64,000 nucleotides of DNA from Acetanaerobacterium elongatum (GTDB taxonomy: Bacteria > Bacillota > Clostridia > Oscillospirales > Ruminococcaceae): contig NZ_FNID01000018.1 in NCBI RefSeq assembly GCF_900103835.1, positions 1 through 64,000 of the forward strand, written 5' to 3'. The position numbers were made by a program, and so were the translations under genes. The notes beneath the pieces are model-generated. The model did not search any database, had not been told where the DNA came from, and saw nothing but the letters and a program-made list of their open reading frames with translations. This document shows positions 1-64,000 of the stretch, one piece after another. Position 1 is the stretch's first letter, and each line of letters begins with the position of its first letter.

Positions 1-50
1 TTTCGAATAATGAATTATTCGAAACATTGAAAATACGCTGTCGCGTATTT
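1..50. repeat. Two adjacent short inverted repeats upstream of 5S rRNA
   Basis: Positions 1-11 and 14-24 are perfect reverse complements around a two-base centre. Positions 31-38 (AAATACGC) and 43-50 (GCGTATTT) form a second 8-bp stem with loop TGTC. Both could fold in RNA. They lie about 110 bases before the 5S gene and may belong to an rRNA spacer or to the end of a gene left of the window; I cannot tell which. Confidence 0.5.
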
Positions 51-161
51 GATACCCACAATAATCTCTTAGTTTTTCTCTTCAACAGTTGATTTCCTTT
101 TAACAAAAGGTTATCATAGATAGTGTGGCTGGGTTGAGAAGTTTACTCTTCATCACTCTTC

Positions 162-279
<118 letters not shown>

Positions 280-290
280 CCACGAAATAA

Positions 291-324
291 GAAACAATTC
301 ACTTATGTGGGTTGTTTCTTTTTT
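291..324 (+). terminator. Rho-independent terminator of the 5S gene
   Basis: GAAACAA at 291-297 pairs with TTGTTTC at 312-318, followed by a run of T. It lies 12 bases after the 5S 3' end. Confidence 0.75.
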
Positions 325-384
325 GTGTATAGTGATAAGTAGTCGCTTGTTTAACTGGTGAGGGCAAGAAACTTAGGCAATAAG

Positions 385-440
385 AAAGCCTCCTTTTGCT
401 AGTGGCGGTTTGCCAACCGCACTAAGCAAAAGGAGGCTTT
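385..440 (-). terminator. Long hairpin, probable terminator of the acn-icd-rex operon
   Basis: Positions 385-400 and 425-440 are a perfect 16-bp inverted repeat (AAAGCCTCCTTTTGCT and its complement). A second inner stem (AGTGGCGGTT with AACCGCACT, one bulge) continues to a four-base loop. On the minus strand the stem ends in TTTCTTATT, which would serve as the U-tract for rex, about 100 bases upstream. The length and near-perfect pairing are greater than most terminators, so a small repeat element is an alternative. Confidence 0.5.
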
Positions 441-542
441 GTCGTGAATGACATAAATAGTAACCAGTGGTATTATACCATCTGATAAGTACGAAAATAT
501 TATTGCGTGAGTATGTTTGGATTAGCCGTCTCATATTAAATA

Positions 543-1205
543 TTACTCTTTGTTGTCTGTACTGTTTCCTTCCAGGGTTTCGTTTACCCGGTAGCTTAGT
601 ATCATCAGGCTATCGCCAAGATGAACGTTCTCCACCACAATCCCGGGGTGAGAGACAGCGAAATCGTAATGAGTAAAATTCCAGAAGGCTTTAATGCCCA
701 GCTCGACCAGCAGATCACTTGCTTTGCGGGCACTGTCTTTGGGAATACACAGAATCGCCACCAACGGCTGATGCTCTTTACAAAACGGTACCAGCATTTC
801 AGAGGATAGTATCTTTAATCCGCGCAGATTTTTTCCTATCATCTGCTTATCGGTTTCAAAGACACCGATTAGGTCAAACCCCTTGGCCTCAAAGTCCATA
901 TGCGCGGCTACGGCCTTGCCGAGGTTACCGGCTCCAAGCAGGATGGTCTTATGCTTTTTGCCAACACCAAGGATATTGCCAATCTCGGCGTGAAGCTGCT
1001 CTACATTATAACCGTAGCCCTGCTGCCCGAAGCCGCCGAAGCAGTTAAGATCCTGCCGTATTTGGGAAGCGGTAAGCCCCATTCTGGATGAAAGCTCGCG
1101 CGAGGAAATCCGCAGAATTCCCGCGGCTTTCAGGTCGGACAAAAAGCGGTAATAGCGGGGCAGCCGTCTGATAACCGACAGCGAAACCGATTGACTTTTT
1201 GCCAC
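543..1205 (-). CDS. rex: Redox-sensing transcriptional repressor Rex
   Basis: The 220-residue protein matches Rex in length and layout. A winged-helix DNA-binding domain covers about residues 1-80 (IRRLPRYYRFLSDL, then SSRELSSRMGLTASQIRQDL and the FGGFGQQGYGYNV wing). A Rossmann NAD(H) domain follows with the GAGNLGKAV dinucleotide motif near residue 92 and the domain-swapping C-terminal helix. Rex senses the NADH/NAD+ ratio and represses fermentation and redox genes in Gram-positive bacteria. It starts with GTG 50 bases after the isocitrate dehydrogenase stop, so it probably belongs to the acn-icd transcript. That would link TCA-branch carbon flow to redox state. I found no convincing TTGTTAA-type Rex operator in this region. 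Confidence 0.95.
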   Translation of the reverse strand: MAKSQSVSLSVIRRLPRYYRFLSDLKAAGILRISSRELSSRMGLTASQIRQDLNCFGGFGQQGYGYNVEQLHAEIGNILGVGKKHKTILLGAGNLGKAVAAHMDFEAKGFDLIGVFETDKQMIGKNLRGLKILSSEMLVPFCKEHQPLVAILCIPKDSARKASDLLVELGIKAFWNFTHYDFAVSHPGIVVENVHLGDSLMILSYRVNETLEGNSTDNKE

Positions 1206-1255
1206 ATTAATCGCCTGCTTTCTGAATTTTCAATTAATTAATAACGAGTATACTA

Positions 1256-2422
1256 TTAAAGCTTCTGAATGGTCTGCATTACATATTCGCCGAAATCCGA
1301 GCAGGTTGCACCGGTATCGCGCCCGGTAATGGTCAGTTTCTTCTCTTCGTACATACAGATATCCAGAGCACGCTCCAGCTTATCCGCCTGCTGCTGGTAT
1401 CCGATGTGGGAAAGCAACAGAACCGCCGCCCGCAGCATCGAGCAAGGGTCGGCATATTGTGCGCGTCCCTCCTGAACCATTCTGGGAGCGGAGCCGTGAA
1501 TTGCTTCAAACATCGAATAGCGCTTTCCGATGTTGGCACTGCCTGCGGTACCTACACCGCCCTGGAATTCAGCGGCCTCATCGGTAATAATGTCACCGTA
1601 CAGGTTTGGTAGTACAAACACTTTAAAATCACGGCGGCGCTTCTCGTCAATCAGCTTAGCGGTGGTAATATCGATATACCAGTCGTCAGTAGTGATCTCG
1701 GGGTATTCTGTGCCGATTTTCTGGCACAGCTTCAGGAACTTGCCGTCGGTTGTTTTAACAACGTTGGCCTTGGTAATAATCGAAACGCGGTCTTTATGGT
1801 TCTTGCGCGCATACTCGTAGGCAAGACGAGCAATGCGCTCGGTACCCTGCGTGGTGGTTACGGTAAAATCAAAGGCCAAATCATCGTCCACATTTACGCC
1901 ACTGGAGCCGATGGCATAAGCACCCTCGGTGTTTTCGCGGAAGAAGGTCCAGTCAATGCCCTTCTCGGGAACCTTTACGGGGCGAACATTGGCAAACAGA
2001 TCAAGCTCTTTGCGCATCGCCACGTTGGCGCTCTCGATGTTCGGCCATGGGTCTCCCGCGCGAGGGGTGGTGGTGGGGCCTTTTAAGATTACATGGCACT
2101 TTTTAAGCTCGGCAAGCACATCATCGGGGATAGCCTTACCCGCTGCCGCGCGGTTTTCAATGGTGAGACCGTCAATCACGCGGAAGGATACCTTGCCCTT
2201 TGCAGCCTCATCCTTGAGAAGATACTCAATCACGCGGTGTGCCTCATTGGTGATGGTGGGGCCGATGCCGTCGCCGCCGCACACGCCTATTACGATATTA
2301 TCCAGCTTGCTGTAATCAATAAAATCGCCTTGTGCTTTCATCTGCTCCACGCGCTTTAACTGCGATTCAATCAGCTTCGCGTATTTTTCAGCAGCAGCTG
2401 TTATCTTTTCCGAGTAATCCAT
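1256..2422 (-). CDS. icd: Isocitrate/isopropylmalate-family dehydrogenase, probable isocitrate dehydrogenase
   Basis: The protein has the beta-decarboxylating dehydrogenase fold: GGDGIGPTITNEAHRVIEYL near the N-terminus, ENTEGAYAIGSSG, a conserved Lys in ITKANVVKTTDG, the metal-binding LPNLYGDIITDEAA, and the cofactor loop IHGSAPRMVQEGRAQYADP. It should oxidise isocitrate to 2-oxoglutarate and CO2; NAD or NADP preference cannot be read with confidence. The aconitase gene 61 bases upstream makes isocitrate far more likely than isopropylmalate. The frame opens with an ATG directly abutting AAAGGA (2434), but the second ATG at 2422 has better spacing and I take it as the start. No citrate synthase is visible nearby. 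Confidence 0.9.
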   Translation of the reverse strand: MDYSEKITAAAEKYAKLIESQLKRVEQMKAQGDFIDYSKLDNIVIGVCGGDGIGPTITNEAHRVIEYLLKDEAAKGKVSFRVIDGLTIENRAAAGKAIPDDVLAELKKCHVILKGPTTTPRAGDPWPNIESANVAMRKELDLFANVRPVKVPEKGIDWTFFRENTEGAYAIGSSGVNVDDDLAFDFTVTTTQGTERIARLAYEYARKNHKDRVSIITKANVVKTTDGKFLKLCQKIGTEYPEITTDDWYIDITTAKLIDEKRRRDFKVFVLPNLYGDIITDEAAEFQGGVGTAGSANIGKRYSMFEAIHGSAPRMVQEGRAQYADPCSMLRAAVLLLSHIGYQQQADKLERALDICMYEEKKLTITGRDTGATCSDFGEYVMQTIQKL

Positions 2423-2483
2423 TAAAATGACCATTCCTTTCTTTAGTACCCCAAACGATCAGAATAACTGACAGGTTTTTATT

Positions 2484-4415
2484 TTATTTGGATTGTTCTC
2501 TGGTATAGTTTAATAGCCCGCCCGCAAGCAGAATATCCTTCTGACGCTGTGAAAGCGCACAGGTAGCCGTAAACGTTTTGCCAGAAGCAGTACGGATGGT
2601 AAGGGGTTTGTCTGCAGCAATGTCTTTCAGCACGTTCTCAATAACAAGCGCGTCACCGAGCGCCACAGTGTCGTAATCCGCAGCGTTTTCAAATTCCAGC
2701 GGCAGAATACCGGCGTTAATCAGGTTCGCGCGGTGAATGCGCGCAAAGCTCTTGGCAATAACGGCCTTGATGCCGAGATAGAGCGGAACAAGCGCCGCAT
2801 GCTCACGTGAGGAGCCCTGCCCGTAGTTGGTGCCGCCGATAATAATTCCCTTTCCGGCCGCTTTGGCTCTGGCGGGGAACTCCTCGTCACAGCGGGTAAA
2901 GCAGTAATTTGAGAGATGCGGGATATTAGAGCGGTAGGGCAGCAGCTTAGCGCCCGCGGGCATGATGTGGTCGGTGGTGATATTATCGCCAACCTTAAGC
3001 AGTATATCCGCCGAAATGGTGTCGGCAAGCGGGTCACTCTTGGGGAATTCCTTAATATTCGGGCCGCGAAGCACCTCAACATCCTTTGCCTCAGCTTCAC
3101 TCGCGGGAGGAATGATCATATTATCGTTAATGATAAACTGCTCGGGAATTTTGATATCAACAGCACTTCCGAGGATTCTGGCATCAGTCAGCACACCTGT
3201 AAGAGCGGAAACTGCCGCCGTTTCGGGGCTAACCAGATAAACACCCGCATCTGCGGTGCCGGAGCGCCCCTCAAAGTTGCGGTTGAAGGTTCTCAGGCTG
3301 ATCCCGGCTGAGTTAGGCGACTGCCCCATGCCGATGCAGGGGCCGCAGGCGCACTCAAGAATTCTGGCGCCCGAAGCAATCAGGTCGGCCAGTGCGCCGT
3401 TTTGCGCAAGCATATTAAACACCTGCTTGGAACCGGGGGCAATCGAAAGGCTTACGGCAGGATGTACGGTTTTACCCTTTAAAATCGCTGCGACACGCAT
3501 TAAATCAAGGTAAGAGGAGTTGGTGCAGGAGCCGATGCAAACCTGATCAATCTTCATTTTCCCGATTTCGGAAACCGATTTTACGTTATCCGGGCTGTGC
3601 GGACAGGCTGCGAGGGGCTCCAGAGCAGAAAGGTCAATTTCAACAACCTCGTCATACTGAGCGTCGGGGTCAGATGCAAGGGGGATGTAATCAGCCTCAC
3701 GGCCTTGAGCCTTTAAGAAGGCATGAGTAATCTCATCGGAAGGAAAGATCGAGGTGGTAGCGCCAAGCTCGGCACCCATATTTGTAATAGTTGCGCGTTC
3801 GGGAACAGTAAGGGTTTTAATCCCTTCTCCACCGTACTCGATAACCTTGCCTACGCCGCCCTTCACGGTTAAACGGCGAAGCACCTCAAGGATAATATCC
3901 TTTGCACTTACCCATGGAGCAAGCTTGCCGGTCAGGTTCACCTTTACCATCTTGGGCATAGGAATATAGTAAGCGCCGCCGCCCATGGCTACCGCAACAT
4001 CCAAACCGCCGGCACCCATTGCCAGCATGCCGATGCCGCCGCCCGTGGGGGTATGGCTGTCGGAACCAATCAATGTTTTGCCGGGTATACCGAAACGCTC
4101 CAGCTGCAGCTGGTGGCAGATGCCGTTACCCGGGCGGGAAAAATAGATACCGTGCTTTTTTGCAACACTTTGAATATACCGGTGGTCGTCCGCGTTCTCA
4201 AAGCCTGTTTGCAAGGTGTTATGGTCGATATAGGCGACAGAACGCTCGGTTTTTACCCTAGGTACTCCCATAGCCTCAAATTCAAGGTAGGCCATGGTGC
4301 CGGTAGCGTCCTGCGTAAGTGTCTGGTCGATTTTCAGACCAATCTCTTCACCTACAATCATGCTGCCGCTAAGCAGATGATTCTTAATAATCTTCTGTGC
4401 AATCGTTAATCCCAC
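2484..4415 (-). CDS. acn: Aconitate hydratase
   Basis: At 643 residues this is the short aconitase form common in Clostridia. The [4Fe-4S] ligands are visible as IGSCTNSSYLD (one Cys) and CACGPCIGMGQSPNS (two further Cys). The C-terminal swivel domain carries ITTDHIMPAG and YGQGSSREHAALVPLYLG, both active-site signatures. It interconverts citrate and isocitrate through cis-aconitate. It is the first gene of a three-gene minus-strand unit with isocitrate dehydrogenase and Rex, giving the oxidative branch toward 2-oxoglutarate and glutamate. The start is GTG at 4415, preceded by GGGGAG. A sigma-A type promoter lies about 110 bases upstream. Confidence 0.95.
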   Translation of the reverse strand: MGLTIAQKIIKNHLLSGSMIVGEEIGLKIDQTLTQDATGTMAYLEFEAMGVPRVKTERSVAYIDHNTLQTGFENADDHRYIQSVAKKHGIYFSRPGNGICHQLQLERFGIPGKTLIGSDSHTPTGGGIGMLAMGAGGLDVAVAMGGGAYYIPMPKMVKVNLTGKLAPWVSAKDIILEVLRRLTVKGGVGKVIEYGGEGIKTLTVPERATITNMGAELGATTSIFPSDEITHAFLKAQGREADYIPLASDPDAQYDEVVEIDLSALEPLAACPHSPDNVKSVSEIGKMKIDQVCIGSCTNSSYLDLMRVAAILKGKTVHPAVSLSIAPGSKQVFNMLAQNGALADLIASGARILECACGPCIGMGQSPNSAGISLRTFNRNFEGRSGTADAGVYLVSPETAAVSALTGVLTDARILGSAVDIKIPEQFIINDNMIIPPASEAEAKDVEVLRGPNIKEFPKSDPLADTISADILLKVGDNITTDHIMPAGAKLLPYRSNIPHLSNYCFTRCDEEFPARAKAAGKGIIIGGTNYGQGSSREHAALVPLYLGIKAVIAKSFARIHRANLINAGILPLEFENAADYDTVALGDALVIENVLKDIAADKPLTIRTASGKTFTATCALSQRQKDILLAGGLLNYTREQSK

Positions 4416-4524
4416 GTTACAGCTCTCCCCTTATTTAAAATACAAAAATATAATTTATAAAATAGAACAGAAATGGGCTTTATTGATTTAAAGCACAGAA
4501 CTGTTTAGACTATCAGATTATATA

Positions 4525-4553
4525 ATTTTATAATAATGCGAGAAGATTGTCAA
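4525..4553 (-). promoter_or_regulatory. Predicted sigma-A promoter for acn-icd-rex
   Basis: On the minus strand, TTGACA (4548-4553) and TAAAAT (4525-4530) are separated by 17 bases. A leader of about 100 bases would precede the acn GTG. Confidence 0.65.
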
Positions 4554-4618
4554 TCAATTAACTAAGAGGTTTCCAGTTAACACGCAGGTAAAAACCAGTA
4601 ATAGGGTAGCATATGGCA

Positions 4619-5113
4619 TTATATTATCTTTTGGTAAGCAACAACATCAAGGTATTGGCCAAACTTAATACCCACTTCTTTATAATGTGCACATTTGGTA
4701 AAACCGTTCTTTTCAAACAAGCGAATACTTGGCCGGTTTTCACCGCATATAGTAGCTACCAGTACATGCATTTTTTGTTCCTTAGCCTTTTCTTGAATAA
4801 ACTCAATAGCCTTGCTGCCGATCCCTTTTCCAGTAAGGCCGGGCTTTAAATAGATGGTAACTTCAGCGGTGGCATCGTACGCCTCACGCTTTTTATGCTG
4901 TGTAAGGATTACATAGCCCGCTATGGTATTATTTTGCCTAATCACATAAGTACAATATTTAGGGCTTTCAAAGATAACAATCTCCTTCATCTCCGCTTTC
5001 GTCAGTGCATGTGCGTGAAAGGTTGCGGTGGTATTCAGCACGTAATAGGTGTATATTTCTAAAACCTCAGGCAAGGTTTCGTCGCTCACCTTTTCAAAAC
5101 TGATTGTCTCCAT
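4619..5113 (-). CDS. GNAT-family N-acetyltransferase (phosphinothricin acetyltransferase-like)
   Basis: The roughly 164-residue protein has the GNAT fold. It has an N-terminal strand and the PEVLEIYTYYVLNTTATFH segment typical of the Pat/YncA subgroup, a central AGYVIL strand, the acetyl-CoA pyrophosphate loop LKPGLTGKGIGSKAIEFI (R/QxxGxG/A type) and the NRPSIRLFEKNGF C-terminal motif. It acetylates an amine, perhaps an amino-acid analogue; the substrate cannot be fixed. The longer frame starts at 5122, but the ATG at 5113 is better spaced from the GAAGGAAG ribosome binding site. Its start is 15 bases from the MFS stop, so the two are probably co-transcribed. Confidence 0.85.
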   Translation of the reverse strand: METISFEKVSDETLPEVLEIYTYYVLNTTATFHAHALTKAEMKEIVIFESPKYCTYVIRQNNTIAGYVILTQHKKREAYDATAEVTIYLKPGLTGKGIGSKAIEFIQEKAKEQKMHVLVATICGENRPSIRLFEKNGFTKCAHYKEVGIKFGQYLDVVAYQKII

Positions 5114-5128
5114 TTTAAACATCTTCCT

Positions 5129-6310
5129 TCACTTGATTTTTTTATTTAGATGCCATAATATCAGAAATACAATATTACCTGCAAGAAATAGGGCGGCGGT
5201 AAATAAAAATGTATTTTGAATTCCGGCAGCATCCGTAATAATGCCCAAAAGAAGATAGCCGATAATCGTACCGGCACTGTTTACGGAACCTAAAAACCCC
5301 ATCGTTACGCCCATCCCGGCCTCTTTTCCCACAACGGCCGCTAATGCCGTTATCGACGAAAGATGCAAGGCTGTGCAAATGCCTAAGAAAACCAGCAGGA
5401 TTCCAATAAGCCAGCAACCTTTGAATGCGGGAAAAAACAAAACCAGAAGGGCGGTTATAGCCCCTGAAATCATCACAAGTTTTATTTTATTATGCCTGTC
5501 ACAGAATCTTCCTAGCGGTATCTGTATGGCCCCTATCACCACATTGTATACGGCAATCAGTACCCCAATGGTACCCATGTTCATCCGATTATCCAATGCG
5601 TATTGTGTAAAGGTTGCGCCAAACAGCGCAAGCAACACAGCAGAAACGATATTCAGGCAAGCCAGCCCAATCATGGATTTGCTTTTTAATATATCAGTCA
5701 GTTTGCTGTAGACTGGTTCTTGCTGTTTATACGCTTTAGGGTTGGTATGGTTACCTTTTTTAAAATTTCCAAAACAAAGCAGTATAAAAAGCGAAACAAA
5801 TGAAAGCCCAAGCAAGGTAAGAAAGACGGGTATATTTCCATTGCTTTCCCGGCTCTCGTAAATAACCCCGCCAATGATAGGCCCAACACCGCTGGCCACA
5901 AAGAGGATGGTATTATAAATTCCCATATACCGTCCTTCTTGCCCTTCGGGGCTTATTTCCCCCACATAGGCCATTGCCATCGGCAGCATCATAGCGGAGG
6001 CTACGCCGTGCAAAAGCCGTGCAGCCAGCAGCGACGGGATATTCCACGATATAAGATAAGCCGCTGCGATAAAGATGTATAATATCAGGCTATAGAGCAG
6101 AATAGTTTTTGCGCCCCGCTTTTGTGAGAGTCTGCCTACCGGTGTGCCGATTATCAGTCTTACCGCATACATGCTACTGTAGATTACCCCAATAATAAAA
6201 CCGGTGCCGCCCAAGGTCTTAGCATAAGGTACAAGAATTGTACCCGAGATACAGGTTCCCAAAACCAACAAAAAAACCGAGATACAAACAATGCTGAATT
6301 CTTTTTTCAT
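5129..6310 (-). CDS. Major facilitator superfamily transporter
   Basis: The 393-residue protein has the 12-helix MFS pattern. The first half contains the loop 2-3 signature GTPVGRLSQKRGAKT and the helix-5 motif VASGVGPIIGG (antiporter motif C-like). The second half repeats it with IPLGRFCDRHNKIK. This pattern fits proton-driven drug or metabolite efflux. It is the first gene of a two-gene unit with an acetyltransferase, a pairing often seen with detoxification functions, though that is inference. The upstream ribosome binding site is weak. Confidence 0.85.
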   Translation of the reverse strand: MKKEFSIVCISVFLLVLGTCISGTILVPYAKTLGGTGFIIGVIYSSMYAVRLIIGTPVGRLSQKRGAKTILLYSLILYIFIAAAYLISWNIPSLLAARLLHGVASAMMLPMAMAYVGEISPEGQEGRYMGIYNTILFVASGVGPIIGGVIYESRESNGNIPVFLTLLGLSFVSLFILLCFGNFKKGNHTNPKAYKQQEPVYSKLTDILKSKSMIGLACLNIVSAVLLALFGATFTQYALDNRMNMGTIGVLIAVYNVVIGAIQIPLGRFCDRHNKIKLVMISGAITALLVLFFPAFKGCWLIGILLVFLGICTALHLSSITALAAVVGKEAGMGVTMGFLGSVNSAGTIIGYLLLGIITDAAGIQNTFLFTAALFLAGNIVFLILWHLNKKIK

Positions 6311-6782
6311 GATGTCAATTATGGTCTGAAGCCTTACCTTTCAGAATGTTGTTATAATGTTTAAAGTGAATCAAACTACAATATATGATATTATTTTAAC
6401 ATACTCTGGCAGCAATTTCAATGTTTTCAAGGAGATCAGAATGAATATCAGAATGAATATTGCATCTGCAATAACCGAAGACAAGATAACCTTAAAACGA
6501 AAATATGTTCTTTTCCGACGGCGTTTTATATATCTTGCTATTGTTTAAAAATAGAATAGTTGATATAATAATTCTGGTTACGTTTATTAAACTTACAATT
6601 GCGTAAGCTTGATATTATGCGATGAAAGTGTAGTATAATGTAGTTATTGCGGCATGATTATAGCAATTACCAGCGTTGGGGTTTACCCAGTTAAATGCTT
6701 GTTGGGTGATACAGTTTGCCCGCATACATTCCTTTACCGTTGGAAACAATATCTTTTATGATATTGGAGGTGAGGGAATACT
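6311..6782. other. Intergenic region between divergent MFS and tepA genes
   Basis: This 472-base AT-rich gap shows no convincing gene. It holds a tandem 12-base repeat (ATCAGAATGAAT at 6435-6446 and 6447-6458). It also has a possible promoter facing tepA: TTGATA at 6609-6614 and TATAAT at 6634-6639, with a long 19-base spacer. A short open frame at 6357-6548 looks random. Confidence 0.5.
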
Positions 6783-7556
6783 GTGAGCAACCAGCAGGCA
6801 GATGAAAACAACAAGGATAAGCCCGAAAACGAATCCGCACACAGCACCACAGGCGAGGAGCAGACCGAGCAGATTGCTAAAACCGGTTCGGTAACGCAGA
6901 GCAAGGGCGACCACACCATACACTGCCTTACCATCGTGGGGCAGGTGGAAGGGCACTATATCCTGCCGCCGCAGAACAAAACCACAAAATATGAACATGT
7001 AATTCCCCAGCTTGTTGCCATAGAGGAAGACCCTGAAATTGAAGGGCTTTTGATTATACTCAATACCGTGGGCGGTGATGTTGAGGCGGGGCTGGCTATT
7101 GCGGAGCTTATCGCGGGCATGAAAAAGCCCACGGTGTCCATCGTTTTAGGCGGTGGGCATTCCATCGGGGTTCCGCTTGCGGTTTGTGCCAAGCATTCCT
7201 TTATTGTGCCGTCAGCCAGTATGACCATACACCCCATCCGCCTGAGCGGGTTGGTATTGGGCGTGCCGCAAACCCTTTCTTACTTTGACAAGATGCAGGA
7301 GAGGATTGTGCGCTTTGTTTCAGATAATTCCAACATCTCCGCCGATAAGTTCCGTGAGCTCATGACCAAAACCGGGGAGCTGGTAATGGATATCGGCACG
7401 GTGCTGGACGGGGAGAAGGCGGTAGAGGTGGGGATCATCGACTCCTTAGGGGGCTTAAGCGACGCAATCAGCTGCCTTTATGATTTGATTGAGAAGGATG
7501 CCGAGGAGCATAAGAAAAAGGGAACAAGGAAAAAGGGAGGCAGGGTGACAGGCTGA
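6783..7556 (+). CDS. tepA: ClpP-class serine protease, TepA/YmfB type
   Basis: The 257-residue protein belongs to the ClpP/crotonase-fold peptidases. Residues 1-40 are a charged, low-complexity extension. The core has [18 protein letters not shown] (oxyanion Gly-Gly), the nucleophile Ser in [12 protein letters not shown] near residue 125, and the catalytic His in SMTIHP. In Bacillus the homologue (TepA) sits next to ylzJ and spoIIIE, the same arrangement as here, and is linked to translocation or sporulation proteolysis. It starts with GTG after a good TGGAGGTGAGG site. Its stop overlaps the ylzJ start (TGATG). Confidence 0.88.
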
Positions 7557-7762
7557 TGCTGTTATATACAAAAGAGCCATACGAACTGATTTTTCAAAAC
7601 CAAACAAACGATAAAACCGTTACAAAAACCGTAAACGGCGTACTGCTTGAAGGCTGCGAGCAGCCGGACGGCCTGCATATTACAAGAGTTCTGTCTACCG
7701 ACCCGAAGGCGTACCTTCGAAAGGAGTTTTCGCCGGGCAGTATTATTACTCTTACCCAATAA
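7556..7762 (+). CDS. ylzJ: YlzJ-like protein
   Basis: This 68-residue protein begins [13 protein letters not shown] and carries a central LEGCEQPDG segment and the terminal FSPGSIITL typical of the YlzJ family. The family is found beside tepA and spoIIIE in spore-forming Firmicutes; its function is unknown. The start codon overlaps the tepA stop, so the pair is translationally coupled. The conserved neighbourhood supports the call as much as the sequence does. Confidence 0.8.
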   Translation: MLLYTKEPYELIFQNQTNDKTVTKTVNGVLLEGCEQPDGLHITRVLSTDPKAYLRKEFSPGSIITLTQ

Positions 7763-7840
7763 CTCAGTCTATTACTGCCCGCACAGGGCAGCGAAGTATA
7801 TTGCCTGCTCGGCAGGCTACATAAAACGGAGGGCATTACT

Positions 7841-8722
7841 TTGACAATTTTAAACGCGATTCTTCAGGGTATATTACAGGGCATTACCGAGTTTTTGCCT
7901 GTATCCAGCGACGGTCATCTTTCTTTGTACCAGCATTTCACCAAAACCTCGGGCAATGGAGCCTTAATGTTTACGGTTATGTTGCATCTCGGCACATTGA
8001 TTGCCGTATTTGTTGCATACCATTCGCTTATATGGGATTTGATTCTTGAGTTTTTCCGCATGATTGGTGATATCTTTACAGGAAAGTTTTCGCTTAGAAA
8101 GCTAAACCCTGACCGTCGGATGATTCTGATGATACTGGTGGCGACGCTCCCACTTGCGGCGTTTTATTTTGTAAAAGATTTCTTTACCTCGCTCGCCGAG
8201 GATAACGACATTGTGGTGGAAGGTGTTCTGTTCCTGTTCACCGGAATTATGCTGTTTTTGGCCGACCGCTGCTTTAAGGGTGATAAAACCGCCAAGAACA
8301 TGCGGTACGGTGATGCACTGCTGATTGGTACCTTTCAAGGTCTTGCAGCACTTCCTGCGGTTTCCCGTTCCGGCTCCACCATCTCCATTGCGCTGCTCAG
8401 GGGCTATTCCAGAGAGTATGCGGTGGCATTTTCGTTTATCTTAGGTATCCCGGCTATCCTCGGCGCAAATATTTTTGAGTTTGGCGATGCGCTTTCACAG
8501 AGCAGTAATATTAATTGGCTTCCGATTATTATTGGAATCATATGTTCGGCGGTTGTAGGGTTCTTTGCCATAAAGTTGCTGGCGTGGATGGTTAAAAGCG
8601 ATAAGCTGTCTATATTCGCATACTACACCCTTGCCCTTGGCGTACTGGTGATTATCATCGGTGCCATAGAGCATATAACAGGCTCCAATTTCGTAGATTT
8701 AATCAGCTCCATGATTGCTTAG
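7841..8722 (+). CDS. uppP: Undecaprenyl-diphosphatase UppP/BacA
   Basis: The 293-residue polytopic protein has both UppP signatures: the first (GILQGITEFLPVSSDGHL) at residues about 10-27, and the second (GTFQGLAALPAVSRSGSTI) near residue 165, with the catalytic Glu, His and Arg present. It dephosphorylates undecaprenyl diphosphate at the membrane, recycling the lipid carrier for cell wall synthesis, and contributes to bacitracin tolerance. The start is TTG after CGGAGGGC. It is inserted between ylzJ and ftsK, which are usually closer together. Confidence 0.95.
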   Translation: MTILNAILQGILQGITEFLPVSSDGHLSLYQHFTKTSGNGALMFTVMLHLGTLIAVFVAYHSLIWDLILEFFRMIGDIFTGKFSLRKLNPDRRMILMILVATLPLAAFYFVKDFFTSLAEDNDIVVEGVLFLFTGIMLFLADRCFKGDKTAKNMRYGDALLIGTFQGLAALPAVSRSGSTISIALLRGYSREYAVAFSFILGIPAILGANIFEFGDALSQSSNINWLPIIIGIICSAVVGFFAIKLLAWMVKSDKLSIFAYYTLALGVLVIIIGAIEHITGSNFVDLISSMIA

Positions 8723-8748
8723 ATTGAAAGCGGAAGGATAGAATAAGG

Positions 8749-11286
8749 ATGGCACAAAGAAGGTCGACCACGGCCCCCAAAAAACCGGCTGCACGGTCCT
8801 CCGGCAAAAGTAGTGGGGGAGCAAAGTCCGCGAAAGCGCAGGAGAACGAAAGTAAGCGCGCCTATGCCAGACGGCAGCTGTATGCGGTCATACTTTTCGC
8901 CGCAGGTATTTTCTTCTGTGCACTGGTGTTTGTGCAGGGTACCAATCTGTGGACAGAGCTGCACAAATTCATGTTCGGCATGTTTGGCGGCGTAGCATAT
9001 GCAGTACCTTTTATCACCATGCTACTGGCCGTATTTATGGCTGTTGACCAAAAAGCAATCTCTCCTGCGGCAAAATGCTGGCAGGCAGGGCTCCTTACGG
9101 TAATGATCTGCGGTGCCGTGCAGATTTTTACAACCGGCAAGCCGCAGGGCGATACCTTCTTTAATCAGATCGCCTCTCTGTACAACGATGGTGTAGCCAA
9201 GCGCGGCGGGGGCTTCTTCGGCTCGGTGTTTGGCTGGACATTATATGAGCTTTTTGATAAAACCGGAGCGGGTATTACCATCATCCTGCTTATCGTGTTA
9301 TTTGTAATGATTTTAACCGGTATTACGTTGCTGGATATCTTTAAAACCGTGAGCACGCCAGTCAAAAAGCTGGGGGATGTGTATCAGGAACGTTTTGATG
9401 AAAAATCCAAGCCGCGGTTTAATATCGACATACCGCTGGATGATGATACCGAAATGCCAGGGCATCCCATCACGGCAGGGCAGGTAATATGGTCCAATAC
9501 CCCGCAAACCGAAAAGGAGCGCAAGGCGGCGCTCAAGCAGAAGCAAAAGGAAGAAAAGCAGAAGAATAAGAATCTTATTGCTGAGATTAAGAATAAGAAG
9601 CCTGAATCGACTGACGCAAATACCGCCGGAGAGATTAATAACATTGTGGAACGCGTGGCCCCCAGAGCGCCGATAGATATCCCGCTGGATAAGCCTTCTA
9701 CCCCCAAAGCCACCCGTCAGGCAGTCGAAAACGAGGCCAAAGCCTTTGAGCAGAACATTGCCAAAACGGCGGTGGAGCAGGAGGCCATGGATAACGGCAC
9801 CGGCTATACATATCCACCTATTACGCTGCTGGAGCAAGGCAAGCCGGTGAACACCGCCGACATCAGCGAAGAGCTGCGCCAAAATGCAGAGCTGCTGGTA
9901 GATACCCTTAAAAGCTTCGGCGTGGTTACCAAGGTGCTGGATATCTCACGCGGCCCGGCGGTTACACGCTATGAGCTGCAGCCTTCCGCGGGCGTTAAGA
10001 TTGCAAAGATTACAAGCTTGGCCGATGATATCGCTCTAAACCTTGCAAGCGGCGGGGTGCGCATTGAGGCGCCTATTCCCAATAAGCCGGCAGTGGGTAT
10101 TGAGGTGCCCAATAAAGAGGTAAGCGTGGTAAAGCTGCGCACTATTGTGGATTCCACCGAGTTTGTAAGTGCAAAGAGCAAGCTGTCAGTAGCACTGGGC
10201 ATGGATTTAACCGGCGATAAGACCATTACCGACCTTACCAAGATGCCGCACCTTCTGGTGGCTGGCGCTACCGGTTCCGGTAAGTCAGTGTGCATCAACT
10301 CGATTATCATCAGCCTTTTGTATAAATCTACCCCAGACGAGGTTCGCTTCTTAATGGTTGACCCTAAGGTGGTAGAGCTTGGCATCTATAACGGCATCCC
10401 GCACCTGCTGGTGCCTGTGGTTACCGACCCTCGCAAGGCGGCCGGTGCACTGAACTGGGCAGTCACCGAGATGCTGAACCGCTACAAGCTGTTTGCTGAT
10501 AATCAGGTTCGTGATTTGGTGGGCTACAACGAACTTGCCGCCATCAACGACGAGATTAAGCCGCTGCCGCAGATTGTCATCATCATCGACGAGCTGGCCG
10601 ACCTGATGATTGCCGCCCCCAACGAGGTGGAAGACGCCATCTGCCGACTTGCTCAGATGGCGCGTGCCGCGGGTATGCACCTAGTTATCGCTACACAGCG
10701 CCCGTCGGTAGATGTAATCACCGGTGTTATTAAGGCAAATATCCCCAGCCGTATCGCGTTTGCAGTGTCCTCGCAGGTAGACTCGCGTACCATCCTTGAT
10801 ATGGGCGGCGCCGAAAAGCTGCTTGGGCGCGGCGATATGCTGTTTTCGCCGGTTGGTTCCTCCAAACCCATCCGCGTACAGGGCTGCTATGTAAACGAGA
10901 AAGAGGTCGAGCGTGTCGTTTCCTTTATCAAGAAGGGTTCGGCTGCCGATTATGACGATAATATCCTGGATGAGATTGAAAAGCAGGCCGCGAAGGAGAA
11001 ATCCTCACCCTCCGGGGAAGACGGCGGAGCTGACAGCGAAGACGAGATGCTGCCCAAGGCCATTGAATGTGTGGTAGAGGCCGGGCAGGCATCCACCTCG
11101 TTATTGCAAAGAAAGCTCAAGCTCGGCTATGCCAGAGCCGCGCGTATTATCGACGAGATGGAGCAGCGCGGAATTGTCGGGCCGTTCGAGGGCAGCAAGC
11201 CCCGCCCGGTTCTCATTACCCGCCAGCAATGGATTGAAATGACAATGCGGCAGGAACCTGCTCAGGAATACAGCATGAAAGATTAG
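8749..11286 (+). CDS. ftsK: DNA translocase FtsK/SpoIIIE
   Basis: The protein has 845 residues. It starts with a basic, Ser/Ala-rich tail, followed by four membrane helices in residues about 40-195 and a charged linker rich in Lys/Glu (about 240-350). The FtsK motor has Walker [14 protein letters not shown] near residue 505 and Walker [13 protein letters not shown] near 605. A C-terminal winged-helix gamma domain (about 765-835; [15 protein letters not shown]) recognises KOPS/SRS sequences. It pumps chromosomal DNA through the division or sporulation septum. The position after tepA-ylzJ matches spoIIIE in Bacillus, so it may serve both roles. Confidence 0.95.
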
Positions 11287-11315
11287 TCTTTATAAAAATA
11301 GAACAGGAGCAACGA

Positions 11316-13283
11316 ATGTCAGGTTTTTTACCGATTTCCCGCAGCGAGATGCTTGAAAAGGGTATTGATCGCTTTGATTATATCTGCGTAACAGGTGACG
11401 CTTATGTTGATCACCCTAGCTTTGGTATTGCTATTATCTCAAGGGTGCTGGAGGCGCAGGGCTACTCGGTGGGCATCATCGCGCAGCCCGACTGGCACAG
11501 CGTGAAGGATTTCAAACAGCTGGGTGAGCCGCGTTACGGTTTTTTTGTTACCTCGGGTAATATTGATTCTATGGTTTCAAACTATACAGTTGCCAAGAAC
11601 CCGCGTACGGAGGATAGCTATTCTGCCGGAGGAGAAGCGGGGCACCGCCCCGACCGTGCTGTTATCGTTTACTGCAAGCTGCTGCGCAGTGCTTATCCCG
11701 ATACACCAATTATCATTGGGGGGCTGGAAGCCTCTCTGCGCCGGTTTGCCCACTATGATTACTGGGACGATGCCGTTCGCCCCTCTATTTTAATCGACAG
11801 CGGCGCCCACCTTCTTACCTATGGCATGGGCGAGAACCAAACCATCGAGATAGCACGCCGTCTGGCAACAGGGGAACCGGTAAAGAATATAACTGATGTG
11901 CTCGGCACCTGCTACGTTACCGCCAATGAGAATATTCCCTTGGGGCTGGTAAACCTTCCAAGCTACGAGATGGTTTGCGAGAACAAAAAGGAATACTGCA
12001 AGGCCGCAAGGCTGGAGATTGACGAGCACGATGCCATCTCAGGCCGTGCGCTGCTGCAAAAGCACGGTAAAAGGGCGGTGATACAGAATAAGCCCATGCC
12101 GCCACTTACGCAGGAGGAGCTGGACAAGGTTTATTCGCTGCCGTACATGCGTTTTTACCACCCAAGCTACGAGCAGAAGGGCGGGGTACCCGCCATCGAA
12201 GAGGTGGAGTTCTCCATCACACACAACCGCGGCTGCTTCGGGCACTGCAATTTCTGCTCTATTGCGTTTCATCAGGGGCGCAGAATCACCTGCCGCAGTG
12301 AGGATTCGGTAGTAAACGAGGCTGAAAGCTTTGTGAAGAACCCTAGGTTTAAGGGATATATCCACGATGTGGGCGGGCCCACCGCAAACTTCCGAAAGCC
12401 TTCCTGCAAAAAGCAGCTGACAGTGGGCTTGTGCAAAGGCAAAAAGTGTCTGGCACCCGAGCCCTGCGCCGCACTGGAGGCCGACCACAGCGAGTATCTG
12501 CATATGCTGCGCAGGCTGAGGGCTATCCGCGGAGTAAAAAAGGTGTTTATCCGTTCGGGTATCCGCTTCGATTACCTGCTGCAGGATAAAAACGATGCTT
12601 TCTTTAACGAGCTTGTTGAAAACCATGTAAGCGGTCAGCTGAAGGTAGCGCCCGAGCACTGCTCTCCCTCGGTGCTGGATGCCATGGGCAAACCACATAT
12701 CGAGGCCTACGAGGCCTTTGCAAAGCGGTTCTACGAGCGCACTAGGAAGATACACAAGGAACAGTATCTGGTGCCCTACCTGATGTCCTCCCACCCAGGC
12801 AGTACCCTGAAGGATGCCGTTACCTTGGCGCTATTCTTAAAGAAGCATAACATTCGTCCTGAGCAGGTGCAGGATTTTTACCCAACCCCGGGCACCATCT
12901 CCACCTGTATGTTTTATACGGGGCTGGATCCTTACACCCTCAAGGCAGTTTATGTACCGCGCGAAAGCGGTGAAAAGGCACTGCAGCGGGCATTGCTGCA
13001 GTATTTTAACCCCAATAACCACGCACTTGTAAAACAGGCGCTTATAAAAGCGGGCAGGGAAGACCTGATCGGTTACGGCGAAGGCTGCCTGATTCCACCC
13101 TTTATTGCGAAAAAACAAGACTTTGCTGGCGCTAATGCGAAGAACCGCCCTCACAGCGGCTTAAGATCACTCAATGACCGGCAGGTGCCACCACAAAAAG
13201 GTAACGGAGGCTTTAGGTATGGCAAGGCAAAACAAGGAAAGCCGGCAACTGCAAAGACTACTAAAAAACCTGTTCAAAAGTAA
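11316..13283 (+). CDS. YgiQ family radical SAM protein
   Basis: The 655-residue protein has the YgiQ arrangement: an N-terminal B12-binding-like region with DRFDYICVTGDAYVDHPSFG, a radical SAM domain with the cluster motif CFGHCNFCSI near residue 305, and the family's C-terminal region containing QVQDFYPTPGTISTCMFYTG. The physiological reaction of YgiQ proteins is not established. The basic tail (after about residue 610) is low-complexity. The last 65 bases overlap the start of the next gene in another frame. Its ribosome binding site (AGGAG) is clear. Confidence 0.9.
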   Translation: MSGFLPISRSEMLEKGIDRFDYICVTGDAYVDHPSFGIAIISRVLEAQGYSVGIIAQPDWHSVKDFKQLGEPRYGFFVTSGNIDSMVSNYTVAKNPRTEDSYSAGGEAGHRPDRAVIVYCKLLRSAYPDTPIIIGGLEASLRRFAHYDYWDDAVRPSILIDSGAHLLTYGMGENQTIEIARRLATGEPVKNITDVLGTCYVTANENIPLGLVNLPSYEMVCENKKEYCKAARLEIDEHDAISGRALLQKHGKRAVIQNKPMPPLTQEELDKVYSLPYMRFYHPSYEQKGGVPAIEEVEFSITHNRGCFGHCNFCSIAFHQGRRITCRSEDSVVNEAESFVKNPRFKGYIHDVGGPTANFRKPSCKKQLTVGLCKGKKCLAPEPCAALEADHSEYLHMLRRLRAIRGVKKVFIRSGIRFDYLLQDKNDAFFNELVENHVSGQLKVAPEHCSPSVLDAMGKPHIEAYEAFAKRFYERTRKIHKEQYLVPYLMSSHPGSTLKDAVTLALFLKKHNIRPEQVQDFYPTPGTISTCMFYTGLDPYTLKAVYVPRESGEKALQRALLQYFNPNNHALVKQALIKAGREDLIGYGEGCLIPPFIAKKQDFAGANAKNRPHSGLRSLNDRQVPPQKGNGGFRYGKAKQGKPATAKTTKKPVQK

Positions 13284-14262
13284 GCCTGCGGCACTCTCTG
13301 TTATCTGTGTTGTAGTAATAGCAGCCATATTGCTGACATTATCATCCGCATCCATTCTGCCGTTCACGTTCCCCACATGGGGAGATGCCTACACGGCTGT
13401 AACCGGTGAGCCGGCCAGCTCACAATCGGTATTTGCCCTGGCAGAGATATCTTCAGCGGCACAGAGCAAAAGCTCTACGTCCGAAACGCTCAGCGGCAAG
13501 CAGATGTCGGTGTATATCATTGATGTAGGGCAGGGCAGCTCCACCTTGTTTACCACCGGGGATAATTCCATTTTGATTGATGCTGGTGAGAATGATCAGG
13601 GCGGCAAGGTGCTTGATTGTCTCAATGCTCTTAAAATTAATCATTTAGATTATATAATCGGTACCCACCCGCATTCCGACCATATTGGCGGAATGGACGA
13701 CGTACTGAAAAAGGTAGAGGTTGATACTGTAATCCTGCCAAAGGTACCTGATGCAATTCTGCCAACCACCAAAACCTACGAGGATGTTCTGACCCTGCTT
13801 GCAGAGAAAAAGATTAAAGTGATTACTGCCGCTCCTGGCAAAAGCTACGTCATCGGTGCAATGAAGCTGGAGACCTTAGGCCCGGTTGGGGAGTATGATG
13901 ATTTGAATAATGAATCGGTGGTTTCCAAGATTTCGTTTGCAAACACCAGCGTATTGGTTTCAGGCGATGCCGAAACCGCCGCCGAAAAAGATATACTAAA
14001 GAAGGATTTTAACCTTAAAAGTGATATCTATGTAGCCGGTCACCACGGAAGTTCCACCTCAACCGGGAAAGCGTTTTTGGCGGCGATCAAGCCTGCTTTT
14101 GCTGCCATATCCTGCGGCGAGAACAATGATTACGGCCACCCGAGTGCATCAACCCTTCAGAAGCTGAAGGATAAAGGTGTTACCGTATACCGCACTGATT
14201 TAAACGGAACCATTGTTTTTACTACCGACGGAAAGAACATCGCCGTAAAAACCGAAAAATGA
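13219..14262 (+). CDS. ComEC-like metallo-beta-lactamase protein, membrane-anchored
   Basis: A 347-residue protein with a single N-terminal membrane helix (about residues 22-45), a Ser-rich linker, and then a metallo-beta-lactamase domain. The metal motif is THPHSDHIGG near residue 148, with VLVSGDAE and VAGHHGSS further on. This is the ComEC/Rec2-type catalytic domain without the channel. Stand-alone versions are thought to be secreted nucleases or phosphodiesterases; the substrate is unknown. I chose the ATG at 13219 because GGAGG at 13206-13210 is properly spaced; the frame itself opens at 13174 inside the YgiQ gene. The DUF3006 gene follows, a common pairing for this protein. Confidence 0.88.
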   Translation: MARQNKESRQLQRLLKNLFKSKPAALSVICVVVIAAILLTLSSASILPFTFPTWGDAYTAVTGEPASSQSVFALAEISSAAQSKSSTSETLSGKQMSVYIIDVGQGSSTLFTTGDNSILIDAGENDQGGKVLDCLNALKINHLDYIIGTHPHSDHIGGMDDVLKKVEVDTVILPKVPDAILPTTKTYEDVLTLLAEKKIKVITAAPGKSYVIGAMKLETLGPVGEYDDLNNESVVSKISFANTSVLVSGDAETAAEKDILKKDFNLKSDIYVAGHHGSSTSTGKAFLAAIKPAFAAISCGENNDYGHPSASTLQKLKDKGVTVYRTDLNGTIVFTTDGKNIAVKTEK

Positions 14263-14277
14263 AGGGGCATATAACCT

Positions 14278-14508
14278 ATGACAGATAAACTCCTAAGAAT
14301 CGACAGGCTAGAAGGCACTGTTGCCGTCTGTGAAGATGAGCAAGGCGGAAGGGTTCAGCTGCCTGTATGCTCGCTTCCGGCGGGAGTAAAGGAAGGCGAC
14401 TGCTTAAAGCTTGATGATACCGGCCGCGCGGTAGTTGATACTGAAGAAACCCGCCACAGGCGGGAGCTTATAAAAAAACTGCAGCAGCAGGTATTTTCAG
14501 AAGAATAG
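14278..14508 (+). CDS. DUF3006 domain protein
   Basis: The 76-residue protein (LLRIDRLEGTVAVCEDEQGG, then LPAGVKEGDCL) matches the small beta-barrel DUF3006 family. Such proteins regularly follow a ComEC-like metallo-beta-lactamase gene, as here with a 15-base gap. Function is unknown. A terminator follows at 14547. Confidence 0.85.
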   Translation: MTDKLLRIDRLEGTVAVCEDEQGGRVQLPVCSLPAGVKEGDCLKLDDTGRAVVDTEETRHRRELIKKLQQQVFSEE

Positions 14509-14546
14509 ATTTATAAAGTTATTACTCATACACAACCCGAGTATTT

Positions 14547-14569
14547 CCCGCCAAAACATGGCGGGTTTT
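14547..14569 (+). terminator. Rho-independent terminator
   Basis: CCCGCC (14547-14552) pairs with GGCGGG (14560-14565), followed by TTTTAT. It closes the tepA-to-DUF3006 series. Confidence 0.8.
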
Positions 14570-14586
14570 ATCGTTTAGGAGGAAGA

Positions 14587-15306
14587 ATGGCTAGAATTAT
14601 AAAAAACGGCATCGTCAATACAGTAAAGAGCAGTTATAACCACTGTATCCTGCGTATTGCGTTATATGTATTCGTTGCACTCGCAGGGGCGGCACTTGCT
14701 TTTTTTACATATGGAATCAGCCTGATCCTACTTATCTTTCTTTTCCTGATTAAGCGCGAGCGGGTACAGATGATAATACTCAAGCATGGAATTGAGGGCG
14801 AGGCGGCTACCACCGAGGTTCTGAAAGGCCTGCCGCGCTGCTATTATGTCTGCCCCGATGTAACCATCTCGGGTGATGGGCATTCCGCACAGATGGATCA
14901 TGTGGTAGTAGGCCCAAACGGCATTTTTGTTGTAGAAACCAAGAATCATATCGGTAAGATTTATGGGGACGACGACGATCATGCACTGCTGCAGAAGAAA
15001 AAGGCCGAATACGGCAGCCGCTATGCAAAGCGTTTCTACAGCCCCATCAAACAGGTTACAACCCATACACGGGTGTTAGGCCGGGTATTGGAGCAGTATG
15101 GGTACAAGATACCCGTGCAGGGCGTTGTATATTTCTCACATCCCAAAACCAAGGTTAAGGTGTTTAGCGAAGAGATTCCGGTATTTTCTGCACGCCGCGG
15201 CGGCAAAAGAAAACTCAAACGTTATATTAAACATTATGGCGGCGAAAGAATGCTGGAACCTTCGGAATGCAAAATAATCGCGCACAGAATTGCAAATTAT
15301 AAATAG
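14587..15306 (+). CDS. NERD domain protein, membrane-anchored
   Basis: The 239-residue protein has one or two N-terminal membrane helices (about residues 23-58) followed by a NERD nuclease-related domain. The sequence HGIEGEAATTEVLKGLP opens the domain, and QMDHVVVGPNGIFVVETKNHIGKIYGD contains the D...E.K core of the endonuclease-like fold. NERD proteins are predicted to process nucleic acid, but few have been tested. The ribosome binding site TAGGAGGAAG is strong. It stands alone between a terminator and the pncA promoter, which begins inside its last codons. Confidence 0.85.
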   Translation: MARIIKNGIVNTVKSSYNHCILRIALYVFVALAGAALAFFTYGISLILLIFLFLIKRERVQMIILKHGIEGEAATTEVLKGLPRCYYVCPDVTISGDGHSAQMDHVVVGPNGIFVVETKNHIGKIYGDDDDHALLQKKKAEYGSRYAKRFYSPIKQVTTHTRVLGRVLEQYGYKIPVQGVVYFSHPKTKVKVFSEEIPVFSARRGGKRKLKRYIKHYGGERMLEPSECKIIAHRIANYK

Positions 15307-15318
15307 TGCTGTTATAAT
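15290..15318 (+). promoter_or_regulatory. Predicted sigma-A promoter for pncA-pncB
   Basis: TTGCAA (15290-15295), a 17-base spacer, and a consensus TATAAT (15313-15318). The -35 box lies within the 3' end of the NERD gene. Confidence 0.7.
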
Positions 15319-15404
15319 AATTTACTAAACAGATTAAGGTATAATTTATGTCTGAAGCTTGTAAATGAATAGCCTAAACCTGTAACAGCTGAAATGAGGC
15401 CATT

Positions 15405-16046
15405 ATGAATGATTATATAATCTCTGCGCTTGAAGAAATGGAACAAAGGGTGCGCAGTGCTCAACCCCTAAGCTTTTCCGGGCTGAACCCTGAAGAGACA
15501 CTGCTGGTTTCGGTGGATATGAACAACGGCTTTGCCAAACAGGGAGCCCTGTTTTCTGAAAGGGTGAAGGCACTTATCCCCAAAACCGCAGCCTTGGCAG
15601 CAGCCTGCGAGGAACATGGAGTGGTTTTAGTTGCGGTGAGCGACCATCACAATGAGCAGTCCATTGAGCTGAACGGCGGATATCCGCCGCACTGCTTGGA
15701 GGGAACCGATGAGCCCAGTCTGGTTAGCGAACTGCAGGCGTTTTTCCCTACTGTTATCGAGAAGAACTCCACAAATGCCTTTTATAAGATGAGCACCAAA
15801 GAACTGCTTAGTGATTATAAAAACTTTATCATCACCGGCTGCTGTACCGATATTTGTATCTTCCAGTTGGCCTGCGCGCTGAAAACCTATTTTAATGAGC
15901 AGAACGACTTGCGCGATATTATTGTACCGGTTTCACTCGTTGATACCTACGACAGCCCGCAGCATCCGGCGCAGATGATGAACACGGTGTTTTTGTGCAG
16001 CATGATGGATAATGGCATCCGGGTTGTATCCGACATCCTTTATTAA
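15405..16046 (+). CDS. pncA: Nicotinamidase (isochorismatase superfamily)
   Basis: The 213-residue protein has the cysteine hydrolase fold. The catalytic Asp is in VSVDMNNGFAKQG, the metal-binding SDHHNEQS and the PHCLEGTDE motif are typical of nicotinamidases, the Lys is in VIEKNSTNAF, and the nucleophile Cys is in ITGCCTDICIFQLA. It deamidates nicotinamide to nicotinate. Nicotinate phosphoribosyltransferase begins 33 bases later, so the pair forms a complete NAD salvage entry. NadE, which finishes NAD synthesis, is at 44048-45988 in the same window. Confidence 0.9.
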   Translation: MNDYIISALEEMEQRVRSAQPLSFSGLNPEETLLVSVDMNNGFAKQGALFSERVKALIPKTAALAAACEEHGVVLVAVSDHHNEQSIELNGGYPPHCLEGTDEPSLVSELQAFFPTVIEKNSTNAFYKMSTKELLSDYKNFIITGCCTDICIFQLACALKTYFNEQNDLRDIIVPVSLVDTYDSPQHPAQMMNTVFLCSMMDNGIRVVSDILY

Positions 16047-16079
16047 ATTTAACATTTCAGCAGAAAGAAGAAGAGACAA

Positions 16080-17543
16080 ATGAGCACAAATTGGGCACAG
16101 AATCGCAACCTTACCATGCTCACCGATTTTTATGAGCTGACAATGTCCAATGGCTACCTTGAAAACGGTATGCAGGATAAGATTGCGGTTTTTGATATGT
16201 TTTTCAGAACCATCCCCGATAAGGCCGGCTTTGCAATCTTCGCAGGCCTTGAGCAGGTGATTGATTATCTGAACAACCTCAAGTTTACCGACGAAGACAT
16301 TGTATACCTGCGTAAAAAGAATCTTTTTAGCGAGAAGTTTTTAGACTATTTAAAGAATTTTCAATTTACCTGTGATGTCTGGTCAATGGAAGAGGGAACC
16401 CCCATCTTCCCCAACGAGCCGGTAGTAACGGTTCGCGGGCCGATAATTCAAGTGCAGCTGTTGGAAACCATGATTCTGCTCACCATCAACTTCCAGTCTC
16501 TTATTGCCACCAAGGCCAACCGCATTGTGCGTGCGGCACAGGGTAAGCAGGTGCTGGAGTTTGGTTCCCGCCGGGCTCAGAGCAGCGATGCAGCAATACT
16601 GGGCGCCAGGGCCGCTTATATCGGCGGCTGCCACGGAACGGCTTGCACCATCGCCGACCGGGAGTATCTGATTCCCGCTTCCGGCACAATGGCACACAGC
16701 TGGGTGCAGATGTTTGACAGCGAGTATGAGGCCTTTAAGCGCTATGCAGAGGTTTACCCCGATAGCTGTACCTTGCTGGTGGATACCTATAATGTTCTTA
16801 AATCTGGTATTCCAAACGCCATAAAAACCTTTAATGAGGTATTAAAGCCGATGGGCTACCGCCCCAAAGGGGTTCGGATAGACAGCGGCGATATCGCCTA
16901 TCTTTCCAAGAAAGCTCGCAGAATGCTGGATGAGGCAGGGTATCATGATGTTGCCATCATAGCCTCCAATTCTCTCGATGAATACCTGATTCGTGATCTG
17001 TTCCTGCAGGGCGCGTGTATCGACGGTTTTGGGGTAGGTGAAAACCTGATTACCTCTAAGAGCGACCCGGTATTCGGTGGTGTTTATAAGCTGGTTGCGG
17101 TTCAAAAAGATGATGGAACCTACCAGCCCAAAATCAAAATCAGCGAAAGTATCGAGAAGGTAACCACTCCGCATTTTAAAGAGCTGTACCGTCTGTATTC
17201 CAACGAAAGCGGTATGGCGGTTGCCGATTACCTCGCAATTCGCGGTGAAGAGCTTCGTGTGGAAAACGGCTTAACGATTTTTGACCCCGTTGAGGTGTGG
17301 AAAAAGAAGTACCTCACCAATATTACTGCAAAGCCTATGCTTAAGCAGATCTTTAAGAATGGAGCGTTGGTTTATAAAACCCCATCGCTCGCCGATATTC
17401 GTACCTACTGCCTAGAGCAGGTTGATCTTTTATGGGATGAGGTTAAGCGTTTTGAATACCCCCATCGCTACTATGTAGATCTTTCCTTCCGCCTCTGGGA
17501 TGTTAAAAACACCCTGCTTTCAAGCTACATGGCAAAATATTAA
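16080..17543 (+). CDS. pncB: Nicotinate phosphoribosyltransferase
   Basis: The 487-residue protein has the family's N-terminal LTDFYELTMSNGYL, a central EFGSRRAQSSDAA with the phosphoribosylation His/Arg region (GTMAHSWVQMF), and the phosphate-binding VRIDSGDIAYLS. It converts nicotinate and PRPP to nicotinate mononucleotide with ATP. The length fits the longer Firmicute form. It is the second gene of the pncA-pncB operon and is followed by a strong terminator. Confidence 0.95.
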   Translation: MSTNWAQNRNLTMLTDFYELTMSNGYLENGMQDKIAVFDMFFRTIPDKAGFAIFAGLEQVIDYLNNLKFTDEDIVYLRKKNLFSEKFLDYLKNFQFTCDVWSMEEGTPIFPNEPVVTVRGPIIQVQLLETMILLTINFQSLIATKANRIVRAAQGKQVLEFGSRRAQSSDAAILGARAAYIGGCHGTACTIADREYLIPASGTMAHSWVQMFDSEYEAFKRYAEVYPDSCTLLVDTYNVLKSGIPNAIKTFNEVLKPMGYRPKGVRIDSGDIAYLSKKARRMLDEAGYHDVAIIASNSLDEYLIRDLFLQGACIDGFGVGENLITSKSDPVFGGVYKLVAVQKDDGTYQPKIKISESIEKVTTPHFKELYRLYSNESGMAVADYLAIRGEELRVENGLTIFDPVEVWKKKYLTNITAKPMLKQIFKNGALVYKTPSLADIRTYCLEQVDLLWDEVKRFEYPHRYYVDLSFRLWDVKNTLLSSYMAKY

Positions 17544-17546
17544 TGC

Positions 17547-17592
17547 AGCACTGCCGCTTAGAGCCTAAAGCCTAAGCGGCAGTGCTTTGTTT
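17547..17592 (+). terminator. Rho-independent terminator after pncB
   Basis: An imperfect-loop hairpin with a stem of about 15 bp (AGCACTGCCGCTTAG with its complement) ends at 17586 and runs into TTTGTTT. Confidence 0.85.
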
Positions 17593-17599
17593 CAAGATC

Positions 17600-17918
17600 G
17601 GTTCGCACAAGAAGAAAGCATAGCGTTGCAGCTGCACATCCATTAGATGCTGGGCTATCCCAATAAGAAGCAGGAATACAACAAAGGCAGGCTTAACGGA
17701 ACAGTCGCGCAGCCGATGCTCGTGAATTAGATGAGATTATTGTTTTGGTGCGGATTTTTATATATTTATCAACCGGATATATGTATAACGGATACTTTGC
17801 ATAGAGTATCCGCTTTTTTATGGATATTTGTTTGGCCCCGCATTGCAATTTGATTTTACCTAGATTTATTAAAATCCACAAAAATACATAATTATAAGCA
17901 GATGGCTCCATATTTGAT
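17600..17918. other. Non-coding stretch upstream of the ABC transporter
   Basis: I see no gene here. A second terminator-like hairpin sits at 17790-17819, suggesting that a small transcript or a lost gene once ended here. The rest is AT-rich. Confidence 0.5.
17790..17819 (+). terminator. Second terminator-like hairpin
   Basis: GGATACT (17790-17796) pairs with AGTATCC (17805-17811), followed by GCTTTTTT. No gene precedes it directly. Confidence 0.65.
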
Positions 17919-17947
17919 TTGACATTGATGACTGATGGCTGTATACT
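17919..17947 (+). promoter_or_regulatory. Predicted promoter P1 of the importer-mtnKA operon
   Basis: A consensus TTGACA (17919-17924) and TATACT (17942-17947) with 17-base spacing. A transcript from here would have a leader of about 265 bases. Confidence 0.65.
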
Positions 17948-18112
17948 TAAAAACAACATAAAACAACATTAAATTAAGCATAATGCCACACTCTTGATAT
18001 TAAATAGCACTCATGTGTTAGGAAAACGAATCGAAAATTGTACAATATTAATAAATAGACGTTGATGATATCATCTAAAACGGAAAAAATACAGACAAAC
18101 AAACAAATACCA

Positions 18113-18141
18113 TTGATATGCCGCAAATTTAGTGATATTAT
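18113..18141 (+). promoter_or_regulatory. Predicted promoter P2 of the importer-mtnKA operon
   Basis: TTGATA (18113-18118) and TATTAT (18136-18141) with 17-base spacing. The predicted start is about 70 bases before the coding start and directly before an inverted repeat. Confidence 0.55.
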
Positions 18142-18158
18142 ATAAACGACCAAACAAG

Positions 18159-18178
18159 ATGCCACATCAATGTGGCAT
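18159..18178. promoter_or_regulatory. 20-bp inverted repeat, candidate operator
   Basis: ATGCCACAT and ATGTGGCAT flank a CA centre perfectly. It sits about 10-30 bases downstream of the P2 start, a typical roadblock position for a repressor. A role as an RNA hairpin before the ribosome binding site is equally possible. It does not match the palindrome in front of the DeoR gene. Confidence 0.5.
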
Positions 18179-18220
18179 GAACAAGCAGAAAGCAACCCAA
18201 AATTTTAAGGAGGATCTCAA

Positions 18221-19411
18221 ATGAAGAAAGTTTTGGCATTTATTTCAGCAGTTGTTATGGCATCAGCATTGTTCGCCAGCTGCAGCTCCGCTCCCGCAGC
18301 AAGCTCGTCAGCAGCTCCCGCAAGCTCTGCACCTGCCAGCTCGGAAGCAGTTAGCTCCGCAGCAGCAAGCTCTGCAGCGGCAACCGGCGATGTAGACCTC
18401 AGCAAACTCGCGGGCAAAAAAGTAGCTGTAGTTCGCAACCTGGCTGCAGGCGACCATACTCAGCAGTTCCTTGACGGCTGCGTATCTGAAGGTAAAAGCT
18501 TTGGTTTTACAGTAGATACATACGTAACTGACGGCGACGACGCTAAGACTCAGGAAGTTGTTGCACAGTGCATTTCTAAAGGCTACAACGGCATCATCCT
18601 TTCTCATGGCCAGCTCTCCTACACTTACGACATGCTCAAGCCCGCCAGAGATGCAGGTATTGAGGTTGTAACCTTCGACAGTATGCCCATGAAGGGCGGC
18701 GACGCTAAAGGCGAGCTGCTTCAGGGCGTGACTTCCACCGCACAGGACGATCAGGCACTTGCTCAGCTTTCTCTTGATTCCATGCTCTCTGAGTATCAGG
18801 CAAAGGGCGGCAAGCTCCCGATGAAAGTTCTCAAAACCTTCATGGGCCCTGGCATCCCTCCGCTTGACAGACGTAACGTCGTTTACACCAAGTACGAGCA
18901 GGAAGGCAAGATTAAGACCCTTGAAGTAATCGCTCCCTCCGATCCTGCAAACGCTCGCGGCGATATGACCAATAAAACCGCTGCTATCCTCCCCAAATAT
19001 CCTGCAGGTTCTGTTGATGCTATCTGGGGCTGCTATGACGAGCTTGCTAAGGGCGTTCTTCAGGCTCTTAACGATGCTGGCCGTACCGATATCCCGATGT
19101 ACACCATCGACGTTTCCAACGATGACATCAACCTCATGCGCACAAACAACAAGGTTTGGAGATCTACTGCAGCAGTTGACCCCAAGCTTATCGGTATCGT
19201 TGATATGAGACTTCTTGCTTCTAAGTTTGCCGGCGTTGAGACCCCTGATTACTATAACCTCTCTGCTAGCAGCATCAAGACCGACGAACTGAAGCCCGAC
19301 ACCTCCATGACCACCTTAAACCAGGTTGTTAAGGGCTGGGGCGACGCTTCTACCGATGCTTCCTTTAACCTTCCTTGGATGGACACGCTGCGTAAACAAA
19401 ACAGCAAGTAA
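18221..19411 (+). CDS. Sugar ABC transporter substrate-binding lipoprotein (RbsB-like)
   Basis: The 396-residue protein has a lipoprotein signal (lipobox LFASC, Cys near residue 21) and a Ser/Ala linker, followed by a type I periplasmic-binding fold of the ribose/galactose family. Visible elements are KVAVVRNLAAGDHTQQFLDG, GYNGIILSHGQLSY, VVTFDSMPM and GSVDAIWGCYDELAKGVLQAL. It captures a pentose-like sugar outside the membrane. The cognate ATPase and permease follow, and then mtnK and mtnA. I infer the ligand to be 5-methylthioribose, 5-deoxyribose or a close analogue; sequence alone cannot prove this. The ribosome binding site (AAGGAGGA) is very strong. Confidence 0.9.
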   Translation: MKKVLAFISAVVMASALFASCSSAPAASSSAAPASSAPASSEAVSSAAASSAAATGDVDLSKLAGKKVAVVRNLAAGDHTQQFLDGCVSEGKSFGFTVDTYVTDGDDAKTQEVVAQCISKGYNGIILSHGQLSYTYDMLKPARDAGIEVVTFDSMPMKGGDAKGELLQGVTSTAQDDQALAQLSLDSMLSEYQAKGGKLPMKVLKTFMGPGIPPLDRRNVVYTKYEQEGKIKTLEVIAPSDPANARGDMTNKTAAILPKYPAGSVDAIWGCYDELAKGVLQALNDAGRTDIPMYTIDVSNDDINLMRTNNKVWRSTAAVDPKLIGIVDMRLLASKFAGVETPDYYNLSASSIKTDELKPDTSMTTLNQVVKGWGDASTDASFNLPWMDTLRKQNSK

Positions 19412-19429
19412 TTGGAGAAGTATTAGGAA

Positions 19430-20941
19430 ATGAAAGAATTAAAACTTGAAATGCGGGGCATATCACTTGAATTCCCGGGTGTCAAAGCATTAAGCAATGT
19501 AGATTTTGATTTGACCAGCGGAACAATTCATGCTCTGATTGGTGCAAACGGCGCAGGCAAATCAACCCTTATGAAGGTTTTGGCAGGTGCCAATGCCCAT
19601 TACACAGGTCAAGTTTTCGTTGATGGGGAACCGGTGGAAATCCGGTCCCCCAAAAACGCAAAAGATCTAGGCATTGAGATTGTATACCAAGAGGTTGACG
19701 TTGCACTGATTCCTTACCTTTCGGTTGCAGAGAACGTTATGTTCGATGTAATTGTGAACAACATGGGGAAGAATCACATTGTTAACTGGTCTAAGATCAA
19801 AAAGACTGCGAAGGAAACCCTTGAAAAGCTAAACGTTGAGCTGGATGTGAACCAGCCTGTTTCAGAGCTTACTCTTGCGCAAAAGCAGATGGTACTGATC
19901 GCCCGATGTGTGGTAGAAAAATGCCGCCTGCTGATACTTGATGAGCCTACCGCGCCGCTTTCCAATTCCGAGACAGAGGAATTATTCCGTATTGTTCGTG
20001 AACTTGCCAAAGAAGGCGTTGCAATTGTATTTATTTCACACAGATTGAATGAGCTGTTTGAAATCTGCAATACCATTACTGTAATGAGAGACGGCAAGGT
20101 TGTTAAAAACATGCCGATTACTCCCGAGCTGCAGACCAAGGATATTGTAGAGCTTATGCTTGGGCGTAAATTTGACGATAACTATATCAAAAAATCCGTT
20201 AAAATCGGCGAACCGTTACTAGAGGTAGAGGATCTTTCAGAAGCCGAGGGCAGAGTTAAGAACATAAATATGACGGTTAAACGCGGCGAGATTGTCGCTG
20301 TAGCCGGCCTTGTTGGCGCAGGTAAAACGGAACTGTGTAAAACCCTGTTTGCTGCATTTAAGCAATCCAGCGGTACTGTAAAATTGAACGGGAAAACTAT
20401 CAAATATAAAAATCCGAACGAAGCAGTTAAGCGAGGCTTTGCGCTTGTACCCGAGGAACGCCGCAAGGAGGGAGTGCTGATTACAGACCCTGTTTATGCA
20501 AATATAAGCGTTGCCGCCATGAAGAAGTATACCGGCTTTTTGTCTGTAGTAAACAAGATTAAGGAAAGAAAAGATGCCTGCACCATGATTTCAGATCTTG
20601 GGATTAAAACCCCTTCCGAATATCAGGAGGTAGCGTTGCTTTCCGGTGGTAACCAGCAGAAGGTCGTACTCGGAAAATGGCTCAATTCCGAATCGGAGAT
20701 TTATATTTTTGACGAACCCACCAAGGGAATAGATGTCGGTGCAAAGCGTGACATGTACGAGCTCATTGAAAGGCTTGCAGCCCAGGGTAAAGGTGTAATA
20801 TACGCATCCTGTGAGTTTCAGGAAATTCTGACCATTGCAGACAGAGTGTATGTGTTATACGACGGACAAATTGTTAAAGATTTAAATGTCGCCGACACAG
20901 ATGAAAAAGAATTACTTTACTTGTCAACAGGAGGACACTAA
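19430..20941 (+). CDS. Sugar ABC transporter ATPase, tandem domain (RbsA-like)
   Basis: The 503-residue protein has two ABC domains. The first has Walker A GANGAGKSTLM, the QEVDVALIPYLSVAENV Q-loop region and Walker B LLILDEPTAPL. The second has GLVGAGKTEL and the signature LLSGGNQQKVVLGKWL with YIFDEPTKGIDVG. This is the ribose/galactose-type duplicated ATPase, in which the second site is degenerate at Walker A. It powers import with the lipoprotein upstream and the permease downstream. Spacing is 18 bases and 2 bases, so the three are one unit. Confidence 0.93.
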   Translation: MKELKLEMRGISLEFPGVKALSNVDFDLTSGTIHALIGANGAGKSTLMKVLAGANAHYTGQVFVDGEPVEIRSPKNAKDLGIEIVYQEVDVALIPYLSVAENVMFDVIVNNMGKNHIVNWSKIKKTAKETLEKLNVELDVNQPVSELTLAQKQMVLIARCVVEKCRLLILDEPTAPLSNSETEELFRIVRELAKEGVAIVFISHRLNELFEICNTITVMRDGKVVKNMPITPELQTKDIVELMLGRKFDDNYIKKSVKIGEPLLEVEDLSEAEGRVKNINMTVKRGEIVAVAGLVGAGKTELCKTLFAAFKQSSGTVKLNGKTIKYKNPNEAVKRGFALVPEERRKEGVLITDPVYANISVAAMKKYTGFLSVVNKIKERKDACTMISDLGIKTPSEYQEVALLSGGNQQKVVLGKWLNSESEIYIFDEPTKGIDVGAKRDMYELIERLAAQGKGVIYASCEFQEILTIADRVYVLYDGQIVKDLNVADTDEKELLYLSTGGH

Positions 20942-20943
20942 AA

Positions 20944-21966
20944 ATGAATGAAAAAAGCCTGTCTGCAAAGAATAGTGCAGTGGGTAAGACCGTAATGAGC
21001 TTTATAACAAAATGGGGAACGCTTCTTACCATCTTGTTATTGTTCATCATCTTTACCTTTGCAAACTGGAACGCCCAAACAAACTCCAGTATATTCCTCA
21101 CGCCAGATAACATGATCACCATTCTAAGAAGTATCTCAATCACAACCATTATCGCAATCGGCTTAACCTTCTCTATTGCGGTAAACGGTATGGATCTTTC
21201 CATCGGTGCCAACGCAAACTTTGCAGACTTTTTAATAATGACAATGTTTGTTTGGTACAACATCAACATGGGGCTTTCTATTGTCCTCACACTGATTATC
21301 TGTCTATCCGTTGCACTGATAAACTGCTTGCTGATTGTAAAGCTAAAGATACCAGACATGGTTGCAACCCTTTCGGTAATGTTTATGTTCCAGGGTGTTG
21401 CGATGACCTACTCCAACGGTGGCGCTATTACAGAGCGCATGGTAAGAGCAAATGGTCAGGCTTCTGCCGGCCTTGTTCCTGCAGCGTTCCGTGCAATCGG
21501 CAAAGAGCCGTGGCTGATTATCATCATGCTGGTAGTAGTAGCTTTCGCTTTCTTCTTCTTAAACTACACCAAGCACGGCAGATATATGTATGCAGTAGGC
21601 GGTAACCCAGAGGCAGCCAGACTTTCCGGTATTCCGGTAAATAAGTACAAGATTCTGGCTTATTTCCTCTCTGCTGTATTCGCTGCACTTGGCGGTATTT
21701 TCATCGCAGCCCGTGTTGGTACGGCTCAGGTAAACGCCGGGGCATCCTACCTTATGCCGTCGGTTGCTGCAGCCTACATCGGTTTCTCTGTTGCGGGTGC
21801 CGGTAAGCCTAACGCAATTGGTACACTGGCTGGCGCAGTACTGGTTGGTTTACTTGAAAACGGCTTAATCATGATGTCTGTACCCTATTTTGCTATGGAT
21901 ATTGTAAAGGGCGGCGTACTTGCAATCGCTCTTGCGCTGACCTACTCGCAGCAAAAAAAGAATTAA
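20944..21966 (+). CDS. Sugar ABC transporter permease (RbsC-like)
   Basis: The 340-residue protein has 8-10 membrane helices and the family signature region RYMYAVGGNPEAARLSGIPV near residue 215, plus the N-terminal ITTIIAIGLTFSIAVNGMDLSIGA. It forms the membrane pore for the sugar. It starts two bases after the ATPase stop with the ribosome binding site inside the ATPase gene (GGAGG). A single RbsC-type permease is expected to homodimerise. The gene is followed by 92 bases and then mtnK. Confidence 0.93.
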   Translation: MNEKSLSAKNSAVGKTVMSFITKWGTLLTILLLFIIFTFANWNAQTNSSIFLTPDNMITILRSISITTIIAIGLTFSIAVNGMDLSIGANANFADFLIMTMFVWYNINMGLSIVLTLIICLSVALINCLLIVKLKIPDMVATLSVMFMFQGVAMTYSNGGAITERMVRANGQASAGLVPAAFRAIGKEPWLIIIMLVVVAFAFFFLNYTKHGRYMYAVGGNPEAARLSGIPVNKYKILAYFLSAVFAALGGIFIAARVGTAQVNAGASYLMPSVAAAYIGFSVAGAGKPNAIGTLAGAVLVGLLENGLIMMSVPYFAMDIVKGGVLAIALALTYSQQKKN

Positions 21967-22058
21967 TCCCAAACGAGATAGGGAGGAGTTTAACCTCCTC
22001 CCCTTTTCTTGTATGGCAAACTGCATAAATCACTACTATGAGAAAGGATTGACTGTTT

Positions 22059-23282
22059 ATGTCGCGTTTTGATAAATACTTTTTGTTAAAAACCGATGAT
22101 GTTGCAGAGTATGTTCAGGAAAAGCTTTCGTTTTTCCCGGCAGATGCCAAGTTTGAGTGTAAGGAAATCGGTGACGGTAACCTCAATTATGTATTCAGGC
22201 TGGTAGATGCCAACACCGGAAAATCTATCATTGTAAAACAGGCCGGTGAGGCGACCAGAATATCTGCCGAGATGAAGCTCTCTACCGATAGAGGCCGAAT
22301 TGAAGCGAAGATTCTTGGCATACAGGCCTCCTATGCACCGGGGCTGGTTCCTGAGGTGTATCTGTACGACAAGGTGATGTGCGCAATGATCATGGAGGAT
22401 ATGATCGGGCACACCATCATGCGTGCAGCACTCATGAGGCACGAGAAGTTCCCGCGCTTTGCGGAGGATATCTCTACCTTCCTGGTAAACACCCTGCTGC
22501 TCTCTACCGATATTGTAATGAATCACAAGGAGAAGAAGGCAAACGTACAAAGCTTCATTAACCCTGACCTGTGCGAGATTTCTGAAGACCTTGTTTACAG
22601 TGAGCCCTTCATCGATTACAACAAGCGAAACAACGTATTCCCTGCGAATGCAGAGTTTGTGAAGAAAGAGCTGTATGAGGATAAGGCGCTGCACCTTGAG
22701 GCTGCAAAGCTCAAATTTGAATTCATGAACAACGCGCAGGCACTTATCCATGGCGACCTGCACACCGGTTCAATCTTTATTAACAAGGATCACACCTTTA
22801 TCTTCGACCCTGAGTTCGCGTTCTATGGCCCCATGGGTTACGATATTGGTAACGTGATTGCAAATATGTTCTTCGCATGGTGCAATGCAGATGCTACCAT
22901 CGAAGACCCTGCCCAGCGTGCCGATTACTGCGGCTGGATTGTTGATACAATTGAGGAGATTGTAGATAAATTCATTGTTAAATTCAAGGCTGCCTATGCG
23001 GCAAACGTGAAGGATATCCTGGCAAAAACTGAAGGCTTTGTGGATTGGTACCTTGGTACCGTTCTTGCGGATACTGCAGGTGTTGCGGGCCTAGAAGCCA
23101 TTCGCCGTACCGTGGGAATGGCCAACGTGAAGGACATTACCACTATTCCCGACACCGAAAAGCGTGCAAGAGCCGAAAGAATCGTTATTACACTGGCAAA
23201 AGAGTTCATCAAGAACAGAGACAGCTTCAAGTCTGGCAAGGATTACAGAAAGGCCATTGAAGCCGTTGCTACGAAGTTCTAA
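22059..23282 (+). CDS. mtnK: S-methyl-5-thioribose kinase
   Basis: The 407-residue protein has the MtnK form of the aminoglycoside-phosphotransferase fold. The glycine loop is GDGNLNYVFRL, the conserved Lys is in SIIVKQAGE, the catalytic loop is ALIHGDLHTGSIF near residue 230, and the metal motif is FIFDPEFAFYGPMGYDIG. It phosphorylates 5-methylthioribose at C1; bacterial enzymes of this family can also accept 5-deoxyribose. No MTA nucleosidase and no downstream methionine-salvage gene (mtnB, W, X, D, C) is in the window. The placement behind a sugar importer and before mtnA suggests that free 5-substituted ribose is taken up and prepared for aldol cleavage. Confidence 0.92.
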   Translation: MSRFDKYFLLKTDDVAEYVQEKLSFFPADAKFECKEIGDGNLNYVFRLVDANTGKSIIVKQAGEATRISAEMKLSTDRGRIEAKILGIQASYAPGLVPEVYLYDKVMCAMIMEDMIGHTIMRAALMRHEKFPRFAEDISTFLVNTLLLSTDIVMNHKEKKANVQSFINPDLCEISEDLVYSEPFIDYNKRNNVFPANAEFVKKELYEDKALHLEAAKLKFEFMNNAQALIHGDLHTGSIFINKDHTFIFDPEFAFYGPMGYDIGNVIANMFFAWCNADATIEDPAQRADYCGWIVDTIEEIVDKFIVKFKAAYAANVKDILAKTEGFVDWYLGTVLADTAGVAGLEAIRRTVGMANVKDITTIPDTEKRARAERIVITLAKEFIKNRDSFKSGKDYRKAIEAVATKF

Positions 23283-23335
23283 TAACGGCAATAGAGATTA
23301 AACCTAGCATGTATCTTTAGGAAAGGATCATTACA

Positions 23336-24430
23336 ATGAGTGAAAAAAAATCAATCCTGGATTACGAAACAGTTGCCTTGGATGATGCAAAGAGTGCACT
23401 GGTTATCATTGACCAGACACAGCTGCCGTACAAGACCGAGATACTGTCCCTCACCACCCAGAAGGAGATCTGGACAGCTATCTATCTGCTGCAGGTGAGA
23501 GGCGCACCCGCCATCGGCGTTGCGGCAGCAATTGGTATCTACCTTGCGGCGAAGGAAATCAAGGCGGATACCTACGAGGATTTCTATGCCCAGTTTAAAA
23601 AGGCGAAGGAGTATCTCGCATCCGCCCGTCCCACTGCGGTAAACCTTTTCTGGGCACTCAACCGCATGGATGATGTGGCAAAGGCCAACTCTGATAAAAC
23701 AGTAGCGGAGGTTAAGGAGATCCTTCATAAGGAAGCCGTTGCTATTAAAGAAGAGGATATCTGGGTTTGCAAGCAGATTGGTGAATACGCCTTAACACTT
23801 GTAAAGCCCGGTGACGGCCTGCTTACCCACTGCAATGCCGGTCAGCTTGCTACCGCCAAGTATGGCACCGCTACCGCTGCAATGTACTTGGGGCAGGAGA
23901 GAGGCTATAACTTTAAGGTGTTTGCCGATGAAACAAGGCCTCTGCTTCAGGGCGCAAGACTTACCGCCTATGAGCTGCATGAGTCTGGCATTGATGTAAC
24001 GCTGATCTGTGATAATATGTCTGCCACTGTAATGAAGAACGGTTGGGTGAACGCCGTATTCGTAGGCTGCGACCGTGTTGCCGCAAACGGCGATACCGCA
24101 AACAAAATCGGCACCTCAGTGGTTGCCACAGTTGCGAAACGTTATAATGTGCCGGTATACATCTGCGCTCCTACCTCTACCATTGACCTTAACACCAAAA
24201 CCGGAGCCGATATTCATATCGAGCTGAGGCCCGCAGAAGAGGTTACTGAGATGTGGTATTCTAACCGCATGGCTCCCGCAGGCGTAAAGGTGTTTAACCC
24301 GTGCTTTGATGTAACGGATAACGACCTTATCGCCGGCATTATTACCGAGTATGGTATTGCAAGAGCACCTTATTCTGAATCGCTGAAAGAAATCTTCGCA
24401 AAAAAAGAGGCTGCAAAGGCAGCCAGATAA
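23336..24430 (+). CDS. mtnA: 5-methylthioribose-1-phosphate isomerase
   Basis: The 364-residue protein has the MtnA/eIF2B-like fold: LQVRGAPAIGVAAAIG for phosphate binding, the active-site Cys in LLTHCNAGQLA near residue 164, the active-site Asp in VGCDRVAANGDTANKIGT near residue 245, and TSTIDLNTKTGADIHIE. It converts methylthioribose-1-phosphate (or 5-deoxyribose-1-phosphate) to the ribulose-1-phosphate, the substrate form for a class II aldolase. That aldolase opens the neighbouring BMC operon at 25664. No encapsulation peptide is visible, so it probably acts outside the shell. Confidence 0.93.
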   Translation: MSEKKSILDYETVALDDAKSALVIIDQTQLPYKTEILSLTTQKEIWTAIYLLQVRGAPAIGVAAAIGIYLAAKEIKADTYEDFYAQFKKAKEYLASARPTAVNLFWALNRMDDVAKANSDKTVAEVKEILHKEAVAIKEEDIWVCKQIGEYALTLVKPGDGLLTHCNAGQLATAKYGTATAAMYLGQERGYNFKVFADETRPLLQGARLTAYELHESGIDVTLICDNMSATVMKNGWVNAVFVGCDRVAANGDTANKIGTSVVATVAKRYNVPVYICAPTSTIDLNTKTGADIHIELRPAEEVTEMWYSNRMAPAGVKVFNPCFDVTDNDLIAGIITEYGIARAPYSESLKEIFAKKEAAKAAR

Positions 24431-24432
24431 TA

Positions 24433-24570
24433 CCAATCACTCACTAAAGCCTTACTAAATAATTCTCGTAAAAAGCCGTCAATCGAAGCTTCCTGCTTGA
24501 TTATTCAATACGAAATATATATTTCGTATGGCTTTTTATAATTGTGATAAGTATCAGGAGATTACATAAG
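24433..24570 (+). repeat. Dispersed repeat, copy A (related to the obgE leader)
   Basis: This stretch aligns along its length with 61133-61246: shared blocks include TCACTAAAGCCTT/TCATTAAAGCCTT, GAAGCTTCC/CAAGCTTTT, TTTTATAATTGTGATAAGTA and AGGAGATTACATAA. Copy A carries an extra hairpin (ATACGAAATA with TATTTCGTAT). In copy B the final AGGAG is the ribosome binding site of obgE; here no start codon follows. Confidence 0.7.
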
Positions 24571-24609
24571 GCGAAGAAGTTTTACAATTCAATAACCTCT
24601 TCGCCTTAT
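24566..24609. terminator. Bidirectional terminator between mtnA and deoR-type gene
   Basis: ATAAGGCGAAGA (24566-24577) pairs perfectly with TCTTCGCCTTAT (24598-24609), with T/A-rich flanks. It separates two convergent genes. Confidence 0.75.
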
Positions 24610-24617
24610 CATTCAAT

Positions 24618-25394
24618 TTATAGCTGTGCTTTGTTGATACATTCATAATATGCAACGTTGTTCTCATTCAAAAAATCAATCCAGCTCTGCTCCAGATGCT
24701 TATCGGTGATGAGCCCGTCAATATCAGAGAAGTTACATATGTTCAAGAATGAGGTTTTATCAAACTTAGAATAGTCAGCCACTACATAAACCTTGTTGCT
24801 GCGAACCAGCAGCTTCCGCCTGATTTCAGACATTGATTCGTTGGAATCGGTGATACCGTATTCTTTTGAAAGTGAACGGCAGGACATAAAGGTTTTATCA
24901 ACGAAGTAGTTATCCAGCGACTGAAGCGCGCCGCGCCCGATAAATGACATGTTGTTTGGGGCAAAGAGGCCGCCGATTGTAATCAGGTGTATGTTCTGAA
25001 AATCAGCCAGAAAGTTTACCACCTTCAGCGAATTGGTAAGTACGGTAATGCGCATCTCGCAAACGGCCTTCGCAATAAACATTGCGGTGGTTGAGGCATC
25101 CAGAAAGATCGAATCACCGTTGTGAACAATCTCTGCACACTTTCGGCCAATCAGCTGTTTACTTTCGGTATAAGCCGCTTCACGAACAGAAAGGTCAACC
25201 TCGTTCTGAACACCGTCCTGAATAAAAGCACCTCCGTAGGTACGGGTTAGGAAGCCTTCATCTTCAAACGCTTTCAAGTCTCTTCTGATGGTTTCTTCGG
25301 TAACGGAAAACATCTCCGCAAGCTCCGAAACGATAACGCTTTTTTTCTCCAGAATAATTTCCTTGATTTTTGCTTTTCTTGTTATTGCCAGCAT
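24618..25394 (-). CDS. DeoR/GlpR-family transcriptional regulator
   Basis: The 258-residue protein has the DeoR layout. The N-terminal helix-turn-helix carries IILEKKSVIVSELAEMFSV and EETIRRDLKAFEDEGFLTRTYGGA. The C-terminal sugar-phosphate sensor domain is of the isomerase-like DeoRC type, with DSIFLDASTTAMFIAKAV and ITVLTNSLKVVNFLA. Such regulators respond to phosphorylated sugars. It is convergent with mtnA and divergent from the BMC operon. A perfect palindrome lies 40 bases in front of its start. I infer that it represses the BMC operon and itself, and is released by methylthioribose- or deoxyribose-phosphate. Whether it also controls the importer is not evident. Confidence 0.9.
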   Translation of the reverse strand: MLAITRKAKIKEIILEKKSVIVSELAEMFSVTEETIRRDLKAFEDEGFLTRTYGGAFIQDGVQNEVDLSVREAAYTESKQLIGRKCAEIVHNGDSIFLDASTTAMFIAKAVCEMRITVLTNSLKVVNFLADFQNIHLITIGGLFAPNNMSFIGRGALQSLDNYFVDKTFMSCRSLSKEYGITDSNESMSEIRRKLLVRSNKVYVVADYSKFDKTSFLNICNFSDIDGLITDKHLEQSWIDFLNENNVAYYECINKAQL

Positions 25395-25433
25395 AATGAA
25401 CCCCCGATTTAATAAAGTATGTTGCTGTTAGTT

Positions 25434-25449
25434 TGTGTTTGCAAACACA
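25434..25449. promoter_or_regulatory. 16-bp perfect palindrome, candidate operator of the DeoR-type regulator
   Basis: TGTGTTTGCAAACACA is its own reverse complement. It lies between the divergent regulator and BMC operon, 40 bases before the regulator start and about 215 before the aldolase start. TTGCAA inside it could act as a -35 element in either direction, each with a weak -10 match. I see no further strong promoter in 25450-25663. Confidence 0.6.
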
Positions 25450-25663
25450 GAAAATCGCACTTTTTATTTATTATTACATGTTTTTAACGGGAAGTAAATA
25501 ATCAGTGCAGATTTTTTTGAGCAAAAATCACATAAAAACTACAAAACACAATAAAAGCAGAAAAAAGCACACCAAAGTATAGGCTAAATTCACAAAAATA
25601 CGGCCATCAAAATCAAACACCAATCACAAATTTCAGAGAAAGTGAGGAGAGGAAGATTTCGAT

Positions 25664-26608
25664 ATGATTACTATTCAAAACGTAAAATATATGTCGGACT
25701 TCGAAGCAAAAAAAGCCATCATCGATATAGGCAAGCGAATGTACATAAAGGGCTTTGTAGCAGCGAATGATGGAAACATCAGCTGCAAGGTAGGGCCAAA
25801 CACCATCTGGGCCACCCCCACCGGTGTATCCAAAGGCTTTATGACCCCCGATATGCTTGTAAAGATTGATTTGACAAATGGTAAGGTTATTATGGGCAAC
25901 CGCAAGCCGTCCTCGGAACTGAAGATGCACCTGCGGGTGTATGAAGAGAACCCTGAGGTGATGGCGGTAACACATGCGCACCCCATGGTGGCCACTTCAT
26001 TTGCGATAGCCGGTATCAGCCTTGACAGGGCGGTTTTGCCCGAGGCGGTTGTTCAGCTTGGTTCGGTGCCCATCGCACATTATGCCACCCCCGGCACACA
26101 GGAGGTACCCGATTCCATTGCTCCCTACTGTAAAACACACAATGGCGTGCTGCTTGCCAACCATGGCGCATTAAGCTGGGGCAAGGATGTTTTTGAGGCG
26201 TTTTACCGTCTGGAGTCCATCGAGTATTATGCAACCATCTTAATGTATATCGGAAGAATCATCGGCCAGGCCAACGAGCTTTCCTGCAATCAGGTTGATG
26301 ATCTCATCAATATTCGTCAGAAGCTCGGCATCTCCAGCGGCGGCATTCCTCCGTGCACCTTAAATGCCACCAACACGCAAGACGTGGTTTCCTCCGTGCC
26401 AAGCCCCAAACCCGAGGTTCAGCTGGCGGGGGTAACGCCGCTGGTTCGTCCCGGCAAGGCATCAGAAGGCCAGGATATTGGCTGCGGATGTACGGGCAGG
26501 GTTATTCAACCCCCCACTGCGGCAGCGGATACGGGCAAAACCAAAGAGGAGATTATCTGCGAGGTAGTTAAAAGGGTAACCGAGCAGATTTCCTCGGGTA
26601 ACAAATAA
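25664..26608 (+). CDS. Class II aldolase/adducin-fold sugar-phosphate aldolase with C-terminal encapsulation peptide
   Basis: The 314-residue protein contains an L-fuculose-phosphate-aldolase-type domain (residues about 8-215). NDGNISCK forms the phosphate loop, the metal site is in AVTHAHPMVAT near residue 104, and a further His is in LLANHGALSWG near 165. A Pro/Gly-rich linker follows. The last 20 residues (KEEIICEVVKRVTEQISSG) form an amphipathic helix, the usual form of a BMC-targeting peptide. It should split a 5-substituted ribulose-1-phosphate into dihydroxyacetone phosphate and an aldehyde. Family members are known to act on fuculose-, rhamnulose- and, in the DHAP shunt, methylthioribulose- and deoxyribulose-1-phosphates. 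It is the first gene of the BMC operon. Confidence 0.88.
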   Translation: MITIQNVKYMSDFEAKKAIIDIGKRMYIKGFVAANDGNISCKVGPNTIWATPTGVSKGFMTPDMLVKIDLTNGKVIMGNRKPSSELKMHLRVYEENPEVMAVTHAHPMVATSFAIAGISLDRAVLPEAVVQLGSVPIAHYATPGTQEVPDSIAPYCKTHNGVLLANHGALSWGKDVFEAFYRLESIEYYATILMYIGRIIGQANELSCNQVDDLINIRQKLGISSGGIPPCTLNATNTQDVVSSVPSPKPEVQLAGVTPLVRPGKASEGQDIGCGCTGRVIQPPTAAADTGKTKEEIICEVVKRVTEQISSGNK

Positions 26609-26618
26609 GAAAGATTGT

Positions 26619-26690
26619 TCCTGCGGCATAGCCGCATCGCAATTTTCCATGGTGTATGTGCCTTTCCGGCGCGTACGCCGGAAAGGAATG
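26619..26690 (+). repeat. Palindromic leader repeat, with ribosome binding site in a hairpin
   Basis: A TGCGGC-ATA-GCCGCA stem-loop is followed by TCGCAATTTTCCATGGTGTA and then a perfect 11-bp hairpin (26661-26671 with 26676-26686, loop CGTA). The 3' arm of that hairpin contains the GGAAAGG ribosome binding site of the aldehyde dehydrogenase gene. Related sequence occurs at 29761-29823 and 56364-56396. Confidence 0.7.
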
Positions 26691-26695
26691 ATTAA

Positions 26696-28120
26696 ATGGA
26701 ATTTGCAGTAAATGAAATAAGCATGATTGTCGAGCAGGTTCTCAAGAATCTTGATCTCAGCAAGGTTTCTGCAGGGAATGCACCCGCTTCCCCAAAAGGA
26801 GATTACGGTGTTTTTGAGAATGTAGAGGACGCTATCGAAGCTGCTTATCAGGCTCAGAAGATCTATCTTGACAAATTTCAGGTGAAGGACAGACAAAGAA
26901 TCATTGCGGCAATCCGTAAGGTTTGCAGAGAGAATGCCGAAACCCTTGCCAGAATGGTTAGGGAAGAAAGCAAGATGGGCCGTTACGAGGATAAGATTCA
27001 AAAGCATCTGGCGGTTATCGATAATACCCCAGGCCCTGAATGCTTAACCACCGATGCCATTTCCGGCGACAGTGGCCTAATGCTGGAGGAATACGCTCCG
27101 TTTGGTCTTATCGGTGCAATCACTCCGGTAACAAACCCCACCGAAACCATTATTAACAACACCATTAGTATGATTTCGGGAGGCAACTCGGTCGTATTCA
27201 ATGTACACCCCAGCGCAAAGAATGTCTGCGCTTACTGTTTAAGGCTTATCAACAAAACCATTATCGATAACGGGGGGCCCGCAAACCTGATTACAATGGC
27301 CAAGGAGCCCACCATGGATACGGTAAAGGCAATTTCCTCCAGCCCCAAGGTAAGGCTGATGGTGGGTACGGGCGGTATGCCGATGGTAAACGCACTGCTT
27401 CGTTCCGGTAAAAAGGTAATCGGTGCTGGTGCTGGTAATCCTCCGGTTATCGTAGATAATACCGCAGATATTAAAAAGGCTGCAAAGGATATCTACTATG
27501 GTGCCTCCTTTGATAACAACCTCCTCTGCCTAGCGGAAAAGGAAGTATTCGTTCTGGATGAGGTGGCAAACCAGTTCATCTACAACATGGTGGAAGAGGG
27601 CGCCTACCTGCTAAACGGCGTACAGCTTGAGAAGATTTTAAACCTTGTTTTTAAATTCGACGGTAAGTACGACGTAAATAAGAAGTGGGTAGGGCAGGAT
27701 GCCGGAAAGATGCTTGATGCAATCGGTGTGGAGGGTAAATCTGATACCCGGCTGCTTATCTGCGAGGTTCCCCACGACCACCCGTTTGTAATGGTGGAAC
27801 AGCTGATGCCGGTACTTCCTATCGTACGCTGCAGAAACCTTGACGAGGCCATTGAGTATGCGTACATTGCCGAGTCTGGCAATCGCCACACCGCGTCAAT
27901 GTTCTCAAAGAATGTTGACAACATGACACGCTTTGCAAGAAAGATTGAGACCACCATCTTTGTAAAGAACGGGCCTACACTCAACGGTGTAGGAATCGGC
28001 GGCGAGGGCTATGCAACCATGACCATTGCAGGGCCTACCGGCGAGGGCCTTACCTGTGCAAAGAGCTTTACACGGCGCAGAAGGTGCATGCTATCCGACG
28101 GCGGCCTGCGCGTTATCTAA
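26696..28120 (+). CDS. CoA-acylating aldehyde dehydrogenase, BMC type (PduP/EutE-like)
   Basis: The 474-residue protein begins with an amphipathic helix (NEISMIVEQVLKNL, residues 6-19) typical of an encapsulation peptide. The aldehyde dehydrogenase core follows, with GLIGAITPVTNPTET, the NAD region GTGGMPMVNALLRSGKKVIG and the catalytic Cys in SFDNNLLCLAEKEVF near residue 277. It converts the aldehyde released by the aldolase into acyl-CoA, reducing NAD+. With acetaldehyde the product is acetyl-CoA; with 2-methylthioacetaldehyde it would be methylthioacetyl-CoA. PduL downstream passes the acyl group to phosphate. The ribosome binding site lies within a strong hairpin. Confidence 0.92.
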   Translation: MEFAVNEISMIVEQVLKNLDLSKVSAGNAPASPKGDYGVFENVEDAIEAAYQAQKIYLDKFQVKDRQRIIAAIRKVCRENAETLARMVREESKMGRYEDKIQKHLAVIDNTPGPECLTTDAISGDSGLMLEEYAPFGLIGAITPVTNPTETIINNTISMISGGNSVVFNVHPSAKNVCAYCLRLINKTIIDNGGPANLITMAKEPTMDTVKAISSSPKVRLMVGTGGMPMVNALLRSGKKVIGAGAGNPPVIVDNTADIKKAAKDIYYGASFDNNLLCLAEKEVFVLDEVANQFIYNMVEEGAYLLNGVQLEKILNLVFKFDGKYDVNKKWVGQDAGKMLDAIGVEGKSDTRLLICEVPHDHPFVMVEQLMPVLPIVRCRNLDEAIEYAYIAESGNRHTASMFSKNVDNMTRFARKIETTIFVKNGPTLNGVGIGGEGYATMTIAGPTGEGLTCAKSFTRRRRCMLSDGGLRVI

Positions 28121-28174
28121 TCCCTTTAAGTCGAACCCGCACAAACCCTCGGCTTAGGAAGAAAGGTTATTGTT

Positions 28175-28495
28175 ATGGCGATTGGATTTTTAGAATGTGC
28201 CGGATACGGAGCTATTCTGTATGCCATGGATAAAGCGTGCAAAACAGCAGATATCAGGATTTTGGGTATTGATACCATCAACCCAAAGGATACCAGCGCG
28301 TTCATACCGCTAACAACACAGGTGAAGTTCGAGGGGACGGTTTCCGACGTTAAGGCGGCTTTGGATGCAGCAAAGCAAGCAGCGCTCCGCTTCAACGATG
28401 AAAGTGAGATTATTACCGCAATCATCGAAAACCCATACAACGGGGTAGAGAAGCTTTCAGAAATATCAAAAATTAAATTTAATAATAAAAATTAA
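28175..28495 (+). CDS. BMC-H shell protein (divergent)
   Basis: The 106-residue protein has one BMC domain: MAIGFLECAGYGAILYAMDKACKTADIRILGID, then VKFEGTVSDVKAALDAAKQAALR. The usual short loop after the second strand is replaced by a longer INPKDTSAFIPLTTQ segment, and the C-terminus ends in a Lys/Asn-rich tail (ISKIKFNNKN). It should form a hexameric tile with a pore unlike the canonical ones, perhaps at interfaces or in a minor role. It is the first of four consecutive BMC-H genes. Confidence 0.85.
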   Translation: MAIGFLECAGYGAILYAMDKACKTADIRILGIDTINPKDTSAFIPLTTQVKFEGTVSDVKAALDAAKQAALRFNDESEIITAIIENPYNGVEKLSEISKIKFNNKN

Positions 28496-28515
28496 TAATT
28501 TGGAGGTAAATACAA

Positions 28516-28788
28516 ATGTCAGCTATCGGAATGATTGAAACCAGAGGATTAACAGCAGCTATTGAGGCCGCGGATGCTATGCTGAAGGCCGCAGACGTAG
28601 AGCTCGTAGGCACCGAGAAGATCGGTTCAGGCCTTGTAACGGTTATCGTTAAGGGTGAGGTTGGCGCAGTAAAGGCAGCTACAGAGTCCGGGCAGGAGGC
28701 AGCTTCAAGGCTTGGCGAGCTCGTAGCAGTTCACGTAATCCCCAGACCCCACACCGACGTTGCCAAGATTCTTCCCGCTATTAAGTAA
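28516..28788 (+). CDS. BMC-H shell protein, canonical (PduA/EutM-like), copy 1
   Basis: The 90-residue protein is a canonical BMC hexamer subunit: [20 protein letters not shown], then [18 protein letters not shown] with the GSG pore loop, [19 protein letters not shown], and [10 protein letters not shown] at the end. It likely makes the main facets of the shell and passes small polar metabolites. A close paralogue lies at 29379-29708, differing at about a dozen positions over the shared domain. The ribosome binding site (GGAGG) is strong, in keeping with a major structural protein. Confidence 0.95.
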
Positions 28789-28816
28789 TTCAACAGAGAA
28801 ATTTGTGTAAGAGGTC

Positions 28817-29122
28817 GTGAAAAACTTGAAACAGAACGCAATCGGAGTTGTTGAGGTTAATTATTACACAAATTCCGTTGTTGTACTGGATGAAATGCTG
28901 AAGGCCTCTGATGTGGCGCTTGTCAGCTTCCACACAAAGCTCGGCGGAAGAATGGTACACAGCATTGTAGCAGGCGAAACCTCTGCCGTTAACGCGGCAA
29001 TAGAGGCCGCCAACAAGGCAAGAAGCATCGTGGGTGAAAAGAATGTGAAGGTTGCCGTAACCATCAGCAACCCGCATCCCGAAGTACTGAAGCTGTTGAA
29101 TTTAATTAAGCAGGGGGCATAG
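28817..29122 (+). CDS. BMC-H shell protein, variant pore
   Basis: The 101-residue protein has a single BMC domain, with AIGVVEVNYYTNSVVVLDEM, then VALVSFHTKLGGRMVHSIVAGETSAVNAAIEAA and VTISNPHPEVLKLL. The pore segment is TKLGGRM in place of EKIGSGL, so a Gly-Gly-Arg loop would line the pore and change its charge. The first start is GTG at 28817, very close to AAGAGG; a TTG at 28826 is an alternative that would shorten the N-terminus by three residues. Confidence 0.9.
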   Translation: MKNLKQNAIGVVEVNYYTNSVVVLDEMLKASDVALVSFHTKLGGRMVHSIVAGETSAVNAAIEAANKARSIVGEKNVKVAVTISNPHPEVLKLLNLIKQGA

Positions 29123-29270
29123 GCGCCATACGATGCGGTAAGCTAATAATACTTATTCAGTAATAAGTACTAAAGGAGCTCCAATGAAAAGCTGGGGTTC
29201 ACAGATGTCGAATAGGCTTAAAAGACTTTGGAATTTAATTCGTAACAAGTCTGTCTGTGAGAATGAAAAG

Positions 29271-29378
29271 AGTTTGAAAGATAAATCTTTCAAACTAGGG
29301 TTTTGTGCTTTTCGGTCAATGACCGAAATTTCGGCTGAAGCCGAAACCACACAATCCCCGGAAAGGAATGGTGTAATT
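29271..29378 (+). repeat. Dispersed palindromic leader repeat, copy 1
   Basis: Three stem-loops follow each other: AGTTTGAAAG/CTTTCAAACT (29271-29296), TTTCGGTCA/TGACCGAAA, and TTTCGGCT/AGCCGAAA (29329-29346). The element ends in CCCCGGAAAGGAATGGTG, which supplies the ribosome binding site of the next gene. The same order of elements recurs at 62532-62670 before the Mini-RNase III gene. The open frame starting at 29184 that runs through it is not coding. Confidence 0.8.
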
Positions 29379-29708
29379 ATGGCAGCAGTTAATAACGAAG
29401 CTAAAGAGGCAGAGAGCAAGGCCGTTAAAACCGGAATGCAGGCACTCGGCATGATCGAAACCAGAGGCTTAACCGCTTCTATCGAAGCAGCGGATGCTAT
29501 GCTCAAGGCCGCAAACGTAGAGCTTGTAGGTACCGAAAAGATCGGTTCAGGCCTCGTAACCGTAATGGTTCAGGGCGACGTAGGCGCTGTAAAGGCAGCT
29601 ACCGAGGCTGGCCAGGAGGCCGCGTCCAGGCTGGGTGAGCTTGTTGCGGTTCATGTAATTCCCAGACCGCACGCAAGCATTGCAGCGATTCTTCCTTTTA
29701 TAAAGTAA
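29379..29708 (+). CDS. BMC-H shell protein, canonical, copy 2 with N-terminal extension
   Basis: This 109-residue protein is nearly identical over the BMC domain to the product of 28516-28788 ([42 protein letters not shown]). It has about 20 extra N-terminal residues ([20 protein letters not shown]), charged and probably flexible. The start at 29379 is set by GAAAGGA at 29361-29367. The extension could face one side of the shell or help mixed-hexamer assembly. The pair looks like a recent duplication within the operon. Confidence 0.93.
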
Positions 29709-29760
29709 TTCTTTTGAGGTAACGGCGTTAAAATTGCCGCCGGAGTTCACTGCTCCCGTG

Positions 29761-29831
29761 GCAATGCCGTATCACAATTCTCATGGCGTTTAAACCTTCG
29801 GTTGTGGCGCCGGAAAGGCATGGTCATACGT
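29761..29831 (+). repeat. Palindromic leader repeat before pduL
   Basis: GCCGTATCACAATTCTCATGG and GCGCCGGAAAGGCATG align with GCCGCATCGCAATTTTCCATGG and CGCCGGAAAGGAATG at 26619-26690. The element ends at the pduL ribosome binding site. Confidence 0.6.
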
Positions 29832-30476
29832 ATGAACTGTGATAAGGCAACGGTGGAACAGGTTACGAAGCTGGTACTGGAAAGCCTGCAACAGTATAGT
29901 TCCATTAAAACAGAGGTGCCTGTCGGGGTTTCTGCACGACATATTCATCTTAATAAGAATGATTTGGTGCGCCTGTTTGGCGAGGGGTATGTGCTGCATC
30001 AGCTTAAGCCCCTCAGCCAGCCCGGGCAGTATGCCGCCGAAGAGACCGTTGATATTACAGGCCCGAAGGGGAAGATTCCCAAGGTGAGAATCCTGGGGCC
30101 GGAGCGCAGTGCCACACAGGTGGAGATTACAGCCACCGATATGCGAAAGCTTGGCATTAACGCTCCGGTCAGAACCTCAGGCGACCTGAAGGGTACTCCC
30201 GGTATCACCATTACCGGTCCCAAAGGTGAAATCACCATAGACGAGGGTGTAATCATCTCCGACCGGCATATACACATGACACCCGCTGATGCGGTGGCTT
30301 ATGGGGTTGCGGATGGTCAAAAGGTGAAGCTTTTGGCAGAGGGAGAGAAGGGCGGAATACTGCACAATGTAATCATTCGTGTTAGCGACAAATACGCGCT
30401 CGACTGCCATATCGACACCGACGATGCCAGCGCCTTCTTGATTCGTCAGGGGCAGGTCCTGCATATTATTAAATAA
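29832..30476 (+). CDS. pduL: Phosphate propanoyltransferase PduL (BMC phosphotransacylase)
   Basis: The roughly 214-residue protein has two PduL beta-barrel repeats. The zinc-binding motifs are VSARHIHLNKNDL near residue 36 and SDRHIHMTPADA near residue 145. PGQYAAEETVDITGPKG and ITGPKGEITI are also typical. An amphipathic N-terminal helix (VEQVTKLVLESLQQYSS) is a likely encapsulation peptide. It converts acyl-CoA and phosphate to acyl-phosphate, freeing CoA inside the shell; a kinase would then yield ATP. I place the start at 29832 by analogy with the other repeat-led genes; the frame also has ATGs at 29820 and, as GTG, further upstream. Confidence 0.93.
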   Translation: MNCDKATVEQVTKLVLESLQQYSSIKTEVPVGVSARHIHLNKNDLVRLFGEGYVLHQLKPLSQPGQYAAEETVDITGPKGKIPKVRILGPERSATQVEITATDMRKLGINAPVRTSGDLKGTPGITITGPKGEITIDEGVIISDRHIHMTPADAVAYGVADGQKVKLLAEGEKGGILHNVIIRVSDKYALDCHIDTDDASAFLIRQGQVLHIIK

Positions 30477-30501
30477 CATTGAAGCTGAAAGGGTATTCGG
30501 T

Positions 30502-30762
30502 ATGATTCTAGGAACAGTTAAGGGCACGATTGTATCAACAAGAAAGTGCAGCAACCTTGTGGGCTTTAAGCTGCTGCTGATTGCACCTTATTATGGGGAT
30601 AAATCGAATATATTTGTGGCGGCGGATACCATTGGCGCAGGGATTGGCGAGCTGGTGCTGATTACTACCGATAATACCACACAGTATGCACTTGACAAAT
30701 CAGCTCCGATTGATGCTTTTGTGGTGGGTATTGTAGACGCACCTCCTCAGGAAATAAAGTAA
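30502..30762 (+). CDS. eutN: BMC-P vertex protein (EutN/CcmL family)
   Basis: The 86-residue protein has the pentamer fold: MILGTVKGTIVSTRKCSNLVG at the start, the FVAADTIGAGIGELVLITT core and the APIDAFVVGIVD end. Pentamers cap the vertices of the icosahedral shell. It is the only BMC-P gene in the locus and closes the first part of the operon. No trimeric BMC-T gene is present in the window. Confidence 0.93.
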   Translation: MILGTVKGTIVSTRKCSNLVGFKLLLIAPYYGDKSNIFVAADTIGAGIGELVLITTDNTTQYALDKSAPIDAFVVGIVDAPPQEIK

Positions 30763-30790
30763 TATTTGTTCTATTGTTTCAACTCAAAAT

Positions 30791-30844
30791 GGGGACTGAC
30801 ATTTATAGGGTGAAGCATACCCATTAAGTAGTACAGTCCCTTTT
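30791..30844 (+). terminator. Internal terminator or attenuator within the BMC operon
   Basis: GGGACTG (30792-30798) pairs with CAGTCCC (30834-30840), with a nested GGGT/ACCC stem and a TTTT end. A further 8-bp pairing joins 30851-30858 with 30919-30926, near the next gene's start. The 165-base gap is by far the largest in the operon and may reduce expression of the downstream genes relative to the shell genes. Confidence 0.5.
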
Positions 30845-30927
30845 ATAAGCAAAGGTACTTATTATTCAGATTGTCAGATTTAAGATCATCTTTCAAGGCT
30901 GGTTAAAGAAAGGGCAAGGTACCTTTT

Positions 30928-32037
30928 ATGAAAGATAAGGCACTAAAAGTTTTGGCAGTGGCTGATCCTGCTGTTTTGGTTTATATCGATGATAAACTAG
31001 GGGTTATGCGCAATTTTGGGCGCAGGGTAGAGTTTGATGTGTTCCCATGGGAACAGTACTATACCACGATGATGGAAGTTTTTAAGGGAAAGGCCTATTA
31101 TGACGCAGTAATGGTTGCCGGCCACCTATGGAAGCGTGATTTTGTTGATAAGGGTTATCTGGCCCCCATTGAATTTGAAGATGAAGATATTTTGCCTGCT
31201 ATTGCGCAGGAAATGAAATATAACGGCAAAGCCTATCTCTCACCGTCGTTCTGTGACGGTCACATGATTGTTTACCGTAAGGACATGACCGATAAACGCT
31301 TCGGCGATATCATTACTCCACAGGAATATGCGGTATTCTGCACGTCCTTCGAGGTTCCCTCCATTGCCATGAAGGCACATCCGTCGGAGATATTTACCGA
31401 TGCCCTGCCCTTCTTGCGCATGAATGGGCAGGATGTATATGATAGAGCAACCCACAAGGCTGTATGCGATTGCGAGCAGGTGATTAGAGGGCTCGAGGTT
31501 TATTGCAGCCTGAAGAAGTATGCGCTTGAAGGCACCGAAAGTTTTGGAAACGAGCAGATTGCTCAGGTGCTCAGAAATAGAAGGGCAGCCGCCGCGGTAA
31601 CGTGGAGCGGCCAACTTGGCACTCTGCTGAATAAGGATTGTATAAAGCCCGAGAACCTCGGCTTTGCAACCTTCAGCACTGCCTGGAATGTAACATGGTC
31701 CTTTGCCATCAACGCTCACTGTGAAAACATGCAAGAGGCTAATGAGCTTCTGCGCTACCTCCGTTCGCCGGAGGTTGACGCGGTAGCCGGTGCTTACAGC
31801 GGCGCGCCGGTGCGCGAGCGCAGCTACCTTACGGGTAAGGATAAGTACCCGTGGTATTCCTGCCAGCTGAATATGATCAAGAATTCCAAGCCACTGCCGG
31901 ATCAGCAGGGAGCAGGCGATAAAAACGCGGTATTCTATGAAGAGATTGCCGCTGCGTTTTCGGGTAAAAAAACGCCCAAAGTGGCGATGAGTGATGCGCA
32001 GAAAAGAATCAACGAGCAAGGAGGGTTTACGGCGTGA
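30928..32037 (+). CDS. Solute-binding-fold protein without signal peptide, in BMC operon
   Basis: The 369-residue protein resembles family 1 extracellular solute-binding proteins (maltose-binding fold): FDVFPWEQYYTTMMEVFKG, YDAVMVAGHLWKRDFVDKGYL, YLSPSFCDGHMIVYRKDM, and a C-terminal half with AAAVTWSGQLG and ANELLRYLRSPE. It starts MKDKALKVLAVADPA with no signal peptide or lipobox, so it should stay in the cytoplasm or the compartment lumen. Its stop overlaps the GTG of the next gene by four bases, which couples their translation. A role in sensing or carrying the sugar (or a sugar phosphate), or in a two-component regulatory complex, is possible; the actual function is unknown. Confidence 0.8.
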   Translation: MKDKALKVLAVADPAVLVYIDDKLGVMRNFGRRVEFDVFPWEQYYTTMMEVFKGKAYYDAVMVAGHLWKRDFVDKGYLAPIEFEDEDILPAIAQEMKYNGKAYLSPSFCDGHMIVYRKDMTDKRFGDIITPQEYAVFCTSFEVPSIAMKAHPSEIFTDALPFLRMNGQDVYDRATHKAVCDCEQVIRGLEVYCSLKKYALEGTESFGNEQIAQVLRNRRAAAAVTWSGQLGTLLNKDCIKPENLGFATFSTAWNVTWSFAINAHCENMQEANELLRYLRSPEVDAVAGAYSGAPVRERSYLTGKDKYPWYSCQLNMIKNSKPLPDQQGAGDKNAVFYEEIAAAFSGKKTPKVAMSDAQKRINEQGGFTA

Positions 32038-33365
32038 AAGTAGTTGTTATCGGCGGTGTTGCCGCGGGTATGTCGGCAGCCTCTAAGATTGCAAGAACCG
32101 ATAAATCCGCCGAGGTTGTTGTGTACGAGAAGGGCGGCTTTCTCTCCTACGGAGCTTGCGGGCTTCCCTATTATGTGGGTAATTTTAACGATGATTACAG
32201 AAGAATGATTGCCCGCACGCAGGAACAGTTTACCAAGGCCGGTATCAAAACACACCTGCACCATGAGGTTGTTAAGGTTGACACCGAAAAAAAACAGATA
32301 CTTGTTAAGGATATTAAGAATGGCAGCTTTTTTACCGAAAGCTATGATAAGCTCATGATCTCCACCGGTGCTTCATCGATAGTACCGCCTTTTCCGGGCG
32401 CGGAACTTATGGGAGTACATGTACTTAAAACACTGGAAGACGGTATCTTTTTAAAGGAATTTGCTGCAATGCCGGAGGTTAACAATGTTACCATCGTAGG
32501 CGGCGGATATATCGGCGTTGAATGCGCAGAGGCCTTTTTAAATATCGGTAAGCATGTACGTATGATAGAGGCAGCAAGCCGGATACTTACACCCTTTGAT
32601 ACTGAGTTTTCTGATATCGCGGCGAAAGAACTTGAAAACCATGGGGTAAAGCTGCATATCGGTGAAAAAGTAAAAGGCTTTAAAGGCTCCGGCAAGGTAA
32701 GTCAGGTTGAAACCGATAAAGGAACCTATGATACCGATCTTGTTATTATCGCAGTGGGCGTACGCCCCAACACCGCATTTTTAAAGGATACCGGAATCAG
32801 AACCGCGAAAAACGGCGCAATAATCGTCGATCGAGAGATGAAAACCTCGGTGGAGGATATCTACGCTGCCGGTGACTGCGCATTGGTTTACAACAGGGTG
32901 ATGGAGGAGGATTCCTTCTTGGCACTTGGAACGGTAGCTAACAAGTGCGGCAGAATCGCGGGCGGCAATATCGCGGGCGGGCACCAGAAGTTTGTGGGCG
33001 CCCTTGGCTCTGCTGCCATCAAGGTATGTGATATCGAGATGGGGCGCACGGGCATGGGCGAAGCAGATGCCAAGCGTCTTGGTGTAAAATACAAAACCGT
33101 AATAGCCCAGGCGAATGATCATCCGGCCTATTACCCCAATCCCACGCCGGTTACTATTAAGCTGATTTACGAAGAGGGTACCAGAAGGTTGCTGGGTGCA
33201 CAGGCTTGCGGCAAAAAAGGTGCAGTCATGCGTATAGATGTTTTCGCCGTAGCCATTCATGCCGGAATGTCAACCGACGAACTGGGCATGGTAGACCTAG
33301 TTTACGCCCCGCCTTTCGCAGGGGTATGGGACGCGGTTCACATTGCCTCAAACCTCGCGAAATAA
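32034..33365 (+). CDS. CoA-disulfide reductase/NADH oxidase-like flavoprotein
   Basis: The 443-residue protein belongs to the single-cysteine pyridine-nucleotide-disulfide reductases. The FAD site is MKVVVIGGVAAGMSAASKIA, the redox Cys is in SYGACGLPYYVG near residue 42, the NAD(P)H site is NVTIVGGGYIGVECAEAF, and the second FAD motif is EDIYAAGDCALV. Relatives reduce CoA disulfide, polysulfide or O2 with NADH. In this operon it could recycle NADH from the aldehyde dehydrogenase or keep CoA reduced near the shell; a sulfur-linked role would fit methylthioribose as substrate. It is translationally coupled to the solute-binding-fold gene. Confidence 0.88.
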   Translation: MKVVVIGGVAAGMSAASKIARTDKSAEVVVYEKGGFLSYGACGLPYYVGNFNDDYRRMIARTQEQFTKAGIKTHLHHEVVKVDTEKKQILVKDIKNGSFFTESYDKLMISTGASSIVPPFPGAELMGVHVLKTLEDGIFLKEFAAMPEVNNVTIVGGGYIGVECAEAFLNIGKHVRMIEAASRILTPFDTEFSDIAAKELENHGVKLHIGEKVKGFKGSGKVSQVETDKGTYDTDLVIIAVGVRPNTAFLKDTGIRTAKNGAIIVDREMKTSVEDIYAAGDCALVYNRVMEEDSFLALGTVANKCGRIAGGNIAGGHQKFVGALGSAAIKVCDIEMGRTGMGEADAKRLGVKYKTVIAQANDHPAYYPNPTPVTIKLIYEEGTRRLLGAQACGKKGAVMRIDVFAVAIHAGMSTDELGMVDLVYAPPFAGVWDAVHIASNLAK

Positions 33366-33432
33366 TGCCTATATTTACAGATATCAATATAAAATACCAT
33401 CATAAAATCTGTAAGAAAGGAATACCAAATAG

Positions 33433-34245
33433 ATGAATAAGCTTATGTCCCTCACACAGGCTGTGGAGCTGATAAAAGACGGAACAACTGTCGGGATAGG
33501 CGGCAATGTGCTGCATCGAGCGCCTATGGCTATCATCCGTGAAATGGCGCGTCAGGGCAAAAAGAATCTGCGTATTGTAAAAACCGCGGGTGCGATGGAT
33601 GTTGACCTCTTATGCCTGGCAGAATGCGCCTACAGCGTGGATGCCGGTTTTATCAGCTATGAAACGGAATATTCCCTTGCCGGGCACTACCGCAAGGCTG
33701 TTCAAAGCGGAACGGTAAAGGGAAATGAACATGCCTGTTATACCGTAATATCTGCGCTGCGCGCTGCTTCCGCGGGTATCCCGTTTATGCCGGTAAAAGG
33801 GCTGCAGGTAAGCGACCTTATTGCCGTGAACGATTATTTTACCAGAATACGCGATCCCTTTTCGGGTGAAGAGGTAACTGTAGTTAAGGCCATCCGCCCC
33901 GATATTGCAATTATCCATGTGCAGGAGGCCGATACAAACGGCAACGCAAGAATCACGGGGCCAAAGTATGATGACATCCTGCTTTCCCGTGCGGCAGATA
34001 AGGTAATCATTTCAGCCGAAACCATCGTACCGGTAACCAAGTTCTCCTTCTCGTCCGAGAAGGCAGATATCCCTCATTTCATGACGGCAGCCGTTGTGCT
34101 TGCCCCTAAGGGTGCGGCTCCTTGTTCCTGTACCGGAAGGTATGATATTGACCGCAGCGGCCTTGATACATTTAAGGCAATCAAGGATAAGGGCGGACTT
34201 GAAGCCTATCTTGAGCAGTACAAGCTTGCCGACAGGGGAAGATAA
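33433..34245 (+). CDS. CoA-transferase family I, alpha-type subunit (GctA/IpdA-like)
   Basis: The 270-residue protein shows the family I alpha fold: VELIKDGTTVGIGGNVLHRAPMA, the GFISYETEYSLAGHYRKAVQSG helix region, and ACYTVISALRAASAGIPFMP. It pairs with the next gene, 12 bases away. Classical members move CoA between carboxylates; relatives with the same fold (IpdAB) are hydrolases. A Glu in SYETEYSL could be important if the pair is of the latter sort. In this context it may act on the acyl-CoA made by the aldehyde dehydrogenase. The substrate is unknown. Confidence 0.85.
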   Translation: MNKLMSLTQAVELIKDGTTVGIGGNVLHRAPMAIIREMARQGKKNLRIVKTAGAMDVDLLCLAECAYSVDAGFISYETEYSLAGHYRKAVQSGTVKGNEHACYTVISALRAASAGIPFMPVKGLQVSDLIAVNDYFTRIRDPFSGEEVTVVKAIRPDIAIIHVQEADTNGNARITGPKYDDILLSRAADKVIISAETIVPVTKFSFSSEKADIPHFMTAAVVLAPKGAAPCSCTGRYDIDRSGLDTFKAIKDKGGLEAYLEQYKLADRGR

Positions 34246-34257
34246 GGAGGGGCGAAT

Positions 34258-35007
34258 ATGGCATACATAAATAACACCAATCTTTCAAATCAGAATTATC
34301 GTGCCTCTGATATCTTGGTTTGTGCAATGGCAAGGCTAATAAATAACGAGGAAACGGTATTCCATGGGGTATCCTCCCATATGCCCATGCTGGCGGTAAT
34401 GCTTGCAAAAGCGCTCCATGCACCGGATGCCGTACATCTGAATATCCCCGGAGGCGTTAACCCTAAGCCGGCCGCACTTCAGAAGTATACAAGTGCAGGA
34501 TCAGAGCTTTTGGATCATGCTTCAGCATACTTTCCGCTTGCGGAGGTGTTTGACCTTTCCATGCGTGGAAAGCTGGATGTGGCGTTTTTAAGCGGCATAC
34601 AGTTTGATGTAAACGGCAATGTCAACGCCTCGGTTATCGGCGACTATCACAGGCCGAAGGTACGTATGCCAGGCGGTGCCGGAAGTGCCGTATTAATACC
34701 CACCGCAAAACGTGCCATCATTTGGCGCACCAAGCACGACAAGAGAACGTTTGTGGATAAGGTGGACTTTGTTACAACCAGGGGCAATATCGACCGGATT
34801 ATCACCCCACTGTGCATCTTTAAATTTGAGAACGGTAAACTGGTTTTGGATACCATCCATCCGATGTCGAGCCTCGAAGAGGTAATAGAGAACACCTCTT
34901 TTAAGGTGGAGTACAGCAAGGTTGAATATACCGCTCCTCCAACCCAGCAGGAGCTTACATTGTTAAGAAGATTAGATCCGAAGGATTACAGAAACATAGA
35001 GTTCTAA
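34258..35007 (+). CDS. CoA-transferase family I, beta-type subunit, catalytic Glu apparently absent
   Basis: The 249-residue protein aligns with glutaconate CoA-transferase subunit B: GKLDVAFLSGIQFDVNGNVNASVIGDYHRPK and PGGAGSAVLIPTAKR are characteristic. In family I enzymes the nucleophilic Glu lies in an ESG-type motif after the conserved APD. Here that stretch reads APDAVHLNIPGGVNPKP, placing Ile at the Glu position. The pair is therefore unlikely to be an ordinary CoA-transferase and may be a hydrolase or lyase of the IpdAB type, or have lost activity. The gene follows subunit A with a clear AAGGAGG site. Confidence 0.82.
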   Translation: MAYINNTNLSNQNYRASDILVCAMARLINNEETVFHGVSSHMPMLAVMLAKALHAPDAVHLNIPGGVNPKPAALQKYTSAGSELLDHASAYFPLAEVFDLSMRGKLDVAFLSGIQFDVNGNVNASVIGDYHRPKVRMPGGAGSAVLIPTAKRAIIWRTKHDKRTFVDKVDFVTTRGNIDRIITPLCIFKFENGKLVLDTIHPMSSLEEVIENTSFKVEYSKVEYTAPPTQQELTLLRRLDPKDYRNIEF

Positions 35008-35079
35008 GGCTCATGCGATAAACTTGGGGCTGCTTGTTTAATCCCCAATTTCGCAGCCTGTAGAGAGGAAAAACAGCAT

Positions 35080-36252
35080 ATGGGCATTCATAGGGTCAAC
35101 TCGGTTGCGGTTAGCTTTTTCGGAAAAGGCTCAATCAGCTTGTTACCGGAGGAACTGAAAAAGCGCAGCCTTAAAAGAGCACTGATTATTACAGACAATT
35201 TCTTGTATGAATCCGGCACTGCCGCGCGTGTGGGCGACGAACTGCTGAAGGCCGGGATTGAATACGCCATCTATTATAGGGTACAGCCCAACCCAACGGT
35301 GGATATCATCAATGAATGTATCTACGCCGCAAGTGAGCTTAAGGTGGATGTTTTGGTTGCGGTTGGCGGCGGTTCGGCAATTGATACAGCCAAGGCGGTA
35401 GGTATTGTATTAACAAACGGTGGTCAGGTGGAGCAGTACGAAGGGCTTAACAAATCGAAAAATCCTGCACTTCCGATTGTCGCTGTCAATACTACAGCCG
35501 GCACGGGCTCTGAGGTAACCTCGTTCTATGTGGTTACCAACCCTAAAATCCATTCCAAGATGGTAATGGTAGACCCGAACTGTATGGTGAGCATTGCCAT
35601 CAACGATTCCGATTTTATGCTCTCGATGCCAAAAGGCCTTACTGCGGCTACCGGTATGGATGCGATGACACACGCTATTGAGGCAGTACTCTGCCGCCAG
35701 TCTACACCGCTTACCGATAAGGATGCTTTGTGGTGTATTAAGACGATTAAGGATTATCTCCCCACAGCGGTTGCAAACGGCAGCGATGTAAAGGCACGCG
35801 ATATGATGGCCTATGCCGAATATACCGCAGGTATGGCATTCTCCAACGGCGGCCTCGGCATGGTTCATGCAATGGCTCACTCGCTGGGTGGGTTTTATAA
35901 CCTTCCGCACGGAATCTGCAACTCAATACTGTTGCCCTTTGTAATGGAATATAACGGCCAATCGGCTGAGGTTCAGCAGAAGTTTATTTCCATAGCACTT
36001 GCTTTGGAGATTGACGGAGCTAAAAGCATGTCTGCCGCTGAGGCGATGAGAGCATGTGTTATGTATATTCGTAATCTATGCAAACAGGTGGGTATTCCAA
36101 GCGGATTTGCACAATATAAAGTAAAGAAAGAGGATTTTTCTGCCCTTGCAAAGCTGGCGTTAGCCGATACCTGTATGCCGGCAAACCCCATTCAACCCAC
36201 GGCTGAGGATATTATTGCCGTTTACGAAAAAGCATACAACGGTATAGCGTAA
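35080..36252 (+). CDS. Iron-containing alcohol dehydrogenase
   Basis: The 390-residue group III alcohol dehydrogenase has the NAD-binding VAVGGGSAIDTAKAVG near residue 95 and NTTAGTGSEVTSF. Its metal ligands are in GMDAMTHAIEAV near 195 and in VHAMAHSLGGFYNLPHGICN near 262-280. It should reduce the aldehyde produced by the aldolase to the alcohol and regenerate NAD+ for the aldehyde dehydrogenase: ethanol if the sugar is 5-deoxyribose, 2-methylthioethanol if it is methylthioribose. No encapsulation peptide is obvious at the N-terminus. It is preceded by a 72-base gap with inverted repeats. Confidence 0.92.
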   Translation: MGIHRVNSVAVSFFGKGSISLLPEELKKRSLKRALIITDNFLYESGTAARVGDELLKAGIEYAIYYRVQPNPTVDIINECIYAASELKVDVLVAVGGGSAIDTAKAVGIVLTNGGQVEQYEGLNKSKNPALPIVAVNTTAGTGSEVTSFYVVTNPKIHSKMVMVDPNCMVSIAINDSDFMLSMPKGLTAATGMDAMTHAIEAVLCRQSTPLTDKDALWCIKTIKDYLPTAVANGSDVKARDMMAYAEYTAGMAFSNGGLGMVHAMAHSLGGFYNLPHGICNSILLPFVMEYNGQSAEVQQKFISIALALEIDGAKSMSAAEAMRACVMYIRNLCKQVGIPSGFAQYKVKKEDFSALAKLALADTCMPANPIQPTAEDIIAVYEKAYNGIA

Positions 36253-36291
36253 AACTACTTATAGAATTACAGAATAAGGAGGATAACAATC

Positions 36292-37299
36292 ATGAAAAAA
36301 ATCATCAACAAGCCTGAAAACTACGTAAAAGAGATGCTCGAAGGTCTTTACATTGCCCACCCCGACTTGATAACCTATACCGCGGATGATCTGCATTGCC
36401 TTGTGACTGCTAACAAAAGAGAGGGCAAGGTGGGGTTGGCCACAGGCGGCGGTTCCGGTCATCTTCCGTTATTCCTCGGCTATGTGGGCAAGGGCATGCT
36501 GGATGGCTGCTCGGTTGGCGATGTTTTTCAGTCTCCTTCTGCGGAACAGATGCTTGCGGTAACCAAGGCAATCGATTCCGGTGCAGGTGTACTTTATATC
36601 TACGGAAACTATAACGGCGATATATTTAATTTCGATATGGCTGCCGAAATGGCCGATTTTGAAGAGAACATTCAAGTACTGAGTGTGGTAGCGGGCGATG
36701 ATGTTGCTTCTGCGGGGCCTTCCGCTCCCGGCGAAAAGAGTACCCGTCGCGGTGTTGCGGGCATCTTTTTCGTGTTCAAATGCGCTGGTGCAGCTGCCGA
36801 TAAGATGCTGCCCCTTGAAGAGGTAAAACGTATAGCCGAAAAAGCGGCAGCAAATGTTAGAACGATGGGCGTAGCACTTACCCCATGCACCGTTCCCCGC
36901 GTTGGCAAACCGGGCTTCAGCATCGGCGAGGATGAGATGGAGATAGGCATGGGCATACACGGTGAAGCCGGCATCCGGCATGGTAAGATTGAACCTGCCG
37001 ACCAGATTACCGATGAAATGCTGGATAAGATTATTACCGACCTTCCGTATACCGCGGGCAACGAGGTGGATGTACTGGTTAATGGCCTCGGTGCAACCCC
37101 GCTTGACGAGCAGTATATCGTCACAAGGCGTATCAGTATGTATCTTGCTGAGAAAAACATCAAGGTTCACCGCTTCTATGTAGGCGAATATGCTACAGCG
37201 ATTGAAATGGCCGGTATCTCCATATCGGTTTTAAAGCTGGATGCTGAACTGAAAGCGCTGATGGAAGCTCCTGCCTGCACACCGTTCTTCAGGCAGTAA
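36292..37299 (+). CDS. dhaK: Dihydroxyacetone kinase subunit DhaK
   Basis: The 335-residue protein has the DhaK fold: the VGLATGGGSGHLPLFLGYVG binding loop near residue 50, GNYNGDIFNFDMAAEMAD, and the substrate-binding His in GMGIHGEAGIRHGKI near residue 222, which forms the hemiaminal with a ketose. It binds dihydroxyacetone or a related short ketose. The gene lies 40 bases after the alcohol dehydrogenase with an AAGGAGGATAAC site, and DhaL follows. Why a pathway that should already release DHAP needs a dihydroxyacetone kinase is an open question; related paralogues act on erythrulose and similar sugars. Confidence 0.92.
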   Translation: MKKIINKPENYVKEMLEGLYIAHPDLITYTADDLHCLVTANKREGKVGLATGGGSGHLPLFLGYVGKGMLDGCSVGDVFQSPSAEQMLAVTKAIDSGAGVLYIYGNYNGDIFNFDMAAEMADFEENIQVLSVVAGDDVASAGPSAPGEKSTRRGVAGIFFVFKCAGAAADKMLPLEEVKRIAEKAAANVRTMGVALTPCTVPRVGKPGFSIGEDEMEIGMGIHGEAGIRHGKIEPADQITDEMLDKIITDLPYTAGNEVDVLVNGLGATPLDEQYIVTRRISMYLAEKNIKVHRFYVGEYATAIEMAGISISVLKLDAELKALMEAPACTPFFRQ

Positions 37300-37338
37300 T
37301 ACTGTCTCTCAATTAAACCTTTAGTGAGGATGAATTTG

Positions 37339-37962
37339 ATGGATAAGGGTTATATCATAAAGTTGCTGGAAAATCTCAAAGATATAATGATGACTAATAA
37401 GGATTATCTCATACAGTTAGATAGTGTTGTTGGCGACGGCGACCTAGGGTTAACCATGAGCGATGGTTTTCTTGCAGCCTACAATGCCGTAAAGGATACG
37501 GATGATAACGATATCGGTAAGATTCTTTATGCCGCAGGTAAGGCGATGTCTACTGCCGTTCCTTCTACCATGGGCACATTGATGGCATCTGGATTTATGA
37601 ACGCGGGAAAGGTTTTAAAGGGAACAACTGAGGTTACACTGACAGACATCGCCAATCTATTTGATGCCTACCTTGAAGGTGTTGCTGCAAGAGGAAAGGC
37701 CAAGCTGGGCGATAAAACCTTCTTAGACGGCCTTGCGCCCGCCGTAGCTTCCCTAAAGGCGTCGGCGAAGAATCAAGACACACTTGAACATGCGGCGTCG
37801 GATGCAGCATACGCCGCCGAAGAGGGCTTCATGCATACCAATCAGCTTCTTGCCGTGCATGGCAGGGCCGCCACAAGGGGAGAAGAGTCCAGAAAACTGC
37901 TGGATCCCGGCGCTGCAGTAGCAATGCTGATGATGAAGGCCTTTCATAAGAGCGTTCGCTAA
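37339..37962 (+). CDS. dhaL: Dihydroxyacetone kinase subunit DhaL
   Basis: The roughly 207-residue all-helical protein has the magnesium-nucleotide motif DSVVGDGDLGLTMSDGF near residue 30 and TMGTLMASGFMNAGK, plus the terminal HGRAATRGEESRKLLDPGAA. It holds ADP or ATP and phosphorylates the ketose bound by DhaK. No DhaM (the PTS donor) is in the window, so either ATP is used directly or DhaM is encoded elsewhere. I place the start at the ATG at 37339, eight bases after GAGGA; the frame opens at a GTG at 37324. It is the last gene of the BMC operon. Confidence 0.9.
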   Translation: MDKGYIIKLLENLKDIMMTNKDYLIQLDSVVGDGDLGLTMSDGFLAAYNAVKDTDDNDIGKILYAAGKAMSTAVPSTMGTLMASGFMNAGKVLKGTTEVTLTDIANLFDAYLEGVAARGKAKLGDKTFLDGLAPAVASLKASAKNQDTLEHAASDAAYAAEEGFMHTNQLLAVHGRAATRGEESRKLLDPGAAVAMLMMKAFHKSVR

Positions 37963-38029
37963 TGTTAACATCTCAAAACGAGCAATAATACGGGTTACAT
38001 TGCAAAAACTCCTGCAAACCTAGGTTCGC

Positions 38030-38070
38030 AGTACAGACCGCTGACTTGGACTTTGTCAGCGGTCTGTACT
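38030..38070 (+). terminator. Strong hairpin at the end of the BMC operon
   Basis: A perfect 16-bp stem (AGTACAGACCGCTGAC with its complement, loop of nine) begins 68 bases after the dhaL stop. It is followed by CTAATAAAG instead of a T-run, so termination efficiency is uncertain; it may instead protect the transcript's 3' end. Confidence 0.5.
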
Positions 38071-38276
38071 CTAATAAAGAGTTGGTTTCTTTTGAACCGA
38101 AATCCAATGTAGAAATTACATGGTATAAAGATAATCCTAAATGGATTGATTATTATAACAAAACCCATGATGCAGATGACAGCGCAAATATTCCTATGCT
38201 TATTCCTGAATATTATAATGCACTTACAGGCGAAGAACACGAAATTAAAATTGGTGAAAGCAATACCTGTGGTTAA
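38071..38276 (+). pseudogene. C-terminal gene remnant of unknown family
   Basis: An open frame enters from within the hairpin at 38046 and runs to a stop at 38276, without a ribosome binding site. The text (NVEITWYKDNPKWIDYYNKT, then LIPEYYNALTGEEHEIKIG) reads like a real protein C-terminus and is more AT-rich than its neighbours. I do not recognise the family. It looks like the tail of a gene whose front part was lost when the BMC locus was inserted or rearranged. Confidence 0.4.
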
Positions 38277-38325
38277 TTACTATAATAATAGACTATTAAG
38301 ATTATAGACATTGGAGGATTTGAGA

Positions 38326-38427
38326 GTGAGATACAGAATTTGTAAGATTTTAGCCTCTTTGGTTTTGGTGACGTGCATGATTTGTTCCCAATTTTTATAT
38401 GGAGCAAAAGTAAAAGAAAATTGTTGA
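38326..38427 (+). pseudogene. Truncated gene: signal peptide only
   Basis: A GTG start behind TTGGAGGATTTGA encodes 33 residues that look like a signal peptide (MRYRICKILASLVLVTCMIC, then SQFLYGAK), and the frame stops directly afterwards. A terminator-like hairpin follows at 38442-38477. It is probably the surviving front of an exported protein. A functional micropeptide is less likely but cannot be excluded. Confidence 0.5.
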
Positions 38428-38441
38428 ATGAATGAGGAAAA

Positions 38442-38477
38442 CAGCCCATAGAATGATTTTAATCATTTCATGGGCTG
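38442..38477 (+). terminator. Terminator-like hairpin after the truncated gene
   Basis: CAGCCCAT (38442-38449) pairs with ATGGGCTG (38470-38477), the stem continues with GAATGAT/ATCATTT, and CTATTTTAT follows. Confidence 0.6.
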
Positions 38478-38487
38478 CTATTTTATA

Positions 38488-38628
38488 AATCTGCTTTTCA
38501 ATCATCTTAAGTGCACATTTTTCAAGGCGCAAAACCTGTGCTTGGCTGATTCCAAACTCCGATGCTACCTCCATCTGTGTTTTATCTGCAAAGAAGCGTA
38601 GCAAAAGGACATTAGTTTCGTGTGAGCT
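38488..38628 (-). pseudogene. Fragment of a sporulation sigma factor (SigG/SigF-like region 4)
   Basis: On the minus strand the text SSHETNVLLLRFFADKTQME followed by VASEFGISQAQVLRLEKCAL matches region 4 of SigG/SigF-type factors, whose recognition helix reads GISQAQVSRLEK. Only about 47 residues are left; the surrounding codons are unrelated, and a Ser in the recognition helix is replaced by Leu. No regions 2 or 3 are present. It is a decayed duplicate fragment, not a working gene. Confidence 0.75.
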
Positions 38629-38730
38629 CAAACACAAAAAATGGATCAAAGAAAATATCAATACATGTATATGAATGTCCGAAACTGCCATTCAAAAATG
38701 AAGTTTTCACGGTTAAAAAGTAAGCAGTAA

Positions 38731-38766
38731 AAAATCCTTAGAACCATTACGATTCTAAGGATTTTC
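38731..38766 (-). terminator. Terminator of tRNA-Thr
   Basis: On the minus strand a 12-bp stem (AAATCCTTAGAA region with its complement) is followed by TTTTTTAC. It lies directly after the tRNA 3' end. Confidence 0.75.
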
Positions 38767-38773
38767 TCTTAAA

Positions 38774-38849
38774 TGGAGCTGGCAAGGTGACTTGAACACC
38801 CGACCTGCTGATTACGAATCAGCTGCTCTACCGACTGAGCTATGCCAGC
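38774..38849 (-). tRNA. tRNA-Thr (anticodon CGT)
   Basis: The 76-base gene on the minus strand folds as a standard cloverleaf. The acceptor GCTGGCA pairs with TGCCAGC. The D-arm contains AGCTCAGTCGGTAGAGC. The anticodon arm is GCTGA-TTCGTAA-TCAGC with anticodon CGT, and the T-arm contains GGGTGTTCAAGTCACC. CCA is encoded. It reads ACG codons. Confidence 0.95.
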
Positions 38850-38930
38850 ATGTATACAAGGGTGGGGCTAACGCCATCGGTTTTTATTATAGCACAATAT
38901 CTTAAAAATTCATCCTACCTTATCAACAAT

Positions 38931-38982
38931 CACAGACCTGCTGATTACGAACAGCTGCTCTACCATCTGAACCACAGAAGCA
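38931..38982 (-). pseudogene. Degraded tRNA-Thr copy 1
   Basis: The minus strand reads TGCTTCTGTGGTTCAGATGG then TAGAGCAGCTGTTCGTAATC, matching the 5' two thirds of the intact tRNA with changes in the acceptor and anticodon stem and no T-arm. Its flanks also resemble those of the intact gene (AGGGTGGG). Confidence 0.65.
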
Positions 38983-39080
38983 TATATGAGAGGGTGGGTG
39001 TTACCACAGTTTTATTGTGTCATTAACTGCTTTTCGGTTGTAATTTGTGGTTTCTGAAGTATCCAGCCTTATCAACAGCC

Positions 39081-39103
39081 ACAGACCTATTAATTACGAA
39101 TCA
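39081..39103 (-). pseudogene. Degraded tRNA-Thr copy 2 (short)
   Basis: Only the anticodon-region text remains (ACAGACCTATTAATTACGAA on the plus strand). The preceding CCTTATCAACAGCC repeats the CCTTATCAACAATC found before copy 1 at about 38918. Confidence 0.45.
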
Positions 39104-39199
39104 AAGGCGTTTAGTCAGGGTAAAAATTAGGGTAAAATCTTAAAATACATCGAAAAAACCGCACCAGAATCACGTTTTATGCAATTTTCCAAAAACATT

Positions 39200-39237
39200 A
39201 CGAATGCGCTGCTCTACCGACTGAGCCATACTAGCAT
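39200..39237 (-). pseudogene. Degraded tRNA copy 3 (5' half)
   Basis: The minus strand reads ATGCTAGTATGGCTCAGTCG followed by GTAGAGCAGCGCATTCGTAA: an intact D-arm and the start of an anticodon arm with CGT, then unrelated sequence. It is a 5' tRNA half, as left by integration or recombination at a tRNA gene. Confidence 0.6.
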
Positions 39238-39450
39238 TTATAATTGAACGTCTAAAACCCGTAAAAACTATTATATCAATTTTTAAGCTTTGGTCAAGAT
39301 GTTTTTTTATTAAAATGCAATTCTGGATATCGATTATGTAAACCAAATCCATAATCTACAATATGTTACTTCCATAAAAAATTTGATATATTTTGAAAAT
39401 AATCATTTTACTTTATAACGGTTTATGATAATATATTACTTGGATGTCTG

Positions 39451-39651
39451 TTGAACGACCTAATAAAAAGGCAAGGAATATATCAACCTCTTTTTGCTTT
39501 GAATGCAGATATTTTGCCCTTACGGGGAACACAAATAAAACAAGATGATATTGTTTTTACATATAAACCACGGGCAATGAATGCTCCTTGGCGGGCCGTT
39601 ATTGAATTGGCTTTATTAAACGGTGATTATGCCGATAAGACGTGGATGTAA
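39451..39651 (+). CDS. Hypothetical small protein
   Basis: A 66-residue frame (LIKRQGIYQPLFALNADILP, later YKPRAMNAPWRAVIELALLN) starts with TTG and has no clear ribosome binding site. I do not recognise it. It ends 22 bases before the SGNH hydrolase gene. It may be a remnant, given the decayed surroundings. Confidence 0.25.
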   Translation: MNDLIKRQGIYQPLFALNADILPLRGTQIKQDDIVFTYKPRAMNAPWRAVIELALLNGDYADKTWM

Positions 39652-39673
39652 AGACGCATAAGGAGTGTAGGAC

Positions 39674-40567
39674 ATGCCCAAAGTGATGCGGGTGGGGAAG
39701 TATAAGCACAGACATAAGCCACGGACAAGGTTTCCAATTGTTATAGTGCTGTTTTTACTGATATCTTTGGGTTCGTTTACGGCGGCTGTACTGCAGGGCA
39801 AATCGGTAGTCGACAGCGGCCTTTCCGATTCCGAAGCTGTGCCGGCCGGTGCCGAAAACGTCATCTCGGATATTGAGTTAACTGATTCATCCGCCGCCTC
39901 GCAGGAGGCATCTTCTGCGCAAAGTTCATCTCAGCCTACGGTATTTGGCACCCCGCTGCCCGAGAGCGAAAGGGTTGACAACACATACTTCAGTGACGCG
40001 GTGTTCTTTGGCGATTCAGTTACCGACGGTATCTCTCTCTATAGTGTTATGTCAAATGCTAAGGTGATTGCCTATACCGGCATAAATCCTGCGACCGCAC
40101 TCACGCGAGAGGTTATTAAATCCGGCGGTGACAAGAAAATCTCGATGATTGACGCCCTAAAAAACGCAAACCCTAGTAAGATTTATATTATGATGGGCAT
40201 CAATGCCATTGGAATGGAGAAAGAAGCGTTTATCAGCAGTTATGAAAAGATGCTCGATGCCATTATTGCACAGCATCCTAACGCTATCATTTACATACAG
40301 CCAATCACACCGGTTACTTCGGCGTATGAACAGAGCAAGGAAAACACCTATGGTATAACAAATGTTAAAATCAACAGCTATAATGCCGATCTTCTCGCCT
40401 TGGCTGGGAAGAAAAAGGTATACTACGTTGATGTAAGCGAGGCTTTGAAGGACGAGAACGGAGCCCTGCCTTCAGAGGCGAGCCCCAAGGACGGTATTCA
40501 TTTCGGTAAGAAGTACTATGAAAAATGGTTTGAATACCTGCGTACCCATACGGCAGCCAAGAAGTAA
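39674..40567 (+). CDS. SGNH/GDSL-type hydrolase, membrane-anchored
   Basis: The 297-residue protein has one N-terminal membrane helix (about residues 17-38), a Ser-rich linker, and an SGNH esterase domain. Block I is FFGDSVTDGISLY near residue 112, the Gly and Asn of blocks II-III are in MMGINAIGM, and the catalytic Asp-His pair is in SPKDGIHFGKKYYEKW near residue 273. It likely deacylates an extracellular polysaccharide or peptidoglycan. The downstream DUF4358 lipoprotein is a frequent companion of such hydrolases in Clostridia. The start is supported by AAGGAG eight bases upstream. Confidence 0.88.
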   Translation: MPKVMRVGKYKHRHKPRTRFPIVIVLFLLISLGSFTAAVLQGKSVVDSGLSDSEAVPAGAENVISDIELTDSSAASQEASSAQSSSQPTVFGTPLPESERVDNTYFSDAVFFGDSVTDGISLYSVMSNAKVIAYTGINPATALTREVIKSGGDKKISMIDALKNANPSKIYIMMGINAIGMEKEAFISSYEKMLDAIIAQHPNAIIYIQPITPVTSAYEQSKENTYGITNVKINSYNADLLALAGKKKVYYVDVSEALKDENGALPSEASPKDGIHFGKKYYEKWFEYLRTHTAAKK

Positions 40568-40663
40568 AGGAACATTGATTTTTAAAATTATTGGGAAGAA
40601 TGTGGCATTTAAAATGCTACCATCTTATAAAGATTATATAACGCTGGAGGAAGTATACTACAT

Positions 40664-41155
40664 ATGAAAAGGTTCCACAGACTATTAACAAAACTTATTC
40701 TTGCTGTAACCGTGCTGACTGTTCTGGTTTCCCTTACTGCCTGCTCGGGCGGCAAGAGCGGCAAAACACCGGCTACTCAGGATATTGCTAATAAGTTAAT
40801 GCAGACCTGCACCTATGACGATCTGATTGAACTGAAGGATGACGTGCTGTACAACCAGTACGATAAGCTTGATAAGAGCATTGTAAAAGAGATTTCTGTC
40901 TACGTTTGTTCTACCGGTGGCGCGGTTGATGAAATCTGTGTAATCCGTGTAAACAACGAATCCGATATTGCGGCAGCTAAACAGGCTATCGAAAGCCGGC
41001 TAAAAGACCTGCACGAAAAGTTTGTAGATTACGTTCCCGCCGAAATCCCCAAGCTTGATAAGGCTGTTACCGTTACAAACGGCACTTACATTATGATGAC
41101 TACTGCCTCCGACAGTGAGAAGGCTGCGGATGCGTTTAATAAGTTGTTTGAATAG
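40664..41155 (+). CDS. DUF4358 lipoprotein
   Basis: The 163-residue protein has a signal peptide with lipobox LTAC (Cys near residue 28) and a DUF4358 domain: YDDLIELKDDVLYNQYDKLD, then VKEISVYVCSTGGAVDEICV and IESRLKDLHEKFVDYVPAE. It is attached to the outer membrane leaflet. The function of the family is unknown; neighbouring hydrolases suggest a cell-envelope role. Confidence 0.85.
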   Translation: MKRFHRLLTKLILAVTVLTVLVSLTACSGGKSGKTPATQDIANKLMQTCTYDDLIELKDDVLYNQYDKLDKSIVKEISVYVCSTGGAVDEICVIRVNNESDIAAAKQAIESRLKDLHEKFVDYVPAEIPKLDKAVTVTNGTYIMMTTASDSEKAADAFNKLFE

Positions 41156-41184
41156 CTGTTTCAAAGCTGAAAGGGGGGCTTTCT

Positions 41185-41541
41185 GTGATTGTTGAATGTA
41201 TTGCCATCACCATTATTATCCTTGCAATATTCTTTGTTTTCCTGCGGTCACATAAGCCGAAATCCGCACTTTCTACTATCCCGCTGATTTCTGTCCCCGC
41301 AATGCATATCCTTGGCTTCCCAATCTCGAGATGGATTGGCGCCATCTCCTCCGCAAAGGTTGTAGATGCCCATATTGTAATGGACATTATTGGCTTTTTA
41401 GTTTTTATCATTTTTACCTCAATCTTTTTAAAGCATTTCCGCTCAACCAAAACCAAGGTGGGGTATTTTGTGTTAAGCGGGTTATTCTCCATAACCTTAA
41501 CAACCATTCTTATTCTTAACCTGCTTGGCAGTTTTGCTTAA
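41185..41541 (+). CDS. Small membrane protein of unknown function
   Basis: The 118-residue protein has about three hydrophobic helices (IAITIIILAIFFVFL, then IVMDIIGFLVFIIFTSIFL, then a C-terminal one) separated by short charged loops. I do not recognise the family. It starts with GTG behind AAGGGGGG and lies 30 bases after the DUF4358 gene, so probably shares its transcript. Confidence 0.65.
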   Translation: MIVECIAITIIILAIFFVFLRSHKPKSALSTIPLISVPAMHILGFPISRWIGAISSAKVVDAHIVMDIIGFLVFIIFTSIFLKHFRSTKTKVGYFVLSGLFSITLTTILILNLLGSFA

Positions 41542-41559
41542 TTGAAATACAATATATAA

Positions 41560-41593
41560 ATGGCGCAGCCGCGGTTCGATGCGGTTGCGCCAT
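41560..41593. terminator. Bidirectional terminator
   Basis: ATGGCGCAGCCGC (41560-41572) pairs with GCGGTTGCGCCAT (41581-41593) with one wobble pair. It lies between two convergent genes; T-tracts are weak. Confidence 0.65.
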
Positions 41594-41601
41594 TATCGTT
41601 T

Positions 41602-42096
41602 TCAGTTGTCTGGATACATTCGATTTAGCAGGGTAATACCCGTTTTGGTCTTGAAGTATTTGTTGCAGATCATCTTGGCTTGTGCGGCAGATAGGTTTTC
41701 CTCATAGATATTCACTAAAAAATCCGCCTCGACCAATATCCGATAGTCAAGGCCGTCGATATTGCCGTAGGTATGGTGGTGTCCCACCAGATAACAAACC
41801 CTTTCCACAACCTGGGCATCAATACAAAGCTCCGTTAACATCTTCTTAGCAATAGGCGGGCCTTCCAGTTCCTGATAGTTGCCTGCACTGCTGCCGTACT
41901 TCTGCTCACTCAGCTTAATGCCGATATCATGCACTACCGCAGCTGCTTCCAGGGTAAACAGGGTATGAGCATCCAAGCCCTCCAGCTCTCCGATGGTTTT
42001 TGCAAACTCATGAACCTTTATAAAATGATTAATTCTTCTGGGGTCTCCGGCATAGTATTCTGTCATGCTATTAATTATTTGGCTGATGTTCTCCAT
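41602..42096 (-). CDS. HD-domain phosphohydrolase
   Basis: The roughly 164-residue protein has the HD metal site: the first His in INHFIKVHEFAKTIGE, the HD pair in AAAVVHDIGIKLSE, and later His residues in YLVGHHHTYGNIDGLDYRILVEADFLVNI. This is the pattern of small metal-dependent phosphohydrolases. The substrate is unknown, perhaps a nucleotide. I prefer the ATG at 42096, after AAAGG, over the upstream TTG at 42117. Confidence 0.85.
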   Translation of the reverse strand: MENISQIINSMTEYYAGDPRRINHFIKVHEFAKTIGELEGLDAHTLFTLEAAAVVHDIGIKLSEQKYGSSAGNYQELEGPPIAKKMLTELCIDAQVVERVCYLVGHHHTYGNIDGLDYRILVEADFLVNIYEENLSAAQAKMICNKYFKTKTGITLLNRMYPDN

Positions 42097-42321
42097 GTGC
42101 CTTTTATCCTTCCTCAAGGGTACGCTGTTTCATTAGTGTAGCCTTTATGATTTCTAAAATTTAGCTTAAGTATACCATAACGGTTCTCTTTTTTCTTACT
42201 AAAAATAATCAACCGCTTATATAATGTATTGTTAATATGCATGAAATGCAGAAATTCTTATTGATTACAGCTGGTTGTTGCAGTAAAATGAAAAACTGAG
42301 TGTTTAAGCTGGAAATTACGC

Positions 42322-43968
42322 GTGGGTGGGTTTGCTGTGTTATTAAAGAATTATGCACGGGCATTAAAAAAAGAGTTTTCGGGCTATAATGGCAAGAGCT
42401 TTGGCAAGGATGTATTGGCAGGCATCACGGTTGCAGCGGTTGCGCTGCCGTTGGCGCTGGCCTTTGGTGTAAGCAGCGGTGCAGATGCCGCAGCGGGCCT
42501 TATCACCGCGATTATTGCGGGTTTGCTGATCGGCGCGCTCTCCGGCGGCTCGTATCAAATCTCCGGCCCCACAGGTGCCATGACGGCTATTCTGCTGCCG
42601 CTGGTTGCCCAGTATAAGATGCAGGGCGTATTTGTCGCCTGCTTTATCTCGGGTATCATACTCATTTTGTGCGGGGTGCTTCGGCTGGGCGCGCTGGTTT
42701 CGTTTATTCCCGCGCCGGTGCTCACCGGTTTTACCTCCGGTATTGCCATCATTATTGCGCTCGGGCAGATTCCCAACCTCACGGGGCTTGTATCCTCGGG
42801 CGAAACCACCATCGAAAAGCTGGCGGGCTATTTTACAACACCTCAGTCGCCGAACCTTACCGGTATCATCATCGGTGCGGCGGTGATTGTCTTCATGGCG
42901 GTGTACCCTAAAAAGCTCAACCAGTACTTCCCGGGCTCGCTGTTTGCGATTATCCTGGCGACAGCGGCCAACCTGATATTCCGGTTTGATGTTCCGGCAG
43001 TAGGCGAGATTCCTCGCAGCCTGCTTTTAGATAATCGTCTTTCCTTTTCTCAGATAGATTTGGCAGCCGTTAAAAACCTGATAGCTCCGGCCATCAGTAT
43101 TGCGGCACTTGGGTTGATTGAAAGCCTTTTGTGCGGCGCAAGCGCTGGGCGTATGAAGAATGAAAAGCTGGACGCAGACCGCGAGCTGATTGCGCAGGGC
43201 ATTGGCAACATGGTCATCCCGTTTTTGGGCGGTGTGCCCGCCACAGCGGCGATTGCGCGCACCAGTGTGGCCATTAAATCCGGCGGGCAGACGCGCCTCA
43301 CCAGTATTATTCACTCGGTGGTGCTGCTGCTTTCTATGTTCCTTTTAGCACCGGTAATGTCGGCCATTCCGCTTTCGGCGCTCTCCGGCGTACTGATTAT
43401 GACGGCATGGCGCATGAATGAATGGGGTGTCATCAAGGGCTTCTTCAGCAAGCGCCTCAAAACAGCCATCGCCCAGTTCTTAATAACCATGGTCGCGACG
43501 GTGGTGTTCGATCTTACGCTGGCTATTCTGATAGGCATTATCTTTTCCATAGCCGTATTTGTGGTAAAGGTTTCGGATATGCAGGTTTCGATAAGTGATA
43601 TCGACCACAAACGGCTCACCGATGACGCATGCGATTGCGAACAGCTCGAAAATGCGGCGGTTGCCTACCTTACCGGCCCGCTGTATTTCGGTACGGTCGG
43701 CAGGCTGGAGGATAAGCTGCACGAGCTAAGCCAAAAGGATATCATCATTATCTCAATGCGCGGTGTGCCGTTTGCGGATATGTCCGGCGTGCAGGGGCTT
43801 TCGGAGCTGTGCACGCGGCTTTCGCTCAGCGAAACCTCGGTTTACTTTTCCTGTGTGCAGCCCAATGTGGCGCAGATGTTTGACCGCTGCGGCCTCACCG
43901 AAAATATCGGGCAGGAGCGCTTCTTCTGGAGCACCGATAAGGTGCTTTCTCACATCGCAAGCAACTAG
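42322..43968 (+). CDS. SulP-family anion transporter with STAS domain
   Basis: The 548-residue protein has 10-14 membrane helices with the SulP signature region (DVLAGITVAAVALPLALAFG near residue 30 and GSYQISGPTGAMTAILLP near 75), then a cytoplasmic STAS domain (about 440-548; DIIIISMRGVPFADMSGVQG). SulP transporters carry sulfate, bicarbonate, chloride or dicarboxylates; the exact anion cannot be read. The frame opens with GTG at 42322; another GTG at 42337 is preceded by GGTGGG and could be the start. GC content is higher than in its neighbours. Confidence 0.9.
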   Translation: MGGFAVLLKNYARALKKEFSGYNGKSFGKDVLAGITVAAVALPLALAFGVSSGADAAAGLITAIIAGLLIGALSGGSYQISGPTGAMTAILLPLVAQYKMQGVFVACFISGIILILCGVLRLGALVSFIPAPVLTGFTSGIAIIIALGQIPNLTGLVSSGETTIEKLAGYFTTPQSPNLTGIIIGAAVIVFMAVYPKKLNQYFPGSLFAIILATAANLIFRFDVPAVGEIPRSLLLDNRLSFSQIDLAAVKNLIAPAISIAALGLIESLLCGASAGRMKNEKLDADRELIAQGIGNMVIPFLGGVPATAAIARTSVAIKSGGQTRLTSIIHSVVLLLSMFLLAPVMSAIPLSALSGVLIMTAWRMNEWGVIKGFFSKRLKTAIAQFLITMVATVVFDLTLAILIGIIFSIAVFVVKVSDMQVSISDIDHKRLTDDACDCEQLENAAVAYLTGPLYFGTVGRLEDKLHELSQKDIIIISMRGVPFADMSGVQGLSELCTRLSLSETSVYFSCVQPNVAQMFDRCGLTENIGQERFFWSTDKVLSHIASN

Positions 43969-44007
43969 TTAGGGTATCCGCTCCTTAATTTAGAACAGGT
44001 TGAAAAA

Positions 44008-44043
44008 CCGCCCCCTGTTTGCCGTTTGGCAAGCAGAGGGCGG
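44008..44043. terminator. Bidirectional terminator
   Basis: CCGCCCCCTGTTTGCC and GGCAAGCAGAGGGCGG form an imperfect long stem around GTTT, between convergent SulP and nadE genes. A-rich sequence on the left gives a U-tract for nadE. Confidence 0.75.
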
Positions 44044-44047
44044 TAGT

Positions 44048-45988
44048 TTATTTCAGGGTATCAAGTTCCTTTAGCCAAAGCGCCACCGATGCATCGCTGG
44101 GCATACGCCAGTCGCTGCGAGGTGAAAGGGTTACCGAACCGATCTTGGGGCCGTCCGGCAGGCAGGAACGCTTAAACTGCTGTGCGAAGAAACGGGTATA
44201 AAATACCCTGAGCCATTTTAGTATCGTTTCACGGTCATAACCCGACTCATCATCAGATGAATCAGGTTTATCGCCATTAAATGCATAGGCAGCCAAGCGG
44301 AACACCTTACTTGGCGAAAACCCGAAGCGCACTACATAATAAAGGAAGAAGTCATGAAGCTCGTATGGGCCTACCAACTGTTCGGTTTCCTGCGTAATCT
44401 TATCGTCCTTGGCGGGCAGCAGTTCGGGGCTTACCGGCGTATCCAGTATATCATACAGCACCTGCTTCGTCTGCTCATCCTCCGCGGTATCCGCGGCAAA
44501 GCGCACGATATGGCGTATCAGCGTTTTGGGTACCGAGGCATTCACGGCGTACATCGACATGTGGTCTCCGTTATAGGTTGCCCAGCCGAGGGCAAGCTCC
44601 GAAAGATCGCCGGTGCCCAGAACGATTCCGTCGGTCTGGTTGGCCAGGTCCATCAATACAAGCGTTCGGATACGGGCCTGCGCATTTTCATACACCACAT
44701 CGTGGTTATCAATATCATGTCCGATGTCGGCAAAGTGCTGCTTTACCGATTCGGTGATATCAACACATTTAAAGTTTACTCCCAGTACCATGCATAGCTG
44801 TTCGGCATTGCTTCTGGTGCGCTTGGTGGTGCCGAAGCAGGGCATGGTTACTGCCACAATATCGCTGTGCGGGCGGCCAAGCATGTCCATGGCGCGAGCA
44901 GCTACCAACAGGGCAAGCGAAGAATCCAGCCCACCGGAAATACCAACCACAACCGTTTTGCTTTTTGAGTGCTCAAGCCGGGTTTTCAGCCCCTGAGACT
45001 GCATTAACAGAATCGCTTCGCTGCGGCTGTTGCGGTCAAATCTGGCGGAAGGTACAAACGGGTGCCGGTCAACTGGGCGGGTAAGCGTGGTTTCCTTTGG
45101 CGGCATGCTGAAAAACACCTTCTGGCAGCCTCCGTTACTAAACGGAAAGGAGGTCATGCGGCGTCGGTCGTAGCTTAAACGCCCGACATCCAGCTCCGTT
45201 GTAATCAGCCCGTTTTGAAACAGGCGACTTTCTTTTAAGATAATGCCGTTTTCGGCAATCAGGTTATGCCCCGCAAACACCATATCGGTAGAGGATTCAC
45301 CGTCTCCCGCATCGGCGTACAGGTAACCGCACAGTAGCCTTGCCGACTGCCCCGATACCAGGGCGCGGCGGTAGTTATCCTTACCGATGGTCTCGTCGCT
45401 GGCCGAAAGGTTTGCAATCACCGTTGCGCCGGCCAGTGCCAACACCTGCGACGGGGGAGCAGGCACCCATATATCCTCGCAAATCTCAACGCCAAGGCAA
45501 AACTCGGGCAGTTCACTGCAAACAAACAACTGTTTTGCCCCAAAGGGAATCTCCTGCCCAAAGAGTGTAATGGTATCGGTAAAGCCGTTGGGCTCACTAA
45601 AATGGCGTTGCTCATAGAATTCACTATAGTTAGGCAGGTTTGTCTTTGGCACTACACCGAGAATAACACCGTTATAAAACACGATTGCGGTATTAAAAAG
45701 TTTACCGTCATGCAAAACAGGTGCACCTGCAATGGTAAGCATGTCCATCCCCGCACTGGCATTGCAAACATCCTCAATAGCATTCAAGCACTCTGCGAGC
45801 AGCGTATTCTGCAAAAACAGGTCGCCGCAGGTATATCCGGTAATGCAAAGCTCGGGGAACACCAGCAGCTTTACCCCCTGCGCTGCTGCCTCTTTCATCT
45901 GAGCTATAATCTGTTGTGTGTTGTAGTCACAGTCGGCTACGCGGATATGTGGGGTAGCCGTGCCCACTTTAATAAAGCCATGTTTCAT
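44048..45988 (-). CDS. nadE: Glutamine-dependent NAD+ synthetase
   Basis: The 646-residue protein is the two-domain NadE. An N-terminal nitrilase-type glutaminase has its Glu in LVFPELCITGYTC, its Lys in VPKTNLPNYSEF, and its Cys in GVEICEDIW near residue 170. The C-terminal synthetase has the PP-loop VGISGGLDSSLALLV near residue 350 and GTGDLSELALGW. It amidates nicotinate adenine dinucleotide to NAD+, the last step for nicotinate salvaged by PncA/PncB in the same window. Confidence 0.95.
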   Translation of the reverse strand: MKHGFIKVGTATPHIRVADCDYNTQQIIAQMKEAAAQGVKLLVFPELCITGYTCGDLFLQNTLLAECLNAIEDVCNASAGMDMLTIAGAPVLHDGKLFNTAIVFYNGVILGVVPKTNLPNYSEFYEQRHFSEPNGFTDTITLFGQEIPFGAKQLFVCSELPEFCLGVEICEDIWVPAPPSQVLALAGATVIANLSASDETIGKDNYRRALVSGQSARLLCGYLYADAGDGESSTDMVFAGHNLIAENGIILKESRLFQNGLITTELDVGRLSYDRRRMTSFPFSNGGCQKVFFSMPPKETTLTRPVDRHPFVPSARFDRNSRSEAILLMQSQGLKTRLEHSKSKTVVVGISGGLDSSLALLVAARAMDMLGRPHSDIVAVTMPCFGTTKRTRSNAEQLCMVLGVNFKCVDITESVKQHFADIGHDIDNHDVVYENAQARIRTLVLMDLANQTDGIVLGTGDLSELALGWATYNGDHMSMYAVNASVPKTLIRHIVRFAADTAEDEQTKQVLYDILDTPVSPELLPAKDDKITQETEQLVGPYELHDFFLYYVVRFGFSPSKVFRLAAYAFNGDKPDSSDDESGYDRETILKWLRVFYTRFFAQQFKRSCLPDGPKIGSVTLSPRSDWRMPSDASVALWLKELDTLK

Positions 45989-46122
45989 CTATATTATCAT
46001 ACCTTTCGTACAAAGCGCCGTTAAAGTTCTTAATGTGTTCTGTTGGAAAGTATTGTAGCATGTTTCAGCATGATTATCAATCAGCTGGCATCGCCTGACA
46101 TGCCCATAGTTTTAGAGAAAAC

Positions 46123-47196
46123 CTACCGTCCTGTATTACTGTTAAGATAAGCATAATAATGCCGTATATACGCCTTAAATGCCGTCGGCAGCGCCATCCG
46201 TTCCTTTAAATCCTTCGGGCTTACCCATGTAATGCTGTCATTTCTGGCTTCGTTCACTTGTAAAAGATAGCCCATCATATTCCACATGATATGTGTAAAG
46301 ATATGTTTTGCTTCCGTAAGCGGCTGAATCTCATTAACAGATAAGCCCATGTCTTTTACCACCGTAATACATTCCTCCATAGATAGAGCTCCGTCAATAT
46401 TGGGCAGCTCCCACATACCGGCCAAGAGGCCGGTTTTTTTGCGTTTTGTTACCCCCAGCTTATCGCCGCACACCATTACCAGCACCGTTTTAGCTTCTGC
46501 CCGTTTCGCAGCTTTTACAGTCTTTACGGGTAACTCGGCGGCAATGCCATGCTCAAAGCCCAGGCAAAGGTGTTTAAGCGGGCAGATATCGCAACGCGGT
46601 GCGCCATTCGGCAGGCAGACAGTGGCCCCCAGCTCCATCAGCGACTGGTTAAAGTCCCCCACAGCTTCGGTTGGCAGAATTTCAGTTACCTGCTGCTCAA
46701 TGCGCTTTTTAACCGGAATATCGGTAATATCATCGGCACTCGCAGTAATGCGCGATATTACCCGCAGCACATTGCCATCCACTGCCGGAAAGCGCAGCCC
46801 AAACGCTATAGAAGAAATTGCCCCCGCCGAATACGCCCCGATACCCGGCAGCTCCTTTAACGCTTCAAACGAGGCGGGTAGCTTGCCGTTATACAGCTTC
46901 ATCACAGTAAGGGCAGCCTTCTGCATATTCTTCACACGACTGTAGTAGCCCAAACCCTCCCAGAGCTTCAGCAGCTGCTGTTCATCAGCCTGAGCCAGTG
47001 ACGCAATATCAGGCAAAGCAGCGACAAAGCGTTCAAAATAGGGCAAAACCGTATCCACCCTTGTCTGCTGCAGCATGATCTCCGATACCCATACACGGTA
47101 GGGCGTGGGGTTATCCCGCCACGGCAGTACCCGTGCCGAGCTGTAGTACCAGCTTAACAAGGGGTTTACGATTGTATTCAATAGTGGTTTGTTCAT
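46123..47196 (-). CDS. mutY: A/G-specific adenine glycosylase
   Basis: The 357-residue protein has the MutY order. The catalytic Glu is in SEIMLQQTRVDTVLPYF near residue 39, the helix-hairpin-helix is in LPGIGAYSAGAISS, and the catalytic Asp is in FPAVDGNVLRV near residue 139. The [4Fe-4S] loop has Cys spacing of C-x6-C-x2-C-x5-C around residue 200. A C-terminal Nudix-like domain recognises 8-oxoguanine. It removes adenine opposite 8-oxoG. It stands alone on the minus strand. Confidence 0.95.
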   Translation of the reverse strand: MNKPLLNTIVNPLLSWYYSSARVLPWRDNPTPYRVWVSEIMLQQTRVDTVLPYFERFVAALPDIASLAQADEQQLLKLWEGLGYYSRVKNMQKAALTVMKLYNGKLPASFEALKELPGIGAYSAGAISSIAFGLRFPAVDGNVLRVISRITASADDITDIPVKKRIEQQVTEILPTEAVGDFNQSLMELGATVCLPNGAPRCDICPLKHLCLGFEHGIAAELPVKTVKAAKRAEAKTVLVMVCGDKLGVTKRKKTGLLAGMWELPNIDGALSMEECITVVKDMGLSVNEIQPLTEAKHIFTHIMWNMMGYLLQVNEARNDSITWVSPKDLKERMALPTAFKAYIRHYYAYLNSNTGR

Positions 47197-47444
47197 AAAT
47201 TAAACAATTCTTCCTATAGTAAGTGTCAGTAATATACCGCATACCATATTGCTTTTAAAGCAATTATACCATAATTACTGCAGGTTTAGGAGCTTTCATT
47301 TTACAAGGCTTCTATCAGCGCAGTGAATTTTTTAAAACGCCTTCGGCAACAATATCCATAATGCAGGCAAGAACAGTAATTCTGTTTCGGCGTATCAAAC
47401 GCTGCCGATGATATAACGTAATTTGGTATAAGGAGCGGTTTGCC

Positions 47445-50400
47445 GTGAAGCCAGAATTTTTTGGGGATTCTAATAGCCAAGTCATACAAGTATCCGGCAA
47501 TCAGACGCTTAAACGGCCAGTATTATTAAGAAAGATGGTGACAAAAGATCTCGACCGGCTCTGGGATATGTACCGTCGTGTCTCCAAAGAGCGTTCGCGT
47601 CCGGGCGCATGGCAATGGCTCTACGATAATTTTTATACCCTGCAGGCTGAAGGACGTTCTGTTTTGCGCGTGCTCCGGCAGGAAAGCGAGCTGCCCTGCG
47701 TGGATGATACAGCTGTGCCGATGGTATACCGGCTGATTGACGAGCTTTTTGTGGGTAAGGGGATAGAGCTTACAGGAGAGAACCTTGAACAGTTCTTAAC
47801 AAGAGTGCAGCAGAATGCGCCGCTCTCGGTGGCGGAGCTGTGCTTTCTGCCCACTGCGCTGCGCTGCGCATTTATCAGCCTTTGCGCCGAATCCTGCGAG
47901 AAACAGGATGAGACAAGTGAAAAGCAGTTTGCTTATGGCATTCTATCCATTCGGGGTATTTCCGATGTCAGCTTTGAGGAACTTCTGGAAAAACAGAGTA
48001 TCGTGGAGAAGATCCTTCAACAAGACCCAACGGGGCAGTACGCGGGTATGGACGACGAAAGCAAAAACCTCTACCGCTGCAAGATTACCCGTATTGCCGC
48101 CCAGCAGGGGGTAAGCGAAAAGGAAGCCGCCGAAAAGGTACTTTTGCTTGCAAAGGGCGGAAAAGGGGATAAGGAACGGCATATCGGCGAGCCGATTTTT
48201 GAACTGGACATTACCCCTAAGCAGTCAAACAATCGGGGGCAGTGCGTGCTTATACTAAGCTGGCTGCTGCCGTTAATTCTGTCTGCGGCCTTTGGGGTGT
48301 ATTTAAAAAGCGTGATTGCGGCAGTGCTGCTCTACCTGCCACTGTGGGAGATATTGCGCCCTCTTATTGAGCTTTGTGCGCTCAGGGGGGTACCGGTAAG
48401 CTATGTGCCGCGTATGCAGCTTAAACGCGATCTGCCTGAGGGCGCGTATACGCTGGTTACGGTTTCAACCTTGCTGCCGCGGCCGGAGGAAGCAAAAAAA
48501 CTGGAGGAACGGCTTGAAAACCTTTACATCACCAACGGCGGCAAGAACGTAGGTTTTATGCTGCTTGCCGATTTTAAAGAAGATAAATCGGTAGACAACC
48601 CCAAGGATAAAGCCATGCTGGGCGCGGCGCAGGCGGTAATCGGCCGGCTGAACGCCCGATTTGGCGGGTGCTTCTTCATGCTGGTTCGCAAGCGCAGCTA
48701 TAATAAATCCAGTAAGAGCTTCGGCGGGTGGGAGCGCAAGCGCGGTGCTATTACCCAGCTTGTGCGTCTGATTCACGGGGAGAGTATTCCCGTTAAACTG
48801 TTCTGCGGCAGTATGGAGCAACTTAAAAAAACACGGTACCTTCTTGCGCTGGATGCCGATACGGGGCTATTGCTCGGTACGGTACCGCAGCTTGTTGGTG
48901 CGGCACTTCACCCGCTTAACCGTGCGAAGGTTTCAGAGGAAACAGGCATCGTTACCAGTGGGTACGGAATCTTCTCTCCGCGCATCTGTGTCGACCTTGA
49001 TTCCGCCTACAAAACGGGCTTTTCCAAGGTAATGGCGGGCAGCGGTGGCATTACCGCCTACAGCGCCACCTGCGGCAACCTGTATCAGGACCTGTTCGGT
49101 CAGGGCGTTTTTTCGGGCAAGGGGCTTATCGACGTAAAGATCTTCCACACAGTAATGGATAAGCGGTTTGAGGATGGCAGAATCCTTTCGCATGACATTC
49201 TTGAAGGCGAATACATGCGCACCGCCTATATCTCCGATGTTGAACTGACCGAAAACTTTCCAAGGGATGCATCGAGCTTTTTTGGCCGCTTGCACCGCTG
49301 GATACGCGGCGATGTACAGAACCTCGGTTTTATCTTCCCGCACATAATGCAGTATGGGGTAAAGCAGCGCAATGTTTTAGGCAGGGTTTCGCGTTATAAG
49401 CTGTTTGATAACATCCGCCGTGCTATAACCCCCATCCTTGCACTCACCTGTATTATCGTTTCATTTTTCGGCTGGCGGCAGTATGCCTATACGATGGCCG
49501 TTACGGGCTTTTTAGCTATGACCGCGCCGCCTTTGCTTGCGATGTTCACCGCCATCTTTGTAAGCCGCGGGTTTGCGCTCTCGCGTGAATACTACTCCAA
49601 GACGCTTCCGGCAGCGGCAGAAAGCCTTTCACAGGCGTGTTTTCACTTTGTGTTTTTACCCAAACACGCCTTTATTGCCGGTGATGCCGTTATACGCTCC
49701 CTTTACCGCATGGCAGTTTCAAAAGAGAAGCTGTTACAGTGGACAACCGCCGCCGAGGCTGACCAGCGCAGGCACAAAACGGTGTTTAAGGTTGTGGATA
49801 TGCTGCCGGGTATTGCCGTCGGCACTTTTTTGCTTTTTTCCGGTTACAGTATCCTTCGGCTTTTCGGGGTAACATTTTTACTTGCGCCGTTTGTTGCGGT
49901 GTTCTCCTCGCGCGAAAACAGTGTTATACAAGAACCGCCCGATATGCAGACTGCCGATACCCTCACAGCCTATGCTGCCATGATGTGGCGATATTACGAC
50001 AAAACCTGCACGGCACGCGATAACTATCTGCCGCCCGATAACGTGCAGGAGGCGCCCACCTACGCGGTGGCGCACCGAACCTCTCCCACCAACATCGGCC
50101 TTATGCTGCTGTGTACGCTTGCCGCACGAGACCTGCACTTCATCACGAACGAAGAGCTATTAACGCGAATTGAGCATACCATCACCACCGTAGAGCGCAT
50201 GGAGAAGTTCCACGGTAATCTGTATAACTGGTACGACACCAAAACCCTTGCCCTTTTGCAGCCCGCCTTTGTTTCAACCGTAGACAGTGCAAATTTTGTG
50301 TGCTGCCTGATTGCACTCAAGGAAGGCCTTAAGGAGTATTGTATCGATACCGCAAGGCTCTTAAAGCTAACCGCACGACTGAATATTCTTATCGACAACG

Positions 50401-53400
50401 CCGATCTCACCATCTTCTACAACAAACGCAAGAAGCTGTTTTCTGTCGGTTATGAATGTGAAACAGAAAAGCTCAGCCATTCGCACTACGACCTTTTAAT
50501 GAGCGAGGCGCGCCTAACAAGCTACCTTGCCATCGCGAAGGAGCAGGTTCCCAAAAAACACTGGGGTGCCCTAGAGCGCACGCTCGCGCGGCAGGGTGCC
50601 TACGCGGGGCCGGTTTCTTGGGGTGGCAGCATCTTTGAATACTTCATGCCGCACCTGCTGCTGCCGGTGTATGAGGGTTCGCTGCTTTACGAGGCACTGC
50701 GCTTCGCAATCTATTGCCAAAAGCTGCGCGCCAGGCAGCTTTCGTTGCCGTGGGGTGTTTCGGAGAGCGGCTTTTACGCATTTGACAATATGCTCAACTA
50801 CCGTTACAAGGCCCACGGTGTACAGAAGGTGGGCCTGATGCGCGGGCTGAATACCGAGTATGTCGTTTCGTCCTACTCTACCTTTCTTACCATGCAGCAC
50901 GACCTAAGCGGTGCGTTAAAGAATCTCGCAGAGCTTGAGAAGATTGGTATGCTCGGCAAGTGGGGGTTTTACGAGGCGTGCGACTATACCTCTTCCCGAA
51001 CAGGGGCTTATGAAAAAGGAATTGTGCGTAGCTATATGGCACACCATGTGGGCATGAGCCTGCTTTCTGTGTGCAATGTTTTAAACGATAACTGTATGCA
51101 GCGGCGTTTTATGGCCGATAAGGCCATGAAGGCAGCGCAGGAGCTTTTAAAGGAAAAGATTGCCGTGGGCAGCCTGATATTTGAGGATGTCCCCGATAGG
51201 GGCGAGCCGCCCAAGCACGGGCGAGACAACCCCACCGAGGAGGTCTTTCGCGAGATTACCCCAATCACCCCGCATCTGCAGATACTCTCTAACGGCGAGC
51301 TTACACTGGTGGCAAGCGATTGCGGCGCCCAGCATATCACCTACGGCAGCGTGGATATTACCCGCCGCACCACCGATCTTCTGCGCGCGCCGTTCGGTAT
51401 CTACTTCACAGTACAGGCGGCGGACCGTATCCTTTCTGCCACCGCAGCACCCTTTTATGACCGCAATTCAAAGAACACTGCAAAATTCACCGCGTCTTCG
51501 GCAGAATTCTATGGCTCCAGCGGCGTTTTTGAAGCCGGGCTGCAGGTGTGCGTGGGCAGCGATTTCCCCGGCTGCCAGTATATCGGGGTCATCAAAAACA
51601 ACTCCTCACGCAGGGTAAAGGCCAAGGCCATCTTCTACCTAGAGCCGGCGCTTGCCAAGTGGATGGATGTTGAGGCCCACCCTGCGTTTACCAAGATGTT
51701 TATTCAAGCCTCCTACGACCGTGCCTCCAATACACTGGTGTTTACCCGGCGTACACGCCCCTCCGAAACCGACGTCAGCCTTGCCGCGGGTTTTTTGGAT
51801 GATACCGTCTTTGAATACGAAACCGTAAAGTCCAATGTGCTGGAGCTGCCTTACGGGATATCCTCGCTCAACAAGGCGTTTGAGAAGTCCTTTACCGGAA
51901 GGGAGGGCATCCCAGACGCGGTATGTGCCATTCGTGTATCGGTGGAGCTGCCGCCGAACGCCCAGAAGGAGTTTTCGTTTATGCTGATGGTGGATGACAC
52001 CCCCGAGGGGGCGATCTCCCGCATGATGGCCGCTAAGCGAAGAGGGGTAATCAGCAGCGGGCGGGCGGCAAAATCGCCGGTTGCCACCACCAAGCTGGAA
52101 GACCGCATCGGCCAAAGTGTGGTGCCGCTGCTGTTTTATCCTAAGCGAGAACGTGCCGAAAGCATAAAAGCAGCGCAGGAGAACGTACTCGGGGTAAACG
52201 GGCTGTGGGGTTTAAGCATTTCGGGCGATTTTCCCATTGTTTTGTTCGAGGCAAAAAACGCCGAGGAGGTTAAGCGTTGTGAAGGGTATATCCGCCTAAT
52301 GCAGAAGCTTAGGCTGTGCGGCGTGTTTTTTGATCTGGTGATAGCCTACCATGAACCCGAGGGAGGCGGCCTTGTAAGGAATGCACTGCATGAAACGGCC
52401 AAGGCTTGCACGGCGGAAGACTTAATCGGCGCAAGGGTTGGCATACACGCCGTTAACCTTTCCCGCCACGGTGAGCAGGTGAAAACCCTGCTGTACGCAG
52501 TGGCCAGCCATGTGGTGGAGGAGGGGCTTGTCCGCACGGGTGTGGAGTATAAGCCCTACCATCCCGCAGACATTGCGCCGGTTGAAAAGGCAAGGGTTCG
52601 ATTGGTGGGGGAAGACCGTCTGTTGGGCGGAGCCTTTACCAAAGAGCGCTTTTATATCACCGGTACACCCAAGGCCCCATGGTGCCATATCCTTGCAAAC
52701 CCCGCCTTCGGAACCCTTGTTTCGGATAAGGCGCTGGGCTTCTCGTGGGCCATCAACTCCCGCGAAAACAAGCTCACTCCATGGTTTAATGATCTGGCCC
52801 TAGATAACATCGGCGAGATGCTGCTGGCAGAGATTAACGGCAGGCTGTATGACCTTGCAAACGGTGCGCTTACGTCCTTTTCGGCAGAGAATGCGGTATA
52901 CGAGGGGATTGCAGGCAATGTTAAAACCACTGTAACCGTTACCGTATCAAAAACCGGCAGTATCAAGTACTGTGATGTCTCCCTGCATAATACCGTAAAG
53001 GAGGAGGTTGCCATCAAACTTGCTTACTACACCGAGCCTGTTCTGGGGGTGAACCGGCGCACTTCTCGTTATATAGTCCCCACGCAGTGTGAAGGCAGGC
53101 TGCTGCTTCACAACCCCTATAATACGGCGGTAGGCGGTAATATGGCTCTGAGCTGTGATAAACAGGACGTTTATTTCAGCTGCGACCGTGCGGCAATCCT
53201 TTCCGGAAGCCTGAAGGCCGGTACGGTAGCCCCAAGCGACGACCCATGCGCCGCAATCATTCATCCCTTTAAGCTGCCACCGAGCGGGAAATACACGGCA
53301 AGGTTTATCCTCTCCTTCGGTATGAGCAGGGAGGCTTGCGAGGTTCAGAGCTGCACCCGCCCCGAGGAGTACCGCCTTGAGGAAAACCGGTTGTGGATTG

Positions 53401-54845
53401 ATACCCCCGATAAAACCTTAAACCACCTGTTTAACGTATGGCTGCCGCATCAGATCTCCCGCGCCCGCCTGATGGGCCGCACGGGCTACTATCAGTGCGG
53501 CGGTGCGTGGGGCTTCCGCGATCAGCTGCAGGATGTCTGCGCGTATCTGCTGCTGTCGCCTAAAATCGCTAAGCAGCAGATTATCAGGGCGGCGGGCGCA
53601 CAGTTTAAAGAGGGCGATGTGCTGCACTGGTGGCACAATCTGCCCAAGGAAAAGGGCGGCAAGCGCGGTGTGCGTACACGCTATTCCGATGATTTGGTAT
53701 GGCTGCCCTATACCGTATGCGAATACCTCGATAAAACGGGTGATGAAGGTCTCTTAGCGATTCCGGTTCGTTTCCTTTCGGGTGACGAGCTTACCACAAA
53801 GGAGCACGAGCGTTATTTTGAACCGCAGACTTCCGATGAGGCGGGCGATATCTACGAACACTGCTGTAAAGCCATCGACAGGGCTGTTCGCCTAGGCGAG
53901 CATGGCCTGCCGCTCATCGGCTGTGGTGACTGGAACGACGGTTTTAACCTTGTAGGGGTGGAGGGCAGAGGAGAAAGCGTATGGCTGGCGTTGTTCTTAG
54001 CCATTACGCTGGAGCGGTTTGCCTTTGTGTGCGACAGAAGAAAGGATACCGCACGTGCTGAGCAGTACCGCACACAGGCTGCACTGTTAAAGAAAAACGT
54101 GGACGAGCATTGCTACGACGGCGGCTGGTATCTGCGTGCGTTCTATGATGATGGCTCCAGGATGGGCAGTGCCGAAAACGATGAGTGCCGTATCGACTCG
54201 CTGCCCCAGAGCTTTGCTGTGTTTGCAGACCTGCCCGATAAGGAGCGGGTAAGAACCGCGTTGCTTAACGCCTACGAGCAGCTAACCGACCGCGATAACG
54301 GCATTGTGCGGCTGTTTACCCCCTCTTTTCAAAAGGGGAACCAGTCCCCCGGGTATGTTAAAGCTTACCCCTGCGGCCTGCGCGAAAATGGCGGGCAGTA
54401 TACTCACGCCGCTGTATGGCTGGCGCAGGCGCTGCTCAAATTCGGCCTTACCGAGCAGGGGTATGAGCTGCTTTGCCTGATTAACCCCGCCAACAAGTAT
54501 AAAAACGAAGCCACTGCCGAGGCCTACCGTCTGGAGCCTTATTATATTGCCGCGGATGTTTATACCAACCCGTCCGCCTACGGCAGGGGCGGTTGGAGCA
54601 TCTATACCGGTGCCGCGGGCTGGTATTACCGCACGGTGTTTGAAAACCTTCTTGGCGTACGGGTGCTGGGAAGCCATGTCGAGGTAAAGCCAAAGCTGCC
54701 CGAAGCTTGGGATGGCTTCTCGCTGCGGCTGGAGATTCAAAAGACCATTATCAAGGTAACGGTTGCAAAAGAGAATAATAATGCCAAAGCAGAGGCGGTA
54801 ATACCGCTTGACGGCAAGGCCCACGAGGTAAAACTGAAAGGCTAG
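47445..54845 (+). CDS. Cyclic beta-1,2-glucan synthase-like protein (GT84 - glycoamylase - GH94)
   Basis: This 2466-residue membrane protein has the NdvB/ChvB layout. Membrane segments lie near residues 265-315, 658-705 and 785-820. Between them is a GT84 glycosyltransferase (LLALDADTGLLLGT, FLHRWIRGD-type motif as FGRLHRWIRGDVQ, DILEGEYMR). A glycoamylase-type domain near residues 1050-1220 contains VQKVGLMRGLNTEYVVSSYS. A GH94 phosphorylase-like half follows, with the general-acid Asp in IGCGDWNDGFNLVG near residue 2160 and WHNLPKEKGGKRGVRTRYSD. It builds and trims beta-1,2-glucan at the membrane. It is transcribed alone, starts with GTG and is the largest gene here. Confidence 0.92.
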   Translation: MKPEFFGDSNSQVIQVSGNQTLKRPVLLRKMVTKDLDRLWDMYRRVSKERSRPGAWQWLYDNFYTLQAEGRSVLRVLRQESELPCVDDTAVPMVYRLIDELFVGKGIELTGENLEQFLTRVQQNAPLSVAELCFLPTALRCAFISLCAESCEKQDETSEKQFAYGILSIRGISDVSFEELLEKQSIVEKILQQDPTGQYAGMDDESKNLYRCKITRIAAQQGVSEKEAAEKVLLLAKGGKGDKERHIGEPIFELDITPKQSNNRGQCVLILSWLLPLILSAAFGVYLKSVIAAVLLYLPLWEILRPLIELCALRGVPVSYVPRMQLKRDLPEGAYTLVTVSTLLPRPEEAKKLEERLENLYITNGGKNVGFMLLADFKEDKSVDNPKDKAMLGAAQAVIGRLNARFGGCFFMLVRKRSYNKSSKSFGGWERKRGAITQLVRLIHGESIPVKLFCGSMEQLKKTRYLLALDADTGLLLGTVPQLVGAALHPLNRAKVSEETGIVTSGYGIFSPRICVDLDSAYKTGFSKVMAGSGGITAYSATCGNLYQDLFGQGVFSGKGLIDVKIFHTVMDKRFEDGRILSHDILEGEYMRTAYISDVELTENFPRDASSFFGRLHRWIRGDVQNLGFIFPHIMQYGVKQRNVLGRVSRYKLFDNIRRAITPILALTCIIVSFFGWRQYAYTMAVTGFLAMTAPPLLAMFTAIFVSRGFALSREYYSKTLPAAAESLSQACFHFVFLPKHAFIAGDAVIRSLYRMAVSKEKLLQWTTAAEADQRRHKTVFKVVDMLPGIAVGTFLLFSGYSILRLFGVTFLLAPFVAVFSSRENSVIQEPPDMQTADTLTAYAAMMWRYYDKTCTARDNYLPPDNVQEAPTYAVAHRTSPTNIGLMLLCTLAARDLHFITNEELLTRIEHTITTVERMEKFHGNLYNWYDTKTLALLQPAFVSTVDSANFVCCLIALKEGLKEYCIDTARLLKLTARLNILIDNADLTIFYNKRKKLFSVGYECETEKLSHSHYDLLMSEARLTSYLAIAKEQVPKKHWGALERTLARQGAYAGPVSWGGSIFEYFMPHLLLPVYEGSLLYEALRFAIYCQKLRARQLSLPWGVSESGFYAFDNMLNYRYKAHGVQKVGLMRGLNTEYVVSSYSTFLTMQHDLSGALKNLAELEKIGMLGKWGFYEACDYTSSRTGAYEKGIVRSYMAHHVGMSLLSVCNVLNDNCMQRRFMADKAMKAAQELLKEKIAVGSLIFEDVPDRGEPPKHGRDNPTEEVFREITPITPHLQILSNGELTLVASDCGAQHITYGSVDITRRTTDLLRAPFGIYFTVQAADRILSATAAPFYDRNSKNTAKFTASSAEFYGSSGVFEAGLQVCVGSDFPGCQYIGVIKNNSSRRVKAKAIFYLEPALAKWMDVEAHPAFTKMFIQASYDRASNTLVFTRRTRPSETDVSLAAGFLDDTVFEYETVKSNVLELPYGISSLNKAFEKSFTGREGIPDAVCAIRVSVELPPNAQKEFSFMLMVDDTPEGAISRMMAAKRRGVISSGRAAKSPVATTKLEDRIGQSVVPLLFYPKRERAESIKAAQENVLGVNGLWGLSISGDFPIVLFEAKNAEEVKRCEGYIRLMQKLRLCGVFFDLVIAYHEPEGGGLVRNALHETAKACTAEDLIGARVGIHAVNLSRHGEQVKTLLYAVASHVVEEGLVRTGVEYKPYHPADIAPVEKARVRLVGEDRLLGGAFTKERFYITGTPKAPWCHILANPAFGTLVSDKALGFSWAINSRENKLTPWFNDLALDNIGEMLLAEINGRLYDLANGALTSFSAENAVYEGIAGNVKTTVTVTVSKTGSIKYCDVSLHNTVKEEVAIKLAYYTEPVLGVNRRTSRYIVPTQCEGRLLLHNPYNTAVGGNMALSCDKQDVYFSCDRAAILSGSLKAGTVAPSDDPCAAIIHPFKLPPSGKYTARFILSFGMSREACEVQSCTRPEEYRLEENRLWIDTPDKTLNHLFNVWLPHQISRARLMGRTGYYQCGGAWGFRDQLQDVCAYLLLSPKIAKQQIIRAAGAQFKEGDVLHWWHNLPKEKGGKRGVRTRYSDDLVWLPYTVCEYLDKTGDEGLLAIPVRFLSGDELTTKEHERYFEPQTSDEAGDIYEHCCKAIDRAVRLGEHGLPLIGCGDWNDGFNLVGVEGRGESVWLALFLAITLERFAFVCDRRKDTARAEQYRTQAALLKKNVDEHCYDGGWYLRAFYDDGSRMGSAENDECRIDSLPQSFAVFADLPDKERVRTALLNAYEQLTDRDNGIVRLFTPSFQKGNQSPGYVKAYPCGLRENGGQYTHAAVWLAQALLKFGLTEQGYELLCLINPANKYKNEATAEAYRLEPYYIAADVYTNPSAYGRGGWSIYTGAAGWYYRTVFENLLGVRVLGSHVEVKPKLPEAWDGFSLRLEIQKTIIKVTVAKENNNAKAEAVIPLDGKAHEVKLKG

Positions 54846-54993
54846 GAATAAAAAATTGAAAGGTTTGTGAATTTTTATGGCAGGTATGGAACTGTATTCG
54901 GATGTGTGGTAAAATATAGCGTACGCTTGTTGCAAGCTATATAATTAAGATAAATCTTTCAACCGCCAGCTGGCAGGAAAGGATTGTCACGGT

Positions 54994-56274
54994 ATGGGAA
55001 ACAGACTAAGCCGCGAAAAGATCGCGCAAAATGTATATTTCAGCAGTATTACCGACAGTCGTTATAAAACCAACCGCATTTCGGTAAACCTGATGCTGCC
55101 GCTGGATAAAAAGACGGCAACGCCAAATGCACTACTCTGCTCTATGCTGCGTAAAAGCGGTGCGGAGTATGAAAACTTCATGGCCATCAGCAAAAAGCTC
55201 TCCGACCTTTATGGAGCCTACCTTGATTCCGATGTTATGAAAATCGGCGAGAATCAGGGATTAAGCCTCTATGTAACAGCTATCGACGATCGGTTTGCTT
55301 TAAATCACGAGCCGCTCACTACCGAGTGTGCAAAGTTGCTCTGTTCGCTGCTGCTCAAGCCGAATATCAAGGGCGGTGCATTCAACGAAAAAGAGCTTGA
55401 GGTAGAAAAGCAGGTGCTTATCGACGAGATCGAGTCCGAGATCAACGAGAAGCGCAGCTACGCCGTGATGCAATGCTCTAAAAACATGTGCGAGGGTGAA
55501 CGCTTCGCAATCCCGCGCTACGGCTATAAAGAGGACGTGCCTTCCATTACGGCGGAAAGCCTTGTAAAAACCTATCAGAATGCTGTTTCCACAGCGCTGG
55601 TGGAGGTGTTCTTTACCGGCTGCGGCAGCCCGGATGCGGCCAAGCAGATATTTATCGATGCCTTTAAGGAGATACGGCGCGGGGAGGATTACCGTCTTTC
55701 CACCGAGGTCATCCGTGAGGTGAAACAGGTAAAAGAGATTACCGAGCATCTGGATGTCGCACAGTCTAAGCTGGTGCTTGGCTTCAGGGCGGGCTCTGAT
55801 GTCTCCGATAACGATAAAAACCTTGCGGCGCTGTTGATGGTGGCCATTTACGGCTCCACCCCCAGTTCCAAGCTGTTTTTGAATGTCCGAGAAAAATTAA
55901 GCCTCTGCTACTACTGCGCCTCGCGGTATGACCGCTACAAGGGTATCCTGATGGTGGATTGCGGTATCGAGGCGGGCAATATGCAAAAGGCAAAGGATGA
56001 AATCCTAAAGCAGCTGCAGGAGATGCAGAGCGGTAATATCACCGCCGATGAGCTTAACCATGCGCTGCTGGCCATCAAGAACGGCTATAAAGCGGTGTTT
56101 GATTCCACTAAGTCAGTGGAAACCTACTACCTTGGGCAGATCTTCTCGGGCACAACCTACGATCCCGAAGAGGTTCTCGCGCAACTGGAGGGTATAGCTA
56201 TCGAGGATGTACAGAATGCAGCAAAGCGGGTAAAGCTCGACACCGTATACTTCCTTACCGGGGAGAATCAATAG
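54994..56274 (+). CDS. ymfF: M16-family peptidase-like protein, YmfF type (inactive half)
   Basis: The 426-residue protein has the M16 fold but no HxxEH metal motif; the corresponding region reads LLCSMLRKSGAEYENFMAIS. This is typical of the YmfF partner, with YmfH (next gene) carrying the catalytic site. Together they should form a processing peptidase heterodimer, as in Bacillus. Its ribosome binding site (AAAGGA) follows an inverted repeat (GCCAGCTGGC). Confidence 0.88.
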   Translation: MGNRLSREKIAQNVYFSSITDSRYKTNRISVNLMLPLDKKTATPNALLCSMLRKSGAEYENFMAISKKLSDLYGAYLDSDVMKIGENQGLSLYVTAIDDRFALNHEPLTTECAKLLCSLLLKPNIKGGAFNEKELEVEKQVLIDEIESEINEKRSYAVMQCSKNMCEGERFAIPRYGYKEDVPSITAESLVKTYQNAVSTALVEVFFTGCGSPDAAKQIFIDAFKEIRRGEDYRLSTEVIREVKQVKEITEHLDVAQSKLVLGFRAGSDVSDNDKNLAALLMVAIYGSTPSSKLFLNVREKLSLCYYCASRYDRYKGILMVDCGIEAGNMQKAKDEILKQLQEMQSGNITADELNHALLAIKNGYKAVFDSTKSVETYYLGQIFSGTTYDPEEVLAQLEGIAIEDVQNAAKRVKLDTVYFLTGENQ

Positions 56275-56320
56275 GAAATGCAAGCATTCCCTATTGATTA
56301 TTATAAAACTGCTGTCCAAA

Positions 56321-56410
56321 GCCAATCAAATGGCACAGCCATTTGATTGGCTTGCGTAGCCCCTCCTGCGGCAAAGCCGCATCGCACTTTTTCTATCTAG
56401 TGTGAGAGGT
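56321..56410 (+). repeat. Palindromic repeats between the two M16 genes
   Basis: A perfect 14-bp stem (56321-56334 with 56338-56351, loop ACA) is followed by TCCTGCGGCAAAGCCGCATC then GCACTTTTTCTAT (56364-56396), closely matching 26619-26650 in the BMC operon. Confidence 0.65.
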
Positions 56411-56420
56411 ATGAAGATAA

Positions 56421-57698
56421 ATGAATAAAGAAGTTATCAAAAGCACGGTAATAGGTGAGCAGTACACCCGTTACAATCATAAAAGCGGCCTGACGATTTT
56501 ACTCTGCCCCATGCAGGGCTACAGCTCCACCTATGCGCTGTTTGCCACCCGTTACGGCTCAATCGACACCTGCTTCAAAACCCAGCACGATGCCGATTTT
56601 GTAACCGTGCCCGAGGGTATTGCGCATTTTCTGGAACACAAGATGTTCGAGGACGAAGACGGTGATGCCTTTGCCAAGTATGCAAAAACGGGCGCCAGTG
56701 CCAACGCCTTCACCTCGTTTGATCGCACCGCCTACGAGTTTTTAACCTCCGATAATGTTTATGAATCGCTTGAGATTCTGCTCAAGATGGTAACCACCCC
56801 TTACTTTACCGAAAAATCGGTGGCCAAGGAACAGGGTATTATCGGGCAGGAAATCGAGATGTATAACGACGACCCGAACTGGCGCGTATTCTTTAACCTG
56901 CTGCGCGCCTTATATGTAAACCACCCACTGCGCATCGATATCGCGGGCACAGCGGCTTCGATTGCACAGATTGATAAAGACCTGCTGTACCGCTGCTACA
57001 ACACCTTCTATAACCTAAAAAACATGGTGCTTGCCATTTCGGGCAACTTTGATATCGAACGTGTGCTTGAGGTATGCGACAAGGTATTAAAGCCAGCGGA
57101 GGAGATGATCATCGATCGCCGCCAGCCCGAGGAGCCCCTCACCGTGGCGAAGGAGTATGTTGAGCAGGAATTTGAGGTTTCTATCCCGCTGTTTCAGTTT
57201 GGTTTTAAGGTGCCGCCCTATACCGACGCGGAACGTTTAAAGCTCAGCGTTGCAAACGATATTCTGTTGGAGGCTTTAGCGGGCGAGGCCTCGCCGCTAT
57301 ACTCCAGGCTCTACGAGCAGGGGCTTATCAACGACAGCTTCAGCTACGAGGGGATGATTGAGCGCGAATGTGTCGCTAATGTGTTCTCCGGCGAATCGAA
57401 AAACCCGCAGAAGGTTTGCGACGAGATTGTAAAAGCGCTCGAACAGATACAGCAAAACGGAATCGATACCGAGGCCTTTGAACGTGCCAAGAAGTTTTAT
57501 TACGGGCGGCTGGTGTTTGCGTACAATAATGTGGAATCGGTGGCTTCCGCCCTCGTAACCTCCTACCTGTATGGCCGCAATGCTTATGATATCATCGATA
57601 TGCTGGTAGGTATTACGAAAGCTGATGTAGATGCCGCTGCGCATCGCAATTTCAATATTCAGCACAAGGCGCTTTCAGTAGTAAAACCTAAAACCTAA
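56421..57698 (+). CDS. ymfH: M16-family zinc peptidase, YmfH type
   Basis: The 425-residue protein has the inverted zinc site in GIAHFLEHKMFEDEDGD (HxxEH near residue 73) and the third ligand Glu in GIIGQEIEMYNDDP, so it is the catalytic partner of the upstream gene. ASANAFTSFDRTAYEF is also typical. The substrate is unknown; YmfF/YmfH pairs are often encoded near tepA and spoIIIE, which here lie 50 kb away. Confidence 0.92.
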   Translation: MNKEVIKSTVIGEQYTRYNHKSGLTILLCPMQGYSSTYALFATRYGSIDTCFKTQHDADFVTVPEGIAHFLEHKMFEDEDGDAFAKYAKTGASANAFTSFDRTAYEFLTSDNVYESLEILLKMVTTPYFTEKSVAKEQGIIGQEIEMYNDDPNWRVFFNLLRALYVNHPLRIDIAGTAASIAQIDKDLLYRCYNTFYNLKNMVLAISGNFDIERVLEVCDKVLKPAEEMIIDRRQPEEPLTVAKEYVEQEFEVSIPLFQFGFKVPPYTDAERLKLSVANDILLEALAGEASPLYSRLYEQGLINDSFSYEGMIERECVANVFSGESKNPQKVCDEIVKALEQIQQNGIDTEAFERAKKFYYGRLVFAYNNVESVASALVTSYLYGRNAYDIIDMLVGITKADVDAAAHRNFNIQHKALSVVKPKT

Positions 57699-57775
57699 AT
57701 CTTAATGCCGGTAAAGAACATCAATCTTTCCGGCTGTTACATAGAGCAAAAAAACTACGGATTGGAGATTAGAAT

Positions 57776-58912
57776 ATGACCGAAATACTTAGATTCCCGG
57801 GTTTGGGAATCGAAATCCCTCTTAACCGGGTAGCCTTTTCAATCGGCAAGATCAACGTGTATTGGTACGGCATCCTGATTGCATTGGGGGTTGCGCTTGC
57901 CATTTCCTATGCGCTGAAGAAGGCCAGAAAAAGCGGCATCCACCCCGACCGTTTTATTGATGTGATTATGGGCGGCTTTGTGGGCGGTATCCTTGGCGCA
58001 AGAATCTACTATGTGGTGTTTGAATGGAGCTACTATAAGGATCATTTAAACGAGATTTATCAGATCTGGAACGGCGGTCTTGGCATTTACGGCGGCCTGA
58101 TCGGCGCGGTTGTGGTTGGTTATTTTATGTGCAAATGGCGCAAGGTTAAGTTCCTCCCCATGATGGACCTTGCCGTTATGGGCTTTCTAATTGGCCAGTC
58201 TATCGGCAGGTGGGGCAACTTTGTAAACGTCGAGGCATTTGGCTGCAATACGAATCTGCCTTGGGGTATGACCAGTAATAAGATAATGATGTACCTTGTT
58301 GAGAACGCAGACAAGCTTGCACAGCAGGGTATGCAAGTCGTAACAAACGACCCGGTACATCCCACTTTTTTATACGAATCCCTTTGGTGCCTCATTGGCT
58401 TTATTCTGCTGCACCTTTACTTTAAGCACCGTCGGTTTGATGGCGAGGTATTCCTGCTCTACTCGGCCTGGTATGGCTTTGGTCGCTTCTTTATCGAGGG
58501 CCTGCGCACCGACAGCCTTGTAATCGGTTCGGTAAGGGTTTCGCAGGTGCTTGCGGCGGTATTCATGTTTGCATCTATCATTATTGAGATTGTGGTGCGT
58601 TACAAGATTGCCACCGAGCACGATGAAAACTACCTGAAGGTTTACGGTACAACCGAAGAGGCGGCTCTCGCATTGGCTGCCCTGGATGAACAGCTGAAGT
58701 CTAAGCCCAAGAAGAGCAAGGATGTGGCCGCAGAACAGCCCGCGGGTGAGGAAACAGTGACTGAAGAATCCGAAGAGGAGGTCAACCCTGCCGAGAAGAA
58801 AGCCAAGGAAGACGAAACCGCAGAGGACGCCGCTGTGATTGCTGTCGTTCAGGCTGAACAAACCGAAGAAGTATTAGGGGAAGACTCTCCCGCACAAGAG
58901 AGCGAAGACTGA
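57776..58912 (+). CDS. lgt: Prolipoprotein diacylglyceryl transferase with acidic C-terminal tail
   Basis: The 378-residue protein has a normal Lgt core (residues 1-290, seven helices) with the signature GQSIGRWGNFVNVEAFG near residue 140 and WNGGLGIYGGLIG. It transfers diacylglycerol to the lipobox Cys of lipoproteins such as the sugar-binding protein at 18221. The last 85 residues are an unusual Lys/Glu/Ala-rich, strongly acidic and probably disordered cytoplasmic tail (EEVNPAEKKAKEDETAEDAA) that most Lgt proteins lack. The ribosome binding site is TTGGAGA. Confidence 0.93.
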   Translation: MTEILRFPGLGIEIPLNRVAFSIGKINVYWYGILIALGVALAISYALKKARKSGIHPDRFIDVIMGGFVGGILGARIYYVVFEWSYYKDHLNEIYQIWNGGLGIYGGLIGAVVVGYFMCKWRKVKFLPMMDLAVMGFLIGQSIGRWGNFVNVEAFGCNTNLPWGMTSNKIMMYLVENADKLAQQGMQVVTNDPVHPTFLYESLWCLIGFILLHLYFKHRRFDGEVFLLYSAWYGFGRFFIEGLRTDSLVIGSVRVSQVLAAVFMFASIIIEIVVRYKIATEHDENYLKVYGTTEEAALALAALDEQLKSKPKKSKDVAAEQPAGEETVTEESEEEVNPAEKKAKEDETAEDAAVIAVVQAEQTEEVLGEDSPAQESED

Positions 58913-59032
58913 TAATAACAGTGGGGCTATTGTAAAACAGCAGGCGAGTTGGTAGTAGAACATTATCAACATCCCAGCCTGTTTGTTTTGCAATGGTCCC
59001 ATTTATGAATTGATGAGAGGAATGGGCACCAT

Positions 59033-59896
59033 ATGAGTTTGGCACAGATCATTGACGGCAAGCTAATCAGCGCACAGGTTAAGGCCGAGGTAACCGCGGA
59101 GGTTTCGGCGCTGCGCGAAAAGGGGATTGCGGTAACGCTGGCGGTAGTAATCGTGGGGGACGACAGTGCGTCTCGCACCTATGTAAACAATAAGAAGAAG
59201 GATTGTGCCGAGGTGGGCGTGATCTCGGAGGAATATGCGCTTCCCGCCGAAACCACACAGGCCGAACTGATGGAGCTTATACACACCCTCAACAATCGCA
59301 GGGATGTAAACGGCATACTGGTTCAGCTGCCGATTCCTAAGCATCTGGACGAGAAGGCGGTCATCGATGCGATTCTGCCGCAAAAGGATGTAGATGCCTT
59401 CCACCCCGTTAACGTCGGCAAAATAATGATCGGCGACTTCGATTTTCTGCCCTGTACTCCCGCCGGGGTAATGGAGATGCTGGCTAAGACAGGCATCGAC
59501 CCTGCCGGAAAAGATTGTGTAGTTATCGGCCGAAGCAATATCGTGGGCAAGCCGATGTCTATGCTGCTGCTGCATAAGAATGCCACCGTCACCATCTGTC
59601 ACTCAAAAACCAAGAACCTCGCCGAGGTTGCCCGCCGTGCGGATATTCTGGTGGTAGCCATCGGCCGCGCAAAGTTTGTTACCGCGGATATGGTGAAGCC
59701 TGGCGCTGTGGTAATCGATGTGGGTATGGACAGGGACGAAAACGGTAAGCTCTGCGGAGACGTGGATTACGAAGCGGTGAAAGAGGTAGCTGGCTGGATT
59801 ACCCCAGTACCCGGCGGCGTAGGCCCCATGACAAGGGCGGTGTTGCTCAAGAATACCTTAGCGGCGGCAAAGCTGCAGAACGCTGATAAGCTTTAA
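59033..59896 (+). CDS. folD: Bifunctional methylenetetrahydrofolate dehydrogenase/cyclohydrolase
   Basis: The 287-residue protein has the FolD signatures: SRTYVNNKKKDCAEVG with the catalytic Lys, ILVQLPIPKHLDEKAV, the NADP region VVIGRSNIVGKPMSMLLL, and PVPGGVGPMTRAVLLKNT at the C-terminus. It interconverts 5,10-methylene- and 10-formyltetrahydrofolate. The start follows GAGAGGAATG, with a decoy ATG in another frame just after the binding site. Confidence 0.95.
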   Translation: MSLAQIIDGKLISAQVKAEVTAEVSALREKGIAVTLAVVIVGDDSASRTYVNNKKKDCAEVGVISEEYALPAETTQAELMELIHTLNNRRDVNGILVQLPIPKHLDEKAVIDAILPQKDVDAFHPVNVGKIMIGDFDFLPCTPAGVMEMLAKTGIDPAGKDCVVIGRSNIVGKPMSMLLLHKNATVTICHSKTKNLAEVARRADILVVAIGRAKFVTADMVKPGAVVIDVGMDRDENGKLCGDVDYEAVKEVAGWITPVPGGVGPMTRAVLLKNTLAAAKLQNADKL

Positions 59897-59913
59897 GATT
59901 TATAATCTATAGG

Positions 59914-59942
59914 TTGACTTATTTGACAAACTGTGATAATAT
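59914..59942 (+). promoter_or_regulatory. Predicted promoter of the rplU-prp-rpmA operon
   Basis: TTGACT (59914-59919) and TAATAT (59937-59942) with 17-base spacing. A second TTGACA inside the spacer at 59924 has poor spacing. Confidence 0.65.
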
Positions 59943-59948
59943 GTTTAA

Positions 59949-60030
59949 TGCCGCATGCTGTGGGCTTATAAAGTGGGTTTTTCCCCGCCTTACAGGCAGC
60001 GAGTTTAGAAAAGGCAGGTGCCTCAGTTAA
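59949..60030 (+). ncRNA. Ribosomal protein L21 leader, probable
   Basis: The 80-base 5' leader before rplU contains GCCGCATGCTGTGGGC, then AAAGTGGGTTTTTCCCCGCC with a GTGGG/CCCGC stem, and ends near AAAAGGCAGGTGCC. L21 autoregulatory leaders are established upstream of rplU in Firmicutes and have this position and length. A covariance-model check would be decisive. Confidence 0.55.
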
Positions 60031-60342
60031 ATGTACGCAATTATTGAAACCGGCGGCAAGCAGTACAAGGTTTCCCAGGGAGACGTTGTATATATTGAAA
60101 AGCTTGACGTTCAGCCCGACGAAACCGTTAAATTCGATAAGGTAATCGCCGTTGCCACCGATAATGGTGTTACCTTCGGCAACCCCACCGTAAGCGGTGC
60201 TGTTGTAAGCGCTAAGGTAGTTAAAAACGGCAAGGCCAAGAAGGTTACGGTATTTACCTACAAATCCAAGAAGAACGAAAAGCGCAAGATGGGCCACAGA
60301 CAGCCCTACACCAAGGTTCAGATTGAAACAATCACCGCATAA
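60031..60342 (+). CDS. rplU: 50S ribosomal protein L21
   Basis: The 103-residue protein has the standard sequence: [18 protein letters not shown] at the start, central [17 protein letters not shown], and the signature [19 protein letters not shown] near the end. It binds 23S rRNA in the large subunit. The first gene of the conserved rplU-prp-rpmA operon. Confidence 0.98.
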
Positions 60343-60374
60343 AAAGGCAAGGCTGTAAAGCGGGGCGTTAATCG

Positions 60375-60692
60375 ATGATACGTGCAGGCTTTGTAAAAGC
60401 AAACGGCAGGTTTAAATCCTTCGTGGTTTCAGGCCACGCAGGGTATGCGGAAAGCGGAAGCGACATTGTGTGTGCCGCTGTTTCCTCCGCCGTACAGTTA
60501 ACGGCCAACGCTGTCACCGAGGTTGCGGGCATTAAAGCCAAGGTTCAGGTAAACGAGGATAACATCGCGCTTACTTTGCCCAACGGCTGCGAAAGCGATG
60601 CCGCGGAACTTTTAATCGCTGCTTTATATCTTCACCTTTCTCTTTTGGCGGAGGATTATAATGACGCCATACAGGTGCTAACGGAAGAGTAA
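60375..60692 (+). CDS. prp: Ribosomal-processing cysteine protease Prp
   Basis: The 105-residue protein has the Prp catalytic pair: His in VVSGHAGYAESGSDIV and Cys in VCAAVSSAVQLTANA. Prp removes the N-terminal extension of ribosomal protein L27 in Firmicutes. The substrate, with its cleavage motif, is encoded 28 bases downstream. The ribosome binding site is weak, which fits low expression between two abundant ribosomal proteins. Confidence 0.95.
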   Translation: MIRAGFVKANGRFKSFVVSGHAGYAESGSDIVCAAVSSAVQLTANAVTEVAGIKAKVQVNEDNIALTLPNGCESDAAELLIAALYLHLSLLAEDYNDAIQVLTEE

Positions 60693-60720
60693 TTCCTACT
60701 AATATGGAGGTGCAGTTACC

Positions 60721-60999
60721 ATGATTAAAATCAGTATTCAATTTTTTGCTCATAAAAAGGGCGTTGGTTCTACCAAGAACGGCCGTGACTCCGAATCTAA
60801 GCGTCTTGGCGTAAAGCGTGCCGACGGCCAGTTCGTGCTTGCGGGCAACATCCTTGTTCGTCAGCGCGGCACACACATTCATCCCGGTGAGAATGTTGGC
60901 ATCGGCTCCGATGACACCCTGTTCGCGAAAGCCGACGGCAAGGTAAAGTTCGAGCGTCTTGGCAAAGACCGCAAGAAGGTTAGCGTTTACGCGCAGTAA
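60721..60999 (+). CDS. rpmA: 50S ribosomal protein L27 with Prp-cleaved N-terminus
   Basis: The 92-residue protein begins [20 protein letters not shown]. The nine residues ahead of AHKKG form the Firmicute extension ending in QFF, which Prp cuts to expose the mature N-terminus that reaches the peptidyl transferase centre. The body has [12 protein letters not shown]-type and [21 protein letters not shown] motifs. The upstream TGGAGGTG site is strong, and a terminator follows. Confidence 0.97.
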
Positions 61000-61057
61000 T
61001 GCAGATTTCTTAACAGGAATAGGTATAAGCCTTTTTAGAACGTAATCTGCTTTAAGA

Positions 61058-61087
61058 ATCCCGGGCGATCAGGCTCGGGATTTTTTT
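61058..61087 (+). terminator. Rho-independent terminator after rpmA
   Basis: ATCCCGGGC (61058-61066) pairs with GCTCGGGAT (61073-61081), followed by TTTTTT. Confidence 0.85.
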
Positions 61088-61132
61088 GACTGTAATTCGG
61101 GAACAATAGCGGTATAGTTCAATTCATTAATA

Positions 61133-62512
<1,380 letters not shown>

Positions 62513-62531
62513 CCAGAATTAACGGGGAATA

Positions 62532-62670
62532 AGTTTGAAAGGCAGATCTTTCAAACTAGGGCTTTGTGCTTTTCGTTCGATAAACTGAAATGTGTTGGTA
62601 CGATTTTCAGTTAACGAATTTCGGCTGAGGCCGAAACCGCACGAATTCCCTGAAAGGAATGTTCATATTT
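62532..62670 (+). repeat. Dispersed palindromic leader repeat, copy 2
   Basis: AGTTTGAAAG/CTTTCAAACT (62532-62557), GGGCTTTGTGCTTTTCG, TTTCGGCTGAGGCCGAAA and TTCCCTGAAAGGAATG recur in the same order as at 29271-29378. The middle stem is longer here (AACTGAAA with TTTTCAGTT, nested in TTCGTT/AACGAA). Confidence 0.8.
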
Positions 62671-63087
62671 ATGCAGTTAAGTATCGAAGAAGCCAGTAAT
62701 CCTAAGCTTAAAAGCCCTTTAGCGCTTGCCTTTTTAGGCGATGCCGTCTATGAACTGCTTGTACGTGAGCACCTTTCTCAGCAGGGAAGCATGCCAGCGC
62801 ATGCGCTGCATGTGCTGGCCGTACGTTTAGTGCGCGCCTCGGCGCAGGCGCACGCCACAGAGCTTATCGCCGGGGTACTCACCGAGGAAGAAACAGCCAT
62901 TCTTAAAAGAGGGCGAAACGCCAACAGTACTACCGTGCCTAAGAACGCCAACCCCGCCGATTACCGCATGGCCACCGGGCTGGAAGCTTTATTTGGTTAC
63001 CTGTACTTAAAAGGGGAGCAGCAGCGTATAAATGAGCTGTTTAAGATTATCTGGCAGTCGTATTGTGAAGAGAACCGGCAGGAATAG
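62671..63087 (+). CDS. mrnC: Mini-ribonuclease III
   Basis: The roughly 138-residue protein is a single RNase III catalytic domain without the RNA-binding domain. Visible features are LALAFLGDAVYELLVREHL (active-site Asp), KRGRNANSTTVPKNANPADYR (substrate loop) and ATGLEALFGYLYLKG (active-site Glu). It matures 23S rRNA in Firmicutes. I place the start at 62671; the frame also has an ATG at 62659 abutting the ribosome binding site. Confidence 0.95.
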   Translation: MQLSIEEASNPKLKSPLALAFLGDAVYELLVREHLSQQGSMPAHALHVLAVRLVRASAQAHATELIAGVLTEEETAILKRGRNANSTTVPKNANPADYRMATGLEALFGYLYLKGEQQRINELFKIIWQSYCEENRQE

Positions 63088-63092
63088 AATAA

Positions 63093-63127
63093 AAGAGCCG
63101 CCCTCGGTTTTTCGAAAGGCGGCTCTT
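63093..63127. terminator. Bidirectional terminator
   Basis: AAGAGCCGCC (63093-63102) pairs with GGCGGCTCTT (63118-63127). A- and T-rich flanks serve the convergent mrnC and CheX-like genes. Confidence 0.8.
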
Positions 63128-63146
63128 GCTGTATGTATTCAAGATT

Positions 63147-64000
63147 TTATTCAGGCAGCTCCCCGGAAAGCAGGAAGTTTACCGTTCCAAACGGGAAGCC
63201 TATCGGTACAATAAAGAGGTTTTTAAATCCGTTAAGGATCTTATCGCTTTCATAGTCTTGCGGCTCAAGGTCGAGTTCCACGGCAAGCGAATTAGAGGTA
63301 TTCACGGCAAACAGGCCATTGTGCAAATTCAAAAACTCGCCAACCGAAGCCTTCACGTATTCGTCGTTTTCAGTAAAGCGTTCCTGCGCATAACGTGATG
63401 CAAAGGCTGTAAACGCATCATTGGAAGCCTCAATTGCGGTAAAGATCTGCTCGGAGCCCTTAATCACCTGTATGGCGGCTTGTTTGCAGGCGTGCAACTG
63501 TACCGTGGAAGAGGGCAAAAGGGTAAAATCATCGCCGATAAAGCGAATAATATTCTTTAACAGCAACGAAACATAGTCGGCGTATAAGTCGCCTTTTGTG
63601 CCCGCAAGGCTAAAGCCATAGAAGTCGCTGATAACCGAGCGCACAGAAGCAGCCTTTTCGTCGGCAAACTCCGCCTCCGTAATCTTAGCGGAACGCTTGT
63701 AGGAATCAAGCGCTATCGCAAATTGGCCGTTTGTCATACAGCCGCTTTCCACCAGTGCCTGCCCAAGCAGCAGGTAGCCGGTTTTCTGCGAGGTCAGCAG
63801 TTCGTTAACCTGATCCGGGGTCATATAGCCCATCTCAACGGCCAGATCCCCCATTCGCTTATCGGTGTGCATCTGCATTTTATGCAGCTTATCCACCTGT
63901 TCCGCAGTCATATATCCCGCGTTGATGGCCAGCACCCCAAGCTTGACATGCACCTTCTTTTGCAACTCAAGTGCTTGCGCGAGCTGTTCGGAGGTTACCA
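63147..64000 (-). CDS. CheX-like chemotaxis-phosphatase domain protein with N-terminal MshEN-like repeats (partial)
   Basis: The coding frame is open to the window edge, so the N-terminus is missing; an internal TTG at 63965 is not the start. The visible 284 residues begin VTSEQLAQALELQKKVHVKL and show three tandem segments of about 35-40 residues with the pattern LGxLAxxxGYMTxxQVxxL, like the N-terminal domain of GspE/MshE ATPases. A C-terminal alpha/beta domain follows, resembling CheX/CheC (SVRSVISDFYGFSLAGTKGD, then EFLNLHNGLFAVNTSNSLAV). Such proteins bind c-di-GMP or act on CheY-P; neither is shown here. Confidence 0.7.
   Translation of the reverse strand, partial: VTSEQLAQALELQKKVHVKLGVLAINAGYMTAEQVDKLHKMQMHTDKRMGDLAVEMGYMTPDQVNELLTSQKTGYLLLGQALVESGCMTNGQFAIALDSYKRSAKITEAEFADEKAASVRSVISDFYGFSLAGTKGDLYADYVSLLLKNIIRFIGDDFTLLPSSTVQLHACKQAAIQVIKGSEQIFTAIEASNDAFTAFASRYAQERFTENDEYVKASVGEFLNLHNGLFAVNTSNSLAVELDLEPQDYESDKILNGFKNLFIVPIGFPFGTVNFLLSGELPE

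Follow-up and report, generated by a model that had tools for sequence, protein, structure and literature searches.

The open reading frame at 30928-32037 (+ strand) of the window, i.e. of the whole 64,000-nucleotide stretch of Acetanaerobacterium elongatum DNA analysed here (contig NZ_FNID01000018.1, positions 1 to 64,000), predicts a protein with the fold of an extracellular solute-binding protein (SBP) within an operon for a bacterial microcompartment (BMC). This raises the question of whether the protein is exported and, if it is not, what it does inside the cell. The frame is intact and complete and corresponds to 369 amino acids; the protein is hereafter called cSBP.

Sequence of cSBP and absence of an export signal

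The cSBP protein matches Pfam family SBP_bac_1 (PF01547) over residues 33-283 with an E value of 2.3e-10 and 41.4 bits, above the curated cut-off of 26, and NCBIfam holds no model for it. It also matches solved sugar-binding proteins at low identity, the nearest being 5ci5, 6dtq (MalE3), 5ysb, 7nbz (SmoF) and 4rya. The likeness to the family-1 extracellular SBPs of PF01547 runs along nearly the full length of the fold and includes the scaffold residues D59, W68, P106, Y116-R117, W257 and G292-P294, but cSBP differs from them in having neither signal peptide nor lipobox, nor a neighbouring permease of the UgpA/E or MalF/G type. The stop-to-stop frame is 376 amino acids, and just seven codons (RKGKVPF) separate the upstream in-frame stop from the ATG, so that no signal peptide is possible there and a hidden upstream start was rejected. 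The N-terminus enters strand 1 of the fold at once (KVLAVADPAV), and the most hydrophobic 15-residue stretch near it is this strand, LKVLAVADPAVLVYI, with a KD value of 1.85, compared with 2.5-2.7 for the equivalent region of four exported relatives.

The TGA of cSBP (32035-32037) overlaps the GTG of the next gene, encoding a flavoprotein, by four bases (GTGA, 32034-32037). A sequence-only reading had described a solute-binding fold with no signal peptide or lipobox and with this same overlap, all of which agrees with the present results, and it had named an upstream start with a signal peptide as the finding that would overturn it; none was present. Its further statement that no matching ABC subunits lie next to the gene held for permeases of the MalF/UgpA type, none of which adjoins cSBP. 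It needs qualification for importers as such, because 9-13 kb upstream, within this gene neighbourhood, there is a complete importer of the ribose type together with a binding protein of its own.

The operon surrounding cSBP

The operon extends from 18221 to 37962, with all genes on the + strand except the regulator. The importer (18221-21966), consisting of the binding protein (18221) and RbsA-like (19430) and RbsC-like (20944) subunits, was identified with profiles and through homologues which adjoin mtnK and mtnA in Klebsiella, Priestia and Sinorhizobium. It is followed by an mtnK-type kinase (22059-23282, TIGR01767) and an mtnA-type isomerase (23336-24430, TIGR00512), both over the cut-off of their models, and by a divergent DeoR-family regulator (24618-25394, - strand; profile). 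A class II aldolase (25664-26608; PF00596), which belongs to the drdA clade in a phylogenetic tree (see below), has a C-terminal encapsulation-peptide-like tail, and the CoA-acylating aldehyde dehydrogenase (AldDH, 26696-28120, NF011927 over cut-off) has an encapsulation-peptide-like helix at its N-terminus. Four BMC-H shell genes (PF00936) occupy 28175-29708, beginning at 28175, 28516 and 28817, with the fourth present as a 90-amino-acid domain at about 29436-29708. The ORF of 174 amino acids at 29184-29708 is probably too long as predicted; its last 90 amino acids (from about 29436) form the conserved BMC-H domain, as in Acetoanaerobium noterae. Next are a PduL-type phosphotransacylase (29802-30476; PF06130, with an N-terminal encapsulation-peptide-like extension recognized from its termini) and the EutN/CcmL vertex shell protein (BMC-P, 30502-30762, PF03319). 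Downstream of cSBP, which was assigned from its ORF, PF01547, termini and hydropathy, are the flavoprotein of the CoA-disulfide-reductase/NADH-oxidase family (32034-33365, NCBIfam NF007123 over cut-off), the alpha and beta subunits of a CoA-transferase (33433-34245 and 34258-35007, together 33433-35007; PF01144), an iron-type alcohol dehydrogenase resembling lactaldehyde reductase (35080-36252; TIGR02638, below cut-off) and the DhaK and DhaL subunits of dihydroxyacetone kinase (36292-37962; profiles). Outside the operon, 47445-54845 encodes a protein of 2466 amino acids with glycoamylase-like and GH94 domains, of the cyclic beta-glucan synthase/phosphorylase type.

The spacing between eutN and cSBP is 165 bp (30763-30927) and contains a hairpin followed by UUUU, resembling a terminator or attenuator (30791-30841, + strand). 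Its folding energy is -23.2 kcal/mol (z -4.55), and none of 200 shuffled sequences was equally stable; it has no match in Rfam and no further copy elsewhere in the genome. Read-through into cSBP may therefore be attenuated. A second pairing within the gap would cover the start region of cSBP. The A. noterae locus has no comparable gap before cSBP.

Orthologues of cSBP and what their loci share

Four orthologues with 37-42 % identity to the window protein were found, and identity across the five lineages is 37-65 %. The A. noterae orthologue (41 % identity, E 3e-92) was obtained with tblastn, that of genome G1210 (E 1.9e-116) with a profile search of 398 genomes of the phylum, and those of G1334 and G1341 by searches around G1210. 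At 1e-15 or better, the own genome was the sole match among 295 genomes of the order and 391 of the class, and among 298 genomes of the family at 1e-10 there was only one additional match, an exported relative. Scans of genome contigs with the window protein and with a two-row alignment gave no cSBP match, nor did viral contigs.

Two of the five cSBPs, those of the window and A. noterae, are in microcompartment operons of matching order. In A. noterae (locus L005) the order is aldolase, AldDH, four BMC genes, PduL, EutN, cSBP, CoA-disulfide-reductase-family flavoprotein and CoA-transferase, followed by importer, mtnK and mtnA, and the four-base overlap with the flavoprotein gene is identical. 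The genes in G1210, G1334 and G1341 sit among importer, mtnA, mtnK and aldolase genes, and their surroundings contain neither BMC nor flavoprotein genes. In G1210, a gene resembling aldehyde ferredoxin oxidoreductase, as judged by its N-terminus only, is found between mtnK and the aldolase gene (L012:17031-18821) and is a possible alternative route for handling the aldehyde. Common to all five loci are the ribose-type ABC importer, MtnA, MtnK, the class II aldolase and the DeoR regulator, and nothing else, although these five members are few and were found via cSBP itself, the shared context being noted afterwards, which introduces ascertainment bias. The recurrence of this set assigns cSBP to sugar salvage rather than to the shell or flavoprotein. 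It is an accessory to the pathway, since it was absent from most drd (5-deoxyribose) clusters (none of the eight examined has it) and from the Klebsiella, Priestia and Sinorhizobium loci in which an importer occurs with mtnK.

That cSBP might be a microcompartment factor specific to the shell or the flavoprotein, either delivering substrate to the shell or acting as partner of the CoA-disulfide-reductase-like protein, is suggested by its position between eutN and the flavoprotein gene in both BMC loci, with the overlap to the latter. We regard this as improbable, given that three of the five orthologues have neither kind of gene nearby and that no encapsulation-peptide-like tail was seen by eye on cSBP, in contrast to the aldolase, AldDH and PduL; it also carries no extra tail relative to the BMC-free orthologues, although it might conceivably be encapsulated by means other than a peptide. 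A flavoprotein 45 % identical to that of the window is furthermore encoded beside an importer on a plasmid of Priestia, in a locus for methionine salvage (L085:15104-16444) where BMC genes and cSBP are both absent. The window flavoprotein may therefore serve sulfur-sugar salvage rather than the shell, and a sulfur-redox link that does not depend on microcompartments is suggested. As a general role for cSBP, partnership with the flavoprotein was rejected on account of the orthologues free of BMC and flavoprotein genes.

Separation from exported relatives and clade-specific residues

No signal peptide was found in any of the five cSBPs, four of which have at most eight codons of open frame upstream of the start. 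The five form one clade with 100/100 support, apart from the seven exported relatives sampled (G1019, G609, G1048, G1236, G275, Paracoccus and Burkholderia), with which they share 19-25 % identity where measured. The exported relatives adjoin permease genes in the loci read; four of them were tested by hydropathy, and each has an N-terminus resembling a signal peptide. Carbohydrate permeases of the UgpA/E type, such as the exported relatives have, are absent from the cSBP loci, where only the ribose-type importer is present. A location of cSBP in the cytosol is thus supported by the predicted proteins.

Export of cSBP by a non-classical route as binding protein of the adjacent importer, or its being a recently truncated and decaying gene, would be consistent with the complete fold and with an importer nearby in all five loci. 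Either is very improbable: at each locus that importer comes with its own binding protein, the protein is of mature length with strand 1 intact and is conserved in five lineages, and it is the relatives with permeases that carry signal-peptide-like N-termini.

The sequence-only reading had proposed a cytosolic location and a link to sugars or sugar phosphates, and both were supported, the first by the orthologues, which are not always exported as it had allowed they might be, and the second by the genes common to the five loci. Its suggestions of a role tied to the shell and of specific coupling to the flavoprotein were not supported by the comparison with the three operons that have no BMC or flavoprotein genes.

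Among the residues invariant in cSBP, 44 recur in one or more of five exported relatives and are mostly scaffold, whereas 37, including D13, D110, G111, H112, K149, E154, N208, Q229 and W253, are absent from all five and set cSBP apart from other PF01547 proteins. Many of these are charged or polar, which favours the view that cSBP evolved into a pathway enzyme, e.g. a mutarotase-like (anomer-interconverting) or nucleoside-cleaving enzyme acting on an imported 5-substituted ribose compound, with H66, D110, H112, D13 and E154 as acid/base residues in the cleft. Their placement in the cleft comes from alignment, the single-sequence AlphaFold model having a pLDDT of 42. Also in favour are the minimal operons, in which every gene but cSBP has an assigned step, the absence of the MTA nucleosidase TIGR01704 from the three BMC-free genomes (G1210, G1334 and G1341), and, from the literature, a fucose-mutarotase homologue in the drd cluster of Denitrovibrio (PMC6079011) and the evolution of enzymes from binding proteins (PMC7683729). 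An MTA/SAH nucleosidase (MtnN) is present, however, in the genomes of the window organism and A. noterae, which weakens the case for nucleoside cleavage. The case for a mutarotase is weakened by general chemistry, as 5-substituted riboses exist only as furanoses and can anomerise unaided. Thiaminase-type chemistry was rejected: the weak local similarity to Thiaminase I is confined to about residues 60-120, the cSBP orthologues reach 19 of the 175 bits of TIGR04541, far below the curated cut-off, the catalytic Cys aligns with an Asp (D110), the neighbouring C109 is Ser in G1334, and cSBP has no signal peptide. An enzymatic role of this kind is considered tentatively and is rather unlikely.

Substrate of the pathway and type of microcompartment

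Biochemical work has established the drdK/I/A pathway for 5-deoxyribose, and DrdK also takes 5-methylthioribose (PMC6079011). The kinase, isomerase and class II aldolase clustered in the window are the trio of this drd or DHAP shunt, and the predicted function of the trio is conversion of 5-deoxyribose or methylthioribose to DHAP and an aldehyde. Like the drd clusters described there, the window has the three genes in one locus and an aldolase of the drd clade; it differs in the addition of the importer and cSBP and, in two genomes, of a complete microcompartment. Some drd clusters have sugar transporters, and the passages covered (PMC6079011) mention neither cSBP nor a microcompartment.

The binding protein of the window importer is about 40 % identical to those of Klebsiella and Enterobacter. 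In Klebsiella aerogenes, rbsA, rbsC, mtnK and mtnA share a locus with genes of methionine salvage; in Priestia and Sinorhizobium, mtnK and mtnA accompany a related importer. Because its binding protein resembles those beside rbsA, rbsC, mtnK and mtnA in the Klebsiella loci, sugars of the methylthioribose type are the most likely substrates of the importer.

In a tree of 25 aldolases, those of the window and A. noterae group with drd aldolases linked to mtnA and mtnK (92/99), whereas four aldolases of PVM-like or GRM5-kind BMC loci form a separate group (100/99); the G1210 and G1334 aldolases have very long branches and their placement is unreliable. The genes which define PVM-like loci (PMC4207490) are all found in the window, namely class II aldolase, AldDH, PduL, more BMC-H than BMC-P genes and DeoR, but its aldolase groups with those of drd clusters and is not of the fucose/rhamnose type. 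PVM-like loci are held to act on fucose- or rhamnose-like substrates (PMC8156839, PMC8217296). The window differs from the PVM-like and GRM5 microcompartments (PMC4207490, PMC8217296, PMC8156839) in its mtnK, mtnA and drd-clade aldolase, which point to 5-substituted pentoses rather than fucose or rhamnose, and in the addition of cSBP, the flavoprotein and the CoA-transferase. No glycyl radical enzyme was found in the locus. The operon looks like a microcompartment for the DHAP shunt (5-deoxyribose or methylthioribose), the core order of which recurs in A. noterae, and no description of such a microcompartment was found in the literature searched.

Encapsulation-peptide-like C-terminal tails, e.g. 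DEFLIRDIVEQVTSTVLKKYK, were also observed on drd-clade aldolases without adjacent shell genes (L059-L062, L064 and L065; G804, G703, G765, G921, G641 and G714), hinting that these aldolases are microcompartment cargo with the shell encoded elsewhere.

Proposed role of cSBP

The best explanation, in which we place moderate confidence, is that cSBP is a cytosolic member of the family-1 SBP fold which takes part in import and catabolism of 5-substituted ribose via the DHAP shunt, binding the pentose once it has been imported, or else its 1-phosphate, and regulating or assisting the importer/kinase step or possibly acting as a derived enzyme. The importer would bring in 5-methylthioribose and/or 5-deoxyribose, MtnK would convert it to the 1-phosphate, MtnA would isomerize this to the ketose 1-phosphate, and the class II aldolase would release DHAP and the aldehyde. 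In the window the aldehyde would be handled by the microcompartment; in other genomes cSBP would work without one. The two-lobed cleft of cSBP would close on the pentose or its 1-phosphate, and the ligand-bound protein may then act on the importer or kinase.

Cytosolic regulatory binding-protein domains are known from the C-termini of NrtC and CmpC. Like these, cSBP has the fold of a binding protein, stays inside the cell and has an importer close by, but it is free-standing, with no fusion to an ATPase.

It seems unlikely, if conceivable, that an SBP moved into the cytosol to become a new enzyme of 5-deoxypentose or methylthioribose salvage, in an operon packaging the DHAP shunt into a microcompartment. 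By definition, binding proteins work outside the membrane, and the cSBP clade gave up export and kept to one catabolic pathway, making it a clean case in which the change of a binding protein into an intracellular regulator or enzyme can be tested. The operon also suggests 5-deoxyribose or methylthioribose, by-products of SAM enzymes, as the substrate of some microcompartments now assumed to act on fucose or rhamnose.
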